64,000 nt of DNA, from assembly GCF_007741535.1 (NCBI RefSeq), contig NZ_CP036525.1, positions 7,378,001 through 7,442,000 of the forward strand. Direction: 5' to 3'. Made by a program: the position numbers and the translations under genes. The number at the start of each line of letters is the position of its first letter. Positions within the stretch are counted from its first letter, which is position 1. This document shows, in pieces, positions 1 through 64,000 of this stretch. The notes below the pieces were generated by a model. It was not told the origin of the DNA. It searched no databases and worked only from the letters and a program-made list of their open reading frames with translations. Source of the stretch: Rubripirellula lacrimiformis. GTDB lineage: Bacteria; Planctomycetota; Planctomycetia; Pirellulales; Pirellulaceae.

Positions 1-16
1 TGTGTAGGATAAAGAG

Positions 17-305
17 GGGCAACGCCCCGCGCGCACCCCAAACGCACCCCCGCAAGGCACGCGACCAAACAAGCCAAACCGCCCGCACTACAAACGCCCC
101 CCAGTCGTTTAACCGCGTGGGCAACGCCCCGCGCGCACCCCAAACGCAACCCCGCAAGGCACGCAGCCAAACAAGCCAAACCGCCCCCCCTACAAACGCC
201 CCCCAGTCGTTTAACCGCGGGGGCAACGCCCCGCGCGCACCCCAAACGCAACCCCGCAAGGCACGCAGCCAAACAAGCCAACCTGGCCTCGCGAAGCGGG
301 GCGTC
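17..305. repeat. 102-bp tandem repeat, about 2.8 copies
   Basis: Three units start at 17, 119 and 221 with an exact period of 102 bp; the third is cut short near 276 and followed by unrelated sequence. Units differ at only a few positions. The sequence is C-rich on this strand and low in complexity. Because 102 is a multiple of three, an open frame of 34-residue repeats (rich in Pro, Gln, Arg, Ala) runs through it, but there is no ribosome binding site or recognisable fold, so I treat it as a non-coding minisatellite downstream of the transporter gene on the minus strand. Confidence 0.85.
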
Positions 306-312
306 GCGAACT

Positions 313-1215
313 TCAACCTTGGCTGATCAAGAACACCCCTGCCAAGATCCCACCGATGCACACCAATTTGGCTTGCCAGTTCAGTTCGCCTAGCCGCAGG
401 ATCCCGAACAGGAACGAGACGATCACCGACGTGCGTCGCACCGGCGAGATGACGGATATCAATGCATCGGGATCCGAAACCGCTGTGAAATAAAGCCAAT
501 CGGCGATCAACAAGAACACCGCGATCAAGGGGATCGACCACCGCCACTGAAATGGCTTGGCGGCCCGATCGCCCCGCCACCAACGGATCGCCAGCGGCAG
601 CATCACCGGGACCAGATAGATCGAAAACCAAGCCTGCGTGGCCGATGGCGAAATCTGGATCGATTGCAACAGATACTTGTCGTAGATCGAACTGACCGCA
701 CCCAACAATGTGGCGGCGATCATCAATAGCACCGCGGGGCTACGATGAAACCGAATCCCTTCGCGTTTTCCGACTCGCGAGAACGCGGTAAAGGATGCGA
801 CGATGATCGCGATCCCACCCCACTGTCCCCACGACGGCCGTTCGCCCATCGCCAAAACGGCGATCGCGATGGTCCAGATCGGGCTGGTCGCACGGATCGG
901 CGTTGCGATCGATATCGGCAACTGTTTCATGGCAAAGAATGCCAAGGTCCATGACGTCCCCACCAACAGCGATTTCGCCATCAGCAATCCATGATGCTGC
1001 AGTGGCAGGTCGGTCAGTCCAGCCAAACCGCCGCCCGCGGTATCGAAACCGGCCGACGACGCGACCACGGCGGGAAGCCACACCAGGGCGGCCGTGACGA
1101 CGTTCAACAGCAGGACGATCGGAACCGCGTTGTCCCGAACCGACGACTTCTTGGCGATGTCATAAAACCCCAGAAAGATCGCCGACAAAACGCTCAGCGC
1201 GATCCATCCCATCAC
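313..1215 (-). CDS. EamA/DMT-family transporter
   Basis: A 300-residue very hydrophobic protein with about ten predicted membrane segments arranged as two similar halves, the layout of EamA/drug-metabolite transporters, which act in the inner membrane as metabolite exporters or importers. The start overlaps the stop of the upstream sulfatase gene by 4 bp (ATGA type), so the two are probably co-translated. The substrate cannot be deduced. The family call rests on length, topology and the general look of the sequence (for example the PIRATSPIW segment in the fourth or fifth helix). Confidence 0.8.
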   Translation of the reverse strand: MMGWIALSVLSAIFLGFYDIAKKSSVRDNAVPIVLLLNVVTAALVWLPAVVASSAGFDTAGGGLAGLTDLPLQHHGLLMAKSLLVGTSWTLAFFAMKQLPISIATPIRATSPIWTIAIAVLAMGERPSWGQWGGIAIIVASFTAFSRVGKREGIRFHRSPAVLLMIAATLLGAVSSIYDKYLLQSIQISPSATQAWFSIYLVPVMLPLAIRWWRGDRAAKPFQWRWSIPLIAVFLLIADWLYFTAVSDPDALISVISPVRRTSVIVSFLFGILRLGELNWQAKLVCIGGILAGVFLISQG

Positions 1216-3110
1216 GAACCGAGGTAATCCAATCGGCGTTGGACTTCGCCCTTGGCAGGTGGATCGAACATCAGTTTGATCTTGTCAATTTCGATCGGGA
1301 ACCGTCCATCGGTATGGTCGCGGAGAAACACGGCCGTCCCAAGGATCTGCAACGCTTCGGCGTCCGTCGTCGCCTTGGCCAATGCCCCGTACAGCGATGC
1401 CCGCGCGTCCTGGCCACCGACCACAGCCATGAATTCGACCGCGCGAGCGACTACCAATGGGTCCGAGTCCTGCAATCGATCGGCCACGTCATCCGTCAAA
1501 GATGCGGCTGGATCCCCCAAGGCAGTCGCGGCGATCACCCCCCAATACCGTGTCGCCGCATCGTCGCTGGCGATTGCCTTGCGAAGACGGTCCTGGGCAT
1601 CGGCAAACGGCAGCAGCGCCAAATTGGCGACGTCGATCAGTTCAGCAATGTATTCCTGGTGGCTTTGCCCAAAGGCGACCGGGTCGTTCATCGCCTGTTC
1701 CACCAACTTGGCTTCCGGAACGAAGCTTAGATCGGGCATCCCTTTCAACCGATCCATCAACCGCGATCGCAATTCCAACAGCTTTGCGGCGTGGGCAGGG
1801 TCCCCGGCCAGATTGTGAGTTTCGAACGGGTCCACGTCCAAGTCGTACAAGGATTCGACCGATTTGGGACGAAAGAATTGGCTTTGCACTTCGTTCAGCT
1901 TGCCAGCCTGATACAGCGATCGCCACTGACGATAGGCCGCCATCTGGTAGCGATAATTGTTCTGCATTCCATCGGGATAAAACGCTTCGAAGTTGCGAAC
2001 GTATTTGAAGTTGCCTTTTCGAAGTGTGCGAACCAGATCGTACTTTTCGTCAAAGCGATCGGCATACCCGAATGCTTCGTCGCGTGCATCGACTTCGGCG
2101 GGATCGACCGAATCGCCCAAGAACGCTTTCCCATCGACGAATGCGGGCGGTTGGATCCCAGCCAAGCTGAGCACGGTCGGACCGAAATCGACAAACTGAA
2201 CGAACCCGTCTGTCCGACTGCCCAGCGAGCGACCTACTTTGTCTGCGAATTGACGAGGCACACGAACGACCAACGGGACATGCAATCCCGATTCGAATGT
2301 GTAACCCTTGGATCCAGGCAACACCCCGCCGTGGTCGCCAAAGTAAAAGACGAACGTGTTTTCCAACTGGCCGGCAGCGTCCAGTTCCCGAATGATTCGC
2401 CCCACCCCATCGTCGATCACCATCATTTGGTCTTGGTAACGAGCACGTGTGTAGCGCATCAGCGGCGTGTCAGGAAAATACGGCTGCAGTTGGACCGACT
2501 GGGGATCGGTCACCGTCGCCTTCTGTGTCACATCGGACTCTGGAAAATGCAGACGTCCCTCGTGCGATGCCGCATCGGTTTGAACGTGAAAAAACGGCGT
2601 GTCGTCGCCGGGCCGATTCTTCCAGGACGCACGCTTGGACGAATCGTCCCAGACACCGCGGGACGGCGTGGCGTTGTAGTCTTCTTTGGATTGGTTGGTG
2701 GTGTAGTACCCCGCTTGGCGCAGATAGGCCGGAAACATCTGCATGCCCGACGCCAGCTTTGCCAGTTCGATGCGCCGATGAAACTGTGTGCCGATTCGAG
2801 GCCCATAGCAGGATGTGATCAGCGTGGTCCTAGCCACCGAACAAACCGGTGCATTGGAAAACGCATGGTCAAAGGTGATCCCGTGATTCGCCATCGCTTC
2901 GATATTGGGCGCCGGAGCCCCCATTGGATCGAAGTGCCGCAGGTAGTCCGCCGAATTGTCCTCGGACATGATCCAAACGATGTTCGGTCGCGGCGGGCCA
3001 GTCGATGCACCGTCGGTCTGGCCAGCCTCCGTCGCAGGGGACGACGAAGATTGCCCGATTGCAACGTTTGACACGCACAGCGCGACCGCCAAGGCCATCG
3101 CTGACGCCAT
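1212..3110 (-). CDS. secreted S1-family sulfatase
   Basis: A sulfatase that would hydrolyse sulfate esters, probably on algal or other sulfated polysaccharides, after export. Near the N-terminus is a hydrophobic signal peptide ending around NVAIGQ, then the metal-binding segment IVWIMSEDNS. The formylglycine site reads APVCSVART: the Cys and Arg of C-x-P/A-x-R are present but Val replaces the usual Pro/Ala, so maturation by a formylglycine-generating enzyme is likely but not certain. A second metal-site segment YFGDHGG lies mid-protein. The frame is open to a TTG at 3191, but that would leave 13 bp to the divergent peptidase frame; I prefer the ATG at 3110, just before the signal peptide. The C-terminal 130 residues look helical and HEAT-like. 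It overlaps the transporter downstream. Confidence 0.88.
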   Translation of the reverse strand: MASAMALAVALCVSNVAIGQSSSSPATEAGQTDGASTGPPRPNIVWIMSEDNSADYLRHFDPMGAPAPNIEAMANHGITFDHAFSNAPVCSVARTTLITSCYGPRIGTQFHRRIELAKLASGMQMFPAYLRQAGYYTTNQSKEDYNATPSRGVWDDSSKRASWKNRPGDDTPFFHVQTDAASHEGRLHFPESDVTQKATVTDPQSVQLQPYFPDTPLMRYTRARYQDQMMVIDDGVGRIIRELDAAGQLENTFVFYFGDHGGVLPGSKGYTFESGLHVPLVVRVPRQFADKVGRSLGSRTDGFVQFVDFGPTVLSLAGIQPPAFVDGKAFLGDSVDPAEVDARDEAFGYADRFDEKYDLVRTLRKGNFKYVRNFEAFYPDGMQNNYRYQMAAYRQWRSLYQAGKLNEVQSQFFRPKSVESLYDLDVDPFETHNLAGDPAHAAKLLELRSRLMDRLKGMPDLSFVPEAKLVEQAMNDPVAFGQSHQEYIAELIDVANLALLPFADAQDRLRKAIASDDAATRYWGVIAATALGDPAASLTDDVADRLQDSDPLVVARAVEFMAVVGGQDARASLYGALAKATTDAEALQILGTAVFLRDHTDGRFPIEIDKIKLMFDPPAKGEVQRRLDYLGS

Positions 3111-3297
3111 CTGCGGGTAGAATTTCGAAGCAGGACCGAATCCGTCACTTTGACGTTTCGAGCAACCGACCAGACGACATAGCGATTTCAAGGGATTTCA
3201 ATCCATGCAAGTGCGTGAGAGACAAACTTTGGCAAGCAACGATTGTAAACCATCCGGTCCGATTCGGGCGACGAGATCGTTTTGGCAACCAGCTTCG

Positions 3298-5658
3298 GTG
3301 GCGGCAAGTCGACGGCGATCGACCGCAATGGCGGTGTGCTTCATTGCCTGCTGGGCCGGGTCATGGCTGACACCTGTGGCCAGCGGTCAACCGCCCACCG
3401 ATGCCGAACCGAAGAAGACGTCCAAGCCGGCCCCGGATGATGGGCCACCCGAACTGTCCCTCTCGGCGCTGTTTCATCCGGACGACAAGCAGGACTTCGG
3501 CGGCGAACTGCCAGCGACCCATTGGATCGATCGGGACGGCGCACCATCGACGCTCCTGGTACGGCGTGGCCAAAAGTGGATGCAGGCCGACTTGGACCAA
3601 GACGGACCCACCAAAGATCACGAGCAACCCTGGCCGGTGGTTGGTCAGTTGGCCAAGCAATTGAAATCGCTGGATAAGATTTCGGACGAACAATCGGAAA
3701 CGATTGCCAACCGAGCGGTCACCAAGATGAATCGCGAAACCGACACGGTGTTGGTCAAGATCGGCAAGGCGTTGGCGATCGCATCCCCCGACCGTCCGGC
3801 ACGCTGGCTGACGCAAGACGGCGCGACCTGGAAGAACGCAACGCTGGATCCTACGGCCCGACGGGTCGCCTATACCCGCGACGGCGATCTGTTTGTGGTC
3901 GATGTCGCTACCGGCGCGTCCATGCGACTGACCGACGACGCCGACGAAACGCTGCTGGACGGAATCCTGGACTGGACCTACCAAGAAGAAATCTTTGGTC
4001 GCGGAAACTATCGCGGTTTTTGGTTCAGCCCCGACGGCAACTGGCTGGCCATGCTGCGAATCGACATCAGCCGGATCGAACCCTATGTCTTGACCGAAGC
4101 GTCATCGGATCGCGGGTCCAGCCTGGTACGGCGGTACAGCAAGGCTGGCGACCCGATCCCGCAAGCCAAGCTGTACCTATGGGATCTTCGGCAAGCCCAA
4201 GAAGGCATTGTCCCGCCCGCCCGTTTGGTCGAGGAATCGACGCAGGAGAACGAGAAACTGATCACCGGAATTTGGTGGCACCCGCGGAAAGCAACGATGC
4301 TGTACGCCGTTAGCGATCGATTGCAGACTTGGCGCGAACTACGCCGGATCGACTCGTCATTCTTGACCGGACGAAGTTCCACCAGCGACCTGGTTCTGCG
4401 CGAAGACAGCCCCGCGTGGATAGAACCACCAACGGCGCCACAGTGGCCCGACGACGACAACCTGCTGTGGCTCAGCGAAGTGCCCAGCGGATACAACCGA
4501 CTGTACCGCGTCGCGATCGACGGCAGCATCGTTCGACCGGCTTCGCCCGATGGACTGGACGTGGCATCGTTTCGCGTGGACCACCAAAACCAGCACATCT
4601 TGGTCACGGGCGACCAGGATCGCGGCACCGTCGACCACTACGTCTATCGAATCGATCGCCGCGATGGGACCGACGCAGCCGCGCGATCGACAACCGACCT
4701 GGTTCGCGTGACGACGGAATCCGGATGGCACGCAACCGAGATCAGCCCCGATGGCCGCTGGTTTGTTGATCAATTCAGCACCCCCAATCAACCGCCGCAG
4801 GTCAGCGTTCGATCGGCGGATGGCCAGCGACGGATGCCGATCGGGGCAGCCAAATTGAAAATCGCCAAGCCGATTTCCAATCCCGAACTGTTTTCGATCT
4901 CGACCCCGGACGGCATCGAATTGCCTGCGATGCTGGTCAAACCGGCGAACGCGGGACCATCGTCACCGGTTCCCGTGGTGATCGAAGTTTACGGCGGCCC
5001 CCGCGCACCGGTCGTGCGAAGTCGCTGGGGGGGCAAGCAAACTCTGTATCGCGAACTGCTGGCTCGCCGCGGGATTGCAACATTGGTCGTCGACAATCGT
5101 TCCAGCGCGGGCCGCGGGATCGCCGACACCTGGACCATTCGCGGCCGGGTCGGCGAAGTCGAGATGAAAGATGTACAGAGTGTGGCGGACTGGATCGCCC
5201 AACAACCTTGGGCCGACGCCGACCGTGTCGCGATTCGCGGCTGGAGCTTTGGCGGTTTCCTGACGCTCTATGCGATGACACATAGCGAATCTTTTGCCGC
5301 TGGAATCGCCGGTGGTTCCGTCACCGACTGGCGCGAATACGATTCGATCTACACCGAACGCTACATGGGTCTGCCGCAGGACAACCCCGACGGCTATTCC
5401 GCCACGTCGCTGATCGATGTGGCGGGGGATCTGCATGGTGAATTGCTGATGATCCATGGGGAAGTCGATGACAACGTCCACCCGTCGAACACCCTGCGAA
5501 TGGCGCATGCCCTGCAGAACGCCGGCAAAGACTTCCGATTGATGATCTATCCCGGGGCCGCACATTCGGTGGGATCCGGCCCCCAGGGCTGGCATATGTC
5601 GCAGATGATAGACCGTTTTTTGATCGAAACGCTGACCCCCGATTCGTCGGGTGAATGA
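3298..5658 (+). CDS. S9 family dipeptidyl peptidase (DPP-IV-like)
   Basis: A secreted or periplasmic serine exopeptidase. The N-terminal two thirds look like a DPP-IV beta-propeller (SPDGNWLAM, WLSEVPSGYNRLY and similar blade motifs). The C-terminal third is an alpha/beta hydrolase with nucleophile Ser in GWSFGG (codon at 5245), Asp in HGEVDDNVHP and His in GAAHSV, a complete catalytic triad. The EE dipeptide that binds the substrate N-terminus is present in YQEEIFGRGNYRGFW. The frame is open from ATG 3205; I choose GTG 3298, which gives MAASRRRSTAMAVCF, a good signal peptide ending near PVASGQ. ATG 3328 is also possible. It is divergent from the sulfatase gene. Confidence 0.88.
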   Translation: MAASRRRSTAMAVCFIACWAGSWLTPVASGQPPTDAEPKKTSKPAPDDGPPELSLSALFHPDDKQDFGGELPATHWIDRDGAPSTLLVRRGQKWMQADLDQDGPTKDHEQPWPVVGQLAKQLKSLDKISDEQSETIANRAVTKMNRETDTVLVKIGKALAIASPDRPARWLTQDGATWKNATLDPTARRVAYTRDGDLFVVDVATGASMRLTDDADETLLDGILDWTYQEEIFGRGNYRGFWFSPDGNWLAMLRIDISRIEPYVLTEASSDRGSSLVRRYSKAGDPIPQAKLYLWDLRQAQEGIVPPARLVEESTQENEKLITGIWWHPRKATMLYAVSDRLQTWRELRRIDSSFLTGRSSTSDLVLREDSPAWIEPPTAPQWPDDDNLLWLSEVPSGYNRLYRVAIDGSIVRPASPDGLDVASFRVDHQNQHILVTGDQDRGTVDHYVYRIDRRDGTDAAARSTTDLVRVTTESGWHATEISPDGRWFVDQFSTPNQPPQVSVRSADGQRRMPIGAAKLKIAKPISNPELFSISTPDGIELPAMLVKPANAGPSSPVPVVIEVYGGPRAPVVRSRWGGKQTLYRELLARRGIATLVVDNRSSAGRGIADTWTIRGRVGEVEMKDVQSVADWIAQQPWADADRVAIRGWSFGGFLTLYAMTHSESFAAGIAGGSVTDWREYDSIYTERYMGLPQDNPDGYSATSLIDVAGDLHGELLMIHGEVDDNVHPSNTLRMAHALQNAGKDFRLMIYPGAAHSVGSGPQGWHMSQMIDRFLIETLTPDSSGE

Positions 5659-5928
5659 TGCTTCGCGCGAATCAGGCGGTGGGCGAAGCGCCCCTAGCCA
5701 AAAGGGGCTCGTTTCCGCGACACGGGCCCATCGACCGCCGCATCCGGGGGGATTCGAACCCCAATGGCGCGTTGGGGTTGGGACAATTGTGCCGTCTCCG
5801 CCAAAACTGCCTCGTAAAAGTCAGTGGAAGGCCTGTGCGCCGTAGCCCATCGTCGCTAAACTACGCGGCTCGACCATTAAGGGCGAGCAATTTTGATACC
5901 AAGTCAGTTTAGATAACCAGAGGGTTTT
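5659..5928. other. intergenic region with hairpins, no gene seen
   Basis: This holds a short hairpin at 5690-5711 (CCCCT/AGGGG) and a second at 5759-5777 (CCCCAA/TTGGGG), plus a tRNA T-arm-like palindrome around 5750. I could not build a tRNA or tmRNA from it. It probably contains the rplU promoter and leader. The ATG of rplU is preceded by AGAGGG. Confidence 0.4.
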
Positions 5929-6243
5929 ATGTACGCCATCATCGTTGACGGTGGTCGCCAGTATCGCGTCCAACCAGGCATGGAATTGGATGTCGATTAC
6001 CGCGATATCGCGCAGGGTGAAAACCTGACTTTCGAGAGGGTTTTGGCCGTCAGTGGTGACGACGGGATGAAGCTAGGTGCTCCAACCGTCGCCGGTGCGA
6101 CTGTCACAGCATCTGTCATCGGTCTGAAAATGGACAAGAAGATCTACGTCCAGAAGTTCCGTCGCCGCAAAAACAGCAAGCGACGCACCGGGCACCGCCA
6201 AATGCACACCCGCGTTCGCATCGAAAGCATCGCTGGCGCTTAG
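5929..6243 (+). CDS. rplU: 50S ribosomal protein L21
   Basis: A 104-residue protein that matches bacterial L21 in length and pattern: N-terminal MYAIIVDGGRQYRVQPG and a basic C-terminal tail with RRRKNSKRRTGHRQ, which binds 23S rRNA. An AGAGGG ribosome binding site precedes the ATG. L21 is normally followed by rpmA (L27); here the next gene on the same strand is a protein kinase and no L27 gene is present, so the usual rplU-rpmA pair is split. Confidence 0.97.
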   Translation: MYAIIVDGGRQYRVQPGMELDVDYRDIAQGENLTFERVLAVSGDDGMKLGAPTVAGATVTASVIGLKMDKKIYVQKFRRRKNSKRRTGHRQMHTRVRIESIAGA

Positions 6244-6244
6244 T

Positions 6245-6547
6245 TCAGTATCTGGTTTTCGCTTCGGCCCGGATCATTTCCTCGCCGCCGACGTTCACCA
6301 GCTTCCTGACCCAATGAATCACGATTACAGTGACGCTACCGCTTCCATCGGAAGGGGCGGCGTCATTTTTCGTAGAAACGCGGAAGCATGAATCGACGTT
6401 GAACATCACGGTCTGTTCAAACAGGCCGCCAGCGTGCACGATCGACGCCGTGGGCGGGTGAGACTTGCCGCAGAGGGGCGGGCTTTCACTAGGGGATGCC
6501 GCCATGGCGATCGCCCAACGCCATTGACCTTCCAACCGGAGAGTCAT
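6245..6547 (-). CDS. small hypothetical protein
   Basis: An open frame of about 100 residues (up to 124 if started at 6619) on the opposite strand between rplU and the kinase gene. Codon choice resembles that of neighbouring genes, and the C-terminal part (a VTVIVIHWVRKLV segment) has the alternating hydrophobic look of a beta strand. No family is recognised. The longer version would overlap the kinase start. It may be spurious. Confidence 0.35.
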   Translation of the reverse strand: MTLRLEGQWRWAIAMAASPSESPPLCGKSHPPTASIVHAGGLFEQTVMFNVDSCFRVSTKNDAAPSDGSGSVTVIVIHWVRKLVNVGGEEMIRAEAKTRY

Positions 6548-6587
6548 CGAATCGTGGTCTAAAAGCAGATGGCATTCGGCGAGCGAC

Positions 6588-7751
6588 TTGCCGATCACTG
6601 GAATAAATCCACAGCCCACGAGGCCCGCGTTGATCCCCTATTCAAGCTTGGCGGACTACGAACTTGGCGAAGTCCTAGGCGTGGGAACCGTGGGGACCAT
6701 CTATTCCGCGACCGAAAAGGCCAGTGGTAACGTCGTTGCCCTGAAAAAGCTTCACCCGGCGGTCAGCCAAGACGCGACAATCCGAGCCCGTTTCGAACGG
6801 GAAATGCTGATCCTATCTCGTCTGCGCCACCCCAACATCATCGCTTACCACAGCGGCGGCGACGATCATGGCACATTGTTCTATGTGATGGAAATGGTCC
6901 GCGGCGGCACCGTCAAAGACCTGTTGGAATCCGACGGCCGTTTCCAGTGGCCGGTCGTGGTCGAACTAGGACGCCAAATCTGTTCGGCGCTTCAGTACGC
7001 TCACAACTACGGCGTGATCCACCGCGACCTAAAACCGGGCAATCTGTTTTTGACCCGCGATGGGACCGTCAAACTTGGCGACTTTGGGATCGCTCGCGAT
7101 CTGCACAACGCCGACCTCACCAACAGCGGCATGACGGTCGGCACCCACGCCTACATGGCTCCCGAACAGATTACCGGTGATGCGTCGATTTCGGGCAAAG
7201 CCGACTTGTACGCACTGGGCTGCTGTCTTTACGAGATGCTGGTTGGGCGAAAACCGTTCAACGGCGAAAACTTTGCTCAGTTGTTCGAACAGCATCTGCG
7301 GACTCCGCCACCACGGGTGCGTGACGCGGTACCGGATTGCCCGGCTGAATTGGACAACATCGTGCATCAACTGCTGGCCAAACGTCCCGAAGACCGCCCC
7401 TTCAACGCCCGCAGCGTCCAGGCCGTGATGCTGCAGCTGGACGAATCGCAGCAGCCTCATCTGGCCGACACCGATGCGGCGGGCCCCCATCCGACCGCCC
7501 CCCACCCAATCGACCGCGATTCACCGACCGACGTCGCAGCCGAACTGGCCGGCCCGAACCAACAGGGTTCTCGGTCTGCCGCCGCTGCAGCCACATTCGA
7601 TTCTCCCGGGCGTCGACTGTTGGTCGACCAGATCCGCGACCGCGGCAAAGGCATGGCAGACCGATCGGTCAGCTGGACAAGACTAGCCATTCTAGGGGGT
7701 GCGATCGTCTTGGGCATCGTGATCGCGCTGCTGGTCAGCCGGATGCAATAA
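6588..7751 (+). CDS. Ser/Thr protein kinase, membrane-anchored
   Basis: A Hanks-type kinase. The glycine loop GVGTVGTIY, VAIK-like lysine in VALKKLH, catalytic loop HRDLKPGN, DFG in LGDFGIARD and the APE segment (MAPEQIT) are all intact, so it should be active. About 90 variable residues follow, then one C-terminal membrane helix (LAILGGAIVLGIVIALLV) with a very short tail, placing the kinase in the cytosol. The start is uncertain: there is no ATG upstream of the kinase domain, so a TTG at 6588 or 6630 must be used. No sensory domain is seen. FHA-domain proteins such as the one at 22.3 kb are typical readers of such kinases, but no link is shown here. Confidence 0.9.
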   Translation: MPITGINPQPTRPALIPYSSLADYELGEVLGVGTVGTIYSATEKASGNVVALKKLHPAVSQDATIRARFEREMLILSRLRHPNIIAYHSGGDDHGTLFYVMEMVRGGTVKDLLESDGRFQWPVVVELGRQICSALQYAHNYGVIHRDLKPGNLFLTRDGTVKLGDFGIARDLHNADLTNSGMTVGTHAYMAPEQITGDASISGKADLYALGCCLYEMLVGRKPFNGENFAQLFEQHLRTPPPRVRDAVPDCPAELDNIVHQLLAKRPEDRPFNARSVQAVMLQLDESQQPHLADTDAAGPHPTAPHPIDRDSPTDVAAELAGPNQQGSRSAAAAATFDSPGRRLLVDQIRDRGKGMADRSVSWTRLAILGGAIVLGIVIALLVSRMQ

Positions 7752-7909
7752 ATCCAGTTATCCATGGGGGGTCGTGATCGGAACGCGATTCGCTGTTATT
7801 CTGCCGGCAGACAACGCCCCGCAAACAGCCTCTGTGGTCCTCGCGGTGGCCGCGTCTGCTCGTGACCCGATGTCGGCGATCGAATCCCACCTTACCCAGG
7901 AATGACCTG

Positions 7910-8608
7910 ATGAACCAACGATGCCTCTTCGGCGGCGTGGCGATGTTGTTATCGCTATTGATCTCGCCAGCCGTCCTATCCGCACAAGACGCTGATGCGA
8001 AAGAAAAACCTAAAGTGCAACGCAACGAAAAACAGTCCATCGGCTACTTCCTAGGCGTCTCGGTTGGCCAACAGATGAGCCAAAACGGATTCCAGTTGGG
8101 TGACATCGATATCGAGTCGCTGCTGGCCGGTTTCAAAGACGGCATCGGCCAATCCGATGCGTCGATGAGCGACGATGAATTGCGAGAAACGCAAACCAAG
8201 ATTCAAGAAATGTTGGAAACCCGACTGCGCAGCAAGGGCGTCGATTTCTTGGCAGGCAACGCCAAGGAAGAAGGCATCAAAGAACTCGCCGGCGGCCTAC
8301 AGTACAAAGTGCTGACGGCTGGCGACGGCGAATCCCCCGCAGCTACTGACACGGTCAAAGTCCACTACACCGGCAAGCTGATCAACGGCGAAGTCTTTGA
8401 CAGCTCGGTCCGCCGCGGCGAACCAGCCACCTTCCGTGTCAATCAAGTCATCAAGGGATGGCAAATGGCTCTTCAAAAAATGAAGGTCGGCGACAAGTGG
8501 ATGTTGTACATCCCGTCGGACTTGGCCTACGGCGAACGCGGGAGCCCCGGCGCAATCGGTCCTCACGAAGTCCTGATTTTCGAAGTCGAATTGCTGGAAA
8601 TCCAGTAG
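7910..8608 (+). CDS. FKBP-type peptidyl-prolyl isomerase, exported
   Basis: A 232-residue protein with a signal peptide (MNQRCLFGGVAMLL to about VLSAQD), an N-terminal helical FKBP_N domain (IGYFLGVSVGQQM) and a C-terminal FKBP domain (VHYTGKLINGEVFDSS, WMLYIPSDLAYGERG). This matches Mip/FkpA-type periplasmic proline isomerases that aid protein folding. The frame is open from GTG 7862, but the ATG at 7910 starts exactly at the signal peptide. A strong terminator follows. Confidence 0.93.
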   Translation: MNQRCLFGGVAMLLSLLISPAVLSAQDADAKEKPKVQRNEKQSIGYFLGVSVGQQMSQNGFQLGDIDIESLLAGFKDGIGQSDASMSDDELRETQTKIQEMLETRLRSKGVDFLAGNAKEEGIKELAGGLQYKVLTAGDGESPAATDTVKVHYTGKLINGEVFDSSVRRGEPATFRVNQVIKGWQMALQKMKVGDKWMLYIPSDLAYGERGSPGAIGPHEVLIFEVELLEIQ

Positions 8609-8636
8609 TTCCTTCCAGGGCCTTCCCCCAACAATG

Positions 8637-8672
8637 TCGATCATCGCAATTCGTTGCGATGATCGATTTTTT
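8637..8672 (+). terminator. intrinsic terminator after FKBP gene
   Basis: A perfect 13-bp stem (TCGATCATCGCAA paired with TTGCGATGATCGA), a TTCG tetraloop and six T directly after the stem. It lies 28 bp after the FKBP stop codon, so it ends that transcript. Confidence 0.93.
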
Positions 8673-8850
8673 ATGCGCCGACGGTGCATGTGCCGAAGAT
8701 CCAAACATCAGCCAATCCAACGGGCAAGCATTTCCTATACAGACGCGTTAGAATCGATTACTGCTGCGGTCTGCCTGTCCAATTTGCACACCCATCGACG
8801 GTACCCAGCGGACCAGTCGCAACCCCCGCCTCTATCGAAAAAGGTCTCTG

Positions 8851-10338
8851 ATGAGCATCGCAACCGAATTTCAACTGCTGCCGGAAGTACAAGCGTTTCT
8901 CGATCGCGAATCGATCCCAGCCTTCGTTGGTGGCCGTGAACTGAAATCGCCCAGCGGCGAAACGATTGCGACGATCGACCCCGGGTCGGGGCAAACGCTC
9001 TCTCACATTCACGAACTGGATGCCGCATCCGTCGACCACGCCGTTGATGTTGCCAACGAAGCGTTTCCCGCTTGGTCCGCACTGTCGCATGACGAGCGCA
9101 GCAAGATCTTGCTGAAACTGGCCGATGCCGTCGAATCCCACAAACCGATCATCGCGCAGATCGAAGCGTTGGATGCTGGCAAGATCGAAGCCCAGGCGCA
9201 AGGCGACGTCCAAAACTTTGTCGATACGCTGCGTTACTTTGTCAAACTAAACGGCTCGGTTGAACTTCGCACAAAACGAGATGTGCCCGGCTTTGATGCC
9301 TGGACCTACAAACAACCCTGGGGCGCGTGTGCGTTCATCTTTCCGTGGAACTTCCCCTTCCTGTTGATCGGATGGGGCATCACCCCCGCGCTGGCCGCCG
9401 GGAATACCGTCGTGATCAAACCGGCCGAAGACACGTCTTTGTCGGCGCTATACCTGGCCGCATTGGCCAAGGAAGTCGGTGTTCCAGACGGGGTGATCAA
9501 TGTCGTGACAGGCCGCGGAGCTACCGTCGGATCGGCGCTGACCCAAAACGCGGACATTAAACGCATGTCGTTCACCGGATCTCCCGAAGTCGGACGCATC
9601 GTGGGTGAAACCTGCGGTCGCAACCTGGTCCCGGTCAAACTGGAACTGGGCGGCAAGGGCGCAGCGGTTGTCTTTGACGATGTGGACGTCGAAGACACCG
9701 CCGAAAAGCTGGTCGGTGCGATCACGTTCCACTCGGGCCAAGTCTGCTGTGATGCGACTCGCTGGTTGATCCACGAAGACATCTACGACGAGTTTGTCGG
9801 GCACTGCATTGACCGCATGAAAAACATTCGCATCGGGCATCCACTGGACCCCAACAGTCAAATGGGCCCGGTCGTGAATCCCAAGCAATGCGAACGCGTA
9901 TTGGGCTATGAAAAGAAGGGACAGGCCGAAGGCGCCGAGTGCATCTTCGGTGGCGGCCCCGCATCGGTCAGCGGATACACCGGCAACTACGTGAACCCAG
10001 CCCTGTTGGCCGGTACGCTAGACAATGTTGCCGCACGCGAAGAGATCTTTGGCCCTGTCGCTTACCTGGTCAAATTTTCGACCGAGGCGGAAGCGATCGA
10101 AATGGCCAACAACACCGACTACGGATTGGCCAATAGTGTTTGGACCAAGGACGACAAACGGGCGGCGCGAGTTGCCGAAGCCATGACGGCGGGCAACAGC
10201 TGGATCAACGCTCACAACGTCTTCGCCCAAGGTGTCCCCTACGGCGGCGTCAACAAGAGCGGCCTGGGTGGCGGAGTCCTATCGGCCGAAACCCTGATGG
10301 ATTACTACCGCAGCACATCCGTCGTTCGCCCGCTGTAG
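8851..10338 (+). CDS. aldehyde dehydrogenase (NAD-dependent)
   Basis: A 495-residue member of the aldehyde dehydrogenase superfamily, which oxidises aldehydes to acids. It has the NAD-binding motif FTGSPEVGR, general-base Glu in LELGGKGA and catalytic Cys in SGQVCCDATR, all in the usual positions, and the typical C-terminal NKSGLGGG region. The substrate is not readable from sequence; general resemblance is to betaine/lactaldehyde-type enzymes. The next gene is a double class II aldolase, so a short pathway in which an aldolase releases an aldehyde that is oxidised here is a reasonable inference. Confidence 0.92.
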   Translation: MSIATEFQLLPEVQAFLDRESIPAFVGGRELKSPSGETIATIDPGSGQTLSHIHELDAASVDHAVDVANEAFPAWSALSHDERSKILLKLADAVESHKPIIAQIEALDAGKIEAQAQGDVQNFVDTLRYFVKLNGSVELRTKRDVPGFDAWTYKQPWGACAFIFPWNFPFLLIGWGITPALAAGNTVVIKPAEDTSLSALYLAALAKEVGVPDGVINVVTGRGATVGSALTQNADIKRMSFTGSPEVGRIVGETCGRNLVPVKLELGGKGAAVVFDDVDVEDTAEKLVGAITFHSGQVCCDATRWLIHEDIYDEFVGHCIDRMKNIRIGHPLDPNSQMGPVVNPKQCERVLGYEKKGQAEGAECIFGGGPASVSGYTGNYVNPALLAGTLDNVAAREEIFGPVAYLVKFSTEAEAIEMANNTDYGLANSVWTKDDKRAARVAEAMTAGNSWINAHNVFAQGVPYGGVNKSGLGGGVLSAETLMDYYRSTSVVRPL

Positions 10339-10356
10339 TTGTTCACCGGCGCACCA

Positions 10357-10399
10357 CTGTCCTGGGATTGCCAGGCCTGCATCGCCTGGCCCAGGACAG
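10357..10399. repeat. two-step intergenic hairpin
   Basis: Nested inverted repeat: outer arms CTGTCCTGG/CCAGGACAG and inner arms GCCAGGC/GCCTGGC around a 7-nt loop. No T run follows, so it is not a classic terminator. It lies between the aldehyde dehydrogenase stop and the aldolase start and could stabilise or attenuate the shared transcript. Confidence 0.7.
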
Positions 10400-10458
10400 G
10401 TCGCCCGTCATTCGGTTCGCTCCGCCGCCACAACGATTCCCTTCAAGACGATATCACT

Positions 10459-11742
10459 ATGCGTAATCTGGTTCATCCACGCGACGAAATCATGCAGACG
10501 ATGGACCGAATCTATCGGTACCGGATGACGACCACGTCGGGCGGAAACTTGTCGATCCGCGACAACGAGGGGAACGTCTGGATTTCTCCCGCGCGAGTCG
10601 ACAAAGGCAATCTGACGCGTGACGACATCGTCTGCGTTCGTGCCGACGGAACCGTGGATGGTAAACACCCACCGTCATCGGAATTCCCGTTTCACCGCGC
10701 CATCTATGCGGCTCGGCCAGACATTCAATCCATCGTGCACGCCCATCCGGTCGCCCTGGTCGCGTTCAGCATTTGTCGCCAAACGCCCAACACAAGACTG
10801 TTTCACCAAGCCCATAACGTGTGCGGAAAACTGGGCTTTGCACCCTATGCGTGCCCCGGCAGCGAAGCACTGGGAGAAAGCATTGCACAAACATTCGCAA
10901 GTGGTTGCGATAGCGTGATCCTAGAGAACCACGGGGTCGTCGTGGGTGGCGAATCGCTGCCGCGTGCGTTCGAACGATTCGAAGCGTTTGAATTTGCCGG
11001 CAAGACATTGGTCAAAGCCAACCAGTTGGGCAGCGTCCGATTCCTACAGGACAAACACCTGCAACAAGCGGCCGACCGAGCTGTCGATTTCGAATCCTTC
11101 GATCCGCCGGCCCCCACACCGAACGAACAAGAACTGCGAAAACAGTTGTGCGACTTCCTGCGTCGTGGCTGCCGCCAACGATTGCTGATCAGCACCGAGG
11201 GCAGCTTTTCGGCGCGAGTCGACAAGAAATCGTTCTTGATCACCCCCAGCCAAAAGGATCGCGAACTGCTGACCGTCGAAGACCTGGTCCTGGTCAGCGG
11301 CGATGGTCGCGAATCCGGAAAACTGGCTAGCCGTGCCGCCCGCGCCCACCAAGCCATCTACGCAGCGCACCCCGCGGTCAATGCAATCGTCTTCGCGCAC
11401 CCCGTCAACGCGACCGCGTTCAGCGTCACCGATTCCACCTTCGACGTCCGCACGATCCCCGAAAGCTATGTCTTTTTGCGTGACGTCAAACGAGTGCCCT
11501 ACGGCGTCCAATATCGCGACTACACCGAATTGGCGACCTACGTTTCCGAAGCATCCCCGGCTGCGATGCTAGAAAACGACGGCGTGATCGTGACCGGCCG
11601 TAGCGTGCTGGACACGTTCGATCGTTTGGAGGTCTTGGAATCCACTGCCGAGGCGGTGATCAATGCCAAGGCGATCGGAGAAATCCAAACGATGCCAGAG
11701 GCCGTCATCGACGAACTGCGGCGCGAGTTCAACTTAAGCTAA
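10459..11742 (+). CDS. tandem class II aldolase/adducin protein
   Basis: A 427-residue protein made of two class II aldolase/adducin domains in series, at about residues 1-200 and 225-425. Each repeats the layout TSGGNLSIR or TEGSFSAR near the start, then [19 protein letters not shown] or [20 protein letters not shown], then ENHGVVVGG or ENDGVIVTG. The metal-binding HAHP is complete in domain 1, while domain 2 has FAHP, so the second may bind metal differently. Such enzymes cleave or epimerise sugar phosphates. The frame is open from 10339, but homology starts at the ATG at 10459. Its stop is only 3 bp from the stop of the convergent hydrolase gene. Confidence 0.88.
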
Positions 11743-11745
11743 AAC

Positions 11746-12480
11746 CTACTTCAAACAGTCGGTCAGCTTCTGACACGCCATCCCGTTCAGCAGTTGTGCT
11801 AGTTCGGGATCGTACCGGTGACCCTCGTCCCGCATGAATGCGTGCTCACCGTTGAATTCATGCCAAGTGAAACAGGTCTCCGCCGCCGTCATCGCATCGT
11901 AGACCAGACGGCGTCCTTTTAGCGGGACATGAGGATCTTGGCGGCCCCAGATCATCATCATTTCGGCTTGGATATCACGGACCCTGGCCAACGAATCGTC
12001 GCCCGTTCCCAAACTGCCTTTGTGAATGTCCGTGGCGTAAAAGCAGATCCCAGCTTTCACTTCTGGATTCATCGCGGCACGAAATGCCAAGTGGCCGCCT
12101 AAACAGATCCCGACGGTTCCGATTTGGCCGGTGCAGTCCGGATCATTTCCGAGATATTCGATGACCGCACGAGCATCGGCGTCGTATTGAGCGACGGTCT
12201 TTGTGATCTTCAGTTCGTTGCCGCGTTCGGTACCTTCCCGATCGTAGGCAAACGCTTCGCCGGGTTCGGTGAATTCATGGTAGACATCGGGCACCGCAAC
12301 GACAAACCCATGCCCTGCGATCATCGCCGCAGTGCGCGCGATCGGGGCCGTCATCTGGTAGATCTCGGAATACAGGATCACGCCCGGAAACGCTCCTGCT
12401 GCATCGGGGCGAAACAAATGAGTCCGCATGGGTCCGGATGGCGTATCAATATCCACCGGCAAAACGGGCTGAATGCGCAT
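11746..12480 (-). CDS. dienelactone hydrolase family protein
   Basis: A 244-residue alpha/beta hydrolase. The nucleophile motif is GICLGGH, with Cys in place of Ser as in dienelactone hydrolases; Asp is probably in WGRQDPHVPL and His in NGEHAFMRDEG. No signal peptide, so cytosolic. It would hydrolyse lactones or esters; the true substrate is unknown. Convergent with the aldolase gene. Confidence 0.9.
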   Translation of the reverse strand: MRIQPVLPVDIDTPSGPMRTHLFRPDAAGAFPGVILYSEIYQMTAPIARTAAMIAGHGFVVAVPDVYHEFTEPGEAFAYDREGTERGNELKITKTVAQYDADARAVIEYLGNDPDCTGQIGTVGICLGGHLAFRAAMNPEVKAGICFYATDIHKGSLGTGDDSLARVRDIQAEMMMIWGRQDPHVPLKGRRLVYDAMTAAETCFTWHEFNGEHAFMRDEGHRYDPELAQLLNGMACQKLTDCLK

Positions 12481-12629
12481 CGCAACGCCTTTTGAATCGG
12501 GTCATCGAGTGAAACGGGCCGGCTAGACAACGCCGCCCGCATCACTGTTGTAACGACCCCGATTCCCCTCGTGTTGCTCCAGCACCGCAGCCCCCTCCAT
12601 CGGCCAGGCGGCGAAGGCCCGTCGATTGC

Positions 12630-14117
12630 CTATCTGGCGTGGCTCAAGCTAGGCGATATCAGGTTGGCTTGCATCCCGACCGGTGCAACCGCAGGGCTAG
12701 CAATTGCCGACTCGGTCTTGCGACGACAACCAAAGAACCCGCGTTGTTGGATCAAGTTAGCGACTTCTGCGGGAACGTGACTGACCCATTCCGGATCACC
12801 CTTCTGGATCTGCAGCAGCACCTCGCGAGAGAATGTCGCCAAGCACTCGGGACTGTAATTCCCCAGCTGTTCGATTTCTCCCTTGTCGACCAAGTACTGG
12901 TACAAACTACGCAGCTCCGGTGCAACTTCAAGATTCTCGACCGTCTTCAGAACGCCGGTTTCACGATCCAGCAACGGATAGATGTACAGTTTCAAATCGT
13001 TCTTGAACAAGCGCCCAAACGATTCCAGAATGCCACCATCCAGCTTGGTGTAGTACTTTTCGTCGAACAGTTCGATCAGGCTAGCAGCCCCCATGGTGAT
13101 CCCGATCTTCTTCTTCGTGTGCCGGGACAGATAGGCGGCCAAACGATAGTATTCAAAGTAGTCGGATATCAGCACCGTCAATCCAGATGCGGCCAAGACA
13201 TCCACACGTTCTAGAAAATCTCGCAGGTCGATGTCACCATTGACGCGAAGATTTCGCATCGTGATCTCGGCCAATGTCACCACTTCGTCGGCGTTGACGT
13301 CGGCTTCCTGCTGGAACTTCTCCTGAGCGGCTTTGATCATGTCCAAGTTGACGTTGGTCAGCGGACGAAAGCTGCCTCGTTCGACCAAAATGGGCTTCTT
13401 GTACAACACTTCCGACGGCTGCAAAACTTCGCCATTGGCCGAGAACATCGCAGCACTGCTGAGTCCTAGCTGGACCAATCGCAAACTCATCACGCGATTG
13501 TCGACGTGCCGGAAAGCGATCCCCGAAAACTCGATCATATCGATCTCGATTCGGCGAGTACTGAGGTTATCCAGCAGCGATTCGATCAACTGATCGGGTT
13601 CGTGATTCAGGAAGAATGCACCGTATAGCAAGTTGACGCCGACGATCCCAAGCGCCTCTTGCTGCAACGCATTCTCGGTATCCAACATGCGAACATGAAT
13701 GATGATTTGGCTGTCTTCGTCCCGCGGGTGCGCCTGGAATCGAATCCCCATCCATCCATGACAATCGTTGGTGCCATGAAAGTTGCGGGCTGATACCGTG
13801 TCGGCAAAAGCAAAGAACGCCGTCGTATCACCACGACTCTCTCGCAACCGTTCCAAGTTCAACGCATGTTCGCGGTCCAACATGTCTTGCAGTCGTTGGC
13901 GGCAGACGTATCGATCGCACTGGCCATAGATCGCATCGCTGACCGACATGTCGTAGGCCGACATGCTTTTGGCGATCGTCCCGGCAGCAGCACCGACTCG
14001 AAAGAACCAACGCACCACTTCTTGGCCCGCGCCGATTTCGGCAAACGATCCGTAACGACGCGCGTCCAAGTTGACTGCGAGCGCCTTGCGTTCTGTATTT
14101 GGTCGTTCGATTCCCAT
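12630..14117 (-). CDS. conserved protein of unknown function
   Basis: A 495-residue protein beginning with a highly characteristic segment (ALAVNLDARRYGSFAEIGAGQ, then FFRVGAAAGTIAKSMSAYD). I recognise this from a conserved family found in planctomycetes and other phyla, sometimes misannotated as a TonB-dependent receptor or nucleotide adenylyltransferase; it has no signal peptide or barrel features, so those labels are not supported. The sequence is globular and probably cytosolic. The last 25 residues (after GFFGCRRKTES) look low in complexity. No function is offered. Confidence 0.85.
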   Translation of the reverse strand: MGIERPNTERKALAVNLDARRYGSFAEIGAGQEVVRWFFRVGAAAGTIAKSMSAYDMSVSDAIYGQCDRYVCRQRLQDMLDREHALNLERLRESRGDTTAFFAFADTVSARNFHGTNDCHGWMGIRFQAHPRDEDSQIIIHVRMLDTENALQQEALGIVGVNLLYGAFFLNHEPDQLIESLLDNLSTRRIEIDMIEFSGIAFRHVDNRVMSLRLVQLGLSSAAMFSANGEVLQPSEVLYKKPILVERGSFRPLTNVNLDMIKAAQEKFQQEADVNADEVVTLAEITMRNLRVNGDIDLRDFLERVDVLAASGLTVLISDYFEYYRLAAYLSRHTKKKIGITMGAASLIELFDEKYYTKLDGGILESFGRLFKNDLKLYIYPLLDRETGVLKTVENLEVAPELRSLYQYLVDKGEIEQLGNYSPECLATFSREVLLQIQKGDPEWVSHVPAEVANLIQQRGFFGCRRKTESAIASPAVAPVGMQANLISPSLSHAR

Positions 14118-14282
14118 GCCTACTCTGCCCAGTGTTACCCATGAATTAGTTCAATAGACTTGTATGGGTTACGTAGAAGTTCGGGGACGCCGAAATCTGA
14201 CGCATTCCATCGACGCCCGGCCCACCAAGATCCCCTTGTCGGCACAACCGGAACGACCATCCCGAGAAACGCCCGCAGGCAA

Positions 14283-14663
14283 TCACCGGAACTGCCGTAG
14301 TGGGATTCGCCAGAATCGCACGATGGCAACCCGACGGTCACGAATTTGGACGAATTCCACGACGACGCAGGTTTGATCGTTGTCAGGACGGACTCGTGGC
14401 CTCGTCCCCCACGCCACACATTTCCCGTCCGCTTCGATGCCCCCACCGAACATTGATTGGGTGGATGAAGTTTGCCCAGCGGCACCGTTCGTCCGATTCC
14501 ATTGCCGAACGCTTCGGCATCGACACGAGATCTCCGCCGGCACTTCGGCCGACTGAAATTTCAAAGTCGCACGGACAATGGATATCGGGAAGTACGTCGT
14601 TGCGTCGATCGACGGTTCGTTGATCCAGGACATGGAACCGGTCGCCAGAATTGGCTGGTCCAT
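14283..14663 (-). CDS. hypothetical protein overlapping a REP half-site
   Basis: A 126-residue open frame starting MDQPILATGSMSW with codon use like its neighbours and a possible beta-strand-rich C-terminal half (TCVVVEFVQIRDRRVAIVRF). Its last codons run into the REP-like half-site at 14296-14315, which suggests that the natural 3' end was replaced by that repeat. No family is recognised; the reading may be spurious. Confidence 0.35.
   Translation of the reverse strand: MDQPILATGSMSWINEPSIDATTYFPISIVRATLKFQSAEVPAEISCRCRSVRQWNRTNGAAGQTSSTQSMFGGGIEADGKCVAWGTRPRVRPDNDQTCVVVEFVQIRDRRVAIVRFWRIPLRQFR
14296..14315. repeat. REP-like half-site
   Basis: The 20-bp word GTAGTGGGATTCGCCAGAAT occurs here, again at about 45878, and in both arms of the large palindrome at 62278-62332. 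The rest of the 14.14-14.93 kb interval holds only the doubtful small gene on the minus strand. Confidence 0.7.
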
Positions 14664-14930
14664 TGAGGTGTATTTTGGGGAACGTCCTGCCGCGGACTGA
14701 ACGTTCGCAGCACCGCCTTCGCAATTCCAGTCGTCCCACCGCAAGTCTCCGCCGGGGATGGATCGTCGATCCGAAGGCTGCCGCCCGGTTTGCAGTGGCA
14801 ACTTATTTCGCCCTTTTCCTTGACGCCCCTTCGTATGTGACACATCCTTCATTTGGATGCAAGTCACACGGCACCCTGCACGGGGAATCGGTGCGCCAAT
14901 TCAAATCTCCCTCCCCTGGGACTCTGAACG

Positions 14931-15014
14931 GGTCTTCCGAAAACGGCAAACCAACCGCGAGGCTGGGACGCAAAGCCACGGATCTCTTCGAGATCGCCGG
15001 GCTACCGAAGAAGC
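14931..15014 (+). promoter_or_regulatory. GEMM-I (c-di-GMP-I) riboswitch
   Basis: The order of conserved elements matches the class I cyclic di-GMP aptamer: GGCAAACC at 14945; a hairpin CCAACC-GCGA-GGCTGG whose GNRA loop (14957-14960) would dock in the tetraloop receptor; the invariant GGGACGCAAAGCC (14965-14977); a second hairpin with arms GATCTC/GAGATC (14981-14995); and the closing GCCGGGCTACCG. Outer strands TCTTC (14933-14937) and GAAGA (15007-15011) pair to close the structure. It lies about 80 nt before the ATG of the first cluster gene. No T-run follows, so control of translation initiation is more likely than termination. Confidence 0.9.
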
Positions 15015-15091
15015 TTATCACCCTATCAACCATCAGCTGTTCGTCGTCGCACTCCGCTCGGATGCGCAGCGGCCAATTGCAGGAGAGTCCC

Positions 15092-15481
15092 ATGCACCCA
15101 GCCCGCATCCTCGTCGCGGATGACAGCCGCACCATTCGGGCGGTCGTCTATCGATCGTTGGCCGAAGCTGGTTTCGATGTCATTTTGGCGTGCGACGGCG
15201 CCGAAGCCATTCAACTGGCCAGGCGAGAGCGACCGCATCTGGTCATCTTGGACATCCAGATGCCCGAAATCGATGGCTATGCCGCATGCGAAGAGATTCT
15301 GGCCCTGGAGAATCGAATGGAATCGCTGCCCATCATCTTCTTGACCAAAGAAAACGCAAAGCACCTCGATACGTTGGGCAATGAACTGGGCGCCTATCTA
15401 CCGAAGCCGGTTTGCGAAGAAACGCTGCTGTCCACCGTTCGCACTTTGCTTGATCGTCGGCCCGTATCGCATTCTTGTTAA
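15092..15481 (+). CDS. single-domain response regulator (CheY-like)
   Basis: A 129-residue stand-alone receiver domain: acidic pair in VADDSRT, phospho-acceptor Asp54 in ILDIQMP, Thr85 and Lys105 in LPKPV. There is no output domain, so it probably acts by protein contact, like CheY. An AGGAGAG ribosome binding site lies just upstream of the ATG at 15092; a longer open frame back to 14651 runs through the riboswitch and is not credible. It is the first gene of the riboswitch-led cluster and a likely target of the hybrid CheA. Confidence 0.92.
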   Translation: MHPARILVADDSRTIRAVVYRSLAEAGFDVILACDGAEAIQLARRERPHLVILDIQMPEIDGYAACEEILALENRMESLPIIFLTKENAKHLDTLGNELGAYLPKPVCEETLLSTVRTLLDRRPVSHSC

Positions 15482-15490
15482 CAAGCGTCC

Positions 15491-15916
15491 ATGGTTTTCG
15501 ACCCCACCTCTGCTGCCCCCATCAACGAGCGCGAAGATTTCATGCCGACACCGTTGCCACCCATCCCAACCAGCAACGAACCCATGAATGGACTGCAAAC
15601 GGAGCTGGCGGATTTTGTGAATCGAACACGCCGACGACTTCAATCCATCGCTGAAACGATCGTCGACTGCAGTGCGGACGTCCCCAGGAATCAGCAACAG
15701 ACCACTGCAATCGCAAGCGAAACGACACCAGCACGCGAACCACAGCAAACCACCGATCATCCGTTGCCAACGATCGACGCAGCCACCAGCCAAGAACCGC
15801 CGACACCATCGCTTCCCATTCCAGAGATCGAACCCGCAGTCGACGAAAACGATCCGTTGGAACGACTAAGCGCTATCAAAATCCGGCTCGCCAAACAGAT
15901 CGAATCGAGCCGCTGA
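15491..15916 (+). CDS. small hypothetical protein of the chemosensory cluster
   Basis: A 141-residue (or 124-residue if started at ATG 15542) Pro/Thr/Glu-rich protein. A short helical stretch (LADFVNRTRRRLQSIAETIV) is followed by a low-complexity middle and a second helix (NDPLERLSAIKIRLAKQIE). No known domain. It begins 10 bp after the response regulator and precedes the CheW gene, so it is co-transcribed and may be a small linker or scaffold. Confidence 0.65.
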   Translation: MVFDPTSAAPINEREDFMPTPLPPIPTSNEPMNGLQTELADFVNRTRRRLQSIAETIVDCSADVPRNQQQTTAIASETTPAREPQQTTDHPLPTIDAATSQEPPTPSLPIPEIEPAVDENDPLERLSAIKIRLAKQIESSR

Positions 15917-15954
15917 TCCCTTCGCCGCTGACACGGCACCGATCGAATTGAACC

Positions 15955-16533
15955 ATGCAAGCAACCGAAACCATTTCGAACCTACCGAACGCGTCGTCGG
16001 ACGTTGGATCGGCATACGACAAACACTGCGTCTTTCGCAGCGGTGCGTCGTGGTTCTCCGTACCAGCGGTAGCGGTGCGTGAGATTGCGATCATGCCCGA
16101 CCTGGTCCGCGTACCAAGTTGCCCATCATCGCTTGACGGAATCTGCCATCTGCGAAGCGAGTTCATTCCGGTCGTCTCGATTCATTCACTGCTGGAACAT
16201 CACGAAGACGACGACACCACGGGCCACGAAAAGCTAGTGGTTTTGCCGTGCGGTTCGGGACTCGGTTCTTGGGCCCTGCGAATCGCCGAGGCCGCGTCGC
16301 TGGTGTCACTAGAAACACTCGGCACTTCCGAATGCCCGACAACCGCCGCAAGCCAGACGTCGATCGTGGCGACAGCGATGTATCGGGATCAAATCGTGCT
16401 GGTTCTAGATCCGAACAGTCTCTACCGCGAAGTTCGGATTGCACTGGAAGATTTCTGGAACGATGCGAAGAAGCCCGTTCTAAGTTCCGTCGACAGAGAC
16501 TCATTTCGCCCGAACTTGGGGATCGAAAGATGA
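15955..16533 (+). CDS. CheW-like chemotaxis scaffold protein
   Basis: A 192-residue protein with a CheW fold signature: CVFRSGASWFSVPAVAVREI, followed by GICHLRSEFIPVVSIHSLL and later YRDQIVLVLDPNSLY. CheW couples receptors to the CheA kinase. It is longer than typical CheW (about 160) through a short N-terminal extension. Its stop overlaps the ATG of the receptor gene by 4 bp. Confidence 0.85.
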   Translation: MQATETISNLPNASSDVGSAYDKHCVFRSGASWFSVPAVAVREIAIMPDLVRVPSCPSSLDGICHLRSEFIPVVSIHSLLEHHEDDDTTGHEKLVVLPCGSGLGSWALRIAEAASLVSLETLGTSECPTTAASQTSIVATAMYRDQIVLVLDPNSLYREVRIALEDFWNDAKKPVLSSVDRDSFRPNLGIER

Positions 16534-17891
16534 AAACCCGGACTCTTCTTCTTGCGACGCACGTCATCGCAACCGCAGTGGCAGCAACGATCTTGGTCGC
16601 TGCATTTCAAACCGAATCCACACCAATCATCATCGCTGCGGTCACCATTTCCGCAGCAACCACGATGGCGATTTCGTGGTACGCAGCGACCCGGATCCGA
16701 ACGGGATTGTCCGTTTTGGAAGCCGTTGTTTCAGACAATGAGGCGTCGCGAAACCTGGTCGTCGGGCTGGCGGAGTTTGACCAAGCGGCCACCCGGATCG
16801 GCAGCGATGCCGCACGCTGGGAAGGGGTTGCAGCTGACACGCGATCCCAGGCTCGCGAGTTCAAAGCGATGATGCTGATGCTAAACCGACGCGGAACCGG
16901 CAATCAGCCATCCAGCACCCAGCTAAGGGACTTGTTGACCGGACTAGGAAGCTCGCTGCATTCGCACCTGGAGCTGATCGAACGCAGCCATTCAGAGATT
17001 CAACAAGCAGCGGAAGCGATCACCGACGGCTCCGAATCGCAAGGACACGCGATCGTTAAGACCACCAGCTACGTCGAGCAATTGGCATCAACCATCGACT
17101 CGGTATCCGTCAATGCAACCTCGGCAAAGAATGCCATTCAAAGCAACGGACAATCTGCCACCACCGCACTTCGGCTTGTCCAACAACTCGACGACGGCAT
17201 GAATCGAGTCCAAAAAGGATTTCACTCCTGCGAACAGAAGCTGCGCGGCCTTTGTGATCCGTCGCGACAAATCAGCGAGATCGTCGCAACCATCACCGAG
17301 ATCACAGCCAAGACCGACTTGTTGGCGCTGAACGCCTCGATCGAATCGATCCGCGCCGGCGAACTTGGAAGTGGCTTTGCGATCGTCGCCGAAGAGGTTC
17401 GGAAATTGGCCGAACAAACATCGGACGCCACCAGAGAGATCACCAGCCTGATCGATTCGATGCAACTGGTAACGCAGGAATCGATCCGCGGAATCGAGAA
17501 TGAACGCAGCGAAATCGAAATGGCGACCGAGAACGCATCCGCGGTGAAGAACGCGTTGGAAGAAATTCATGACGCGACCAAGCGAGATGCGACGCACGTG
17601 ATGCAAATTGCGACGTCGTCCAATCAACAGCTTCAAATTGCACAAGACGTGGTGCTGGCGGTCGAGCAAATTTCGAAAATCGCCAAGGCCAACCGTGGCG
17701 GCGCCGACAGCATCGGCTGGACGATCAAAACGCTCGCAAACGCGACCCCTGAATTCAGCGGTGCCATCGATCGACTGAGAAGCTGTTCGACGGACTCGCC
17801 CCCCGAAACGGGTCGCAGCGACGATCGCCCGGCACCGATCAACGCGTTGGACATTCCAAACACAACGTCCGGTCTGGCTTCGGTGTGCTAG
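16530..17891 (+). CDS. methyl-accepting chemotaxis-like protein without sensor domain
   Basis: A 453-residue receptor. Two membrane helices lie close together at the N-terminus (residues about 6-50) with almost no periplasmic loop, so ligand sensing would be inside the membrane or cytosol. No clear HAMP domain is seen. The signalling hairpin tip is well conserved (ITAKTDLLALNASIESIRAGE, FAIVAEEVRKLAEQT), which binds CheW and CheA. The start is the ATG overlapping the CheW stop; an upstream extension of the frame to 16248 is an antisense-like artefact of the CheW gene. No methyltransferase or methylesterase gene is nearby. Confidence 0.88.
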   Translation: MKTRTLLLATHVIATAVAATILVAAFQTESTPIIIAAVTISAATTMAISWYAATRIRTGLSVLEAVVSDNEASRNLVVGLAEFDQAATRIGSDAARWEGVAADTRSQAREFKAMMLMLNRRGTGNQPSSTQLRDLLTGLGSSLHSHLELIERSHSEIQQAAEAITDGSESQGHAIVKTTSYVEQLASTIDSVSVNATSAKNAIQSNGQSATTALRLVQQLDDGMNRVQKGFHSCEQKLRGLCDPSRQISEIVATITEITAKTDLLALNASIESIRAGELGSGFAIVAEEVRKLAEQTSDATREITSLIDSMQLVTQESIRGIENERSEIEMATENASAVKNALEEIHDATKRDATHVMQIATSSNQQLQIAQDVVLAVEQISKIAKANRGGADSIGWTIKTLANATPEFSGAIDRLRSCSTDSPPETGRSDDRPAPINALDIPNTTSGLASVC

Positions 17892-20714
17892 GTGATATCA
17901 AAAATGTACCCAAACACAACCACACCCGATCCGTCGCTACAAAGTGACCGACTGACCACGCAAGAGTCGCGAGACTTGTTGAGCGAGGTTTGGCAAGCCG
18001 CTGAAAACGCGTCTCAACAATCGTTGGTCGACTTCGTTGAAATGGTCAGTCAGGTACTGGAACTTCAAGAACGATCGGCTGACAGCGATGCGGCCAGCGA
18101 TCTTGCGTGCTTCATTGATCGCTGTATCACCGAGATTCGATCGGCGATGGAAACCGAAATGCCTTCGCCGGATCAATTGGATTCGCTGAAATCCGAGGCG
18201 ATCCAGCGTTGGGGGGACCAATGGATCGATGACAGTGAATTTGATATCGAACAGACTGGATTCGACGACAATCTTTGGGAAGAAAGCGACAACGACGACC
18301 AGGACACCGATGCGAACATCGTAGCCCCCAGTGCCGACGATATCGCGTCGATGCTAAGTCAATTGAACCTCGCGACGGCCCAACCCGTAGACGAACCAGA
18401 GCCGAACGCCCCGCCCCCGCTGGCCAACCCCACCAAGCTTGCCGATGCACCGGTTCACGCCCCGACGTCGAATCGCCAGGAAATCGTTCCCGTCGCCGCC
18501 CCCGTGGCCAAATCGACGCCGATCACCATTGCATCGCTTGATCCCGAGCTGAAAGAGGCGTTTTTGGACGACGCGTCGAGTTGCTTAGCATCCATGGAAG
18601 CAGCCCTGTTGCAGCTGGAATCGGATCCGAAACACGCAGTATCGCTCAACCAAATCTGCCGTGAATTGCACACGTTGAAGGGAGCTTCGGCGAGCGTTGG
18701 ATTGACCGAATTGGCGGAACAACTGCACGGCATCGAGGATCGCCTGCACGAGGATGAAACCGCAGGTCGAACTCCTAGTTTTGATTCGCTGCTACAGAAC
18801 GTCGATTCCATTCGAGGACAAATCACTGGAAATGATCGCGATCTGACGGACACGCCATCGCAACCCAGTGTGCCGAAACAGTCCGACGACGCGGATTCAC
18901 ATCACGTGTCGCCGCCCAACATGTCATTTGACGATGGACCGATCGATGACGAGTCGGTGCGGGTGAAGTCATCCCAGTTGAATCGTTTGATGGACATGCT
19001 GGCCGAGCTTGTGATGCTCCGCAATCGCCGCGAGACCGAAGTGACGCAGTTGCAAGACGTCTATCACGAATTGATCGGCAGCGCTGCAAAGATGCGAACG
19101 ATCGGTCACGAGGGGCACGGCAGCACCAGCAGTTCGCTGCAACTTTCCGAAGTCGCCAACGACGTCATCGAAGTGGCTCAGAACGTTCGCGAATGCGCCC
19201 GCCCCGTCGCGGAAGGGAACGTCGCAGTTTCGCAATTCATCCGTCAATTCCGCAAGGAACTGGTCGAACTTCGGCGAACGCCTATCTCTGGCCTGTTCCG
19301 ACGACTGCAACGCGTTGTTCGCGACGCGGCCCATGCCGAATCCAAACAGGTACGTTTAGTACTCGTCGGCGAAGACGCTGGCATCGAACGATCATTGCAA
19401 CAACGGCTTTACGAACCGCTGCTGCACATTGTCCGCAACTGCGTCTGTCACGGCATTGAATCGGCGCTGGATCGCGAGCGACTTGGAAAACCCTCGGCAG
19501 GAACGATCACGTTGGAGGCCACTTCCGGCCCCGATCTGTTCACGATCGAAATCCGCGACGACGGAGCCGGTTTGGATTACGACGGCATTCGCCGCCGCGG
19601 GATCGATTCGGGACTGCTGGAAGCCAACCAGAGCGTCACTGAAAAAGAGCTCGCACAACTGATCTTTCAACCCGGCTTTTCCACGCGACAAACCGCCAAC
19701 CAGGTCGCCGGCCGTGGCGTGGGAATGGATGTGGTTTCGGCGACGCTGCAACGCATGCGAGGATGGCTGGAAATTGATTCGCAGCCGCAGCAGGGCACAC
19801 GCATCCGCATGAGCTTCCCGCTTCCGTCCGTGATCCAGCATGCGATGGTGTTCCGATCGGCCGACCAACTTTTCGCGTTGCCGATGCAGTCAGTCCACAC
19901 CGCCGGTGGCAACGACTCGAATTCGGTATCGATTGAATTTTCCAAGTTGTTGGATGGATACAAACCAGCACTAAGTGGACCGCGACACGCAATCGTGTTG
20001 GCCTGCGGCGAGGATCATTCCGGATCGCCGGGATCCGGCCGCCAACGCGTCACGCTGATCGTTGATGAGATCGTTGGTCCAGAGGAAGTCGTTGTCCGTC
20101 CGTTGCCAGCCATCTTGAAAAAGCACCCGTTCTGCACGGGCGCAACACTTTCAGGGATGGGACAGACCGTCCTTCTCCTGGATGCTCGGCGAGTGGTCGA
20201 GTCACAAAGTCGACCAATCCGTTCGCCCAGTCAGACGCTTGTACAAAACTGCGTGGCATCGGATCCCCGTCCTCCGGAACCGAAATCGGAGGCCCGTCCA
20301 CGCGTCTTGGTCGTGGATGATTCGATCAGTGCCCGCAAACGAGTGGTTCGATCGCTGCAGCGTTACACCGTGGACATCGTCGAAGCGTCCAACGGGCGTG
20401 AGGCACTGCAACTGCTAAAGACCCAACGTTTCGCCGCCGTGTTCAGCGATATGGAGATGCCACACATCAGCGGCATGGATCTTCTGGCTGAAATCAACTC
20501 GCGTGCAGGTTCCGATGCACCGCCGGTCATCATCATTAGCAGTCGAAGCGAGAACGAATTCACCGATCGCGCCAAACAGCTTGGCGCGAACAACTACTTG
20601 ATCAAACCGCTCGCTGACGAATCGCTGGACCAAGCAATCGTCGGAATCGAGTCCCTGAAACATCTGCAACCTACACCACCAAAACATTCCCAAGCGAACG
20701 GAGAGAACCAATGA
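17892..20714 (+). CDS. cheA: hybrid chemotaxis histidine kinase CheA with receiver
   Basis: A 940-residue hybrid kinase: a variable N-terminal region (1-210), Hpt domain with phospho-His260 in ELHTLKGASASVG, dimerisation segment (about 350-430), ATPase domain with N box HIVRNCVCHGIE, G1 box DDGAGLDYDG and G2 box GRGVGMDVV, a CheW-like domain (about 640-780) and a C-terminal receiver (from about 808, VLVVDDSISARK, Asp in SDMEMP). The N box has Cys where Asp is common (RNxxDHGIE). It starts at GTG 17892, directly after the receptor stop, or at ATG 17904. It should phosphorylate its own receiver and the stand-alone CheY-like protein. Confidence 0.92.
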   Translation: MISKMYPNTTTPDPSLQSDRLTTQESRDLLSEVWQAAENASQQSLVDFVEMVSQVLELQERSADSDAASDLACFIDRCITEIRSAMETEMPSPDQLDSLKSEAIQRWGDQWIDDSEFDIEQTGFDDNLWEESDNDDQDTDANIVAPSADDIASMLSQLNLATAQPVDEPEPNAPPPLANPTKLADAPVHAPTSNRQEIVPVAAPVAKSTPITIASLDPELKEAFLDDASSCLASMEAALLQLESDPKHAVSLNQICRELHTLKGASASVGLTELAEQLHGIEDRLHEDETAGRTPSFDSLLQNVDSIRGQITGNDRDLTDTPSQPSVPKQSDDADSHHVSPPNMSFDDGPIDDESVRVKSSQLNRLMDMLAELVMLRNRRETEVTQLQDVYHELIGSAAKMRTIGHEGHGSTSSSLQLSEVANDVIEVAQNVRECARPVAEGNVAVSQFIRQFRKELVELRRTPISGLFRRLQRVVRDAAHAESKQVRLVLVGEDAGIERSLQQRLYEPLLHIVRNCVCHGIESALDRERLGKPSAGTITLEATSGPDLFTIEIRDDGAGLDYDGIRRRGIDSGLLEANQSVTEKELAQLIFQPGFSTRQTANQVAGRGVGMDVVSATLQRMRGWLEIDSQPQQGTRIRMSFPLPSVIQHAMVFRSADQLFALPMQSVHTAGGNDSNSVSIEFSKLLDGYKPALSGPRHAIVLACGEDHSGSPGSGRQRVTLIVDEIVGPEEVVVRPLPAILKKHPFCTGATLSGMGQTVLLLDARRVVESQSRPIRSPSQTLVQNCVASDPRPPEPKSEARPRVLVVDDSISARKRVVRSLQRYTVDIVEASNGREALQLLKTQRFAAVFSDMEMPHISGMDLLAEINSRAGSDAPPVIIISSRSENEFTDRAKQLGANNYLIKPLADESLDQAIVGIESLKHLQPTPPKHSQANGENQ

Positions 20715-22345
20715 GCGACAAAACGGTACTTGTGATTGACGACAGCGCAACGATTCGGAAGCTGGTCGATACACACCTGACGCCCGCCGGCTATCGCGTC
20801 ATCTTGGCGCCCAACGCCGAAGACGGATTGCAGTTCGCTTCGGAAGTAAATCCTGACTTGATCCTTTTGGATCACCAGTTGCCAGGCACCACCGGCTACC
20901 AGGTGTGTTGCCAATTGGTGGAAAATCCCCAGCTTTGCAAAATCCCTGTCGTTGTGAGTTCAACGCTGCGAAAGAAAGCGTACGCAGAGTACATCGACTT
21001 GGACAACGTCGTCGACATGTTGCCCAAGCCATATACCGAGGAACTGCTGTTAACGACGGTAGCCAATGCGATTCAAACCGGCGTCATGGTTGTTTCGTCG
21101 CAATCCGGTGGCAGCGCAGTCCCCGAAGTCATTGAACAATTGGATGACGCGGGATTGGCCGGATCGTTCGCCTGTTTCGGACTTCGCGAAATCGTCGACT
21201 TCCTGAACAACGGGCGAAAGGCTGGCGTTCTGGAAATTGAAGCCGATCGCACCCGCATTCGATTCCACCTCGATCGCGGTCGCATCCAGGGTGTTTATGC
21301 ATCGGGAATCGATCCCAACCAGATCGACCGGATGGTGGCCCGACTGCCACAATCACTGGCTAACTTAGCACCAGTTTTCAAGATGACGATTGGGGGACGA
21401 AGCTGTGCGGAACTGGACGGATTTGTTCAACTGCTGGACCAAAAGGTGCTCGATCCGCGTCTGATGACAAAGATGCTTCGATTTCAAGCGGCGATGTTGG
21501 TCCAATTCGCCTTCACGAATCCGTTGTCCGCGTTCCGATTCGAAGCCGGCCACAGCGAAAACTCGCTCCACAAGAACCTGCCGCTCGACATCAGCTTGCT
21601 CGCTCTTTTGGTCGAAGCAGCCATGCACGACGATGATGACGACACGCATGATCGGGCGCCCCAGAATATGGTCTACGTCCGCCGCGCCATCCGTGGCCAA
21701 AACCTGGATCGTGCCGGTCTATCCGCACGCCACATGAAGGTATTGAACCTTCTGGCAGAACCAAAGAGCGCCGACGATTTGTCGCAAACGCTAGGCTGGA
21801 ATCCTGATGAAGTCCGACAAGTCTTGACCGGGTTCACACTCGCCGAACTGGTCGAATCTCGCACCCAGAATGTCGCCGGTTCCTTCGTCGTTTTCGAACC
21901 GCAAGCCGACGCTGCTCAGTCGCTTCGAACCTCACTGGAAGAATCCGACAATCGCTATACCGGGAAAGTCGTTCGCGACAAACTTGCTCTGCAATTGGTG
22001 CTGAAACGAACCGTGCCCCATACGCTGGTATTTGCAGGCGACGACCAAGCGACATGCCTGCTGATGAAGCAGCTTTTTGCGACCAAGAATCCCAAGGCTG
22101 CGAAAATCAAACGAGTCGCATTGATCTCAGCAGATCCGCACTCGCAAAACATCGACTGGAACGAATCTCTCGGATTTACCCCCGACGAAACGCTCCGTCG
22201 CCCCGCCACTGCCGAACTTTTGTTTCGAGTCATGGATCGGATTCATGACGACAGCGACACCGCATCATCGGTGTTGCCCAACATTCCGATCCCGTCCGAA
22301 GTTCAGAATGCACCTGTTGCACTCACCGCAGGAGCCGAAGCATGA
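20711..22345 (+). CDS. receiver-DUF4388 (PatA-like) response regulator
   Basis: A 544-residue protein. Residues 1-125 are a receiver (VIDDSATIRK, phospho-Asp in ILLDHQLPG, Lys in MLPKPY). From about 145 comes a DUF4388/PATAN-like region (FGLREIVDFLNNGRKAGVLEI, then HLDRGRIQGVYA), typical of PatA-type regulators that organise signalling complexes, followed by a winged-helix-like stretch (HMKVLNLLAEPKSADDLSQTL) and a second possible receiver-like domain. It overlaps both neighbours by 4 bp (ATGA), so it is tightly co-translated with CheA and the FHA protein. Confidence 0.85.
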   Translation: MSDKTVLVIDDSATIRKLVDTHLTPAGYRVILAPNAEDGLQFASEVNPDLILLDHQLPGTTGYQVCCQLVENPQLCKIPVVVSSTLRKKAYAEYIDLDNVVDMLPKPYTEELLLTTVANAIQTGVMVVSSQSGGSAVPEVIEQLDDAGLAGSFACFGLREIVDFLNNGRKAGVLEIEADRTRIRFHLDRGRIQGVYASGIDPNQIDRMVARLPQSLANLAPVFKMTIGGRSCAELDGFVQLLDQKVLDPRLMTKMLRFQAAMLVQFAFTNPLSAFRFEAGHSENSLHKNLPLDISLLALLVEAAMHDDDDDTHDRAPQNMVYVRRAIRGQNLDRAGLSARHMKVLNLLAEPKSADDLSQTLGWNPDEVRQVLTGFTLAELVESRTQNVAGSFVVFEPQADAAQSLRTSLEESDNRYTGKVVRDKLALQLVLKRTVPHTLVFAGDDQATCLLMKQLFATKNPKAAKIKRVALISADPHSQNIDWNESLGFTPDETLRRPATAELLFRVMDRIHDDSDTASSVLPNIPIPSEVQNAPVALTAGAEA

Positions 22346-23754
22346 TCGACCGAGCAACCCAAAACAGAACCATCCGGTTGACCGCGACCCACGAATTGGG
22401 ATCCACAGAACACCATGATCTGAAACAAGACCAAAGCGTGTTCGTCGGATCATCGTCGAATTGCGGCTTCCGACTTGTCGGTAACGATTTGTCAGAAATC
22501 CACTGCCACATTGGGATCGAAGACGGCAAGCTGATGGTTCAAGACTGGATGTCCAGCCAGGGAACCCGCGTCAACGGCGAATTGATCTCGGCACAAGTCG
22601 AGATCCAGCCAGACGACATCGTCCAGATCGGCAAATACGAAATCTCATTCTCTTCCATTGGGTCGAATTCTTACGCAACTGCCCCGATCGCCAAGGTCAC
22701 CGCTGAACCTCCGCCACCGGTGGTTGCAACGCCCGCTGTTGAAACATCTGTTGTTGAAACATCTGTTGTTGAAACATCTGTTGATCGGCAGATCCAGCAG
22801 CAATCACCCGCGGCGCTACCAGCAGAGTCTTCGTCCAACAGCGACACGACGATGGACGTGCCGGATGACGAAACCCCCAATTCGTTTGATTTTGATGACG
22901 ACTTTTTCAAGATCGACGAAGAGGAGACCTACGACCGAGAAACGGTCGCTTTGCTTCACGCCGAAATCGAAGAACTGCAGGCCGCTCTTGCCCAGCGGGA
23001 TGCGGAACGTTCGTGCGAACGCTGCGACCAACGCATGGAGGACGACATCCATGACCCCTTGGTCGATGGATCGGACGAAGTTCTGCAACGGATGCAAGAC
23101 CTGATCGATGAAGCGAACCGCAGCGACGAACACGTTTCGATACTCGAAGAAAGTTTGCACGCAGCCGAGGATGCAAACCGAACCGGCCAAGAAGAACGAA
23201 GGCAACTAGAAGCCTGGGTGGCCGACATCGAAAAGCGAATTGGTCAACGCGAAGACGAACACGCCGCCGAAGTCGATGCACTGCGTCAACGCCTGGAAGA
23301 ATCCACCGAGCAACAGCAACGACTACAACGTCAACTGCGGCAAGCGGCCACCGGTGGGAACGCACCCAAGCACTACGAGGAAACACTGGAACAACTGCAG
23401 GCGACCAACAAGTCGCTGCAGGATTCATTGGCCGAGACCCAGAAAGAACGGACTTCTCTCGAGCAACGCATCGAAACACTTTCGGACGTCCAGGAAATTT
23501 CGCTGCGAGAGGAACGAGCAAGCATTGCCAAAGAACAGGCGAAGCTTTCTCGAATGCGATTCGAAATCACCAGCAAACTTGCCGAAGTCGAAGACTTGCC
23601 GAAAGTGGAAAACCCCGCCGATCGGGAAACAAGCAATCGAATCCAAGCCCTTCGACAACACCTGCGTGAAATTCACGAACAAGAGAAGTCCGAGGAAAAG
23701 GAAGTGTCGTTGACCAGTCGTCTTGCCAAACTTTGGCATCGAGTCGAGTACTGA
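22342..23754 (+). CDS. FHA-domain coiled-coil protein
   Basis: A 470-residue protein. The N-terminal FHA domain (about 12-105) has the phosphothreonine-binding signature: VGSSSNCGFRL, a Ser-x-x-His motif in LSEIHCHI, and SSQGTRVNGE. A low-complexity linker follows, with the pentapeptide VVETS repeated three times. Residues from about 190 form a long charged coiled coil. It would recognise phosphothreonine proteins and assemble a scaffold. It begins inside the stop of the PatA-like gene. Confidence 0.88.
   Translation: MIDRATQNRTIRLTATHELGSTEHHDLKQDQSVFVGSSSNCGFRLVGNDLSEIHCHIGIEDGKLMVQDWMSSQGTRVNGELISAQVEIQPDDIVQIGKYEISFSSIGSNSYATAPIAKVTAEPPPPVVATPAVETSVVETSVVETSVDRQIQQQSPAALPAESSSNSDTTMDVPDDETPNSFDFDDDFFKIDEEETYDRETVALLHAEIEELQAALAQRDAERSCERCDQRMEDDIHDPLVDGSDEVLQRMQDLIDEANRSDEHVSILEESLHAAEDANRTGQEERRQLEAWVADIEKRIGQREDEHAAEVDALRQRLEESTEQQQRLQRQLRQAATGGNAPKHYEETLEQLQATNKSLQDSLAETQKERTSLEQRIETLSDVQEISLREERASIAKEQAKLSRMRFEITSKLAEVEDLPKVENPADRETSNRIQALRQHLREIHEQEKSEEKEVSLTSRLAKLWHRVEY
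22738..22785 (+). repeat. 15-bp in-frame tandem repeat in FHA gene
   Basis: Three copies of a 15-bp unit (GTTGAAACATCTGTT) encode VETSV repeats in the linker between the FHA domain and the coiled coil. Copies are identical, which suggests recent slippage. Confidence 0.85.
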
Positions 23755-23756
23755 TC

Positions 23757-24380
23757 ATGGTTCCGCCAACAGCAACCGAACCCGATGACGCAGCCCGATG
23801 CGAAGTCCATTCCGTGCCCCCAATCGGAGACCAATCATTGATCGTCAACGATGATGGATCCGCAAACGATGCTGTGATTGCGTCGTTGCAAGGCGTCGTT
23901 AGCGACGTCGACGATTTCATGTCTTCCTGGTTGGAACGGTTATCCCAATCCGACGTATTGTGCCAGAATCCGCTCACGACGGACCAACGACTGCGTGAAC
24001 GTATCGAGAGGTTCGAGCGAGAGAAATCACGTTGGGAGGACAAACGGAGGTGCCAGGAACGGGAAATTCACCAGAAACTGGATCAACTTTCCGATGCATG
24101 GCTCCGTCTCGAATCAGAGCAACGTAGGTTTTTGCAGACAAAAGGCTCGCGCCACCCAATCGCTGTCGCCAACAACGCGGCAATCGATGACGGTGTCGAG
24201 AAGAATCCAGTGCCGATCAGTGGTAAGCAAAGCGTGAACGAGCAGGTCTCGTCACCACGTTCTGTCGAAGCAACGGCCAGTGAAGCTCGCGAGTCTGCTG
24301 TTCTGCAATTCCAACGTTTGAGGCAGGAAATCGAATTCAATCGGCCAAGTTCAGGTGCTGCTCCTTTAGGCACTCCATGA
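23757..24380 (+). CDS. coiled-coil hypothetical protein
   Basis: A 207-residue protein dominated by a charged helical centre (RERIERFEREKSRWEDKRRC and following, about residues 80-130). No family is recognised. It starts 2 bp after the FHA gene stop, so it belongs to the same transcript and could partner the FHA coiled coil. Confidence 0.75.
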   Translation: MVPPTATEPDDAARCEVHSVPPIGDQSLIVNDDGSANDAVIASLQGVVSDVDDFMSSWLERLSQSDVLCQNPLTTDQRLRERIERFEREKSRWEDKRRCQEREIHQKLDQLSDAWLRLESEQRRFLQTKGSRHPIAVANNAAIDDGVEKNPVPISGKQSVNEQVSSPRSVEATASEARESAVLQFQRLRQEIEFNRPSSGAAPLGTP

Positions 24381-24432
24381 ACGGCAACAAGGATTCGACC
24401 TGCACGTCACCCATGTTTCGTGGAGATCCAAA

Positions 24433-25464
24433 TTGTCGCTCGCTTCTCTCTTGACCGATGCCATCGGCATATGGAAGCCACGTGCATCGAGCGACGTTGC
24501 AAGTCGATTTCCCGATGTTGCAGACGCTCCCCCGGATACGCGAAGGCTGATTCGCAACCGTCGCTACTGTTGCGTATTGACGAACAAAGATGACCTGCCC
24601 TTTGATGACGTATCGTTATCATTCGCTTGGCAAGCACTGCAACACGACATGGCAATGGTTCCCGGCGGCGACGTCCAACAAGTCTGTGATTCCATCATCG
24701 CCACCAACGCCGGCTTCGAGATCGTGCCGAGCCCGAATCGAGTGGTGAGCGTCGATTCGATTTACTTGGATCGCGATTGCGTTACCAATGCCGACTTCGC
24801 CAGATTCGTCGAATCCGATGGCTACGGAAATCCCGATCTTTGGCCCGCAGTGATCTTGCCAAACGTCCTACAGTTTTCAGACAGCAGTGGCCAACCCGGC
24901 CCTAAATATTGGGTCAACGGCGACCCGCCATCGGACAAACTAGACCACCCGGTCGTCGGCATCAGCTGGTACGAAGCCAGTGCATTTGCGACATGGGCAG
25001 GCAAACGACTGCCATCATCCGCCGAATGGCAACGCGCCGGAACGTGGCCGAAAGGTCACAGCAGTGATGGCACCGAATTGCATTTCCCTTGGGGAAACGG
25101 TTTTGATCCGGCGAAAGCCAACGTCTGGTCCAGCGGGGTCGGCGACACGGTTGCCGTCACGGAGTTTGAACGAGGACGCACGCCCAACGGAGTCCGCCAA
25201 TTGGTCGGCAATGTCTGGGAGTGGGTCGACACTCAGTTTGAACCGAGCACCGGCGACGGTGTCTCGGTTCTGCTTGACCAAACGATGGCCGAGATTCGAG
25301 GCGGAGCATTCGACACCTACTTTCAGACCCAGGCGACCTGCCAATTTCACACCGGCCAGCCGCTATTGTTTCGCGGTGCCAATGTTGGTTTCAGGTGCTG
25401 CGTCAGCGCAAGCGAAATCCCCGACGTGGATCGCGGCGTCATTCGTTCTAGTGAGGCTGTTTGA
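24433..25464 (+). CDS. formylglycine-generating-enzyme-like (SUMF1) protein
   Basis: A 343-residue protein whose last 270 residues are a SUMF1/FGE-sulfatase fold: MVPGGD near the start, then VVGISWYEASAFATWAGKRL, PSSAEWQRAG, FPWGN, NVWEWV and GAFDTY with a final GFRCC. True formylglycine-generating enzymes need a Cys pair in their C-terminal region; only a Cys pair at the very end (FRCC) is seen, so this may be a binding or sensing version as is common in conflict and signalling proteins. No ATG is available in the first 70 residues; TTG 24433, preceded by GGAGA at good spacing, is the likely start. The stop overlaps the GTPase start. Confidence 0.82.
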   Translation: MSLASLLTDAIGIWKPRASSDVASRFPDVADAPPDTRRLIRNRRYCCVLTNKDDLPFDDVSLSFAWQALQHDMAMVPGGDVQQVCDSIIATNAGFEIVPSPNRVVSVDSIYLDRDCVTNADFARFVESDGYGNPDLWPAVILPNVLQFSDSSGQPGPKYWVNGDPPSDKLDHPVVGISWYEASAFATWAGKRLPSSAEWQRAGTWPKGHSSDGTELHFPWGNGFDPAKANVWSSGVGDTVAVTEFERGRTPNGVRQLVGNVWEWVDTQFEPSTGDGVSVLLDQTMAEIRGGAFDTYFQTQATCQFHTGQPLLFRGANVGFRCCVSASEIPDVDRGVIRSSEAV

Positions 25465-26381
25465 TGATCGCGACAACCAACCAAGTGAATGCCGGTTTCC
25501 CGCCGATCACCGTCGACTGTGCCTGCTGCGATCAACGGCTGCCCGATCGCGTTGAATATTGCGCCGAGTGCAGCACTCCCGCGTCATTATCCCACGCCGT
25601 CGCAAAACGCGTTGGAACCCAAAGCTTTGTTTCGGTACTGGGTGCCAGCAACGCCGGCAAAACGGTCTACTTGGGATTGCTGTTGGACATCCTTAGCAAG
25701 GGCACCGACGCGTTCCGAGGATTGCCAACCAGCGCATTTTCGATCGACTTGCAAGAGCAGGTGATCACCGCACTGGAAGGCCGCGTCTTTCCCGACAAAA
25801 CACCCTCGGAAGCCGATGCTTGGAAATGGCTGCACTGCCAGATTTCAATGGCTGAAAAGAAGAAACAACGCAACGTGGATTTGGTGTCGCCCGACTTTGC
25901 GGGCGAAGCGATCTCGCTAGAAATCGACCAGACCGGTACCTATCCAGCCATCGGTCATGTGGTGAAGAAGTCCAGCGGGATCTTGATTCTTTGCGATTCA
26001 ATGCGGGTGCGTGACGCGGGTTCCGGTGAAGACCTATTCGCTACCAAACTAGCGTCGTACATCGCCCAAGCACACGGACTGACCAGCGACCACGGCAACA
26101 GCCGATCACGCAAACACGGCCCCCGCATCGCGATCGTGTTTACCAAATGCGATGGTTGCCCCGAGGCGACCGAAGATCCGTCACGATTCGCCGCGAACAA
26201 CACGTCACGGCTGTTCGAGTATTGTCGCCGGACCTTTTCGCAACATGCTTTTTTTGCTGCCAGCGTCGCAGGAAGCTCTGGCATCCTGGCAGACGAAACC
26301 GGCCGCCAAATGCGTATCCCCTTTCACATCCAACCACGCGGCATCATCGAACCGCTTCAGTGGATCGTCAACCAGGGATAG
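25464..26381 (+). CDS. zinc-ribbon P-loop GTPase (DO-GTPase-like)
   Basis: A 305-residue protein. An N-terminal Cys cluster (CACC then CAEC, about residues 20-37) looks like a zinc ribbon. A P-loop GASNAGKT follows at about 60-67, a Walker-B-like ILILCDS and a base-recognition motif VFTKCD in place of NKxD. This is a TRAFAC-type GTPase resembling the GTPases that accompany GAP1 proteins (DO-GTPase families) in bacterial conflict-type loci. The start ATG overlaps the upstream stop (TGATG). Its partner gene follows after 19 bp. Confidence 0.8.
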   Translation: MIATTNQVNAGFPPITVDCACCDQRLPDRVEYCAECSTPASLSHAVAKRVGTQSFVSVLGASNAGKTVYLGLLLDILSKGTDAFRGLPTSAFSIDLQEQVITALEGRVFPDKTPSEADAWKWLHCQISMAEKKKQRNVDLVSPDFAGEAISLEIDQTGTYPAIGHVVKKSSGILILCDSMRVRDAGSGEDLFATKLASYIAQAHGLTSDHGNSRSRKHGPRIAIVFTKCDGCPEATEDPSRFAANNTSRLFEYCRRTFSQHAFFAASVAGSSGILADETGRQMRIPFHIQPRGIIEPLQWIVNQG

Positions 26382-26400
26382 CCCCACCACAGGACCTTAC

Positions 26401-27195
26401 ATGGACACCATGAATGTCGACCAGGCCGTGTTCGCATCTTCGGATCGCGGAACCACCAAAGGCTATCAGCTGGTTTCGAAATCGATCGGTGTGGATCGTG
26501 CAATTGGCACAGCCTTGTCGCATTGGGCCCCCACACGGTTGCCAAGCGAGAACGTCAACCACTGGTCGATCAATGCATTTCCCGTTTCCGATGACCGCTT
26601 CGCGATCAGTCGTACGGTCGTCGGAGGCCCCGAGTACAGCGGTCGCGGCGGCCGCGAAGTGGTGACGTTGTTCTTGCTGCTCAGCAACGAACAGTTTGCA
26701 TTCTACGAATGGGATGCCATCGCCGTAGCCAGAACGGCAATCGCCATGGGGATGCTAAGGCTTCCTCTACAAATCGAAGGCGACCAACTTCCCCAAGCAA
26801 TGATTCCGTCCCGGCCTATCATGAACTCGATGGATCTTGCCGACGGTCAACCCGACGAAGATGTCAACGAGTCAATGCTGGATGACGTTATCGCGATCCT
26901 GAACGACTCCCGTCGTGTGGCTCTGATCGGATTGAATGACCCGATCCTTACCGCAACACGATTGGTTGCACGCCTGCCAATTCAAGCAAGACAAAACTTC
27001 AGCTTCACGACCGGTTTGCCTCCATCGGTGCACCGTCCATTCCACGCTCACTTCTTTTCGTCCGAAGTGACACTGAAACAACATGCGTTGGAAGCACAAA
27101 AAGTCGTCTGCTTTCATGCACAAAAGAAGTTCGAACAATATCGTTCGCAGGTTTTAGTGCAACAAGGCTCCGTAGGCGTCCCACATGGAATGTGA
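26401..27195 (+). CDS. GTPase-associated protein, GAP1-N-like
   Basis: A 264-residue protein. The start (MNVDQAVFASSDRGTTKGYQ, then VSKSIGVDRAIGTALSHWAP) resembles the GAP1-N domains that are coded next to DO-GTPases. The usual GAP1 protein is much larger, with middle and C-terminal parts; here only the N-terminal domain and a short following segment (WLHA-like ARLPIQARQNFSFTTGLPPS) exist. The frame is open upstream to 26152 over the GTPase gene, but the ATG at 26401 is at the homology start. Together with the preceding GTPase it forms the end of the riboswitch-led cluster. The family call is from memory of the motif and needs a profile search. Confidence 0.65.
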   Translation: MDTMNVDQAVFASSDRGTTKGYQLVSKSIGVDRAIGTALSHWAPTRLPSENVNHWSINAFPVSDDRFAISRTVVGGPEYSGRGGREVVTLFLLLSNEQFAFYEWDAIAVARTAIAMGMLRLPLQIEGDQLPQAMIPSRPIMNSMDLADGQPDEDVNESMLDDVIAILNDSRRVALIGLNDPILTATRLVARLPIQARQNFSFTTGLPPSVHRPFHAHFFSSEVTLKQHALEAQKVVCFHAQKKFEQYRSQVLVQQGSVGVPHGM

Positions 27196-27444
27196 GTCCG
27201 ACATGCAACGCACTTCGCACCGTTGCCCTATACAGATCGGGCCAAGTTTCCGGCGTAAAAACTTGCCGCAGCGATTGGCATAGAGTAACTTCATTCGCGA
27301 TGGCTGCCGCGACGGTATACTCCAAACCAATTGAAAGATCGCGGACGAGGTCGACGGATCGATACCAAAAGCGTCCGTCGCCCCAAACGTGATGATTGCG
27401 ACGCGATCCCATCTGACACACGCAAACCAGATTCGGGTCAATCG

Positions 27445-28329
27445 ATGTCGCCCGATGCCACACTTGAAACTCGGATCGATCGAAGGTCGGCTCGAACACC
27501 AAGCAACGCGCGGAGCACTCCTTTGATTCACTTCATCATTCGGCTGACCATCGCATCATGCGTCGTCTTTTCGATTTCTGCGCGGCCCGCACAATCGGCG
27601 ATCACACCGCAATTGATTCAGCGTTGTAAGTCTGCGACCGTTTACATTTCCGACAGCGATCGTTTGGCATCCGGCAGCGGTGTCTGCATCGACACGCGGG
27701 GCTATTTTGCCACCAACGCACACGTGGTCGATGCGATTGACGGGAAAATATTGGTGACCGTCAATCCTGGTGAATCCTCCTACAAACAGTACGAGGCGAC
27801 CGTCGTCGCACGGTCTGCCAAAGACGATCTGGCAATTCTGTTCGTCGAAAATGCTGCACAACTGACCGCTCTCGAACTTCCGGATGACGTGGGCGTGACC
27901 GAAGGCCAAGAGGTCATCGCGCTGGGGTTTCCATTTGGCAGCGGTTTGGCGACGGACGGATCCGACGAACTTTCTGTCAGCGTCAATGTTGCACGCGTCA
28001 GTGCACTGCACAGCGAATCCGGTGGAGTTCAGCAAATTGAATTTGATTCGCAACTCAATCCCGGTAACTCCGGCGGCCCGGTCGTCAACCTTGATGGACA
28101 AATCATCGGAATCGCCCAAAGCATTTTGATCTTCGTCTCGGAGAAAGAAACAAAAAATCTAGGCGTCAACTTTGCGGTGGCAACCCGCAGGCTGCAGGCT
28201 TTGATGACACGTCCCGAGATCGTAGTAAGCCGAGTTCAGACGCCTTACCTTGACACACCACTGGAAATCGATTTCAAGTTCAAACAACCGGCTCAGCCCG
28301 CATTATTCACCGGGAACTTCGTGAATTGA
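27445..28329 (+). CDS. trypsin-like serine protease, exported
   Basis: A 294-residue protease of the HtrA/trypsin type. A signal peptide or anchor (HFIIRLTIASCVVFSISA) is followed by a two-barrel domain with His in ATNAHVVDA, Asp in AKDDLAIL and Ser in NPGNSGGPV, a complete triad. There is no PDZ domain. I choose ATG 27445; the frame extends to TTG 27331. It lies 250 bp after the GAP1-like gene on the same strand, so it may have its own promoter. Trypsin-like proteases are frequent partners in GTPase/GAP1 and FGE-containing loci, so a functional link is possible. Confidence 0.85.
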   Translation: MSPDATLETRIDRRSARTPSNARSTPLIHFIIRLTIASCVVFSISARPAQSAITPQLIQRCKSATVYISDSDRLASGSGVCIDTRGYFATNAHVVDAIDGKILVTVNPGESSYKQYEATVVARSAKDDLAILFVENAAQLTALELPDDVGVTEGQEVIALGFPFGSGLATDGSDELSVSVNVARVSALHSESGGVQQIEFDSQLNPGNSGGPVVNLDGQIIGIAQSILIFVSEKETKNLGVNFAVATRRLQALMTRPEIVVSRVQTPYLDTPLEIDFKFKQPAQPALFTGNFVN

Positions 28330-28400
28330 AAAGCCATCGCGTGAAACGCTACGTTTAACGGTTAACCACAACCAACTTAAACACAGCAAGGAATCACGCG

Positions 28401-29885
28401 ATGGGTGAACACCAAGGTAATCTTTTTGAGCCGCAATTCAATCGCTCCGTCAAGGTTCAAGCGACCGATCATCGAATCACCGCCAATGCCGGCGTTCTCT
28501 TGCTTCGCGATGCTGAACATCGGCTCGGCCTGTTCGATTCAATCGCTAAGAACATCCGTGATCCCAGGCGCCCCGACCGCATTCGCTATCGCATCGACGA
28601 GCTGATTCGCGAACGGACCTTTGCGATGGCCGTTGTGTGCTCCGCTCAAGACGACGTCGACCGACTCGCTCATGACCCAGCCTTTCGCGCGTCCGCCTGG
28701 AACCGCACCGGCGACAAGGTCGCCGACGAGCCACTGGCAAGCCAACCCACTCAATCCCGCTTGATCAGCATCCTCGCTCGACAGCAGTGCAACTTAGAAG
28801 CTGTCTGAAACGGACTGGCTCAAAGTGTCGAGCGTCATGTGTTCGCCTCGGGAGGTCGCCGCGTCAAACATGTCACCATCGACATTGACAGTTTCCCCAT
28901 CGAAGTTCATGGCAAGCAGCATGGAGCCAGCTACAACGGCTACTACAAAAAGTCGGTTTACCATCCATTGGTTGCATCGCTGAGCGTCCACGGCGACTAC
29001 GACAGCACGCGACAAGGCAACCGACTGGGCAACGGCTTCATTCATGCGACGCTTCGGCAAGGCCAAGTTCACACCGCCAATGGCATGAGACGCTTTGTCG
29101 ACAAGACCGATGCCCACGCGCACGCGATTGCCCAGCATGTTGACTATCGACTCGATGCGGGCTACACGATCCCCAGCGTGATGGATGAACTGAGCTCGAA
29201 AAACAGGCGTTTTGTCGGACGGCTGAAGACGAACAAGAAACTCGACACGCTGGCAGCCCAACACATCGCCCGTTCGCCGGGGCGACCACCGGCGGGCGGC
29301 TACGAGTACACCGTTGAGCTTGGTTCCTACCAGGTCGACTCTTGGGCGCACGCCCAACGCCTGATCCTCGTTGTGGTCGATCAGCCAGATTTCAAGACGG
29401 GTCAGTTGAACTTGATGCCGCGTTGGTTCTTCTTGGTGACGAACTGGTCGGAGGATTCTCGTAGTGCCGATGAACTGCTGGCACACTATCGCAAACGCGG
29501 CACGTTTGAAGACCGGCTTGGCGAGTTCAATGAGTCGATCGGCGTTCACTTGTCGTCGCAAGGCTTCAAGGAAAACGAAGCGACAATGCTGCTTGCGTTA
29601 CTGGCCTTCAATCTCAATACGATCTGCCGCAATGAACTCGAAGATGCGGTGGGTGGTTGCTGGGACATGCAGCGGTTCGTCGATTTCATGCTGAAGGTTG
29701 GCGGCCGAATGGTCAAGCACTCGCGCCGATTAGTTCTGCGAATCGCTCAGTCGGCCGAGCCGTTGCGGTCCCGCCTGATCGGCCGCATCGAAGGCTGGCA
29801 AGTCGTAGCACCGAAAGCGAGTCCTGCCCATGGCTTCACGCCACCGCCGGAGCACGCACATTTGCAAGAAGTGCTTCGTCACTAA
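28401..29885 (+). pseudogene. IS1380-family transposase with one internal TGA
   Basis: Two pieces in the same reading frame (28401-28808 and 28809-29885) together make a transposase of about 494 residues. The N-terminal part (NAGVLLLRDAEHRLGLFDSI, LIRERTFAMAVVC) and the DDE core (VTIDIDSFPIEVHGKQHGAS, then LLAHYRKRGTFEDRLGEFNE) fit the IS1380 family. The only interruption is TGA at 28806-28808, readily explained by a CGA to TGA change. I could not find terminal inverted repeats, so the element's ends are unknown. It lies directly downstream of the protease gene. Confidence 0.85.
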
Positions 29886-30218
29886 AGGCACCCATCGACA
29901 CGAAACACGGCTTTGGGGAGGGGGCCGTTGCGCGCTCACCGACAGAACCAACTCCAAAATCAATCACGCCGCTGCTCCCAACCGCCTCGTCAACAAATCA
30001 ATCCGCATTCAGACGCTTGGTGAATAATGCGGGGTAAGCAACGTTCGTCATTGAGCCGCTGGGTGTGAGGCCACGGGCATTGGGGGGGATTCCCGGCCGC
30101 TCACGCGATCACGGCTCACTGAATCGGCAAACCGTCAACGACTTCCGCTACGAAACGCTTGGCAATTTGGCTGCTGGGCGGAACAGATGAATGGATCGAC
30201 GCGTTTCATCACCGACGG
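29886..30218. mobile_element. intergenic region with REP-like palindrome
   Basis: No gene is seen. At 30052-30118 an imperfect palindrome has outer arms TGAGCCG/CGGCTCA and inner arms GTGAGGCC/GGCCGCTCAC around a G-rich centre. It resembles dispersed REP-like elements that I associate with Rhodopirellula-type genomes. Confidence 0.55.
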
Positions 30219-32672
30219 CTAAAAGTCAAACTGAACTTTACCGTCGACCAGCTTCAATTTCGCGTCGAACTTCTTGCCCGCCTTGGATCGAAAACCTTTC
30301 ACGATCGGCGTTTCGCCCTTCTTGATCAACTTCTTCGCATTGGTGACCGAGATTTTTCTACCGGACATCGTTTTCCAGATGGTCAATCCACATCCCTGTT
30401 TCCATTGACTGCATCCGTAGGACTTGGGCGTTTCGATCACGGGGTGGCCGCAAAGCGGGCACGGGCCGAGGCCACTATCGGCACCATTGGATACTTTGGC
30501 TTGCCCGGACGACGACTTGGTTGACGTCAAAGACCGCTTCGATGGCTTCGACCGCTTGGCGTCCGGGTGGTCGTTGTCTTGCTCGTTGCCCAACGGCAGG
30601 GGCACCTCCACCAATTTGCCTGACGCGGCCAACGTCAGTAGAAACGGATGCCCTCCATCGATCGTGATCGGTTCGCGAATCACACCGAACTGCAGCAACT
30701 CGCGCAGGTTCGTCATCGTCAGAGCGGACTCGCGATAGATCGGGGCCAAAACGAACGAGCATCCCTTTCGCCACGCCGAACAACCCAGCGCCTTTTTGCC
30801 GGCGATGACCTTCTGGCCACATTGCGGACAGTCACCATAGACATCCGGATCGATCGACAATGAATCGCTGCGGCGGATGATGCCGTGGGTATACTCGGCA
30901 ATCTCGTCCATGAACGAACTGGCCGACAATTCTCCGCGTTCAATTTGCTTCAACTTGGCTTCCCATTCGCCGGTCAGCTCGGGACTGGTCAAGTTGCGGT
31001 CTTGAACGATCGCGATCAGATAGCGTCCCAGGTCTGTCGCCACAATGTTTTTCTTATCGCGATCGATGTACTTTCGGCGCAGCAAGGTTTCGATCGTGGC
31101 GGCGCGGGTAGCGGGTGTTCCCAAACCTTTTTCTTTCAGTGCTTCCCGTAGTTCGGCTTCCTCGACCAATTTGCCTGCTGTATCCATCGCACCTAGCAAC
31201 GTGTTTTCCGAGAAGTGTTTCGGCGGCGAAGTTTGCCCGGATTTGACAACGGGCTGATGCGGTCCCGATTCCCCCTTTTGGAAATCGGGAAGCGTCTGAG
31301 GTTCATCCGATTTCTTGTCTTTCCGTGGATACAGCAGCGTCCAACCTGGAACCACCACACGAACACCTCGGGCACGGAACCCGACTTTCCCGGCCGTGGC
31401 GTCAACGGTCGTGACTTGCTTTTCGCATGAGGGATAGAACGCCGCGATCAATCGGATCGCCACTGCGTCGTAGACCTTTTGCGCATGCCCGGTCAAGTTC
31501 CCCGGCTTCGCACCTGTCGGAATGATCGCGTGGTGATCAGTGATCTTGGCGTCGTTGATGATCCGGGCATTGAAGGGCAGCTTCTTCAGATCAAGCCTGC
31601 TAACTTCAGTCGGCTTGAACGATTGAAGCTGAGCGAGAATCTTGGGGACCTCTTTCCGCATGTCCTTGCCCAGGTAGCGTGAATCCGTCCGCGGATAGGT
31701 GATCCATTTCGCTTCGTAAAGCGACTGAGCCGCCGACAGGGTGTCGGCCGCGGAGATTCCGAAACGCCGGTTCATGTCTCGTTGCAGTTCGGTCAGATCG
31801 TAGAGCTGCGGCGGCAGCGACGTTTCGGATCGGCCGGCAACCTTGTTGATGACCAACGGAACCTGGGCACAGGCTTTCCGCACTTCTTCGGCTTCCGCTT
31901 CGTTGTCAAAACGATCGCCGATAGAGCGGAACTGCACTTTCCGGTAGTTCGTCAACAACTCCCAAAACGGTTCAGCAACGAACGTCCGAATCGCATCGTC
32001 ACGCCGGACGATCATCGCTAACACAGGAGTCTGCACACGCCCCAAGCTCCACAGCAAACCGGACCGACGACTGCCGGACTGCTTGTCAGATTGCTTGCTG
32101 GAACCGGAAGTCGATACGGGACTTGATTGATGACGAACGGTATAGTTCCGGGTCGCGTTCAACCCCACCACCCAATCCGCTTGGCTACGGCACTTCGCGG
32201 CCGCGTACAAGTCATCAAAGTCTGAAAGCGGGCGGATCGAAGCGAATGCTTTGGCGATCGCCGAAGGCGTCAGCGAACTGAGCCACAACCGCTGGGCAGG
32301 TTTCCGCGTGGCTCCGGCCAACGATTGAATGTAGCGAAAGATCAGTTCGCCTTCGCGTCCCGCATCCGTCGCACAGATCAGCGAATCGGCCTTCTTGAAC
32401 AACCCTTGGATGATTGCGAATTGTTTTTTCGCGCCGGCGTCACCCCGCAACCGCAACTGAAACTTTTCGGGCACGAAGGGCAGTGTGTCCAAGGACCATC
32501 GCTTCAGCGCCGGATCGTAGTCACCTGGTTCTTTCAGTTCGACCAGATGTCCAAACGCCCAAGTGACTTGATAACCACTGCCTTCCAGGTACCCATCGCG
32601 TCGCGTCTGGGCCTTCAAATACGATGCCAAGTCACGAGCAACCGAAGGTTTTTCGGCCAAGACAACACGCAT
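30219..32672 (-). CDS. topB: DNA topoisomerase III
   Basis: A type IA topoisomerase of 817 residues that relaxes and decatenates DNA. The N-terminal TOPRIM begins MRVVLAEKPSVARDLASYL, with acidic residues in CATDAGREGELI; the catalytic Tyr is in WITYPRTDSRYL. Two C-terminal Cys4 zinc-binding modules follow (CPQCGQKVIAGKKALGC and CPLCGHPVIETPKSYGC). The open frame reaches 32747, but the extra 25 residues do not fit the family; the ATG at 32672 is the expected start. It is longer than E. coli TopB (about 650) because of the zinc modules and basic linkers. Confidence 0.94.
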   Translation of the reverse strand: MRVVLAEKPSVARDLASYLKAQTRRDGYLEGSGYQVTWAFGHLVELKEPGDYDPALKRWSLDTLPFVPEKFQLRLRGDAGAKKQFAIIQGLFKKADSLICATDAGREGELIFRYIQSLAGATRKPAQRLWLSSLTPSAIAKAFASIRPLSDFDDLYAAAKCRSQADWVVGLNATRNYTVRHQSSPVSTSGSSKQSDKQSGSRRSGLLWSLGRVQTPVLAMIVRRDDAIRTFVAEPFWELLTNYRKVQFRSIGDRFDNEAEAEEVRKACAQVPLVINKVAGRSETSLPPQLYDLTELQRDMNRRFGISAADTLSAAQSLYEAKWITYPRTDSRYLGKDMRKEVPKILAQLQSFKPTEVSRLDLKKLPFNARIINDAKITDHHAIIPTGAKPGNLTGHAQKVYDAVAIRLIAAFYPSCEKQVTTVDATAGKVGFRARGVRVVVPGWTLLYPRKDKKSDEPQTLPDFQKGESGPHQPVVKSGQTSPPKHFSENTLLGAMDTAGKLVEEAELREALKEKGLGTPATRAATIETLLRRKYIDRDKKNIVATDLGRYLIAIVQDRNLTSPELTGEWEAKLKQIERGELSASSFMDEIAEYTHGIIRRSDSLSIDPDVYGDCPQCGQKVIAGKKALGCSAWRKGCSFVLAPIYRESALTMTNLRELLQFGVIREPITIDGGHPFLLTLAASGKLVEVPLPLGNEQDNDHPDAKRSKPSKRSLTSTKSSSGQAKVSNGADSGLGPCPLCGHPVIETPKSYGCSQWKQGCGLTIWKTMSGRKISVTNAKKLIKKGETPIVKGFRSKAGKKFDAKLKLVDGKVQFDF

Positions 32673-32949
32673 CAACCCACCGGCAAAAAAGAAACCAAAG
32701 GAAAGCACAACGAGAGCCATCCAATCTAGCCGTTTCCCGCGAACCATGTCGTAGCAGACGCCAGATCAAATGGGTCAAACCGGTTTGCCCCATTTGAATT
32801 ATCGCGAGTCCTTGACTTGCGTTTCACGGTCACCGGTGGTTTCAGTGATGCGGATTGCAGTCGTGTCCACTGGGCAGAATTTTGCGTGATACACTACGCC
32901 GACGCTGTCGTTTTTGATTTCAATTTGTCCGTTGCTAAGGTGTTCGCCG

Positions 32950-33651
32950 ATGTCCGATAACCGTTACTCGTTGCAGTCATTTCTAGAAATGACCCGTGAT
33001 CGTGATCTCGATCAGGGTCTTTTCGAACTTGAAACGGAACGGATGCTCGACATCAACCTGGACGGTGAGGTCTGGACAAAACTCGGTGCCATGGTGGCCT
33101 ACACGGGAAATGTCAAGTTCGAGCGAGAAGGAATCCTATCGCGCGGGATCGGGAACTTGCTCAAAAAAGCGGTCTCCGGTGAAGGTTCGTCCCTGACGAA
33201 AGTGAGTGGTCGTGGCTCGGTGTTTTGCGCCGACGGTGGAAAGAAAATCACGATTTTAAAACTCGACAATGAAGCGATTTGCGTTAACGGCAACGACCTG
33301 CTCGCGTTCGAAACGTCGCTGTCTTACAACATCAAGATGATGAAACGGATGACCGCGGTGCTGGCCGGCGGACTTTTCAACGTCCGAATCGAAGGCACTG
33401 GCATGGTCGCGATCACCAGCCATTACGACCCGGTCACTTTGCCGGTCACCCCCAACGAACCGGTGATCACCGATCCAAATGCGACCGTGCTGTGGTCAGG
33501 GAATCTGGAGCCCGAACTGAAGACCGATTTGCAGTTCAAAACGCTACTAGGGCGAGGCTCCGGCGAATCCGTGCAGCTTCTGTTCCGTGGCAATGGCTTC
33601 GTCGTCGTCCAACCCTATGAAGAAGTCTACTTCCAACACAAGCAGGCATAA
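32950..33651 (+). CDS. AIM24 family protein
   Basis: A 233-residue beta-rich protein of the AIM24 (formerly DUF124) family, recognisable from VWTKLGAMVAYTGNVKFERE, CVNGNDLLAFE and GLFNVRIEGTGMVAI. The molecular role of bacterial members is unknown. Start chosen at ATG 32950, where homology begins. It is divergent from topB, with about 280 bp between them. Confidence 0.88.
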   Translation: MSDNRYSLQSFLEMTRDRDLDQGLFELETERMLDINLDGEVWTKLGAMVAYTGNVKFEREGILSRGIGNLLKKAVSGEGSSLTKVSGRGSVFCADGGKKITILKLDNEAICVNGNDLLAFETSLSYNIKMMKRMTAVLAGGLFNVRIEGTGMVAITSHYDPVTLPVTPNEPVITDPNATVLWSGNLEPELKTDLQFKTLLGRGSGESVQLLFRGNGFVVVQPYEEVYFQHKQA

Positions 33652-33931
33652 TCCGCCAGCGCATTCAGGCTAGACGGCAAATAGATCGGGTCAGCTGGGA
33701 AATACGTCAAGTGGCAATTTGTGACGTTTGTTCACTGGCGATTATCGAACGAGCCGGCTTACGACGATGTACGACATACGAGGGGCACTCGGTCGCGTGC
33801 TTGGGAACCGTGAAGGCGGCGGTTTCCATCGCGACTTGTTGAAACGTTGCAGATCACCCAGGGGCACATCGCATGGATGCGATGAGGTGGGATTTGGCGT
33901 GCCTCTGTGTACGCTTATTCCGCTGCATGTG

Positions 33932-34408
33932 ATGAAAAACCTAACCGCACGTCTTGCGTTGTTGATGGCGATATTCGCCGGTCCTTCTGCCAACGCCGCT
34001 GATTTTGACGTCAGCAACCACAATGATTCTGGGCCGGGTCGCTGCGCGCCGCGATTGAAAGCTCCAATGGTGCCGGTGGTGATGTCACGACCGCCAACAT
34101 GACGCTGAAAGAGGGGTTGGCCGACGGCGGTGACGGTGGCAATGGCTATGCAGGAGGCGGAGGAGACGCTGGGGCTGGCGGTGCTCTTTTCGTCAACACG
34201 GGCGCCATCGTCAACGCCCAGTTCGCTGGCGTGGGCGGGGCAGGCTCCACGGCCAACGGCTTGGACCTGGGTCGAGACTGGGCGATCGCCGGTGGCGGTT
34301 TCGCGGCGCGACCGAGCGACCGCTAGGAACTGAGAGCCGACGACGACGCCCAGTTCAACGATCACCAAGTCTTCCACGTCGGATCAGGCTCCGTCAGCTA
34401 CTTCTGGC
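33932..34408 (+). pseudogene. decayed autotransporter surface protein
   Basis: A signal peptide (MKNLTARLALLMAIFAGPSANAA) leads into the surface-protein motif DSGPG(S)LRAAIESSNGAGG, but one missing base near 34043 shifts the frame. After restoration the reading continues through a Gly-rich stretch and directly into the end of an autotransporter barrel (NAQFAGVGGAGSTANGLDLGRDWAIAGGG), very like the C-terminus of the protein at 42757-44970. TAG at 34324 then interrupts it, and a final aromatic-ending barrel strand (HVGSGSVSYFW) lies beyond. Most of the passenger and barrel is deleted. Confidence 0.8.
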
Positions 34409-34471
34409 AAGCCCCATCGAAGGGAAGAAGATTCCCAAACAACCAATCAAACTTAAAAAGAGAAGAATACC

Positions 34472-35923
34472 ATGCTTCGACACTTAACCATCTGGACCCT
34501 CATCGCGTGTGTGACCACTGCACAAGCAGCGGGCCCGATCATCAGCTCGTCCAATACAAGAATCACGCAAGCCGACGGCCCTCGCAGCATCGTCGATGTC
34601 AACGTGGGGGCAGGCGAGTCAATCTCGGCCATCAACGTCAGCACTTCGGGCCATCATTTTTACACGCGACTGATGGGCAATGATGAAATTTGGAATAAAT
34701 TTTGGTTTGAAGAAAGTGGTAACCTGCTAGATCATGGAGGCCCTGACACGGTTTCTCCCGGAACGTACAGTTTTTTATGGGACGATGATTTTGGTTTCGG
34801 AGCTGACTTTACCATCGACTTCATATTTGCTCTCGCCTCTTTTGAAGCGGGACAATTGTTGGGCAGCACGTCGCAGGCTCAGTTCCAAAACCAGAGCTAC
34901 CAATTCCAATCGCTCAGCAGTCAAGTTCGCAACATGGCGGGCACCTACACCAGCGGTGGCGGATCGATGGGCTTGGCCTCGCTGCCCCCTCCATCCCGCA
35001 CCGCCGACGGTGAGTACGCACCCATTAGTTTGGTCAGCTACGAAGAGCCAGCCGTTGATCAGGTCAGCTATCAAACGGGTGCCGCCCGTCAAATCAACAA
35101 CCGCAGTTTACCCCTGACACGTGGCGGATGGGGTGGATGGATGCAAGGCTACGGTGTTGGTGGTAGCGCTGATGGCCACGCCGGTGTGTCCGGATTCGAC
35201 TACGGCGGCGGTGGGACTCAGTTGGGACTGTTCCGCCACGTCGACGCTCACACGATGGTTGGATTCTATGGTGCCTACGGCTATCAAAACGTCAACACCG
35301 ATGCCGGTTCAGAAGCCAACGTCAACAGCGGCATGGTCGGCGCGTTCTTGCATCGCCACGATCACGAAGGCAACTACTACACACTGGCTGGCAACGCAAA
35401 CTACGATGACTACGACACGTCTCGCACCGGTGGAATCACCGGCAACTTTGACGGCGTGCAAACGGGCACGTACCTGGAACGAGGGTGGAATCGCACACTT
35501 GGTGGCGTGACGGTCCAGCCCAATGTTGCCCTTCAATACGTCTGGGTACATCAAGACGACCATGTGGAATCCGGCGGCGCGTCAATCGACGACGTCGATG
35601 CCCATTCGCTTCGCAGCATGATCGGATCGAACTTCTATGGCAGCCGTCACGTCCACGGTCCCCTGGGTTGGGGCTGGACACCGAATGCTCGTGCGTCATG
35701 GATGCACGAATTCTTGGACCCATCAACGAGTGTGACGGGAACGCAAAGCGGATCGAGTTTCGCAACCAACGGTTTGGACATGGGCCGCGACTGGGCACTG
35801 CTGGGTGTCGGCATGCAAGGCAACCGCAACGGCGCATTGTCGTTGTACACCAACTACGACCTGCAAGTGAACGACCGCAACCGATTCCACACCGGCACCG
35901 GCGGCATCATCTGGACGCGATAG
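34472..35923 (+). CDS. autotransporter-domain outer membrane protein
   Basis: A 483-residue exported protein with a signal peptide (MLRHLTIWTLIACVTTAQA), a short passenger of about 190 residues and a C-terminal autotransporter barrel of about 260 residues with alternating Tyr/Gly strands (GGWGGWMQGYGVGGSADGH, YYTLAGNANYDDYDTS, LDMGRDWALLGVGMQGN) ending in IIWTR. The barrel should insert in the outer membrane. It lies 60 bp after a decayed relative and is related to the protein at 42757-44970. Confidence 0.87.
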   Translation: MLRHLTIWTLIACVTTAQAAGPIISSSNTRITQADGPRSIVDVNVGAGESISAINVSTSGHHFYTRLMGNDEIWNKFWFEESGNLLDHGGPDTVSPGTYSFLWDDDFGFGADFTIDFIFALASFEAGQLLGSTSQAQFQNQSYQFQSLSSQVRNMAGTYTSGGGSMGLASLPPPSRTADGEYAPISLVSYEEPAVDQVSYQTGAARQINNRSLPLTRGGWGGWMQGYGVGGSADGHAGVSGFDYGGGGTQLGLFRHVDAHTMVGFYGAYGYQNVNTDAGSEANVNSGMVGAFLHRHDHEGNYYTLAGNANYDDYDTSRTGGITGNFDGVQTGTYLERGWNRTLGGVTVQPNVALQYVWVHQDDHVESGGASIDDVDAHSLRSMIGSNFYGSRHVHGPLGWGWTPNARASWMHEFLDPSTSVTGTQSGSSFATNGLDMGRDWALLGVGMQGNRNGALSLYTNYDLQVNDRNRFHTGTGGIIWTR

Positions 35924-35981
35924 GGTTGCCACGGCCAACTGCCGGAACATCACTCCGCTCGGTCGCGCGGACAATCGTCCG

Positions 35982-36155
35982 CCGCCCACCAGGGCGTCGC
36001 CAAAAGCTGCGTCCGCCTCGCTCAATCCGAAACAGCGAAGTGTGTTTGCCGCCTCCCCGTACCCAATAGCGATGGTCGTCGTGTACGCGAAACGCAATCC
36101 GGCGGGGAGTTACCCGTTGACTCGCCTGAAAATCACCCCATTCCCCTATTCTTAG
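35982..36155. repeat. dispersed repeat, copy A
   Basis: About 174 bp nearly identical to 42410-42584 (copy B), and its last 47 bp to 38834-38880 (copy C). Shared words include CAATAGCGATGGTCGTCGTG and CCGTTGACTCGCCTG. It lies just after the stop of the first autotransporter gene. It carries no credible gene. Confidence 0.85.
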
Positions 36156-36189
36156 TCGGGGTGATGCTGAATGATTCCTGCTCACCTTT

Positions 36190-36996
36190 TCAGCTGGGTT
36201 GCTTCGCGAGGGTTTCTTCGATGGCCTGGATGATTTGGGCGTTTTTATCGGCGTCCAGGGCATCGGCGTGGGGCGGCCCAAATTCTCCGGCGTCGTTGTT
36301 GAAGTATCGGCCCGATGCGGTGGCAAACTCTTCCTCCAAGGCGGCGCGAGTCAGGATCTTGGCTCCGATGGTGATGTCTTGACCTGGAACGCCGAAAGCT
36401 TGCTGGACCATTTTGCTGGCGAGCAAGGAGCCTGGGTTCACGGCCACGATGACTGGGCCATCCGTGCCGAGAGAATCCGCTAGACCACGGGACCACATGG
36501 TCAGCGCAAGCTTGCTTTGTGAGTAGGCATCCAGATCGCTTAGCAGACGTTCCCCGCGAAAGGCATCCATTGCCACGGGTGATTGAGCGGAGGACGAGAG
36601 GTTGATGACTCGGCCGGTGGAGTCCATTCGAGGCAGCAAACGCTTCGTCAACAGGTACGGTGCGATCGCGTTGACCACGAACCGCACATCGAGGCCTTCG
36701 GGAGTGAGCGGATCGGAGGTCGAGAAGACGCCCGCGTTGTTGATCAGCACGTCCAGATGGTCGTGCTTGGCGGACACAGCTTCTGCCAATGATACCACCT
36801 CGTTCATGCGAGACAGGTCAGCGACGTAACGTTCAATCACGGCATCGTTGGAAAGTGGCCGCAAGGACTGTTCCAATTGCTCGAGTTTCTGGGCATCACG
36901 TCCGTGCAGCAAAAGATGGTGGCCGAGGGGGGCCAGCATTTTGGCGGTAGCCAGTCCAATGCCGTCGGTGGCTCCGGTGATCAGAATGCGTTTCAT
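36190..36996 (-). CDS. short-chain dehydrogenase/reductase
   Basis: A 268-residue SDR oxidoreductase: cofactor motif TGATDGIG, NNAG, and catalytic Tyr/Lys in YSQSK. The substrate is unknown. Start chosen at ATG 36996 (MKRILITGATDGIG); the frame is open to 37062 but the extra residues do not fit. The neighbouring quinone oxidoreductase is on the same strand, 175 bp upstream. Confidence 0.9.
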   Translation of the reverse strand: MKRILITGATDGIGLATAKMLAPLGHHLLLHGRDAQKLEQLEQSLRPLSNDAVIERYVADLSRMNEVVSLAEAVSAKHDHLDVLINNAGVFSTSDPLTPEGLDVRFVVNAIAPYLLTKRLLPRMDSTGRVINLSSSAQSPVAMDAFRGERLLSDLDAYSQSKLALTMWSRGLADSLGTDGPVIVAVNPGSLLASKMVQQAFGVPGQDITIGAKILTRAALEEEFATASGRYFNNDAGEFGPPHADALDADKNAQIIQAIEETLAKQPS

Positions 36997-37171
36997 CAGT
37001 GACTCATTTTGTGTCGGAATAGGTAGGTCTCTTTGGCGATTGGCGGCACCGTTGTTCAACATCGGTCGGGGGAAATCCTAGGTCCTCGATGACTTGATTG
37101 ACACCCATCGCGGTGTTGCCGTTCATGCGAAAAGCCATTCCAGGTCGGTTGGCGAGTCGATTCGTGTTGAT

Positions 37172-38161
37172 CTAATTCTCGATGACGACTTTGCCCATGG
37201 CCTTGCCGCTTTCGAGTCTTGCGTAGGCTTCGCCAGCTTCTTCCAAGGAGAAATTGGTTTCGTCGAGGATGGGCGTCAGGTCACCGGACTCCGCGATCTC
37301 GGTCAGTTTGCGAAGGATTTCGCCATGCTGTTCTCGCTTGTGGTTGTGCAGCATGGGAATCAGCATGAAGACGACGTGCAAAGACAAACCTTTGAAGTGA
37401 GCCGGGGTGAGATCCAGTTCGCACATCGAAACCGTTGTTGCGATTTGTCCGTTCAGTGCAGCGGCCTCGAACGAGTTGGTCAGGTTGGCGCCGCCGACGG
37501 AATCAAACACCAGATCGAAGCCGGCTCCATCGGTGTGTTTGGCAACGTATTGCTCGACCGTCTCGGTTTTGTAGTTGATTCCAATCCCACCCAACTTTTC
37601 GATGAGGGCGAGTTGTTTGTCGCCACCGCCGGTGGAATAAACATCCGCTCCGAAGTGCTTTGCCAATTGCACCGCGACATGCCCCACACCGCCGGAGCCG
37701 CCATGCACGATGACTTTCTGGCCGGCTTGGATGCCTGCGCGAACCAGGCCTTCGTAGGCGGTGATCGCGACCAGCGGCAGTGCGGCGGCTTCCTTCATCG
37801 AAAGGTTCTTCGCCTTGTGCGCGATCAAGTCGGCATCGGCAACGATGTACTCGGCTAAGGTGCCCGGTAGATCGGCCAGGCCACCGGCACAGCCATAAAC
37901 TTCATCGCCCACGGAATAGTTATGGACACCTTTGCCAACGGCTTCCACGGTGCCAGCGAAGTCCATACCGAGAATGGCTGGGGCGGGTGGCGACAAAGGC
38001 AGGTCCGCTCCCATTTTGCGAATCATCGTGTCGACGGTATTCACGCTCGAGGCGGCGATCTTGACCAACACGTGGCCCGGTTTGACTGACGGTTGTTCGA
38101 CTTCCAAGGCTTCGAAGGCTGCGTTTTCGCCGTAGTTCTTGATCAGCATGGCTTTCATCAT
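37172..38161 (-). CDS. zinc-type alcohol dehydrogenase-like quinone oxidoreductase
   Basis: A 329-residue medium-chain reductase with the NAD(P)-binding motif GGSGGVGHVAVQLAKH and N-terminal MKAMLIKNYG; zinc ligands are absent, as in quinone oxidoreductases (QOR). It would use NADPH to reduce quinones or enones. It is divergent from an HxlR regulator gene, the same layout as the qorA/qorR pairs of other bacteria, in which the regulator senses electrophiles through a Cys. Confidence 0.88.
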   Translation of the reverse strand: MMKAMLIKNYGENAAFEALEVEQPSVKPGHVLVKIAASSVNTVDTMIRKMGADLPLSPPAPAILGMDFAGTVEAVGKGVHNYSVGDEVYGCAGGLADLPGTLAEYIVADADLIAHKAKNLSMKEAAALPLVAITAYEGLVRAGIQAGQKVIVHGGSGGVGHVAVQLAKHFGADVYSTGGGDKQLALIEKLGGIGINYKTETVEQYVAKHTDGAGFDLVFDSVGGANLTNSFEAAALNGQIATTVSMCELDLTPAHFKGLSLHVVFMLIPMLHNHKREQHGEILRKLTEIAESGDLTPILDETNFSLEEAGEAYARLESGKAMGKVVIEN

Positions 38162-38310
38162 CAATTTCCTAGTGGAAGAGGTGGGCGAGGACGCGGGAGA
38201 AAATTACGTTGATTCCGTTGTCGTCAGCCTATTCGTTTGTTGGTACGGTGTGATAATAGGGGTAGATGCTGGTTCGGCAAGAACGCACTTTTACGACATA
38301 TAGGCACAAA

Positions 38311-38697
38311 ATGGATACTAATGGAAAGGCAAGGCACGCGAACTACGAGTTGCCGGCTTGTCCCGTCGAGGCCACGCTGGAACTGATCGGAGGCAAGTGG
38401 AAGGGGATCGTGCTCTACTATTTGATGGTCGACGGACGCGTCCGATTCAGCGTGCTCAAACGCAAGGTTGGCTGTGTCACGCAGAGAATGCTGACCAAGC
38501 AGCTCCGTGAATTGGAGAGCAGCGGGTTGGTTAATCGGATCGTCTACGCCGAGGTTCCGCCGCGGGTGGAATATGAATTGACGGAAGAAGGCGAGTCGCT
38601 GAAACCAGTGCTGTTGGCACTAAAGAAGTGGGGCGACGCTCACGCGTTGCCGTTGCTTGAAGAGCGAGAGAACCGGAGAGCAGTGGAAGCTTCGTGA
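38311..38697 (+). CDS. HxlR-family transcriptional regulator
   Basis: A 128-residue winged-helix regulator: [53 protein letters not shown]. The Cys in ACPVE is at the place of the redox-sensing Cys of QorR/HypR proteins. The start at ATG 38311 leaves about 150 bp between it and the divergent oxidoreductase, enough for shared operators. Likely target: the oxidoreductase gene and itself. Confidence 0.9.
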
Positions 38698-39095
38698 TGG
38701 ATGATGTCTCTCCTTTGTTCTCGCGGGATGTTTGGGTTGAATCCCGTGAGCCGTTTGGGCGTTAGCCCCGGTTATGCGCGGGAATCGTGGCATCGACAGT
38801 TCCTCTCGTCTCGGAACCCCCCAAACAGCCGGTCTACCCGTTGACTCGCCTGCAAATCACCCCGTTCCCTTTTTCTTGGTCCAAACCGGACTCCCTGCCG
38901 AGCGATACTGATCCAGTGCAATGCCGTCAGCGAGCTTGGCCCGATCAGTTTTGGGAATTACCGGCAACGCTGCTCGAACCGAACGCCTGGACGATTGCTC
39001 GAGAGACGCGTGAATTCAATCCTGCATTGAATCGGCATTGCCACTTGGTAAGTCGATCTGGGATTTCAGTTTCTGTACGGGAAATCGGTTCGCTG
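38698..39095. other. intergenic region with dispersed repeat copy C
   Basis: Copy C of the dispersed repeat (38834-38880, only the distal part) is the only recognisable item; no supported gene is seen. Confidence 0.6.
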
Positions 39096-40688
39096 TCACG
39101 GATCGTGTTTGGCGGCAAAGAGTCGCAGTGGTGTGGTCTTGCCTTTGACGAGTTGGGGAGGCAAAGGAATCCATGCGGACGGATCGGCTAAGACGGATTG
39201 GGTGGACTCAGTGATCAGCAGATTGTGGCCGGCTAGTTTGGTGGCCGCTTCGACTCGCGCGGCTACGTTGACTGTGTCACCGATCGCGGTGTACTCCTGG
39301 CGTTTGGGGGAACCGATACTGCCGACGACGGCAGGACCTGTGTTGATGCCAATGCCGATTTGCAAGTCGTCCCAACCCGCGTCTTGAAAAATCGAGCTGG
39401 ACTGCTGGACGCAATTCCGCAGTGCCAGTGCCGAATCGACTGCGTTTTGTGCATGTCGTTCCGTATTTGCGCCGACACCAAAGATTGCCATAAATCCGTC
39501 ACCCAAAAACTTGTTAACCATCCCGCCGTTCGACTCCACGCATTCAACGGCTTCGCGAAAAAACACGTTCAGCGCTGAAACCACTTCGCTGGGCGAATGT
39601 TCCGACGAATACTGCGTAAAATTTCGTACGTCGACAAACATCACGGTGATGACTTGTTCGCGACCGGTCAGCCGATCGCCTTGGCGGATGATTTGCCGCG
39701 CGGCTTCTTGGCCGACGTGACGGCCAAAGGTTTGCTGCAAATGCTCGCGTTGCCGCAGGCCTTCGACCATCGAGTTGAAACTGTTGATCAGGTGCCCAAA
39801 TTCGTCCGCGCAAAGCAAGTGAATATGAGTGTCCAAGTTACCCGCTGCGACTTCCGCAGCGGCGCGTCGCAATTGCTGAACTGGTCGGACGACCAGTTTT
39901 CCAAGCATCCAACTGGTGGCAAACCCAAACGCAATCGCGACCAGACCGACCGCGACGGCAAATCGTGGTGCCAAGTTTTCGTCATCCGGCAACAGTAGGA
40001 TTAAGACGAGCGAAATGATGGGGCTGACCACCGAAGACACTGTCCACAGAGCGCCTCGCAAAGTGATGTTCAACGGGATGATTCCCGGCACACTGGCGGG
40101 CATCGTTTGATTCGTCTGATTTTCGGAATAGAAAACGACGGGAAACACCGCATGCTGGATCGCCAATTCAACGGCAAAGAAACTGTGCGTCACCGCAATC
40201 ATCGCTGCGATCAGAAACGATGTGATCAAGTGAGCGATGACGATGCCCTGCAAAGGTTCGGGCAAAACGTACAACGAGGTGATGAAGACCGGAATGCAAC
40301 TGAGCCAGCCGAGTGACGCAACCAGCAGGAACCACCAAGGCAAGTTGACGACGACACGCTGAACTTTTTGGTGTAGCTCGGCCGCAACCGGCTTTCCCGC
40401 CAACAGATCACGGTACACCGGTCGCACCCACAACAAAGGCAGCACAAAGCACAACACGGCAATCGGATAGATCAGCACATTGAACCACAACACACAATCG
40501 TCGAATCGAATCCGCTGGGCATCCGACAATAGTGGGAAAATCTGGTTGCGGTTGTAGAGGACGTTGAAGAGACTGCCGATCGCATTGGCAACCAAAGGCG
40601 AAGTGCAAACGAACAGCAACCCATGTCGCTGTAGGAAACTCCATTGGGGGCCGGAGCTGGCGCTGGGGCGATCTTGAAAATCAGGCAT
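39096..40688 (-). CDS. class III adenylate/guanylate cyclase, membrane-bound
   Basis: A 530-residue cyclase: five or six membrane helices in the first 290 residues, a HAMP domain (LVVRPVQQLRRAAAEVAAGN), then a class III cyclase domain. Metal-binding Asp residues are in VMFVDVRNFTQYS and NKFLGDGFMAIFG; the purine/transition-state region reads GDTVNVAARVEAA, with Asn and Arg as expected. It should make cAMP from ATP. The start at ATG 40688 (MPDFQDRPS) is chosen over 40751. Confidence 0.9.
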   Translation of the reverse strand: MPDFQDRPSASSGPQWSFLQRHGLLFVCTSPLVANAIGSLFNVLYNRNQIFPLLSDAQRIRFDDCVLWFNVLIYPIAVLCFVLPLLWVRPVYRDLLAGKPVAAELHQKVQRVVVNLPWWFLLVASLGWLSCIPVFITSLYVLPEPLQGIVIAHLITSFLIAAMIAVTHSFFAVELAIQHAVFPVVFYSENQTNQTMPASVPGIIPLNITLRGALWTVSSVVSPIISLVLILLLPDDENLAPRFAVAVGLVAIAFGFATSWMLGKLVVRPVQQLRRAAAEVAAGNLDTHIHLLCADEFGHLINSFNSMVEGLRQREHLQQTFGRHVGQEAARQIIRQGDRLTGREQVITVMFVDVRNFTQYSSEHSPSEVVSALNVFFREAVECVESNGGMVNKFLGDGFMAIFGVGANTERHAQNAVDSALALRNCVQQSSSIFQDAGWDDLQIGIGINTGPAVVGSIGSPKRQEYTAIGDTVNVAARVEAATKLAGHNLLITESTQSVLADPSAWIPLPPQLVKGKTTPLRLFAAKHDP

Positions 40689-40865
40689 CCGCGATTCAAG
40701 CAAACGGGGAAAGCGAGTCAGCAGAAAACCAGCAACGATTTTCGCTGCCAAGTCGGGCGCAGACGCGATCGTCGAACACAGGTGGCCCGCAGTCTAGATG
40801 GAAAACAAAAACTTGAAACTCGAACGCGGCACGCCCATGGCATGATCGGCACCTGGCGGCGCGGT

Positions 40866-42155
40866 TTAGCGGAATCCGACTTCGGTGGAGACCAATGCAC
40901 CGCGGTCGTCGGTCAAGGTCACTAACCACGTGTTGGCTTCCGGCGGAAGTCCCATCGCTTCGACTTTTCCAGCGGAAATCACACAGTCGATGGATTGCCA
41001 TTTCCGCTCGGATCGCAGGCCCGTTTCGGTTGTGAAGTGCAATGCGGATTGAACGATCTTGGTGTCGGACTGGAACGGCACGGTGACGGTGCCGCTGTCG
41101 CTGTCGCTGTCGCTGACCTGCAACGGGCCCACGGCTGCCAGCGGTGGGGTGTTCTTCAAAATCGAGTCCACGAAAATCTGGATTTCCGGCGGGTTCCAGC
41201 CTGCTTGATGGCCGTGTGGCATTCGCGGCTCGATCCGCATCGTGCGTGGCCCCTGCACCTTGGCGTAGGACTTGGCGTAACTGTCCAGCACATAATGCTT
41301 ATCGTGCGTGCCGTTGACCCACAGTGTGGGGACCGTGCATTTCTGGAGGTGACTTCCCGGGTCGTATGCAGCAACCCAGGCGTCACGGCGGTCGCCAAGA
41401 CGGTCGATGGAAGGCTTTTGGACGGATTCGCCTTCGTGCAGGAATCCACATCCGTAAACAGGCACAGCGGCTTTGAATCGATCATCCAGCGAAGCGGCCA
41501 AGCAAGTCGTGTAGCCGCCCCAGCTGATCCCCGTCACAGCGGTGCGGTCGGCATCCACATCGGGGAAACTGCGGATCAGTGTATGAGCTCGCATCACGTT
41601 GGCCGCCGCGTGGTACGGCCAGTCGTCATCGATCCTTCCCCCGATGCAGTCAAACTTTTCGGGGTGTCCGTCCCCGGGGCCGCCTTGGGCAAGTCGAACG
41701 CGAGTTTCTCGTTTGTGACCCGCGTAGGGTTTCAACTTCCCTGACGCATCGAATTCAGGATTGGGAGCGCGGCGTCCTCCGAGGTCCATTGCGATCGCGG
41801 CATAACCACGGTTCGCCCACATCCAAACCCAATCGGCGAAGGCGGTCCCACCGCCACCGTGAATCAGCACGATGCCGGGATACGTTTCCCCCTGCTTGCC
41901 AATGCCCAGCGTTTTCGGCGAGGCGTAGAATGAGAAAACTTCCGTCGCTTGGCCGTCAACCATCTCGCCTTCGTAAATCAACGACTGGATTTTCGCGTCA
42001 GGATCTTCGATTCGATAGACCGGCACTTCCGACTTCAGACGCTCGATCGGCCAGACTCCTGGTGTCGAGTGGATCGCCTCATCGTCAGCTTGGACGAAAG
42101 GAATCAACCAGCAGATCGCCAGCAGCAAAACACTCAGTGAACGAGAGGAAGTCAT
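40866..42155 (-). CDS. secreted alpha/beta hydrolase (acetylxylan-esterase-like)
   Basis: A 429-residue exported hydrolase: signal peptide MTSSRSLSVLLLAICWLIPFV, oxyanion segment IHGGGGTAFADW, nucleophile in GISWGGY, Asp in NGTHDKHY and His in MPHGHQAG. A C-terminal beta-domain of about 110 residues contains an SDSDSDS stretch. It resembles dienelactone hydrolase/acetylxylan esterase relatives that planctomycetes use on polysaccharides or sulfonated compounds. Confidence 0.85.
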   Translation of the reverse strand: MTSSRSLSVLLLAICWLIPFVQADDEAIHSTPGVWPIERLKSEVPVYRIEDPDAKIQSLIYEGEMVDGQATEVFSFYASPKTLGIGKQGETYPGIVLIHGGGGTAFADWVWMWANRGYAAIAMDLGGRRAPNPEFDASGKLKPYAGHKRETRVRLAQGGPGDGHPEKFDCIGGRIDDDWPYHAAANVMRAHTLIRSFPDVDADRTAVTGISWGGYTTCLAASLDDRFKAAVPVYGCGFLHEGESVQKPSIDRLGDRRDAWVAAYDPGSHLQKCTVPTLWVNGTHDKHYVLDSYAKSYAKVQGPRTMRIEPRMPHGHQAGWNPPEIQIFVDSILKNTPPLAAVGPLQVSDSDSDSGTVTVPFQSDTKIVQSALHFTTETGLRSERKWQSIDCVISAGKVEAMGLPPEANTWLVTLTDDRGALVSTEVGFR

Positions 42156-42409
42156 GGAAGGGGCACTGTTGTTTGGGATAGGAGGCGGAAACGATCCAGG
42201 CCCAACAGTTTATCAGATCCCGCCGGACGCCCCTTCCCGAGTCGACCTGGCACCCGGGCAGGGCAGCGGAGTGCTCGGGCTGCCTGATTTGGACTGATCC
42301 AGACCAAGTCCAGCAATCGCTTGGACCAACCAGCCCAGTCCTGCCAATGCCGTGCATTCGCATCAAGCGTATCTTCATTGGACTCTTGATATTGAAGATA
42401 TCTCCGGCG

Positions 42410-42584
42410 TCGCCCACCGGAGCGTCGCCAAAAGTGCGTCCGCCTCGCTCAATCCGAAACAGCGAAGTGTGTTTGTCGCCTCCCCGTGCCCAATAGCGAT
42501 GGTCGTCGTGTACGTGAAACGCAATCCGGCGGGGAGTTACCCGTTGACTCGCCTGGAAATCCCCCCGTTCCCCTTTTCTTGGTC
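42410..42584. repeat. dispersed repeat, copy B
   Basis: A near-identical copy of 35982-36155 in direct orientation. It lies in the 600-bp region before the second autotransporter gene. The rest of that region holds only a hairpin at 42635-42660. Confidence 0.85.
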
Positions 42585-42634
42585 AAGTTTGACGGTTCGC
42601 CGGATTGGCGAGGTTAGCGAGATTGAAACGCGGC

Positions 42635-42660
42635 GCCCCGGTGGTGTAGAGCACCGGGGC
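42635..42660. other. hairpin upstream of autotransporter
   Basis: GCCCCGGTG pairs with CACCGGGGC around an 8-nt loop, followed by TGTTTC. It could be a weak terminator or a leader structure about 100 bp before the autotransporter start. Confidence 0.6.
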
Positions 42661-42756
42661 TGTTTCGACGATATCACAAGATCAAGCTCGATTAGTTCGC
42701 GTGACCGCGGATGGGGCGGACACAGCAACATTGAATTGACAACAGGAACACGCAGG

Positions 42757-44970
42757 ATGCCCAACTGCCGCTCGACAACGACGACCAGCATTCACCGCAC
42801 TGCTGCAACGCGAAGGACACTTCGCCGCAGTTTGCTCGCTCTGCTGATCTGCTCGGCGGCGTCGAGTGCCTCCGCGGCCGATGTCACCTACGATGACACG
42901 CAATCCATTTCTGGCAACGACGGTCACGTGACCGTTAACGATGGCGGTAAAGTCACAAACCACTTCGAGTCCATCTACACGACCCCCTTCATCTATCGGG
43001 GAGCTCTGTATACCCTGACCCATATCGACGGGGCAACCGTCAACGGTGGAACGCTGACGAACCAGGGCTACATCATAGAAGGGGTTGTTGTCAACGGCGG
43101 AACGCTGACGAACAACTACCGAATCGTAGGCAGTGCAACCGTCACCGGCGGAACGCTGACGAACAACGACGAGATCACCGGCCAGGCAATCGTCTCCGGC
43201 GGAACGCTGACGAACGGTAGCGAAATCGGGTCAGGTGCAAACATCACCGGCGGAACGCTGACAAACAATGGCGAAATCTTCTACGCCCCGACGCTTGTCG
43301 GAGCAAATGGTCGCTTGGCAGGGACAGGATACAGCCTAAGCGTCCAAAACTCGGGAACCCATGCGATCGGCAATTCGATCGGCACATACGCTGCGGACAG
43401 CTACCAAGCCCAAGCAGGTTCGATTCTGGACATCGAGATCCAACCCAGTAGCGGTGCACCAGCGGCACCTGTGGCCGGAACCGACAATGATTACCTCGAT
43501 GTATCTGGTACCATCGACATCGACCCCAATGCTCGTGTGAAGGTGAGCCTGCTGCCCGGGGCCAACGCCAATGATCTCGCCTTGGGCGCAAAATACACGT
43601 TTCTAAAAGCCGGAACGATCAACGGTCAATTTAACGCGAACGTGATCGAAGACTTGGCCTTCTTCGACGTTGAATTGAATTGGCAGACCACCACGCCTGG
43701 CGACGACTTTTACTCATTCAGCTTGATCGAAGCACCAGCCCGGTTTGCGGAGTTTGACAATTCATCGAACAACCGATCGCTGGGGAGCGTTTTGGACACG
43801 ATTACCGGCACAGGCGACATGGCGGATGTCCTGGGGCAGGCCCGAATGTTCAGTGGTTCGCAGGTCAGCTCCTTCATCAGCCAGGTCGGTGGCAGCAGTT
43901 TCGGCAGCAACAACCAAATCGCGGTCCAGGGCACTAGCCTGATGACCCAAACGATCGCTGGGCAGATTCGTGCTCAACTGTTCAACGGCTCCGGTTCCGC
44001 TATGGGCCCCGGTCCGATGATGGCGCAAAGCTCGTCCCCGCGTGACGCGTCCCCCATTGAATTGGTCAGTTATGTTGATGTGGGGCCCGCTGCTTACTCG
44101 TCGCGGCAAGCCGTGATGCAGACTCGCACCGAGTGGCAAGGTTGGGTGCTGGGTTATGGTCTGGATGGTTCAGCCGATTCCAATGGCGGTGTCTCGGGAA
44201 TCCACTACGGTCTCGGCGGCGTGACGGCGGGTATCCAGCGCAGTGTGGACGATACCCATTCGATCGGCTTCTTTGGCGGTTACGTCGGATCGAACGCGAC
44301 CGGGCAAACGAGCGACTTTTCGTCCCAGACCGATGGCGGCCAATTCGGTTCGTTCGTGACCGGGAACGATGGACGCAACTACTACGTGTTGATGGGTGGA
44401 CTGCAATTCGAAGGTTACGACAGCAGCCGAACGATCAACGTTGGCGGAATCAACCGTACTGCCGAAGCTGACTACAGCGGCTGGCAGGGATTCACGTATC
44501 TGGAACGTGGGCTGACGCTGCACAGTGGCAAGAACACGGTGTGGCAACCTTACGGTGGTTTGCAGTACGTGTATGTCAACCAAGACGGTTTTACCGAATC
44601 GGGTGCCGGTGCGCTGAACTTGCAAGTCGATTCGCTGGACACGCATTCGCTTCGTAGCATGTTGGGCACGCGTGTCCGCCGCACGTTGGGAGATCACGGT
44701 TGGCAGCACTTCGTCACGCCGGAAGTCCGCGTGGCCTGGATGCACGAGTTCTTGGACACCAGCACGTTGGTCAATTCGCAATTCGCCGGCGTCGGCGGCA
44801 GCGGGTTCACGAACAGCGGCCTGGACCTGGGCCGTGACTGGGTGCTCGCCGGTGCCGGACTGTCGTTCCAGTTGACCGACCGCTTCGACACTCGAGTCGA
44901 CTACAACACGCAGGTCAACGCACACCAAGACCTGCACATCGGTTCGGGCCAGATCAATTACCGCTGGTAG
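42757..44970 (+). CDS. autotransporter with 17-residue passenger repeats
   Basis: A 737-residue outer-membrane autotransporter. The signal sequence has an extended n-region (MPNCRSTTTTSIHRTAATRR, then LLALLICSAASSASAA). The passenger starts with five 17-residue repeats (GGTLTNN pattern), expected to form beta-helix turns, and continues with a pertactin-like stalk. The last 280 residues are the barrel (GLDLGRDWVLAGAGLSFQL, ending IGSGQINYRW with a C-terminal aromatic). The open frame extends to 42352 through repeat copy B; ATG 42757 starts the signal peptide. Confidence 0.9.
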   Translation: MPNCRSTTTTSIHRTAATRRTLRRSLLALLICSAASSASAADVTYDDTQSISGNDGHVTVNDGGKVTNHFESIYTTPFIYRGALYTLTHIDGATVNGGTLTNQGYIIEGVVVNGGTLTNNYRIVGSATVTGGTLTNNDEITGQAIVSGGTLTNGSEIGSGANITGGTLTNNGEIFYAPTLVGANGRLAGTGYSLSVQNSGTHAIGNSIGTYAADSYQAQAGSILDIEIQPSSGAPAAPVAGTDNDYLDVSGTIDIDPNARVKVSLLPGANANDLALGAKYTFLKAGTINGQFNANVIEDLAFFDVELNWQTTTPGDDFYSFSLIEAPARFAEFDNSSNNRSLGSVLDTITGTGDMADVLGQARMFSGSQVSSFISQVGGSSFGSNNQIAVQGTSLMTQTIAGQIRAQLFNGSGSAMGPGPMMAQSSSPRDASPIELVSYVDVGPAAYSSRQAVMQTRTEWQGWVLGYGLDGSADSNGGVSGIHYGLGGVTAGIQRSVDDTHSIGFFGGYVGSNATGQTSDFSSQTDGGQFGSFVTGNDGRNYYVLMGGLQFEGYDSSRTINVGGINRTAEADYSGWQGFTYLERGLTLHSGKNTVWQPYGGLQYVYVNQDGFTESGAGALNLQVDSLDTHSLRSMLGTRVRRTLGDHGWQHFVTPEVRVAWMHEFLDTSTLVNSQFAGVGGSGFTNSGLDLGRDWVLAGAGLSFQLTDRFDTRVDYNTQVNAHQDLHIGSGQINYRW
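43048..43290 (+). repeat. 51-bp in-frame repeats
   Basis: The word GGAACGCTGACGAAC recurs at 43048, 43099, 43150 and 43201, and with one change (GGAACGCTGACAAAC) at 43252, a strict 51-bp period. Each encodes one turn of a 17-residue passenger repeat. The conserved word contrasts with variable intervening codons. Confidence 0.9.
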
Positions 44971-45117
44971 CCGGTAACAAAGACTTCTTAGCCGACCAAT
45001 TCTTTGTAAACACAACGCATGGGTTGCCGAGTCGAAAACCATCGCTCGATACTTGCGATGAAAACGGCGTAACATCGTCACTCGCTTCCATCTCTCTCAA
45101 AAGAAGGTCAACTCAGT

Positions 45118-45427
45118 GGATGCCGTTGGGGGCCATCCACCTTTCATACGATCGTCTTTTCTTCCAGCGAATTCGTATCCGCTTCCCCGATTTGCGTTTT
45201 GTGGCGTTTCTGGTGTTTGCCGCAAATAAAAGCGAGCATCAGCGCAGACCGGTACCGCGTCGACTTTCTTGTGGCAGCAGCGGATGAAGACGCGGGGGAT
45301 CGAATCAGGAACCTTCGCCGCGATTCCATCAGCGATCTGCTTCGACGTCCAACGCAACAGCCTTAGGTATTCGCGAATCGATACATGCATCATCGACTTA
45401 CCACGCGGTCCCACTGAACTGGCAGGC
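45118..45427 (-). pseudogene. Y1-type transposase C-terminal fragment, copy 1
   Basis: The minus strand reads SIREYLRLLRWTSKQIADGI and then departs from its longer relative at 61109-61408 after KVPDSI, because about 160 bp are missing here. The intact copy continues ARTLTQAGINASMWRDLVWQ, matching the C-terminal part of planctomycete Y1 transposases. It lies next to an EAL fragment, as in the second copy. Confidence 0.7.
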
Positions 45428-45890
45428 GATCAGCAAGCCCTCTGTGATTTCAAAATCGAGTTGTTTCGGGTCCACTGCAAATTCTTCGATTGCGTTTCGC
45501 ACCGTCGTGTAAAAATATGGGTCTGCGAATTGAAGGGCACTGACGTTCACTGACATGGTGATGGAGAATCCAACTGCATCCCACTGAGCCAATTGTCGGC
45601 AGGCTTGCCGAATGATCCAGTTGCTGACGGGCAAGATTTCACGGCTTCGTTCCAGTAAATGGATGAAACGATCGGGCGGCAAGGTACACGGAGCAAAACA
45701 CAACCATCGTGCGCGGCAACACAGGTTGATTCGCTGGGCAAAATTGGGAGAGCCAAAACCCGCCGAATCTCTACAACCAAGACCACTTTTTCGAACGTTG
45801 TGACCGGAGTGTCCCACCAGCCCTCGCCCGACTTTCAACTTCACCCTCCCAGGGGACGTCGATTGGATTGCTGACGTAGTGGGATTCGCC
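45428..45890 (-). pseudogene. EAL-domain fragment, copy 1
   Basis: The minus strand reads TLPPDRFIHLLERSREILPV, QACRQLAQWDAVGFSITMSV, FAVDPKQLDFEITEGLLI, an internal part of a c-di-GMP phosphodiesterase (EAL) domain, and then stops abruptly. Compared with 61428-62292, 408 bp coding for the rest of the domain are gone; the breakpoint is the 8-bp word CGATCAGC present at both ends of the lost part in copy 2. It cannot be active. Confidence 0.82.
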
Positions 45891-45910
45891 AGAATTCCCT
45901 TCCAGCGGGT

Positions 45911-46793
45911 AAGAACCCTGAGGGACAGAGCACCTTTTCGAGGGTTGATTTTCAGGATTGACACGCGAATAACGATTAGGTTGAGTTTGACGCTGGTTTC
46001 TTCCTTGTGAGGTTGCGTCGATGGTTCGTCTTTCCCGCTTTGAAGTGTTCGATCCCGATGAAGTGGCGGTTGCCCATGTTTGGAACCGCACCTGTCGCCG
46101 CTGTTTTCTGTTTGGCGACGATTCCGTCTCCGGCAAGAACTTCGACCTTCGAAAGGTTTGGATTGAAGACTTGCTGCAGCATCTCGCGGCTGAGTTTGGG
46201 ATCGACTTGCTGGGCTTTGCGATCCTCTCGAATCACTTCCACCTGATTCTTCGCACTCGCCCCGATGTGGTGGCGTCCTGGAGTGACGAGGAAGTGGCCG
46301 CGCACTGGTGCCGGATCTGTCCCCACAACCGCAAGCCCGATGGCAGCCCGGCCGAGCCGACCAAGCCAGAAATTCGCTCCATTGCCGGTTGCCCAGTGAA
46401 GCTGGCCGAGATTCGCCAGCGACTGTCCAGTCTGAGTTGGTGGATGCGTTTGCTGTGCCAGCGGGTCTCGATGCGGGCCAACGCCGAGGAAGACGAAAGC
46501 GGCCGGTTCTTTCAAGATCGCTACAAAGCCACACGGCTGGTCGATGAAGCCAGTTTGCTGGCGTGCTCAGCCTATGTGGATTTGAACTTGATTCGGGCCG
46601 CGATGGCCCAAACGCTGGAAACGAGCGATCACACGTCGGTGCAGCGTCGGATCGAAGCAGCCCAGCAGGACATTGCCCAACCGCAGGACGCCCCTGAAGC
46701 ACTGGAAGATAGGCCGGAGCGTCAAACCAAACGTCCCGATGCGTTCCTCTCTCCGCTTACCATCGACGAAGCGTCGGATCCAATTGGCCCTGA
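45911..46793 (+). mobile_element. Y1-transposase element, copy 1, right end missing
   Basis: It starts with the element end carrying AGGGACAGAGCAC (45922-45934), as in the full copy at 55303-56699, and runs nearly identical to it until 46793, where it joins the universal-stress-protein remnant. About 530 bp, including the right end, are missing. Confidence 0.82.
46021..46793 (+). pseudogene. Y1 (HUH) transposase, truncated copy 1
   Basis: Residues 1-257 of a planctomycete REP-associated-type transposase, about 95% identical by eye to the copy at 55415: metal-binding HUH pair in SNHFHLILRTR and the catalytic-Tyr helix in CSAYVDLNLIRAAMA. After PIGP the frame leaves the family and runs 44 residues into antisense of a stress-protein gene. 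The missing C-terminal part is present in copy 2. Confidence 0.85.
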
Positions 46794-47020
46794 TTGGCAC
46801 ACCGCATCAAGCGTTTGCATGGCCGACCCAAGAATTTCGTTCGTACGAATCTTCTGCGTCTCGGTCCACTCGGCATCCAAGATTGGAATGAGTATTCGGT
46901 CGGGTTGTACGAGGCAATCAGCACAATGACGTCCACCGAATTTTCGGTCGCTAGCGAACGGACGAAATCAACAGCCTTATTGGCGGCATCGGAACCATCA
47001 ATTGGCAATGAAATCTTCAT
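46794..47020 (-). pseudogene. universal stress protein, truncated and frameshifted
   Basis: The start MKISLPIDGSDAANKAVDFV and VDVIVLIASYNPTEYSFQSW match UspA-type proteins. Near 46870 one base is missing; in the next frame the reading continues EWTETQKIRTNEILGSAMQT, as expected for the family. At 46794 it is cut by the transposase element. It has lost at least half of the domain. Confidence 0.75.
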
Positions 47021-47276
47021 CGAAATGACTCCTGTGTGGATGTCGGAGCGACGGAGTAGAACCTCATTTGTGTCCGGATCGTCGATGATTCTCGTCACCA
47101 GACGCAATCGGGCGTCACTTTTCTCCACTATTTGCTGAATTAGAACGAACGGGGCCGTCACCCCTTGCGAACGGCCTCACTATGGGTTGTAGAATCTTGA
47201 GCTTTACTTGGTAGCGGTTGGGGCCCGGCAACTTTCAACCTGCGTCAATGTCACTATGCCGACTGCTAGATAATCG

Positions 47277-49295
47277 ATGAAAATCAGCCTCCTGAGTTTT
47301 CGCAATTTTCGTTGTTTTGGTCCGAATCCTGTTTCGATCGACTTGAATGATATTTCGGTTCTGATAGGTGAGAACGGGGCGGGAAAGTCAGCCGCTCTTC
47401 TCGGACTGGCTCGATTGTTCGGACTCACCAAAGAGCAACGTTCAATTCGCGCCGATGACTTTCATTTGCCGGTCGGAGTTTCGCGATCTGATGCCGATCT
47501 AAAGTCGTTGTCACTTTGGATCGAGGCCAGAATCGAATTCGATGCGGAAGGCGGCGGAGATGATACGTCCGCTATTCCTGAACACTTCAAGCAGATGCGG
47601 GTGAATGAACCCGGTGGTCGACCGTATTGTCGAATCCGCCTCGAAGCAGTCTGGCAAAAAGGAAATTTGCCTGAAGGTGAGGTTGAGCAATCGCTGAACT
47701 GGATCAAAACGTCGTCTGATATCTCAGATGAAATTGACGACGAATATCGCCAGCCGCTCTCGGCGTTCGAGCGACAGCGAATTCACGTTCACTACATTCC
47801 CGGAGCACGTGATCCATCGAAGCATGTCCGCGTTTCATCGCAATCGCTGCTCAAACGGTTGCTCGATGCCGCTCGTTGGACAGACGACCTTGCCGATTCG
47901 ATCAACACTGCGACCGACGGAATCGTAAGCGACTTTAGTAATGAACCGGCAATTACAGAGCTTCAGCGTTCGCTCAATGAGTCTTGGAACGGGTTGTACA
48001 ACCGCAGTCGATTCAAAGAAATCGTATTGCACCTCGAAACACAAACCGTTGAAGACTTCGTCTCGTCCTTCACAGCAGGAATGAAGACCGAAGCAGAAGA
48101 TGATTGTGTTCCCGTAGATCGATTGAGCGACGGGCTGCGATCACTCTTGTACTTTTCGATCATGAAATCCGCTTTCCAGATCGAGCAAGCCGCAATCGAC
48201 GACTTCTTTGGCGGCCACCCGTTCGACGAAGAACGCCTTGACCCTCCCCTGCTGACAGTGTTCGCGGTCGAGGAACCAGAGACCCACCTCGCACCGCATT
48301 TGCTGGGACGAGTAGTGAAAATGTTTCGCGATATCGTCAAGCCACCGAGGGCTCAGGCGATCTTCTCGTCACACTCTCCTTCCGTGCTTGCCCGAATTGA
48401 GCCCGAGGAAATTCGATACTTGCGGCTCGATTCTACCACGGCGGTCGCGTCGGCTCACAAATTGAGCCTCCCCACGGAACAGTCCGACGCGGACAAGTTC
48501 ATTCGCCAGGCGGTGCGTGCCTATCCGGAATTGTATTTTGCTCGCCTTGTTGTTCTCGGAGAGGGGGACAGCGAGCAAGTTGTGATGGCACGTCTCCTTG
48601 ATGCAAACGATTTGCCTTCCGATCCCAATGTCATTTCTGTCGTTCCTCTTGGCGGTCGTCATGTGAATCACATGTGGCGTCTGCTCAATAGCCTTTCCAT
48701 TCCCCATCTCACATTGCTAGACATGGATTGCGATCGAAAGGGTGGAGGTTGGGGACGGATTCACTACGTCTGTGAACAACTTATTGAACTTGGTCACAAG
48801 CGAGAAGAAATTCTTGAAGTTGTTGATGACGATAACACTTCTGTCATGAGTGACGAGACCTTTGCAGAAATGCCTAATTGGGGCATGCCCCATGATGACT
48901 TCACCGGATGGGTTAAGAGCCTTCGCAAGTACGGCGTCTATTTTTCTGACCCCCTGGATCTGGATTACTCGATGTTGCGAAAGTTCCCTGAGCAATACCA
49001 GGAGACTGCCGACGGCGCACCACGGATACTTTCCAAAAAACAGGAGCTTAGAAGTGCTCAGATCACTGGTCTGTTCCGAACGGTTTTTGGAAAGAAAAAC
49101 ATCGCTGAACCCGAACGACTTGAAACTCAGCTTGAAAGCCTTCAATGGTATCGACACCTCTTTCTTCAACGCAGCAAACCCGCGACGCACATGGCGGCTC
49201 TTGCTGAAATCAAAGACGAAGATTTGCTGGAGAAATGCCCTGACGAATTGAAGAGTTTGATACGCGCAATCAAAGCGAAGACAAAGAATGGCTAG
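47277..49295 (+). CDS. gajA: Gabija GajA-like OLD nuclease (ATPase-TOPRIM)
   Basis: A 672-residue OLD-family protein. ATPase motifs: Walker A GENGAGKS, signature LSDGLRSLL, Walker B VFAVEEPETHLAPHL, H-loop FSSHSPSV. The C-terminal TOPRIM nuclease has VVLGEGDSEQVV and LLDMDCDRKGG, the acidic residues for metal binding. With the overlapping UvrD-like helicase it forms a class 2 OLD pair, that is, a Gabija anti-phage system, in which GajA nicks DNA when nucleotides are depleted and GajB aids this. It is somewhat longer than the best-known GajA (about 580). Confidence 0.9.
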   Translation: MKISLLSFRNFRCFGPNPVSIDLNDISVLIGENGAGKSAALLGLARLFGLTKEQRSIRADDFHLPVGVSRSDADLKSLSLWIEARIEFDAEGGGDDTSAIPEHFKQMRVNEPGGRPYCRIRLEAVWQKGNLPEGEVEQSLNWIKTSSDISDEIDDEYRQPLSAFERQRIHVHYIPGARDPSKHVRVSSQSLLKRLLDAARWTDDLADSINTATDGIVSDFSNEPAITELQRSLNESWNGLYNRSRFKEIVLHLETQTVEDFVSSFTAGMKTEAEDDCVPVDRLSDGLRSLLYFSIMKSAFQIEQAAIDDFFGGHPFDEERLDPPLLTVFAVEEPETHLAPHLLGRVVKMFRDIVKPPRAQAIFSSHSPSVLARIEPEEIRYLRLDSTTAVASAHKLSLPTEQSDADKFIRQAVRAYPELYFARLVVLGEGDSEQVVMARLLDANDLPSDPNVISVVPLGGRHVNHMWRLLNSLSIPHLTLLDMDCDRKGGGWGRIHYVCEQLIELGHKREEILEVVDDDNTSVMSDETFAEMPNWGMPHDDFTGWVKSLRKYGVYFSDPLDLDYSMLRKFPEQYQETADGAPRILSKKQELRSAQITGLFRTVFGKKNIAEPERLETQLESLQWYRHLFLQRSKPATHMAALAEIKDEDLLEKCPDELKSLIRAIKAKTKNG

Positions 49296-51231
49296 ACTGC
49301 GCAATCGGAATCCAAAGATTGAGGAACAGTCTTGGCAGCCCGTCGGGATCGAGTCCCTAGAAGACACAGCCCTGACTGCTGCTCAGGCTGCAAGGAATAG
49401 TATCGTCGTTGCTGGCCCAGGTGCCGGTAAGACTGAATTGCTCGCTCAGCGAGCTGATTATCTGCTGCGAACTGACACGAGCAAGTCACCTCGCCGAATC
49501 CTTGCAATAAGCCTAAAGCGTGATGCTGCGAAGAATTTGCAAGATCGTGTCGGGAAGCGTTTGCCAGCGGAATTGGCAGAGCGTTTCGACTCGATGACGC
49601 TCGACGCGTTCAGTAAGAATCTTGTCGATAGATTCCGCCTGGCAATTCCAGAATTCTGGCGACCAAACGACGACTATCGTATTGAGTTCAATATAAAAGA
49701 GGAGCGTGCGGACCGTATGATCCGAGAGGCTGCCGAGCGACTTAGATGCGAACCCGCTGACTTGTCCGGCATCGGACCAATCCGGTGGTACCGGGAGTGC
49801 TTTTCACAGCGTCTCCAAATCGACGGAAGTGCGATCCTGGAAAACGGTTCAACACGCGAACGATTGGCGGTGTCGCAGTGGCAGCACTATCTTCATGGGA
49901 AATACCGCTACCTTAACTTTCACATGATCGCTCGTCTCGCAGAACTGATGTTGCGATCCAACCCGGCAGTTCTACACGCGATGCGAGCAACCTACTCGCA
50001 CGTTTTCCTCGATGAATTCCAGGACACGACCAACCTTCACTACGATCTTCTACGAACGGCATTCCTTGATTCGGAATCAGTCTTGACCGCAGTTGGCGAT
50101 ACGAAGCAGTGCATTATGACTTGGGCAGGCGCGCTGGCCGGAATCACGAAACGATACGCGGAGGAGTTCACGGCTGATTCGTACGCCCTTCGAGCTAACT
50201 ATCGGTCAGAACCGGAATTGATCCACATCATTGGATCACTTGCTCAGCAGATCGAGCCCGAGGCGATTCTTCCTGTCTGCGGTAGGGGACGCGAATCTGG
50301 CGATGGACAATGTCGCGTCATCGAGTTCTCTGACGATTCCGAGGAGGCCATCGCAGTCGCATTGGTTTTGAATGAGCTGGTCGAGGATGAAGGTGTCGAA
50401 CCGCGAGATATCTGCGTGCTCTGCCGAAAGCGTGTCGATCAATACTCGTCCAATCTGGTCGACGCGTTGCAGCAGATCAACGGTTTGGCGAGAGTTCGCG
50501 ATGAAACAAAACTTCAGGATTTGCTGGCTGAGCCGCTGGTTGAACTGGTTGCCGATGCGTTTCTCGTGGCGGCAAGCGATGAACCTCAGCCGGATTCGTG
50601 GTCCCGCCTACAAAGAGTTCTAGAAAAGACTGGGCGCAGTGAGTCCGCTCAACAACAGAGGATTCGCAACAAACTGCTTAGCACTTTGGTCGACTGTTTG
50701 CGGTTGTCACTTCCACAGTGTGCAAAGACTGTCGATGGGATCGCGGTCGAGGTGAATCGAGCCATCGACGCAATCGGAGAGAAGTCGTTTCGCCAGAGTC
50801 ATCCGCAGTATCGACAAGGAACCTTCTTCGAGGAGACCGTCTCCAGCTTGGTCAAGCAACTTGGGTTTCGCTATGGCGACGAATCACAACAGTTCGGGAC
50901 CTGGATCGAAGTGATCCGTGATTTGCGTGGCGAAACCTCCATTCCAGTGATGACAATCCACAAAAGTAAAGGATTGGAGTATCACACCGTCATCTTCGTT
51001 GGACTGGAGGATGCTGCTTTCAATAATCTGCAAGACCCAACCGGAGATGGGAATTCCTTTTTCGTCGCCTTCTCACGAGCGAAAAAACGCGTGCTCTTTA
51101 CTTTCGCGAAGTCACGGTTCAAGCGGATGCAAAGCCGCAAGAACGTCAATCTACTGTACGGCTGGCTTGAGGAAGCAGGTGTGGGAATCGAGAGTGCGGC
51201 TGATATTGATTTCGACGAGTCGATCTGGTGA
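49288..51231 (+). CDS. gajB: Gabija GajB-like UvrD/Rep helicase
   Basis: A 647-residue SF1A helicase overlapping gajA by 8 bp. Motifs: I GPGAGKTELLAQRA, II FLDEFQDTTN, III GDTKQCIMTWAGA, IV LRANYRSEPELI, V TIHKSKGLEYHTVIFVGLED, VI FVAFSRAKKRVLF. All catalytic residues are present. It would translocate on single-stranded DNA and cooperate with GajA. It is longer than the typical 490-residue GajB; the added length lies in the 2B-like region. Confidence 0.9.
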   Translation: MARLRNRNPKIEEQSWQPVGIESLEDTALTAAQAARNSIVVAGPGAGKTELLAQRADYLLRTDTSKSPRRILAISLKRDAAKNLQDRVGKRLPAELAERFDSMTLDAFSKNLVDRFRLAIPEFWRPNDDYRIEFNIKEERADRMIREAAERLRCEPADLSGIGPIRWYRECFSQRLQIDGSAILENGSTRERLAVSQWQHYLHGKYRYLNFHMIARLAELMLRSNPAVLHAMRATYSHVFLDEFQDTTNLHYDLLRTAFLDSESVLTAVGDTKQCIMTWAGALAGITKRYAEEFTADSYALRANYRSEPELIHIIGSLAQQIEPEAILPVCGRGRESGDGQCRVIEFSDDSEEAIAVALVLNELVEDEGVEPRDICVLCRKRVDQYSSNLVDALQQINGLARVRDETKLQDLLAEPLVELVADAFLVAASDEPQPDSWSRLQRVLEKTGRSESAQQQRIRNKLLSTLVDCLRLSLPQCAKTVDGIAVEVNRAIDAIGEKSFRQSHPQYRQGTFFEETVSSLVKQLGFRYGDESQQFGTWIEVIRDLRGETSIPVMTIHKSKGLEYHTVIFVGLEDAAFNNLQDPTGDGNSFFVAFSRAKKRVLFTFAKSRFKRMQSRKNVNLLYGWLEEAGVGIESAADIDFDESIW

Positions 51232-51429
51232 TCGTTGAAACGATGTGCTTCGTCACCCCGCTCCAAAGCGGAGCCACCGCGTAACGTCCGTGGCCGGATA
51301 CGCGGAAACATTCCGGTCGGTCAATGAAACAGATACGTATCGGTTTCGGCTGCCACCTAACGACACCGCAAGTCTTTGCTAAAACCTGGCTTCCAATCTT
51401 CCCTATATCTCTCGCACTCGGGGCATATC

Positions 51430-53511
51430 GTGCACGACGCGGCACTTCAGTACTTACGTTCGGCAGTCGGGAATCCAACAGCTCGGTTTCGTGATGGCCA
51501 ATGGGAAAGCATCGAATCGGTTCTGAACCGCCAACGCATTTTGGTTGTTCAGCGGACGGGCTGGGGGAAGAGCATGGTCTATTTCGTGGCAACACGTTTG
51601 CTGCGAGACAAAGGGGCCGGTTGTACCCTGCTTGTTTCACCTCTGCTCTCGCTGATGAGAAATCAGCAAGCCGCGGCGAGTGCGTTGAACTTGCAAGCTG
51701 TGTCGATGAACTCCTCTAATCGGGATGAGTGGGACGATATCCAGCAACGGTTGCAGAACGACGAGATTGATGTCCTGCTCGTTTCGCCGGAACGGTTAGG
51801 GAACGAGGATTTCCGCCAGAACGTGTTGCCGCTGCTTGCGAACAACGTCGGACTGTTTGTTGTCGACGAAGCACACTGCATATCGGACTGGGGCCACGAC
51901 TTCCGGCCGGACTACCGACGAATCGTTAGGATCGTCGAAGCACTTCCCAGCAATGTTCCTGTTCTCGCAACGACGGCCACGGCCAATAACAGAGTCGTCG
52001 CGGATATCCAACTACAGATTGGCGACGCAAAAGTACAGCGAGGCCCTCTCGTCCGCGAAAGTCTACGGCTCCAGAATATTTCAATGCCAAGCCCTGCTGC
52101 GAGGTTCGCTTGGCTTGCCGAGAAAATCCCTGAGTTTGAAGGGAGCGGCATCGTCTACACGCTTACCCAGCGTGATGCGGAGAGAGTCACTGAGTGGCTC
52201 CAAATCTGCGGCATCAACGCGCTGTCATATCACGCTGGCGTCGAGGATCGCGAGGCACGGGAACAGGCACTGCTTGCGAACGAGGTCAAGGTGCTTGTCG
52301 CGACTGTTGCTTTGGGGATGGGGTTTGACAAACCGGACATTGGATTCGTAGTTCATTTCCAGCGGCCAAGTTCGGTTGTTCACTACTACCAGCAAGTCGG
52401 ACGTGCTGGGCGTGCTGTTGAAAACGCTCTGGGCATCCTGCTCCATGGTTCGGAAGATGACGACATCGCAGACTTCTTCATACGCAACGCATTTCCCCCG
52501 CAGGCACACGTTGACCAGATCATTCAGGCACTTAGCGAAAGCGACGGTGGCCACTCGATTCCAAAGCTACAGGCGTCTCTGAATATCGCGAACGGCCAGA
52601 TAGCGAGCGCGATCAAGTACCTCTCCGTGGAGTCGCCCTCTCCAATCGCAAAGATCGGTTCAAGCTGGAACGTGACCGCGTCCGCAGCCAAATACCAAGT
52701 CGATTCTGAGATGGTCACCGCAATCACCAAGATACGACGGGACGAACAAGCGGAGATGCAGCGGTATGTGGACAGCGGCGAGTGTCTGATGCACTTTCTG
52801 AGCAATTCGCTCGACGACCCAAATGCTGCCGCGTGCGGTCAGTGCGAGAACTGTGTAGGGCAGCCACTCATCGACGTTGACTACGATGAGTCTCTCGCAG
52901 TCAGAGCAGTCCACTTCCTGCGTCGTAGCTTTCAAGAACTCGCACCAAGGAAGGCTTGGCCAGCTCACAGTCCGCTGCCTACCTACGGATTTTCTGGGAA
53001 AATCGGTGATGATGTGCGGGCATCTGAAGGAAGGGCGCTCTGTCTGTGGAGAGATGCGGGTTGGGGGGAACAAGTTGCTCGCGACAAGTATGATACGAAA
53101 CGTTTTGACGATTTGCTGGTTGACGCGTGTGCGTCAATGATCGAACAATGGAGTCCGGAGCCGTACCCCAGTTGGGTTACTTGCGTGCCCTCGTTGAACA
53201 ATCCAACAACCGTACCGGATTTCGCGGGTCGTTTAGCTGCTAAACTGGGATTACCGTTTGTCAACTGTGTTCAGAAGGTTCGTGCGACGCCACCACAGAA
53301 AGAGATGCAAAACAGTTTCCAGCAAGCGAGCAACTTGGACGGCGCGTTTCAAGTTTCAGATGAAAATTTTCCAAACGGAGCATGCCTGTTGGTCGATGAC
53401 ATTGTTGATTCAAGATGGACTTTTACCATTATCGCTGCGCTACTTCGGGAGCGTGGCTGTGAAGCCGTGTTCCCGATGGCGTTAGCACTCAGCTCACCAC
53501 GAATGGACTGA
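51430..53511 (+). CDS. RecQ-like helicase fused to a phosphoribosyltransferase
   Basis: A 693-residue protein. RecQ helicase core: VVQRTGWGKSMVYF (I), VDEAHCISDWGHDFR (II), TATANNRV (III), GIVYTLTQRDAERV (IV), LGMGFDKPDIGFVVH (V), QQVGRAGR (VI), then a Cys-rich RecQ zinc module (CLMHFL ... CGQCENC). The last 200 residues carry a phosphoribosyltransferase-type PRPP motif, CLLVDDIVDSRWT, in a ComF-like region. A DprA-like gene follows after 10 bp. Start chosen at GTG 51430 with a nearby GGGG; TTG 51376 is possible. Confidence 0.87.
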   Translation: MHDAALQYLRSAVGNPTARFRDGQWESIESVLNRQRILVVQRTGWGKSMVYFVATRLLRDKGAGCTLLVSPLLSLMRNQQAAASALNLQAVSMNSSNRDEWDDIQQRLQNDEIDVLLVSPERLGNEDFRQNVLPLLANNVGLFVVDEAHCISDWGHDFRPDYRRIVRIVEALPSNVPVLATTATANNRVVADIQLQIGDAKVQRGPLVRESLRLQNISMPSPAARFAWLAEKIPEFEGSGIVYTLTQRDAERVTEWLQICGINALSYHAGVEDREAREQALLANEVKVLVATVALGMGFDKPDIGFVVHFQRPSSVVHYYQQVGRAGRAVENALGILLHGSEDDDIADFFIRNAFPPQAHVDQIIQALSESDGGHSIPKLQASLNIANGQIASAIKYLSVESPSPIAKIGSSWNVTASAAKYQVDSEMVTAITKIRRDEQAEMQRYVDSGECLMHFLSNSLDDPNAAACGQCENCVGQPLIDVDYDESLAVRAVHFLRRSFQELAPRKAWPAHSPLPTYGFSGKIGDDVRASEGRALCLWRDAGWGEQVARDKYDTKRFDDLLVDACASMIEQWSPEPYPSWVTCVPSLNNPTTVPDFAGRLAAKLGLPFVNCVQKVRATPPQKEMQNSFQQASNLDGAFQVSDENFPNGACLLVDDIVDSRWTFTIIAALLRERGCEAVFPMALALSSPRMD

Positions 53512-53521
53512 GGGATTTCAA

Positions 53522-54802
53522 ATGAGTACTACTACCCAACCGCTTAGCGAAGACGCAAAGACGATCCTGCTGCTTGCAGGTTGGTTCGGCGAGAAGAGCG
53601 CTGGCTGTGATCCATTGAGTCTGACTGCTTACAACTCACTCGTGAGTTGGTTGGTCAAGAATCAAATGCGGCCTGCGGACGTGCTTGAATTAGATGACGT
53701 GCATGACGCGGCGAACGCGGCTGGTGTCGACAAACAAAGATTCGAGAAGCTGCTCGGTCGAGGAGTTCAGCTTGGTTTTGCGGTCGAAGAGTGGAACCGA
53801 AATGGAATTTGGATCGTCTGCCGTAGCGACGATGACTATCCAACTCGCTACCGTGAACGACTCAAGAAATTGGCACCACCAATACTTTACGGAGTTGGCG
53901 ACAAGTCCCTAATGGCAGGAGGCGGCGTGGCGATTGTTGGCTCTCGAAACGTCGATGCCGCAGGCGAAGAATTTGCCAGAGAAGTTGCGGCTTGGTGTGC
54001 GACAGGAAATAACCCCGTCATTTCAGGTGGAGCGAGGGGCGTCGACAAAACTGCGATGGAAGGGGCGTTGAGAGCCGGTGGTACCGTTGTCGGCGTACTT
54101 GCAGACAGCCTGCTCAAGACCAGCGTCAGCCGCAACGCTCGCGACGCCATCGCGGAGAATCAACTTCTGTTGATCTCACATTGTCACCCCAAGGCTCGAT
54201 TCACGGTCGGCACGGCGATGGGGCGCAACAAATTGATCTACGCCATGGCAGACGCCGGGCTAGTTGTCAGCTCTGAATACAAGAAGGGCGGCACATGGGC
54301 TGGTGCCGAAGAGGAGTTAAAGCGAAAATCGCCACAACCTGTATTTGTACGAAACGGTCCAGGTTCACCAATCGGTAATACACGGTTGCAAGAGTTGGGC
54401 GCTGTGCCGTTTCCTGACCGCTGGCAAGACCTCGACCCTCGTTGTCTTCATAAAATCATTGATGACGCACAGTCTCGCTCGTTAGCTCAGAAAACACCAC
54501 TCTTTCCGGTCGAAGTTGTATCCACCGATGACCCTCCAAGCGAAGCGACGGTAAACGGAAAAGCTAAGCCGTCAAATGTTGGTGACTCCATTCCGACAGC
54601 CATGACGGCTTACGACGCGGTGCTTGAACTGTTGCTGTACTCGCTCGCTGAACCACTAACGGTCAATGAAGTGTCCGAGCGACTGCAAGCGAAGAAGAAC
54701 CAAGTTCAGGATTGGTTGAATCAAGCCGTTTCGGAATCTCGGGTTGTAAAACTAACCCGCCCAACGCGATACCAACGCCATTGCGGATCGCAGTATTTGT
54801 AA
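53522..54802 (+). CDS. DprA/Smf-like Rossmann protein
   Basis: A 426-residue relative of DNA-processing protein A: VAIVGSRNVDAAGEEFAREV, VISGGARGVDKTAMEGALRA, TVGTAMGRNKLIYAMADAGL, GGTWAGAEE. The fold is a Rossmann nucleotide- or ssDNA-binding domain; a C-terminal winged helix (AYDAVLELLLYSLAEPLTVN) is present, as in DprA. In classical DprA the GID motif is followed by a His; here it is Thr/Ala. Position in a defence island and coupling with a helicase-phosphoribosyltransferase suggest an immune role rather than competence. The last 80 bp overlap antisense with a remnant gene frame. Confidence 0.85.
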   Translation: MSTTTQPLSEDAKTILLLAGWFGEKSAGCDPLSLTAYNSLVSWLVKNQMRPADVLELDDVHDAANAAGVDKQRFEKLLGRGVQLGFAVEEWNRNGIWIVCRSDDDYPTRYRERLKKLAPPILYGVGDKSLMAGGGVAIVGSRNVDAAGEEFAREVAAWCATGNNPVISGGARGVDKTAMEGALRAGGTVVGVLADSLLKTSVSRNARDAIAENQLLLISHCHPKARFTVGTAMGRNKLIYAMADAGLVVSSEYKKGGTWAGAEEELKRKSPQPVFVRNGPGSPIGNTRLQELGAVPFPDRWQDLDPRCLHKIIDDAQSRSLAQKTPLFPVEVVSTDDPPSEATVNGKAKPSNVGDSIPTAMTAYDAVLELLLYSLAEPLTVNEVSERLQAKKNQVQDWLNQAVSESRVVKLTRPTRYQRHCGSQYL

Positions 54803-55302
54803 GGAAATATCCGTTCCGCCTTGTACGGAGCGAGATGCGTGTGTTGCGTATTGAGTGATAGATAGCCGTCTAAGTTAATTCGCTCCAGTCCGTCCTTTCC
54901 AAACGGAGCGAAGTTCAGCGACTGGGGGTGCTCGACGTCACGCGGATCAATTTTGTGCGAACCGAGCATCGCTGAAATCGAGACGAAATGAACTGCAGCG
55001 ATCGGGCCGTCGATCAATGAAATCGAAGCAGCGTCGTCAAGCAGTTTCGTCAGCCGGTCAAGAACGAAAGCTCGAAGCATCTCCGGTAGTTTTGCCGACT
55101 GGACGAAAGCCGTTGGGATCTCGCCGACATCGAGTTGGTGCTTTCCAGCGCTCGTCCGTCCGTAAAATCGTGAACTTTCTTTAAAAGTCACCATGTGTGG
55201 TTTCTGAAAGCTATCTGGGATGCGGACGAGTATCGCTGGGCCTTCGTCACCGCCCTCGATCTCGATAACGTCTAGACAGACGATTCTGGGTGCGACGCCG
55301 TG
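54803..55302 (-). pseudogene. schlafen/AlbA_2 protein fragment
   Basis: The minus strand encodes the middle of an AlbA_2 (schlafen-like) protein: GVAPRIVCLDVIEIEGGDEG, ILVRIPDSFQKPHMV, FKESSRFYGRTSAGKHQLDV. The N-terminal half is cut off by the transposase element at 55303, and on the other side the sequence runs into the DprA-like gene with unrelated residues. It is therefore truncated at both ends. Proteins of this family are frequent in defence islands. Confidence 0.78.
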
Positions 55303-56699
55303 AGAAGAACCCTGAGGGACAGAGCACCTTTTCGAGGGTTGATTTTCAGGATGGACACGCGAATAGCGATTGAGTGGAGTTTGACGCTGGTTTCTTCCTC
55401 GTGAGGTTACGTCGATGGTTCGTCTTGCCCGCTGTGAAGTGTTCGATCCCGACGAGGTGGCGGTGGCCCATGTTTGGAACCGCACCTGTCGCCGCTGTTT
55501 CCTCTTTGGCGACGATTCCGTCTCCGGCAAGAACTTCGATCTTCGAAAGGTTTGGATTGAAGACTTGCTGCAGCATTTCGCGGCTGAGTTTGGGATCGAC
55601 TTGCTGGGCTTTGCGATCCTCTCGAATCACTTCCACCTGATTCTTCGCACTCGCCCCGATGTGGTGGCGTCCTGGAGTGACGAGGAAGTGGCCGCGCGCT
55701 GGTGCCGGATCTGTCCCCACAACCGCAAGCCCGATGGCAGCCCGGCTGAGCCGACCAAGCCAGAAATTCGCTTCATTGCCGGTTGCCCGGTGAAGCTGGC
55801 CGAGATTCGCCACCGACTGTCCAGTCTGAGTTGGTGGATGCGTTTGCTGTGCCAGCGGGTCTCGATGCGGGCCAACGCCGAGGAAGACGAAAGCGGCCGG
55901 TTCTTTCAAGATCGCTACAAAGCCACACGGCTGGTCGATGAAGCCAGTTTGCTGGCGTGCTCAGCCTACGTGGATTTGAACTTGATTCGGGCGGCGATAG
56001 CCCCGACGCTCGAAACCAGCGATCACACGTCGGTGCAGCGTCGGATCAAAGCAGCCCAGCAGGACGTTGCCCAGTCGCAGGACGCCACTCAAGCACTGAA
56101 AGAAGGGCCGGAGCGTCAAACCAAACGTCCCGATGTGTTCCTGTCTCCGCTCACCATCGACGAAGCGTCCGATCCAATTGGCCCTGACCCGTCACCGCTT
56201 CGGGATCGCTGCAGCGAAAAGGGGTTCCTGGCGATGTCGTTGGCGGATTACCTGGAACTGCTGGACTGAACTGCCCGTCAGTCGGTCCCGGGCAAAGGGG
56301 GCACAACGCCGGCTTCCGCTGCGGCGGTGTGGAAACGCTTGGGTCTGGACGGGACGGTTTGGTGTGAACTGGTCGGTAACTTTGGCCAGCTGTTTGGCAA
56401 TGTTGCCGGGCGTCCCGAGAGCGTTGATTCGATACGCAGTCACCAGACGCAGCGACGGTATCACTTGCGACGTCGCGCCCGTGAGTTGATGACGACCGCT
56501 TAGCCGCACCTCTCGCTCTACTTTTGCCGTTCGTCCACCGATTGGGCTGAAGGTCCGTCGGTGCTGCAGCCGAAACGGCTCAGAGCGGACGGGTCGACAG
56601 CTGGCGACGCCCCGGAACCGCTTCCCCTGCAGGCAACCACAAACTGACCTACAGCAGGTCTCGCCGACGCTCCCCGAAAGAGTGCTCTGTCCCTAGTTT
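55303..56699 (+). mobile_element. Y1-transposase element, copy 2, both ends present
   Basis: About 1.4 kb. The left end carries AGGGACAGAGCAC (55315-55327) and the right end its exact reverse complement (56682-56694). Inserted into the AlbA_2 gene. Confidence 0.82.
55415..56503 (+). pseudogene. Y1 (HUH) transposase with a TGA near its C-terminus
   Basis: Residues 1-284 are open (HUH pair in SNHFHLILRTR, Tyr in SAYVDLNLIRAA). TGA at 56267-56269 lies where relatives have Trp in LLDWTARQ; the same frame then continues TARQSVPGKGGTTPASAAAV, VWKRLGL and so on to TAG 56501, giving a 362-residue intact family match. A single TGG to TGA change thus explains the break; the shortened protein may still be made. 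The family resembles REP-associated tyrosine transposases. Confidence 0.8.
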
Positions 56700-56879
56700 G
56701 CTTCCAAAAGCCAAAACGACCGTGCCATTCGTGGGTGGCACCGGACGCTTGCACTCCGCAGAATTTCAGCCGACCAACGTCTGCTAAGCCGATGCATCCG
56801 CTGTCCCGAGCAAACCAACAAAAACCGTGTCTGCGCCCAACGCAGGTTTCTTAGTGTTGAAATGAGTTGGACAGAACAG
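56504..56879. other. intergenic region with element right end
   Basis: Contains the 3' end of the Y1 element to 56699, then about 180 bp in which I see no gene; the stop of the nuclease gene on the minus strand is at 56880. Confidence 0.6.
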
Positions 56880-57572
56880 TCACTCGTCGTGGAGTGTGAA
56901 TGCCAAGTGATGGCAGATAAAGACCGCGGGTATGCCCTGAGCCATAATTTCGGTTTCGCGATCGTGTTCAGAATAGCGATGCTGTCTTTCGGCAAATTTT
57001 GGATGGGAGGTCAATTCGCACTCAAGTTTGCTCGCAAGTGCACTGAACAATGCCTGAGCGTCATCCGATACGAGATAGGCAGCCAGTGCGGCTTGAGTTG
57101 AGAAAGGCGCGCTTCGTCCATCAAGATACTTCTGCAAATCTCCTGCGTACTCAGCAACTGCACCAGGTGACTTCAGTACCTTCGCCTCGACCGACCAGCG
57201 AATGCGTCGATTGATCAGAAGAACGAAACCAAGGTCGCAGGAAGGCGGTCGAGCCGAACGTTTTGAAAGCGACTCGAATTCCCACGCTTCGTGCTGTGGA
57301 ACGAACGATTCAAATCTGCTTGCGTTTGCACCCCACAGCGACGTGATTTCGGTCATATGCAGATCGGTAAGACTTCGCTCAAGTTGGGCGTAGTCCTTTG
57401 AGAAATCAAGCTGTTTGAAGTTTGGTAGTGCTTTTACGCGATCGAACCCATCCCATACCAGCGTGAGTATTTGTGTGACGACATGAGGAGGCCATGCATC
57501 GGCGATTGCACGAAACTCTGGTGTGGAATCTGGAAACAGGTCGTCGAAAATCGTTGGTAGACGCGAACTCAT
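56880..57572 (-). CDS. predicted PD-(D/E)xK nuclease of a restriction-modification pair
   Basis: A 230-residue protein. The segment CDLGFVLLINRRIRWSVEAK shows an Asp followed about 16 residues later by E-x-K, the PD-(D/E)xK nuclease pattern, with helices after it (GAVAEYAGDLQKYL). It overlaps the end of the methyltransferase gene by 4 bp. I infer that it is the restriction partner; no database family could be named. Confidence 0.65.
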   Translation of the reverse strand: MSSRLPTIFDDLFPDSTPEFRAIADAWPPHVVTQILTLVWDGFDRVKALPNFKQLDFSKDYAQLERSLTDLHMTEITSLWGANASRFESFVPQHEAWEFESLSKRSARPPSCDLGFVLLINRRIRWSVEAKVLKSPGAVAEYAGDLQKYLDGRSAPFSTQAALAAYLVSDDAQALFSALASKLECELTSHPKFAERQHRYSEHDRETEIMAQGIPAVFICHHLAFTLHDE

Positions 57573-60500
57573 TTTGCTGTGGCCCGATTCTGTCGATCCG
57601 CGACAATCGCAGCAGCCAACTCATCGGCGTCACGTAGTCCCTGTGAACGCGACCAGTATCGACGCTGATCTGGTTTCACAAAAAGGACGGTTGGAATCTT
57701 TGTCCCATCCTCCGCTGCCTGAGTTACGAAAACACGAGCGACTCGGCGAAACCCAAGACCGGAGGAAATTGGCTGGCCGTCTCGGGAACGAATTGTCATT
57801 TGTTGTTCATAGAACTTCGCCAATTCTGCACGAAGTTCGTCCGCCTGCATCATTTCCTTCTTGCACAATCGACGTCGACCGGGCCAATCCAAGTGAATCG
57901 CAACCATTCGCACAGGCAGACGTGCCTCGCCAGGGGCTTCCTCAAACACGGTCGCGCGAACGGCTCGTTCTTTCCCGAATGTTGCTCGCAGGGTCTTGAT
58001 GAAGAAATCTGCGTACTGCATCAGATCATCGTTCTCCTCTTTCTCAACCCGCCGCGTTTTGTTGCGTGATGGCTTTTCGCCAGGCTTCGATGAGCCTTCG
58101 CGATAACCAAACTCTAGGAGATCGGAAATCAGTGCACGTTCTGGTTCCTTGAGTTGAAATGCGTCTTCAACCACTCTGTCAACCTCGTCGAGCCTTAATG
58201 AGTCGAGGGCCGGTAACGCAGCAGCGTCGGGAAGTGGAACATCCAATATATGACCAGCTAAAGCCTCTGCACGATCGAAGGCAAGTCTACTCGTTAACGC
58301 GAGATGATAGGTGGACACGCTACTGCGAAAGGCAAGGCACGCTGCGGAAAGCCAGTCGTCCGTGCCGGAAAATTGATGAACCGAGACGAAGCTCTTTGTG
58401 CAGAGGACCCCCTTTGCCTCTCCTTGCGGGTTGACAACCTGCGCCTGAAAACGCCCAACGGACTTTATGAGCGATTTTTTAATGAGCAGCTGCGGAAGTT
58501 CAAAGTACTCCTCACCGGGGAATCGGTGTACTTCAGGATCTTTGTTCTTCGGTAGAATTTTGGCATTCAGGAAGAATGAATCGGCGTCTGGAAAACCAGA
58601 GTCTTCCAGAATTCGTCGATTTATAATTCTTGGTTCAGTGTCACATCGATCTCCCCGCTTAAGCCCCTCTCGCGTCAGTAGCAGTTGACCATCTTTAGCT
58701 CTCCCGATCTTTCTTGATTCTAGCTTACGCAACGTCATCGCGAGTCTAAGCGTATCAATTAAATTTGCATCCCGACGCTGACCTAAAAGCAATATCGTCC
58801 AGATTACAGGATTGTGTATCGCTTCACCGGCACTGAGCTCGTGTGTGTCTTGCCGTTCAATGGCGATGACAGATTCGTCTTCCGTCGTAAAGAGTGGCTT
58901 TGGGCAAATATAAGTGAGTGTATAGTCGGACTCCGGCTCCGACGGGCGCAAGGTAACTAAACATGCTGGTGACTTCACACCCTTGAACAGTTGCCACCGC
59001 AAATGAGCGAACGACACTACCTCTTCCACTCGATGTCCAGAGAATACATTGGTTCTAAGTTGCTTCGACTCTTTTGAACTTCGCTGATACAGCAACGTCG
59101 CCGCCGGTAGAATCATCGAAACTCGACCTGACTTCAGTGTTAACGCTGCTCCTTTTGCCAAAAACAGTGGGCCCGCGTTTCCATCGGCAACAGGCCAGCC
59201 ATGCTTTGACGCCCAAGCGGTTCCAAGCGACTCGTCATCCAACGAACTGTCTCGCCACGGCGCGTTTCCAACGACTAAATCCCATATCGGTTTTCTGCCG
59301 TCCTTTTCGTCGGGTGTAGCAAATTCGTCGTGCTCTTCGGAAAAGAAGTCGCTCTTGATTAGCCGAATATTGCGCAGTGGTGGAAAGATCGTTCGCTTCC
59401 AATACTGCCGCGGGTCGATTGCGTCGCATAATGCGAGACAAAGACTGAACGACGCGACTCGAATTGCGTCTTCGTGATCGTCGACACCGAAGAGATTGTT
59501 TTCCAGCAGCCCCCGCAAGTCGTCGACTCTTGGCTCGTAGCCTGGGTTTGCGTTCTTCCATCTTTGGACAAGCCGTTGGAACGCTTTCACAAGGAATATG
59601 CCAGAACCGCAACATGGATCCAGGATTTTCAAGTCCCACTCTGTCCCACCCCACGGCAGCACGCCGTCAAGAACGAAGTCCACGAGATGCGGCGGTGTGT
59701 AGTAGGCACTCATCTGATGCTGGTCTTCGTTGAGAAACTCCTCGTAGACGCTGCTGATGAATTCCAACGGAAGCGTATCAAACGAATACAATGGCCAAAG
59801 TGAACGCTGCCCTGACTTCACTTCGACATCGCCGGCGACGAACTCGGCCAGCAATTTCAGGTGTTTGTCCGTAACGTTCTTCTTTTCACTCTCCCACTCC
59901 GTTTCGCGTTCTTCAGCCGTCTCTCCCTTGCCGGGGAACAAGTCGCCATTGAACTTATCGTTTAGCCAGCGAAACAGTGCGTATGTTTCTTCTTTGTTGC
60001 CAAGTATCTGCCGCAATGCATCTTCGTGCTGATACTGGTTGGCGAGGTGTCCGTCGAATCGACCGTCGAGCACCGACTGGCTGATGGCAGGTCGACCTTC
60101 GCTGTCCGTTCGTTGAAAGAGAAACTGAGTAAAAATGAGCCTTGCCAACATCGCATGGCATGTATCTCGCGGCAATTCTTCAGCCAGCAGCTTCTTGCGA
60201 ACAGCTCGCAAGTTCGCGACCAGCATCACGTCGGCACGTTCCTTTTTCTGAAACTTCGACTTGTGTTGATCTAGAAACGCACCGCTAACGAGATTTACCC
60301 AATGCAGGGTCTGCGCAATATCCCCTTGAAGCACATTCGCTTCCGTTTCGCCTGCGGTTGCTTCGATCGGCTCCATCACACGGAGATTGTGCAATTTGCG
60401 ATTCTGCGTCGGCGCCATTGAGCATGACCACGCCTGAATGCGGGTCGGCTCAAGCGTAACCAATAACGCTGACTTGGAAAAATTCCAACACAGTCGTTGA

Positions 60501-60868
60501 GCCTCCCGGAGCACGTCATCTGCGACGCCTTGGGAAAACTGGAGGACAATGGCAAGCGGAGCTTCGGCTGTGTCAGCCGTGGAGTTGGCGGACAAAATGC
60601 CCGTTTCGATGTTGCTTAAATCGAACTTTCGGCAAAGGGCGTTGCCAACTTTTTGTTCAACCAACTGCGCATAGTGACCTGGCCCGCCACCAGTCGGGTT
60701 AATGATATCTTCAACTTCGGGCCATCCAAGATGACGCGATGCTTGCTCCAGCCACATCCTGTGATCCCAAGAAACGTTTTTTTCTGCGGTTTCTTTCAGT
60801 CTACCGAAATCCCAGCCGTGGGGATATCCAGACTGAAGCATGGCAATCAGAGCACCATCTGGCAACAT
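57569..60868 (-). CDS. large N6-adenine DNA methyltransferase
   Basis: About 1100 residues. The central methyltransferase has YYTP, SAM-binding motif DPCCGSGIFLVKAF and catalytic-loop motif VVGNAPWRDSS (NPPY-like, with NAPW). A long N-terminal region and a C-terminal region typical of target recognition surround it, as in Eco57I/PglX-like enzymes. It should methylate adenine at specific sites. The frame is open to 60961, but from about 60950 it runs into the duplicated EAL/transposase segment, so the natural 5' end may be lost or altered; ATG 60868 (MLPDGALIAMLQSG) is the most likely start now. Confidence 0.85.
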   Translation of the reverse strand: MLPDGALIAMLQSGYPHGWDFGRLKETAEKNVSWDHRMWLEQASRHLGWPEVEDIINPTGGGPGHYAQLVEQKVGNALCRKFDLSNIETGILSANSTADTAEAPLAIVLQFSQGVADDVLREAQRLCWNFSKSALLVTLEPTRIQAWSCSMAPTQNRKLHNLRVMEPIEATAGETEANVLQGDIAQTLHWVNLVSGAFLDQHKSKFQKKERADVMLVANLRAVRKKLLAEELPRDTCHAMLARLIFTQFLFQRTDSEGRPAISQSVLDGRFDGHLANQYQHEDALRQILGNKEETYALFRWLNDKFNGDLFPGKGETAEERETEWESEKKNVTDKHLKLLAEFVAGDVEVKSGQRSLWPLYSFDTLPLEFISSVYEEFLNEDQHQMSAYYTPPHLVDFVLDGVLPWGGTEWDLKILDPCCGSGIFLVKAFQRLVQRWKNANPGYEPRVDDLRGLLENNLFGVDDHEDAIRVASFSLCLALCDAIDPRQYWKRTIFPPLRNIRLIKSDFFSEEHDEFATPDEKDGRKPIWDLVVGNAPWRDSSLDDESLGTAWASKHGWPVADGNAGPLFLAKGAALTLKSGRVSMILPAATLLYQRSSKESKQLRTNVFSGHRVEEVVSFAHLRWQLFKGVKSPACLVTLRPSEPESDYTLTYICPKPLFTTEDESVIAIERQDTHELSAGEAIHNPVIWTILLLGQRRDANLIDTLRLAMTLRKLESRKIGRAKDGQLLLTREGLKRGDRCDTEPRIINRRILEDSGFPDADSFFLNAKILPKNKDPEVHRFPGEEYFELPQLLIKKSLIKSVGRFQAQVVNPQGEAKGVLCTKSFVSVHQFSGTDDWLSAACLAFRSSVSTYHLALTSRLAFDRAEALAGHILDVPLPDAAALPALDSLRLDEVDRVVEDAFQLKEPERALISDLLEFGYREGSSKPGEKPSRNKTRRVEKEENDDLMQYADFFIKTLRATFGKERAVRATVFEEAPGEARLPVRMVAIHLDWPGRRRLCKKEMMQADELRAELAKFYEQQMTIRSRDGQPISSGLGFRRVARVFVTQAAEDGTKIPTVLFVKPDQRRYWSRSQGLRDADELAAAIVADRQNRATAK

Positions 60869-61108
60869 TCGCTCATCGACTTGTTTCTCACGAAGAACCC
60901 TCTCATGGATGTCCGGTTCGCACGCCAGCCCCCTTTGGGAACAGCCTTGACTGCCATCCACCTTTCAGCAGATCGTCTTTGCTTCCAGCGAATACGTGTC
61001 CGCTTCCCGGATTTGCGTTTTTCGTGTTTGCCGCGAATAGAATCGAGCGTCAGCGCAAACCGGTGCCGCGTCGACTGTCTGACGGCAGCAGCAGATGAAG
61101 ACGCGGGG

Positions 61109-61408
61109 CTAGGTGAAGCAGACCGATGCGGAGGCTTGGTCTTGGTGGTGGCTTTTGCGACGTCGCCTCGCATCCTGACGCATCGATTCCGGTGAACTGA
61201 CGCAGATCGACTTGCCGAAATACTTCTGCCACTGCCACACCAGGTCTCGCCACATGGATGCGTTGATCCCGGCCTGCGTCAGTGTGCGGGCGATTGAGTC
61301 AGGAACCTTCGCCGCGATCCCATCAGCGATCTGCTTCGCCGTCCAACGCAACAGCCTTAGGTATTCGCGAATCGATACATGCATCATCGACTTACCACGC
61401 GGTCCCAT
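61109..61408 (-). pseudogene. Y1-type transposase C-terminal fragment, copy 2
   Basis: The minus strand reads SIREYLRLLRWTAKQIADGI, TLTQAGINASMWRDLVWQWQ, KYFGKSICVSSPESMRQDAR. This matches the C-terminal part of planctomycete Y1 transposases (compare LELLDWTARQ ... GRPES in the 55.4-kb copy), but the catalytic N-terminal part is absent. It is a different subfamily from the 55.4-kb element. Confidence 0.72.
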
Positions 61409-61427
61409 TGAACTGGCAGGCGATCAG

Positions 61428-62405
61428 CTAGCCCTTGGCGAATGCCTGCGGCTGCGGTAGTCCTGCATGATTCGCAATCGTAAACAACGCAGCAGCCTCT
61501 TCGGGTGGCACCGGTCGGCTGAAATAGTATCCTTGGTACTCGCCGCAATCGTGATGCTGAAGGAATTCAAGTTGATCCTTCGTTTCAACGCCTTCGGCGA
61601 GAACTTTCAGACCCAATGACTTCGCTAACGCAATGATGCTAGTCGCGATCATTCCATCATCGGCGTCCGGAAAATCCCTGATAAATGCTCGGTCGATCTT
61701 CAGCCGGTCGATAGGAAACTGCCGCAGGTATGCCAACGAGGAATAGCCAGTTCCAAAATCATCGATGCTAATGCTTGCACCAAGTTCTTTGAGCTGGTTC
61801 AGTTCTTCGACCGCAACCTCGACTTCGTCGATCAGCAAGCCCTCTGTGATTTCAAAATCGAGTTGTTTCGGGTCCACTGCAAATTCTTCGATTGCGTTTC
61901 GCACCGTCGTGTAAAAACATGGGTCTGCGAATTGAAGGGCACTGACGTTCACTGACATGGTGATGGAGAATCCAACTGCATCCCACTGAGCCAATTGTCG
62001 GCAGGCTTGCCGAATGATCCAGTTGCTGACGGGCAAGATTTCACGGCTTCGTTCCAGTAAATGGATGAAACGATCGGGCGGCAAGGTACACGGAGCAAAA
62101 CACAACCATCGTGCGCGGCAACACAGGTTGATTCGCTGGGCAAAATTGGGAGAGCCAAAACCCGCCGAATCTCTACAACCAAGACCACTTTTTCGAACGT
62201 TGTGACCGGAGTGTCCCACCAGCCCTCGCCCGACTTTCAACTTCACCCTCCCAGGGGACGTCGATTGGATTGCTGACGTAGTGGGATTCGCCAGAATTCC
62301 CTTCCAGCGGGGAATTCTGGCGAATCCCACTACAAAAACACTTTCGATGTCCCGAGGGAGGGTGAATTGTGGGGTTGTACGCGGCACTCCCGGAGGAAGG
62401 GGCAA
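61428..62405 (-). pseudogene. EAL-domain protein lacking its N-terminal part
   Basis: From about 62117 to the stop at 61428 this is a c-di-GMP phosphodiesterase domain: TLPPDRFIHLLERS, SVNVSALQF, FEITEGLLI, ISIDDFGTGYSSLAYLR, LKIDRAFIRDF, VLAEGVET, QGYYFSRPVP. The EAL (E-x-L) metal-binding Glu strand that should precede it is missing: upstream residues are unrelated and are encoded by a REP-like palindrome (the GILANPTT reading). It is thus probably inactive although the remaining frame is intact. Confidence 0.8.
62278..62332. repeat. large REP-like palindrome
   Basis: A nearly perfect inverted repeat: left arm GTAGTGGGATTCGCCAGAAT plus TCC, right arm its reverse complement, with about 9 bp between. 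The arm also occurs alone at 14296 and 45878. It lies at the end of the duplicated segment. Confidence 0.88.
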
Positions 62406-62422
62406 GTCTTTGTGGGTACCTT

Positions 62423-62453
62423 TTCATCGCATGATGGAGAGGCATGCGATGAA
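62423..62453. other. hairpin after surface-protein gene
   Basis: TTCATCGCATG pairs with CATGCGATGAA around a 9-nt loop, 9 bp beyond the stop codon of the minus-strand surface protein. No T run follows on either strand, so it is a possible transcript-end structure only. Confidence 0.6.
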
Positions 62454-62461
62454 GAGGATCG

Positions 62462-64000
62462 TTACGTTGGGCCTTGCGGGCGGAGGTAGGTTTCGTCGCC
62501 GGTTTGCTCGGCGTTCAACCCTGCCGTTTGGCCGTTGACGGAATTGACGGACCCGCGTGATACCAAGTCGGCGACGAACATCTTGAACTTCTCGAACCAT
62601 CCACCGTTGGATTGCCCGCTATGTTCCCCAGACTGGGAATCGGTCTGGGATGCCGAGGCGGGACGGGTGAAGGTGTCGTTGGTGGTTTGGGATATCGATT
62701 CGCTCATCGTAGAATCGGCCAAGGCGGCTCCGGTGCGAACGATGTTCAGTGGATCGATCGAATGAAGCTTGTACAGCGGCGCGTCGACGGTGGTTTGTTC
62801 GCCGAGTCTGTTTCCAGAGTTCATTAGATCGATTTCGGTACGGGCGGTGAAGCTGCTGTTACCACCGACCTCGATGGTTGATGTGGGCGTTTGTCCGAGA
62901 CTGCCGTTTTCAACCGTGACAGTCAGATCGCCGATCGTTTCGGCATGGCCCAACAACAGGTCTCCGGCAGATTGTCGGATGGTGCCATTGTCGGCGAGCA
63001 TGTAGACGATTCCCGTGAACACATTGCCAGGGTTGTCCAAGATCACGTCGCCGATTGCCGCGACGATGGTGTCCCCGTCGACTTGGATCGTGGTTCCTTC
63101 GGATTGAGTAAGGTCACCGTCGGCTGACGCGGTGTTCAAGTTGCCGCTGGCATCGATATTGCCGAGCGTTAAACCATCATGGGCGTCAAAGAGACGGATA
63201 TTGTGACCCGTCGCGTTGACGGGGCCGACGAAGTTGTTGTTGAATCCCCCCAATTCGATGTTGTCACCGGCGTTGATGGTGGTCGTTTCGCCAACGATGA
63301 TGGTCCCGGTGGAAATCTGTGTGACGTCGCCTGCGGCATCGATGTCGAGGTTACCGTGGGTGGCAAGGTCTTCCAGATTGACATCGCCGGTTTTGCTGTC
63401 CAGTTTGACGTTGTCGCCGGACAGTTGGTTGACCGTCAAGTCGCCGGTGGTTTGGGTGATGTCGACGTCGCCGTTGACGTGGATCGTTCCAGTGGTGCTC
63501 TGTGTGAAGCGGTTGTTGACGGTGAACGTGTCATCCACTTCGAGCGTGCCGTCGTTCTGGGCAAAGTCGTCGGCGTTGAATGTGCCAGCGGTCACGGTGC
63601 CGCCGTCTTGCGTGAAGGTGTCCACATCCAAGCTGCCGTCGACGTTCAGCGTACCGCTGTCGACTTGCAGGCTACCGCCCAGCAGTGAGTCGATTTCCAC
63701 GGGGCCGTTGACGGTGTTGTCGAACGTCGGTGTGACTCCTTGAGGGATGACGACGTTGGCCACGTTGGCAAGATCCGGAACCGCACCGCCGGCCCAGTTG
63801 GCGGGATCGTTCCAGTTGCCAGTCGTGCCACCGATCCAGGTGACGGTGCCCAGACGCGTGATACTGCTGCTAGTATCGTCCGCGAAGGTGATGTTGTAGT
63901 TGCCGCCGCCATTGCCATCGTTGATCGAAATGTTCGATGCCGTAAGCGTTTTGTCGCTGCCGACGTTCTTGTCGTCGTACGTCAGGGTGATCGAGGCCAC
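62462..64000 (-). CDS. large beta-repeat surface protein, C-terminal part (partial)
   Basis: The last 512 residues of a protein that begins beyond the window. It opens in a YDG-type repeat (SITLTYDDKNVGSDKTLTAS), followed by a G8-like or NWxDPANW segment (TGNWNDPANWAGGAVPD) and many short beta-strand repeats (GDVDITQTTGDLTVNQLSGD and similar) as in filamentous haemagglutinin-like adhesins. The C-terminal 100 residues are polar and low in complexity, with no barrel or anchor. The 5' end is missing from this window. Confidence 0.85.
   Translation of the reverse strand: MASITLTYDDKNVGSDKTLTASNISINDGNGGGNYNITFADDTSSSITRLGTVTWIGGTTGNWNDPANWAGGAVPDLANVANVVIPQGVTPTFDNTVNGPVEIDSLLGGSLQVDSGTLNVDGSLDVDTFTQDGGTVTAGTFNADDFAQNDGTLEVDDTFTVNNRFTQSTTGTIHVNGDVDITQTTGDLTVNQLSGDNVKLDSKTGDVNLEDLATHGNLDIDAAGDVTQISTGTIIVGETTTINAGDNIELGGFNNNFVGPVNATGHNIRLFDAHDGLTLGNIDASGNLNTASADGDLTQSEGTTIQVDGDTIVAAIGDVILDNPGNVFTGIVYMLADNGTIRQSAGDLLLGHAETIGDLTVTVENGSLGQTPTSTIEVGGNSSFTARTEIDLMNSGNRLGEQTTVDAPLYKLHSIDPLNIVRTGAALADSTMSESISQTTNDTFTRPASASQTDSQSGEHSGQSNGGWFEKFKMFVADLVSRGSVNSVNGQTAGLNAEQTGDETYLRPQGPT

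Follow-up and report, generated by a model that had tools for sequence, protein, structure and literature searches.

A riboswitch-headed run of genes in planctomycetes joins a chemosensory array to a GTPase switch

Why would a planctomycete keep a chemosensory array, a DO-GTPase, and a GAP1 protein together behind a riboswitch? In Rubripirellula lacrimiformis, eleven genes on the + strand run from the start of cheY (15092) to the end of the GAP1 gene (27195; positions are within the window, which is the whole stretch of 64,000 nucleotides that we analyzed). In order, they encode CheY, a small uncharacterized protein, CheW, an MCP, a hybrid CheA, a receiver-DUF4388 regulator, an FHA-coiled-coil protein, another uncharacterized protein, an FGE-fold protein, a DO-GTPase, and a GAP1-N2 protein. 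A first-pass annotation had described eleven co-directional genes; the run and its domains stand, but the order that it listed does not, as a 141-amino-acid protein follows CheY and CheW comes third. The riboswitch-headed run, which joins a chemosensory array to a GTPase switch, is confirmed to be real and conserved. What the whole gene set does, we infer. The reading we prefer, and to which we give about an even chance, is that the run is one unit in which a c-di-GMP-tuned chemosensory array drives an envelope GTPase/GAP switch, most likely for pilus-based surface attachment.

As had been proposed, a GEMM-I riboswitch heads the run. The covariance model RF03167, for the GGC variant of the c-di-GMP-I aptamer (c-di-GMP-I-GGC), matches the + strand at 14936..15010 with 69 bits (E = 3.1e-14; the gathering score is 59), and model positions 1-80 are aligned. 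This is the sole Rfam match above gathering within the 64 kb. The aptamer ends 81 nt before cheY, and inspection of this leader (15011..15091, + strand) found a Shine-Dalgarno sequence, GGAGAG, and, by eye, no U-run terminator. The predicted ligand is c-di-GMP, and the RNA is predicted to control the gene downstream. When leaders were folded with the aptamer either free or locked, the openness of the Shine-Dalgarno sequence did not change consistently (11 of 13 leaders; in the other two, G125 and G080, no cheY start could be recognized). By eye, TTGAC precedes the aptamer in 10 of the 13 leaders; a strict promoter pattern matches just 4 of the 13 and misses the R. lacrimiformis leader itself, so we do not claim a promoter motif there.

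Among the clusters whose leader is in view, 14 of 24 have an aptamer of the c-di-GMP-I clan at their head (R. lacrimiformis is counted, and loci whose leader is out of view are excluded). Mapped on the tree, the riboswitch shows 3 changes across 20 rows; this count leaves out G110, G174, and Singulisphaera, all of which lack the aptamer, and TBK1r, which has it. The aptamer seems to be younger than the linkage of chemosensory genes to the GTPase. The other aptamer that was detected in this genome sits before Flp/Tad pilus genes, and 17 of the 30 family aptamer sites that we examined have Flp/Tad pilus genes downstream. If it binds the expected ligand and controls the run as one transcript, the aptamer before cheY would set the amount of the array, in a direction that we presume, in step with the pilus genes.

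Is the run a single unit? By their ORF coordinates, cheW/mcp, cheA/patA, patA/fha, and FGE/GTPase overlap by 4 bp. A pattern scan of 14500-29000 found no sigma-70-like sites on the + strand and 2 on the - strand (shuffled sequences are expected to have 5.4). Terminator-like patterns occur at five + strand sites inside the run (21457, 22058, 22932, 25083, and 25423), but the total of 12 such sites is fewer than the 18.4 in shuffles. There is thus no sign beyond chance of a promoter or terminator that splits the run, in agreement with the first-pass annotation, although such scans are weak evidence for or against a split. Alternatively, there might be two units: a riboswitch with chemosensory genes for motility or attachment, and an independent housekeeping module (FGE/GTPase/GAP1) downstream. 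The terminator-like patterns would suit two units, although they are no more common than chance; the overlapping frames at FGE/GTPase and patA/fha and the lack of a promoter-like site on the + strand argue for one.

That the run is more than chance follows from the recurrence of the gene order in relatives. Where 7 kb or more of upstream sequence is available (58 relatives), CheA lies beside the GTPase in 33 (another 22 of the 80 named loci had less than 7 kb and were dropped, and one of these, L163, shows CheA). A 100/98 split divides the tree of the GTPase: one side has all 41 linked rows, together with 5 contig-cut rows and 1 unlinked row; on the opposite side, none of the 57 rows (21 of them contig-cut) is linked. 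Since the loci were picked by similarity to the R. lacrimiformis GTPase, the tree and the conservation counts are not a sample of all genomes. The linkage, whose conservation in related genomes had been anticipated, spans the Pirellulaceae and the Isosphaeraceae, and a break on the GTPase side could be verified once (L200); this argues against two units. In favor of two units, 36 of the 57 rows on the other side have enough flank and show the FGE/GTPase/GAP1 trio without chemosensory genes, and no GTPase is seen in 3 of the 25 loci that carry PatA (two of these are in one genus). Overall, we consider two units to be rather unlikely. Named carriers of the cluster are Singulisphaera acidiphila, Stieleria tagensis, a Rhodopirellula baltica record, and Aquisphaera insulae. 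The records of three relatives (L148, L187, and L218) are labelled as something other than planctomycete.

By Pfam, the run has these parts of a chemosensory array: a CheA with Hpt and HATPase domains, a CheW, an MCP signalling domain, and a CheY. CheY is a single-domain response regulator of 129 amino acids (15092..15481, + strand as for every gene of the run; Response_reg, PF00072, E = 1.5e-21). The 141-amino-acid protein between cheY and cheW (15491..15916) has no Pfam match above the cut-off and has tblastn matches in some relatives only. CheW (15955..16533; PF01584, E = 2.8e-13) is followed by the MCP-like receptor (16530..17891; MCPsignal, PF00015, E = 1e-34), which by eye has two hydrophobic stretches with hardly any loop between them; we did not find a sensor domain in it. 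The hybrid CheA (17892..20714) has Hpt, HATPase_c, CheW, and receiver (Response_reg) domains. The PatA-like regulator (20711..22345) has a receiver (PF00072), DUF4388 (PF14332), a winged-helix-like region, and a receiver-like C-terminus. We take DUF4388 to be PATAN. Past residue 305, the domains of this protein were read by eye from the secondary structure of its AlphaFold2 model (pLDDT 78.7). In a fold search with the model, the matches listed are receiver domains or receiver-containing proteins, and the remainder has no clear partner. If the chemistry is as usual for these domains, CheA would phosphorylate both CheY and the REC-PATAN protein. The chemotaxis-like Pix, Pil, and Tax arrays of Synechocystis also have a PATAN-type regulator (PMC7690835, PMC10519157), but there PATAN is N-terminal and here it follows the receiver; the accessible parts of those papers do not describe GTPase, GAP1, FGE, or FHA partners.

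MCP, CheW, and hybrid CheA form a second array, and by Pfam none of the eleven genes encodes an adaptation enzyme (CheR or CheB). The array might be a second flagellar chemotaxis system that steers the motor via CheY, and homologues of FlhA and FliG_C are indeed found in all 8 genomes tested. (Had the Isosphaeraceae lacked flagella, this would have favored an output other than the flagellum; these matches led us to drop the argument.) However, the genome has a separate CheA/CheW set with CheR elsewhere (CheR has 3 matches outside the run), and both the missing CheR and CheB and the associations with PATAN and pili point away from the flagellar motor. We consider flagellar steering to be very unlikely.

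If the run is one unit, the output of the array would pass to a scaffold of FHA, coiled-coil, and FGE-fold proteins and to the DO-GTPase. FHA domains bind phosphothreonine with a conserved Arg, which contacts the phosphate, and a Ser. The FHA protein (470 amino acids with a coiled coil, 22342..23754; PF00498, E = 4.8e-10) had been expected to recognize phosphothreonine, but among 36 distinct orthologues, the Arg is present in 6 and the Ser in 13, so they are not conserved. (His is found in all 36, and Gly and Thr in 35 each.) Next is a coiled-coil-like protein (23757..24380, with the start chosen by eye; the ORF opens at 23733) that has no Pfam match and has a similar counterpart at the same place in many relatives. 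The FGE-fold protein (24433..25464; FGE-sulfatase, PF03781, E = 1.1e-34) has solved FGEs among its matches. Catalysis by FGE depends on two cysteines in a C-terminal motif. Our alignment has one Cys (15 of 17 rows) and no second Cys across 20 aligned motif columns, which does not support a catalytic FGE.

The zinc-ribbon DO-GTPase (25461..26381, from a TTG start picked by the ORF tool) matches both DO-GTPase1/2 models (PF19993, E = 9.9e-13; PF19975, E = 9e-13). The P-loop, DxAG(E/D), and KxD are conserved in the family, as are Glu149 (97 of 104 rows, with Asp in 7) and Cys34 and Cys37 (104 of 104). The protein is thus a TRAFAC GTPase with the N-terminal zinc ribbon and Walker B-region Glu described by Kaur et al. 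2020 (PMC7159879); our reading is that Glu149 is the Glu they meant. The available text of that paper mentions GAP1-N2 systems of planctomycetes that include FGS (FGE-fold) proteins, in which a zinc-ribbon DO-GTPase is followed by GAP1-N2, so the FGE/DO-GTPase/GAP1 core is already described. The first-pass annotation knew of no such system, and this holds for the coupling to CheA/CheW/MCP and a riboswitch, which we did not find in the available text or in our searches of open-access papers.

Kaur et al. classify GAP1-N2 and DO-GTPase as parts of conflict systems, and on this basis the pair might be an anti-invader threshold switch with FGE as effector and the chemosensory array added as sensor. 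The systems in the available text differ from the run in several ways: their effector is variable, while here 79 of 80 loci have FGE next to the GTPase; their GAP1 has N, M, and C domains, while in this short one neither M nor C was detected; their FNIII-repeat component is not matched by Pfam in the eleven genes; and here the core shares a single run with a CheA/CheW/MCP/CheY array under a riboswitch. Also, the genome has one GTPase and one GAP1-N2 match, and the two sides of the GTPase tree are stable, without shuffling of partners, so a variable array of conflict type, as first suggested, does not fit. The trypsin-like gene at 27331 is not a member of the set, as relatives do not have it at that place. 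A role in conflict therefore seems quite unlikely to us.

GAP1 (264 amino acids, 26401..27195; GAP1-N2, PF20013, E = 4.7e-10) was compared with homologues (the best 120 of 948 hits, including the protein itself, from 7995 candidates scored). Among 30 members, Pfam finds GAP1-N2 in 30 and GAP1-M in 3, which do not include the R. lacrimiformis protein, and does not list the C domain (most members are cut to their tblastn hits). The structural model (pLDDT 90.6) resembles TagF and longin/DENN GTPase regulators, with scores near background, and the best match is TagF, over 226 of the 264 residues; by sequence, the best match to a solved structure has E = 0.38. In the model, the loop 75-86 lies between strands 66-74 and 87-95 (beta4 and beta5) and holds the conserved Glu78-Tyr-Ser/Thr-x-Arg82. 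Arg82 (codon 26644-26646) is kept in 98 of 98 rows (6 of the 104 tree rows have no GAP1 hit and were dropped). One genome without the GTPase keeps GAP1, and its Glu78-Arg82 loop is missing.

GAP1 might instead act as TagF does and hold the FHA protein in check by binding to it, with the GTPase as gate and a T6SS-like or pilus machine as target. TagF represses T6SS by binding Fha (PMC5995506, in the part available), and the resemblance to the TagF/Fha switch (PMC5995506, PMC6082577) lies in the structural match and in the neighboring FHA gene; TssC is also found in 7 of the 8 genomes tested. However, when the 30 GAP1 members were compared with Pfam at E up to 10, no TagF family was listed (most matches that are very weak do not pass HMMER's filters), a chemosensory array stands where PpkA kinase does, and K23_9 carries the cluster without a TssC match, so T6SS is not an obligatory target. 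With the R. lacrimiformis FHA protein as tblastn query, the stand-alone loci have no match, yet they retain GAP1. The conserved Arg loop, which is gone where the GTPase is gone, suits a GTPase better as the partner. We view TagF-like action as unlikely.

In longin/DENN GAPs (FLCN, NPRL2, SMCR8, and Avl9), the arginine finger is between strands 4 and 5 (PMC8213707, PMC12803157, in the parts available), which is where the GAP1 model has its conserved Arg. The available text of Kaur et al. does not contain "longin," "TagF," or "DENN." What is new here is this predicted likeness and the position of the Arg. If our preferred reading is right, GAP1 would turn the GTPase off via Arg82. More broadly, we tentatively suggest, at clearly less than even confidence, that GAP1-N2 proteins are bacterial longin/DENN-type GAPs with an arginine finger, related in form to the FLCN/NPRL2/DENN regulators, and that the operon hard-wires a chemosensory system, whose abundance c-di-GMP sets via RNA, to a GTPase/GAP switch.

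This would be a second, independent instance of a logic like that of Frz and MglA/MglB. In Myxococcus xanthus, the Frz chemosensory kinase feeds the switch of the MglA GTPase and the MglB GAP, whose GTPase family and GAP fold differ from those of DO-GTPase and GAP1. Here, the parts are in one riboswitch-headed run. We know of no biochemistry for the DO-GTPase/GAP1 pair. The run now offers a specific prediction for it, namely that Arg82 is an arginine finger, and places it in a cellular context unlike the proposed conflict role. Second-messenger RNA, chemosensory phosphorelay, and GTPase switch, three layers of signalling that are mostly treated as separate subjects, are together in one conserved planctomycete run.

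Our analysis of the window centered on a run of eleven genes on one strand, which ends at 27195 and follows a c-di-GMP-I-GGC aptamer (14936-15010, 69 bits) after an 81 nt leader. Pfam annotates the genes, in order, as CheY, no family, CheW, an MCP signalling domain, a hybrid CheA, a receiver with DUF4388, FHA, no family, FGE-sulfatase, DO-GTPase, and GAP1-N2. Four adjacent pairs of these genes overlap by 4 bp. A pattern scan of 14500-29000 gave five terminator-like patterns on the + strand within the run, and promoter-like and terminator-like patterns were no more frequent in this region than in shuffled sequence. The next same-strand ORF, directly 3' of the cluster and 135 bp beyond GAP1, encodes a Trypsin_2-like serine protease (27331-28329, + strand); no trypsin gene was found at the corresponding site in the relatives' loci. 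Beyond it lie an ORF that is possibly the N-terminal part of a transposase (28401-28808, +) and a DDE_Tnp_1_4 transposase ORF (28839-29885, +, by Pfam), and the pair looks like an insertion element that was split in two. Upstream, on the opposite strand, is a 495-aa protein with no match in Pfam (12630-14117, -). At 10339-11742 (+), a single protein chain contains two stretches of class II aldolase.

The first-pass annotation joined the chemosensory genes to the GTPase genes as one cluster, and relatives bear this out. Scanning genome contigs with our GTPase alignment (A1) gave 186 relatives, of which 80 were kept; the relatives have planctomycete labels except for L148, L187, and L218. For the linkage count, we used the 58 loci with at least 7 kb of upstream flank. 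CheA lies beside the GTPase, on the same strand and within 9 kb, in 33 of the 58 loci (32 of which have PatA as well), and the other 25 have neither CheA nor PatA. FGE adjoins the GTPase in 79 of the 80 loci. Among the 60 genomes searched for the GTPase, 26 have a match (including R. lacrimiformis), as do 5 of 21 other genomes from the same genus. Starting instead from the PatA-like protein, 25 of 149 family genomes (again including R. lacrimiformis) have a strong match (E < 1e-100), and the GTPase is downstream on the same strand at 21 of these 25 loci. At another locus (G137), the contig ends inside FGE, and the GTPase was not seen at the remaining three (G110, G174, and G029, where 12.0 of 20.4 kb is in view).

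A maximum-likelihood tree of the GTPase (104 rows) splits into sides of 47 and 57 rows with support of 100/98. The smaller side has 41 linked rows, 5 whose upstream flank is cut short by the contig, and 1 unlinked row (L200); the larger side has 36 unlinked rows, 21 cut by the contig, and no linked rows. The tree requires two changes in linkage if the contig-cut rows are dropped, or six if they are scored as unlinked. Both Pirellulaceae and Isosphaeraceae (such as Singulisphaera acidiphila, L186) are on the linked side. This distribution of linked rows is most simply explained by a single origin of the linkage and then retention, or else by a single loss on the other side.

The aptamer seems to be a later addition than the linkage, since one gain inside the linked side, along with two losses, fits the tree (3 changes across 20 scored rows). 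An aptamer of the c-di-GMP-I clan, above the gathering score, heads the cluster in 14 of the 24 loci with the leader in view (the window, G016, G130, G072, G109, G125, G098, G178, G187, G080, G153, G168, G129, and a further relative, TBK1r). The adjacent gene is cheY in 12 of the 14; in G125 and G080, the aptamer precedes the cheW part and no cheY was recognized. No aptamer was found in the other 10 leaders in view (G151, G110, G174, G025, G036, G019, G113, G071, Singulisphaera, and G093, with about 600 nt visible). By eye, 10 of 13 leaders have a TTGAC about 94-120 nt 5' of the aptamer, a possible common promoter; a strict pattern matched 4 of the 13. The putative ligand, c-di-GMP, is assigned from the family name; according to PMC6456294, whether a GEMM-I aptamer takes cGAMP or c-di-GMP can depend on the base at position 20 alone.

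The cluster had been proposed to be without a described counterpart. For the combination of chemosensory genes, riboswitch, and FGE/GTPase/GAP1, our searches of open-access papers, which covered the gene composition, the aptamer, PATAN and Tad, and TagF and longin GAPs, turned up no account, but one of its parts has been described: the planctomycete FGE(FGS)/DO-GTPase/GAP1-N2 theme is already in print (PMC7159879). Related coiled-coil-like proteins are encoded 5' of FGE in 9 stand-alone FGE/GTPase/GAP1 loci, such as L044:8519-11089 (856 aa) and L046:6089-8728 (879 aa).

Gly61, Gly66, Lys67, Thr68, Gly148, Lys229, and Asp231 of the GTPase are conserved in all 104 rows, and Asp145 in 103. Glu149 is found in 97 rows (Asp in the other 7) at what we take to be the position of Gln61 in Ras. 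A GTPase with this residue may need help to hydrolyze GTP. In the Glu78-Tyr-Ser/Thr-x-Arg82 loop of GAP1, Tyr and Ser are not invariant. In G174, GAP1 remains (L133:6652-7350, -) although FGE and the GTPase were not found there, and it does not have the conserved Glu/Arg loop. The FGE motif in the window is RGGAFDTYFQTQATC, and 15 of 17 aligned rows have a single Cys; because the alignment lacks the catalytic Cys pair, FGE's role is likely binding or structural. In the FHA domain, His54 is found in 36 of 36 rows and Gly and Thr in 35 each, while the phosphothreonine-contact residues are not conserved (Arg in 6 of 36, Ser in 13). Judging from homologs, R. lacrimiformis may have a T6SS (TssC/VipB at G000:C1:3080283-3081188, -), as may 6 of the 7 other cluster carriers tested.

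On the chemosensory side, two hydrophobic stretches can be seen by eye in the MCP, in which Pfam recognizes no sensor domain. The hybrid CheA retains its Hpt, ATPase, CheW, and receiver domains, and Pfam finds no CheR or CheB within the run. The 8.54 Mb genome, a single contig, has a second CheA/CheW set, with CheR, about 316 kb from the cluster, and two more CheR matches inside long ORFs elsewhere. The PatA-like regulator contains DUF4388, which we presume to be the PATAN domain. The regulator is strongly conserved: its relatives are 38-74% identical to the window protein (24 rows; mean column identity of 56%), and Asp10, Asp11, Asp54, and Lys106 are kept in every row. Read by eye, the predicted structure (pLDDT 78.7, pTM 0.48) has a receiver followed by PATAN-like and winged-helix-like parts, and its C-terminus resembles a receiver as well; the matches listed by a fold search were receivers only.

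Elsewhere in the family, 85 of 149 genomes have a match to the riboswitch family RF03167 at E ≤ 0.001 (above the cut-off in 66). R. lacrimiformis has two: the cluster's aptamer and one that precedes Flp and Tad-type genes. We examined 30 loci, namely the 29 best-scoring and this second site. A Flp pilin lies within about 320 nt downstream on the same strand in 17 of them, 4 are the chemosensory-GTPase cluster, and the remaining 9, left unassigned, include two with TadE/TadG-like ORFs (by eye). Riboswitches also occur in pairs: in L063 (G024:C74), a tandem pair is spaced by about 0.9 kb, with a Flp pilin after each riboswitch, and at G111:C84:92301-93332, a divergent pair is about 1 kb apart. 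In Synechocystis, PATAN regulators bind the pilus motor PilB, according to PMC10519157. We favor a pilus or attachment output for the array on account of this binding and of the riboswitch that the cluster shares with Flp/Tad pilus genes, both of which are association rather than proof.
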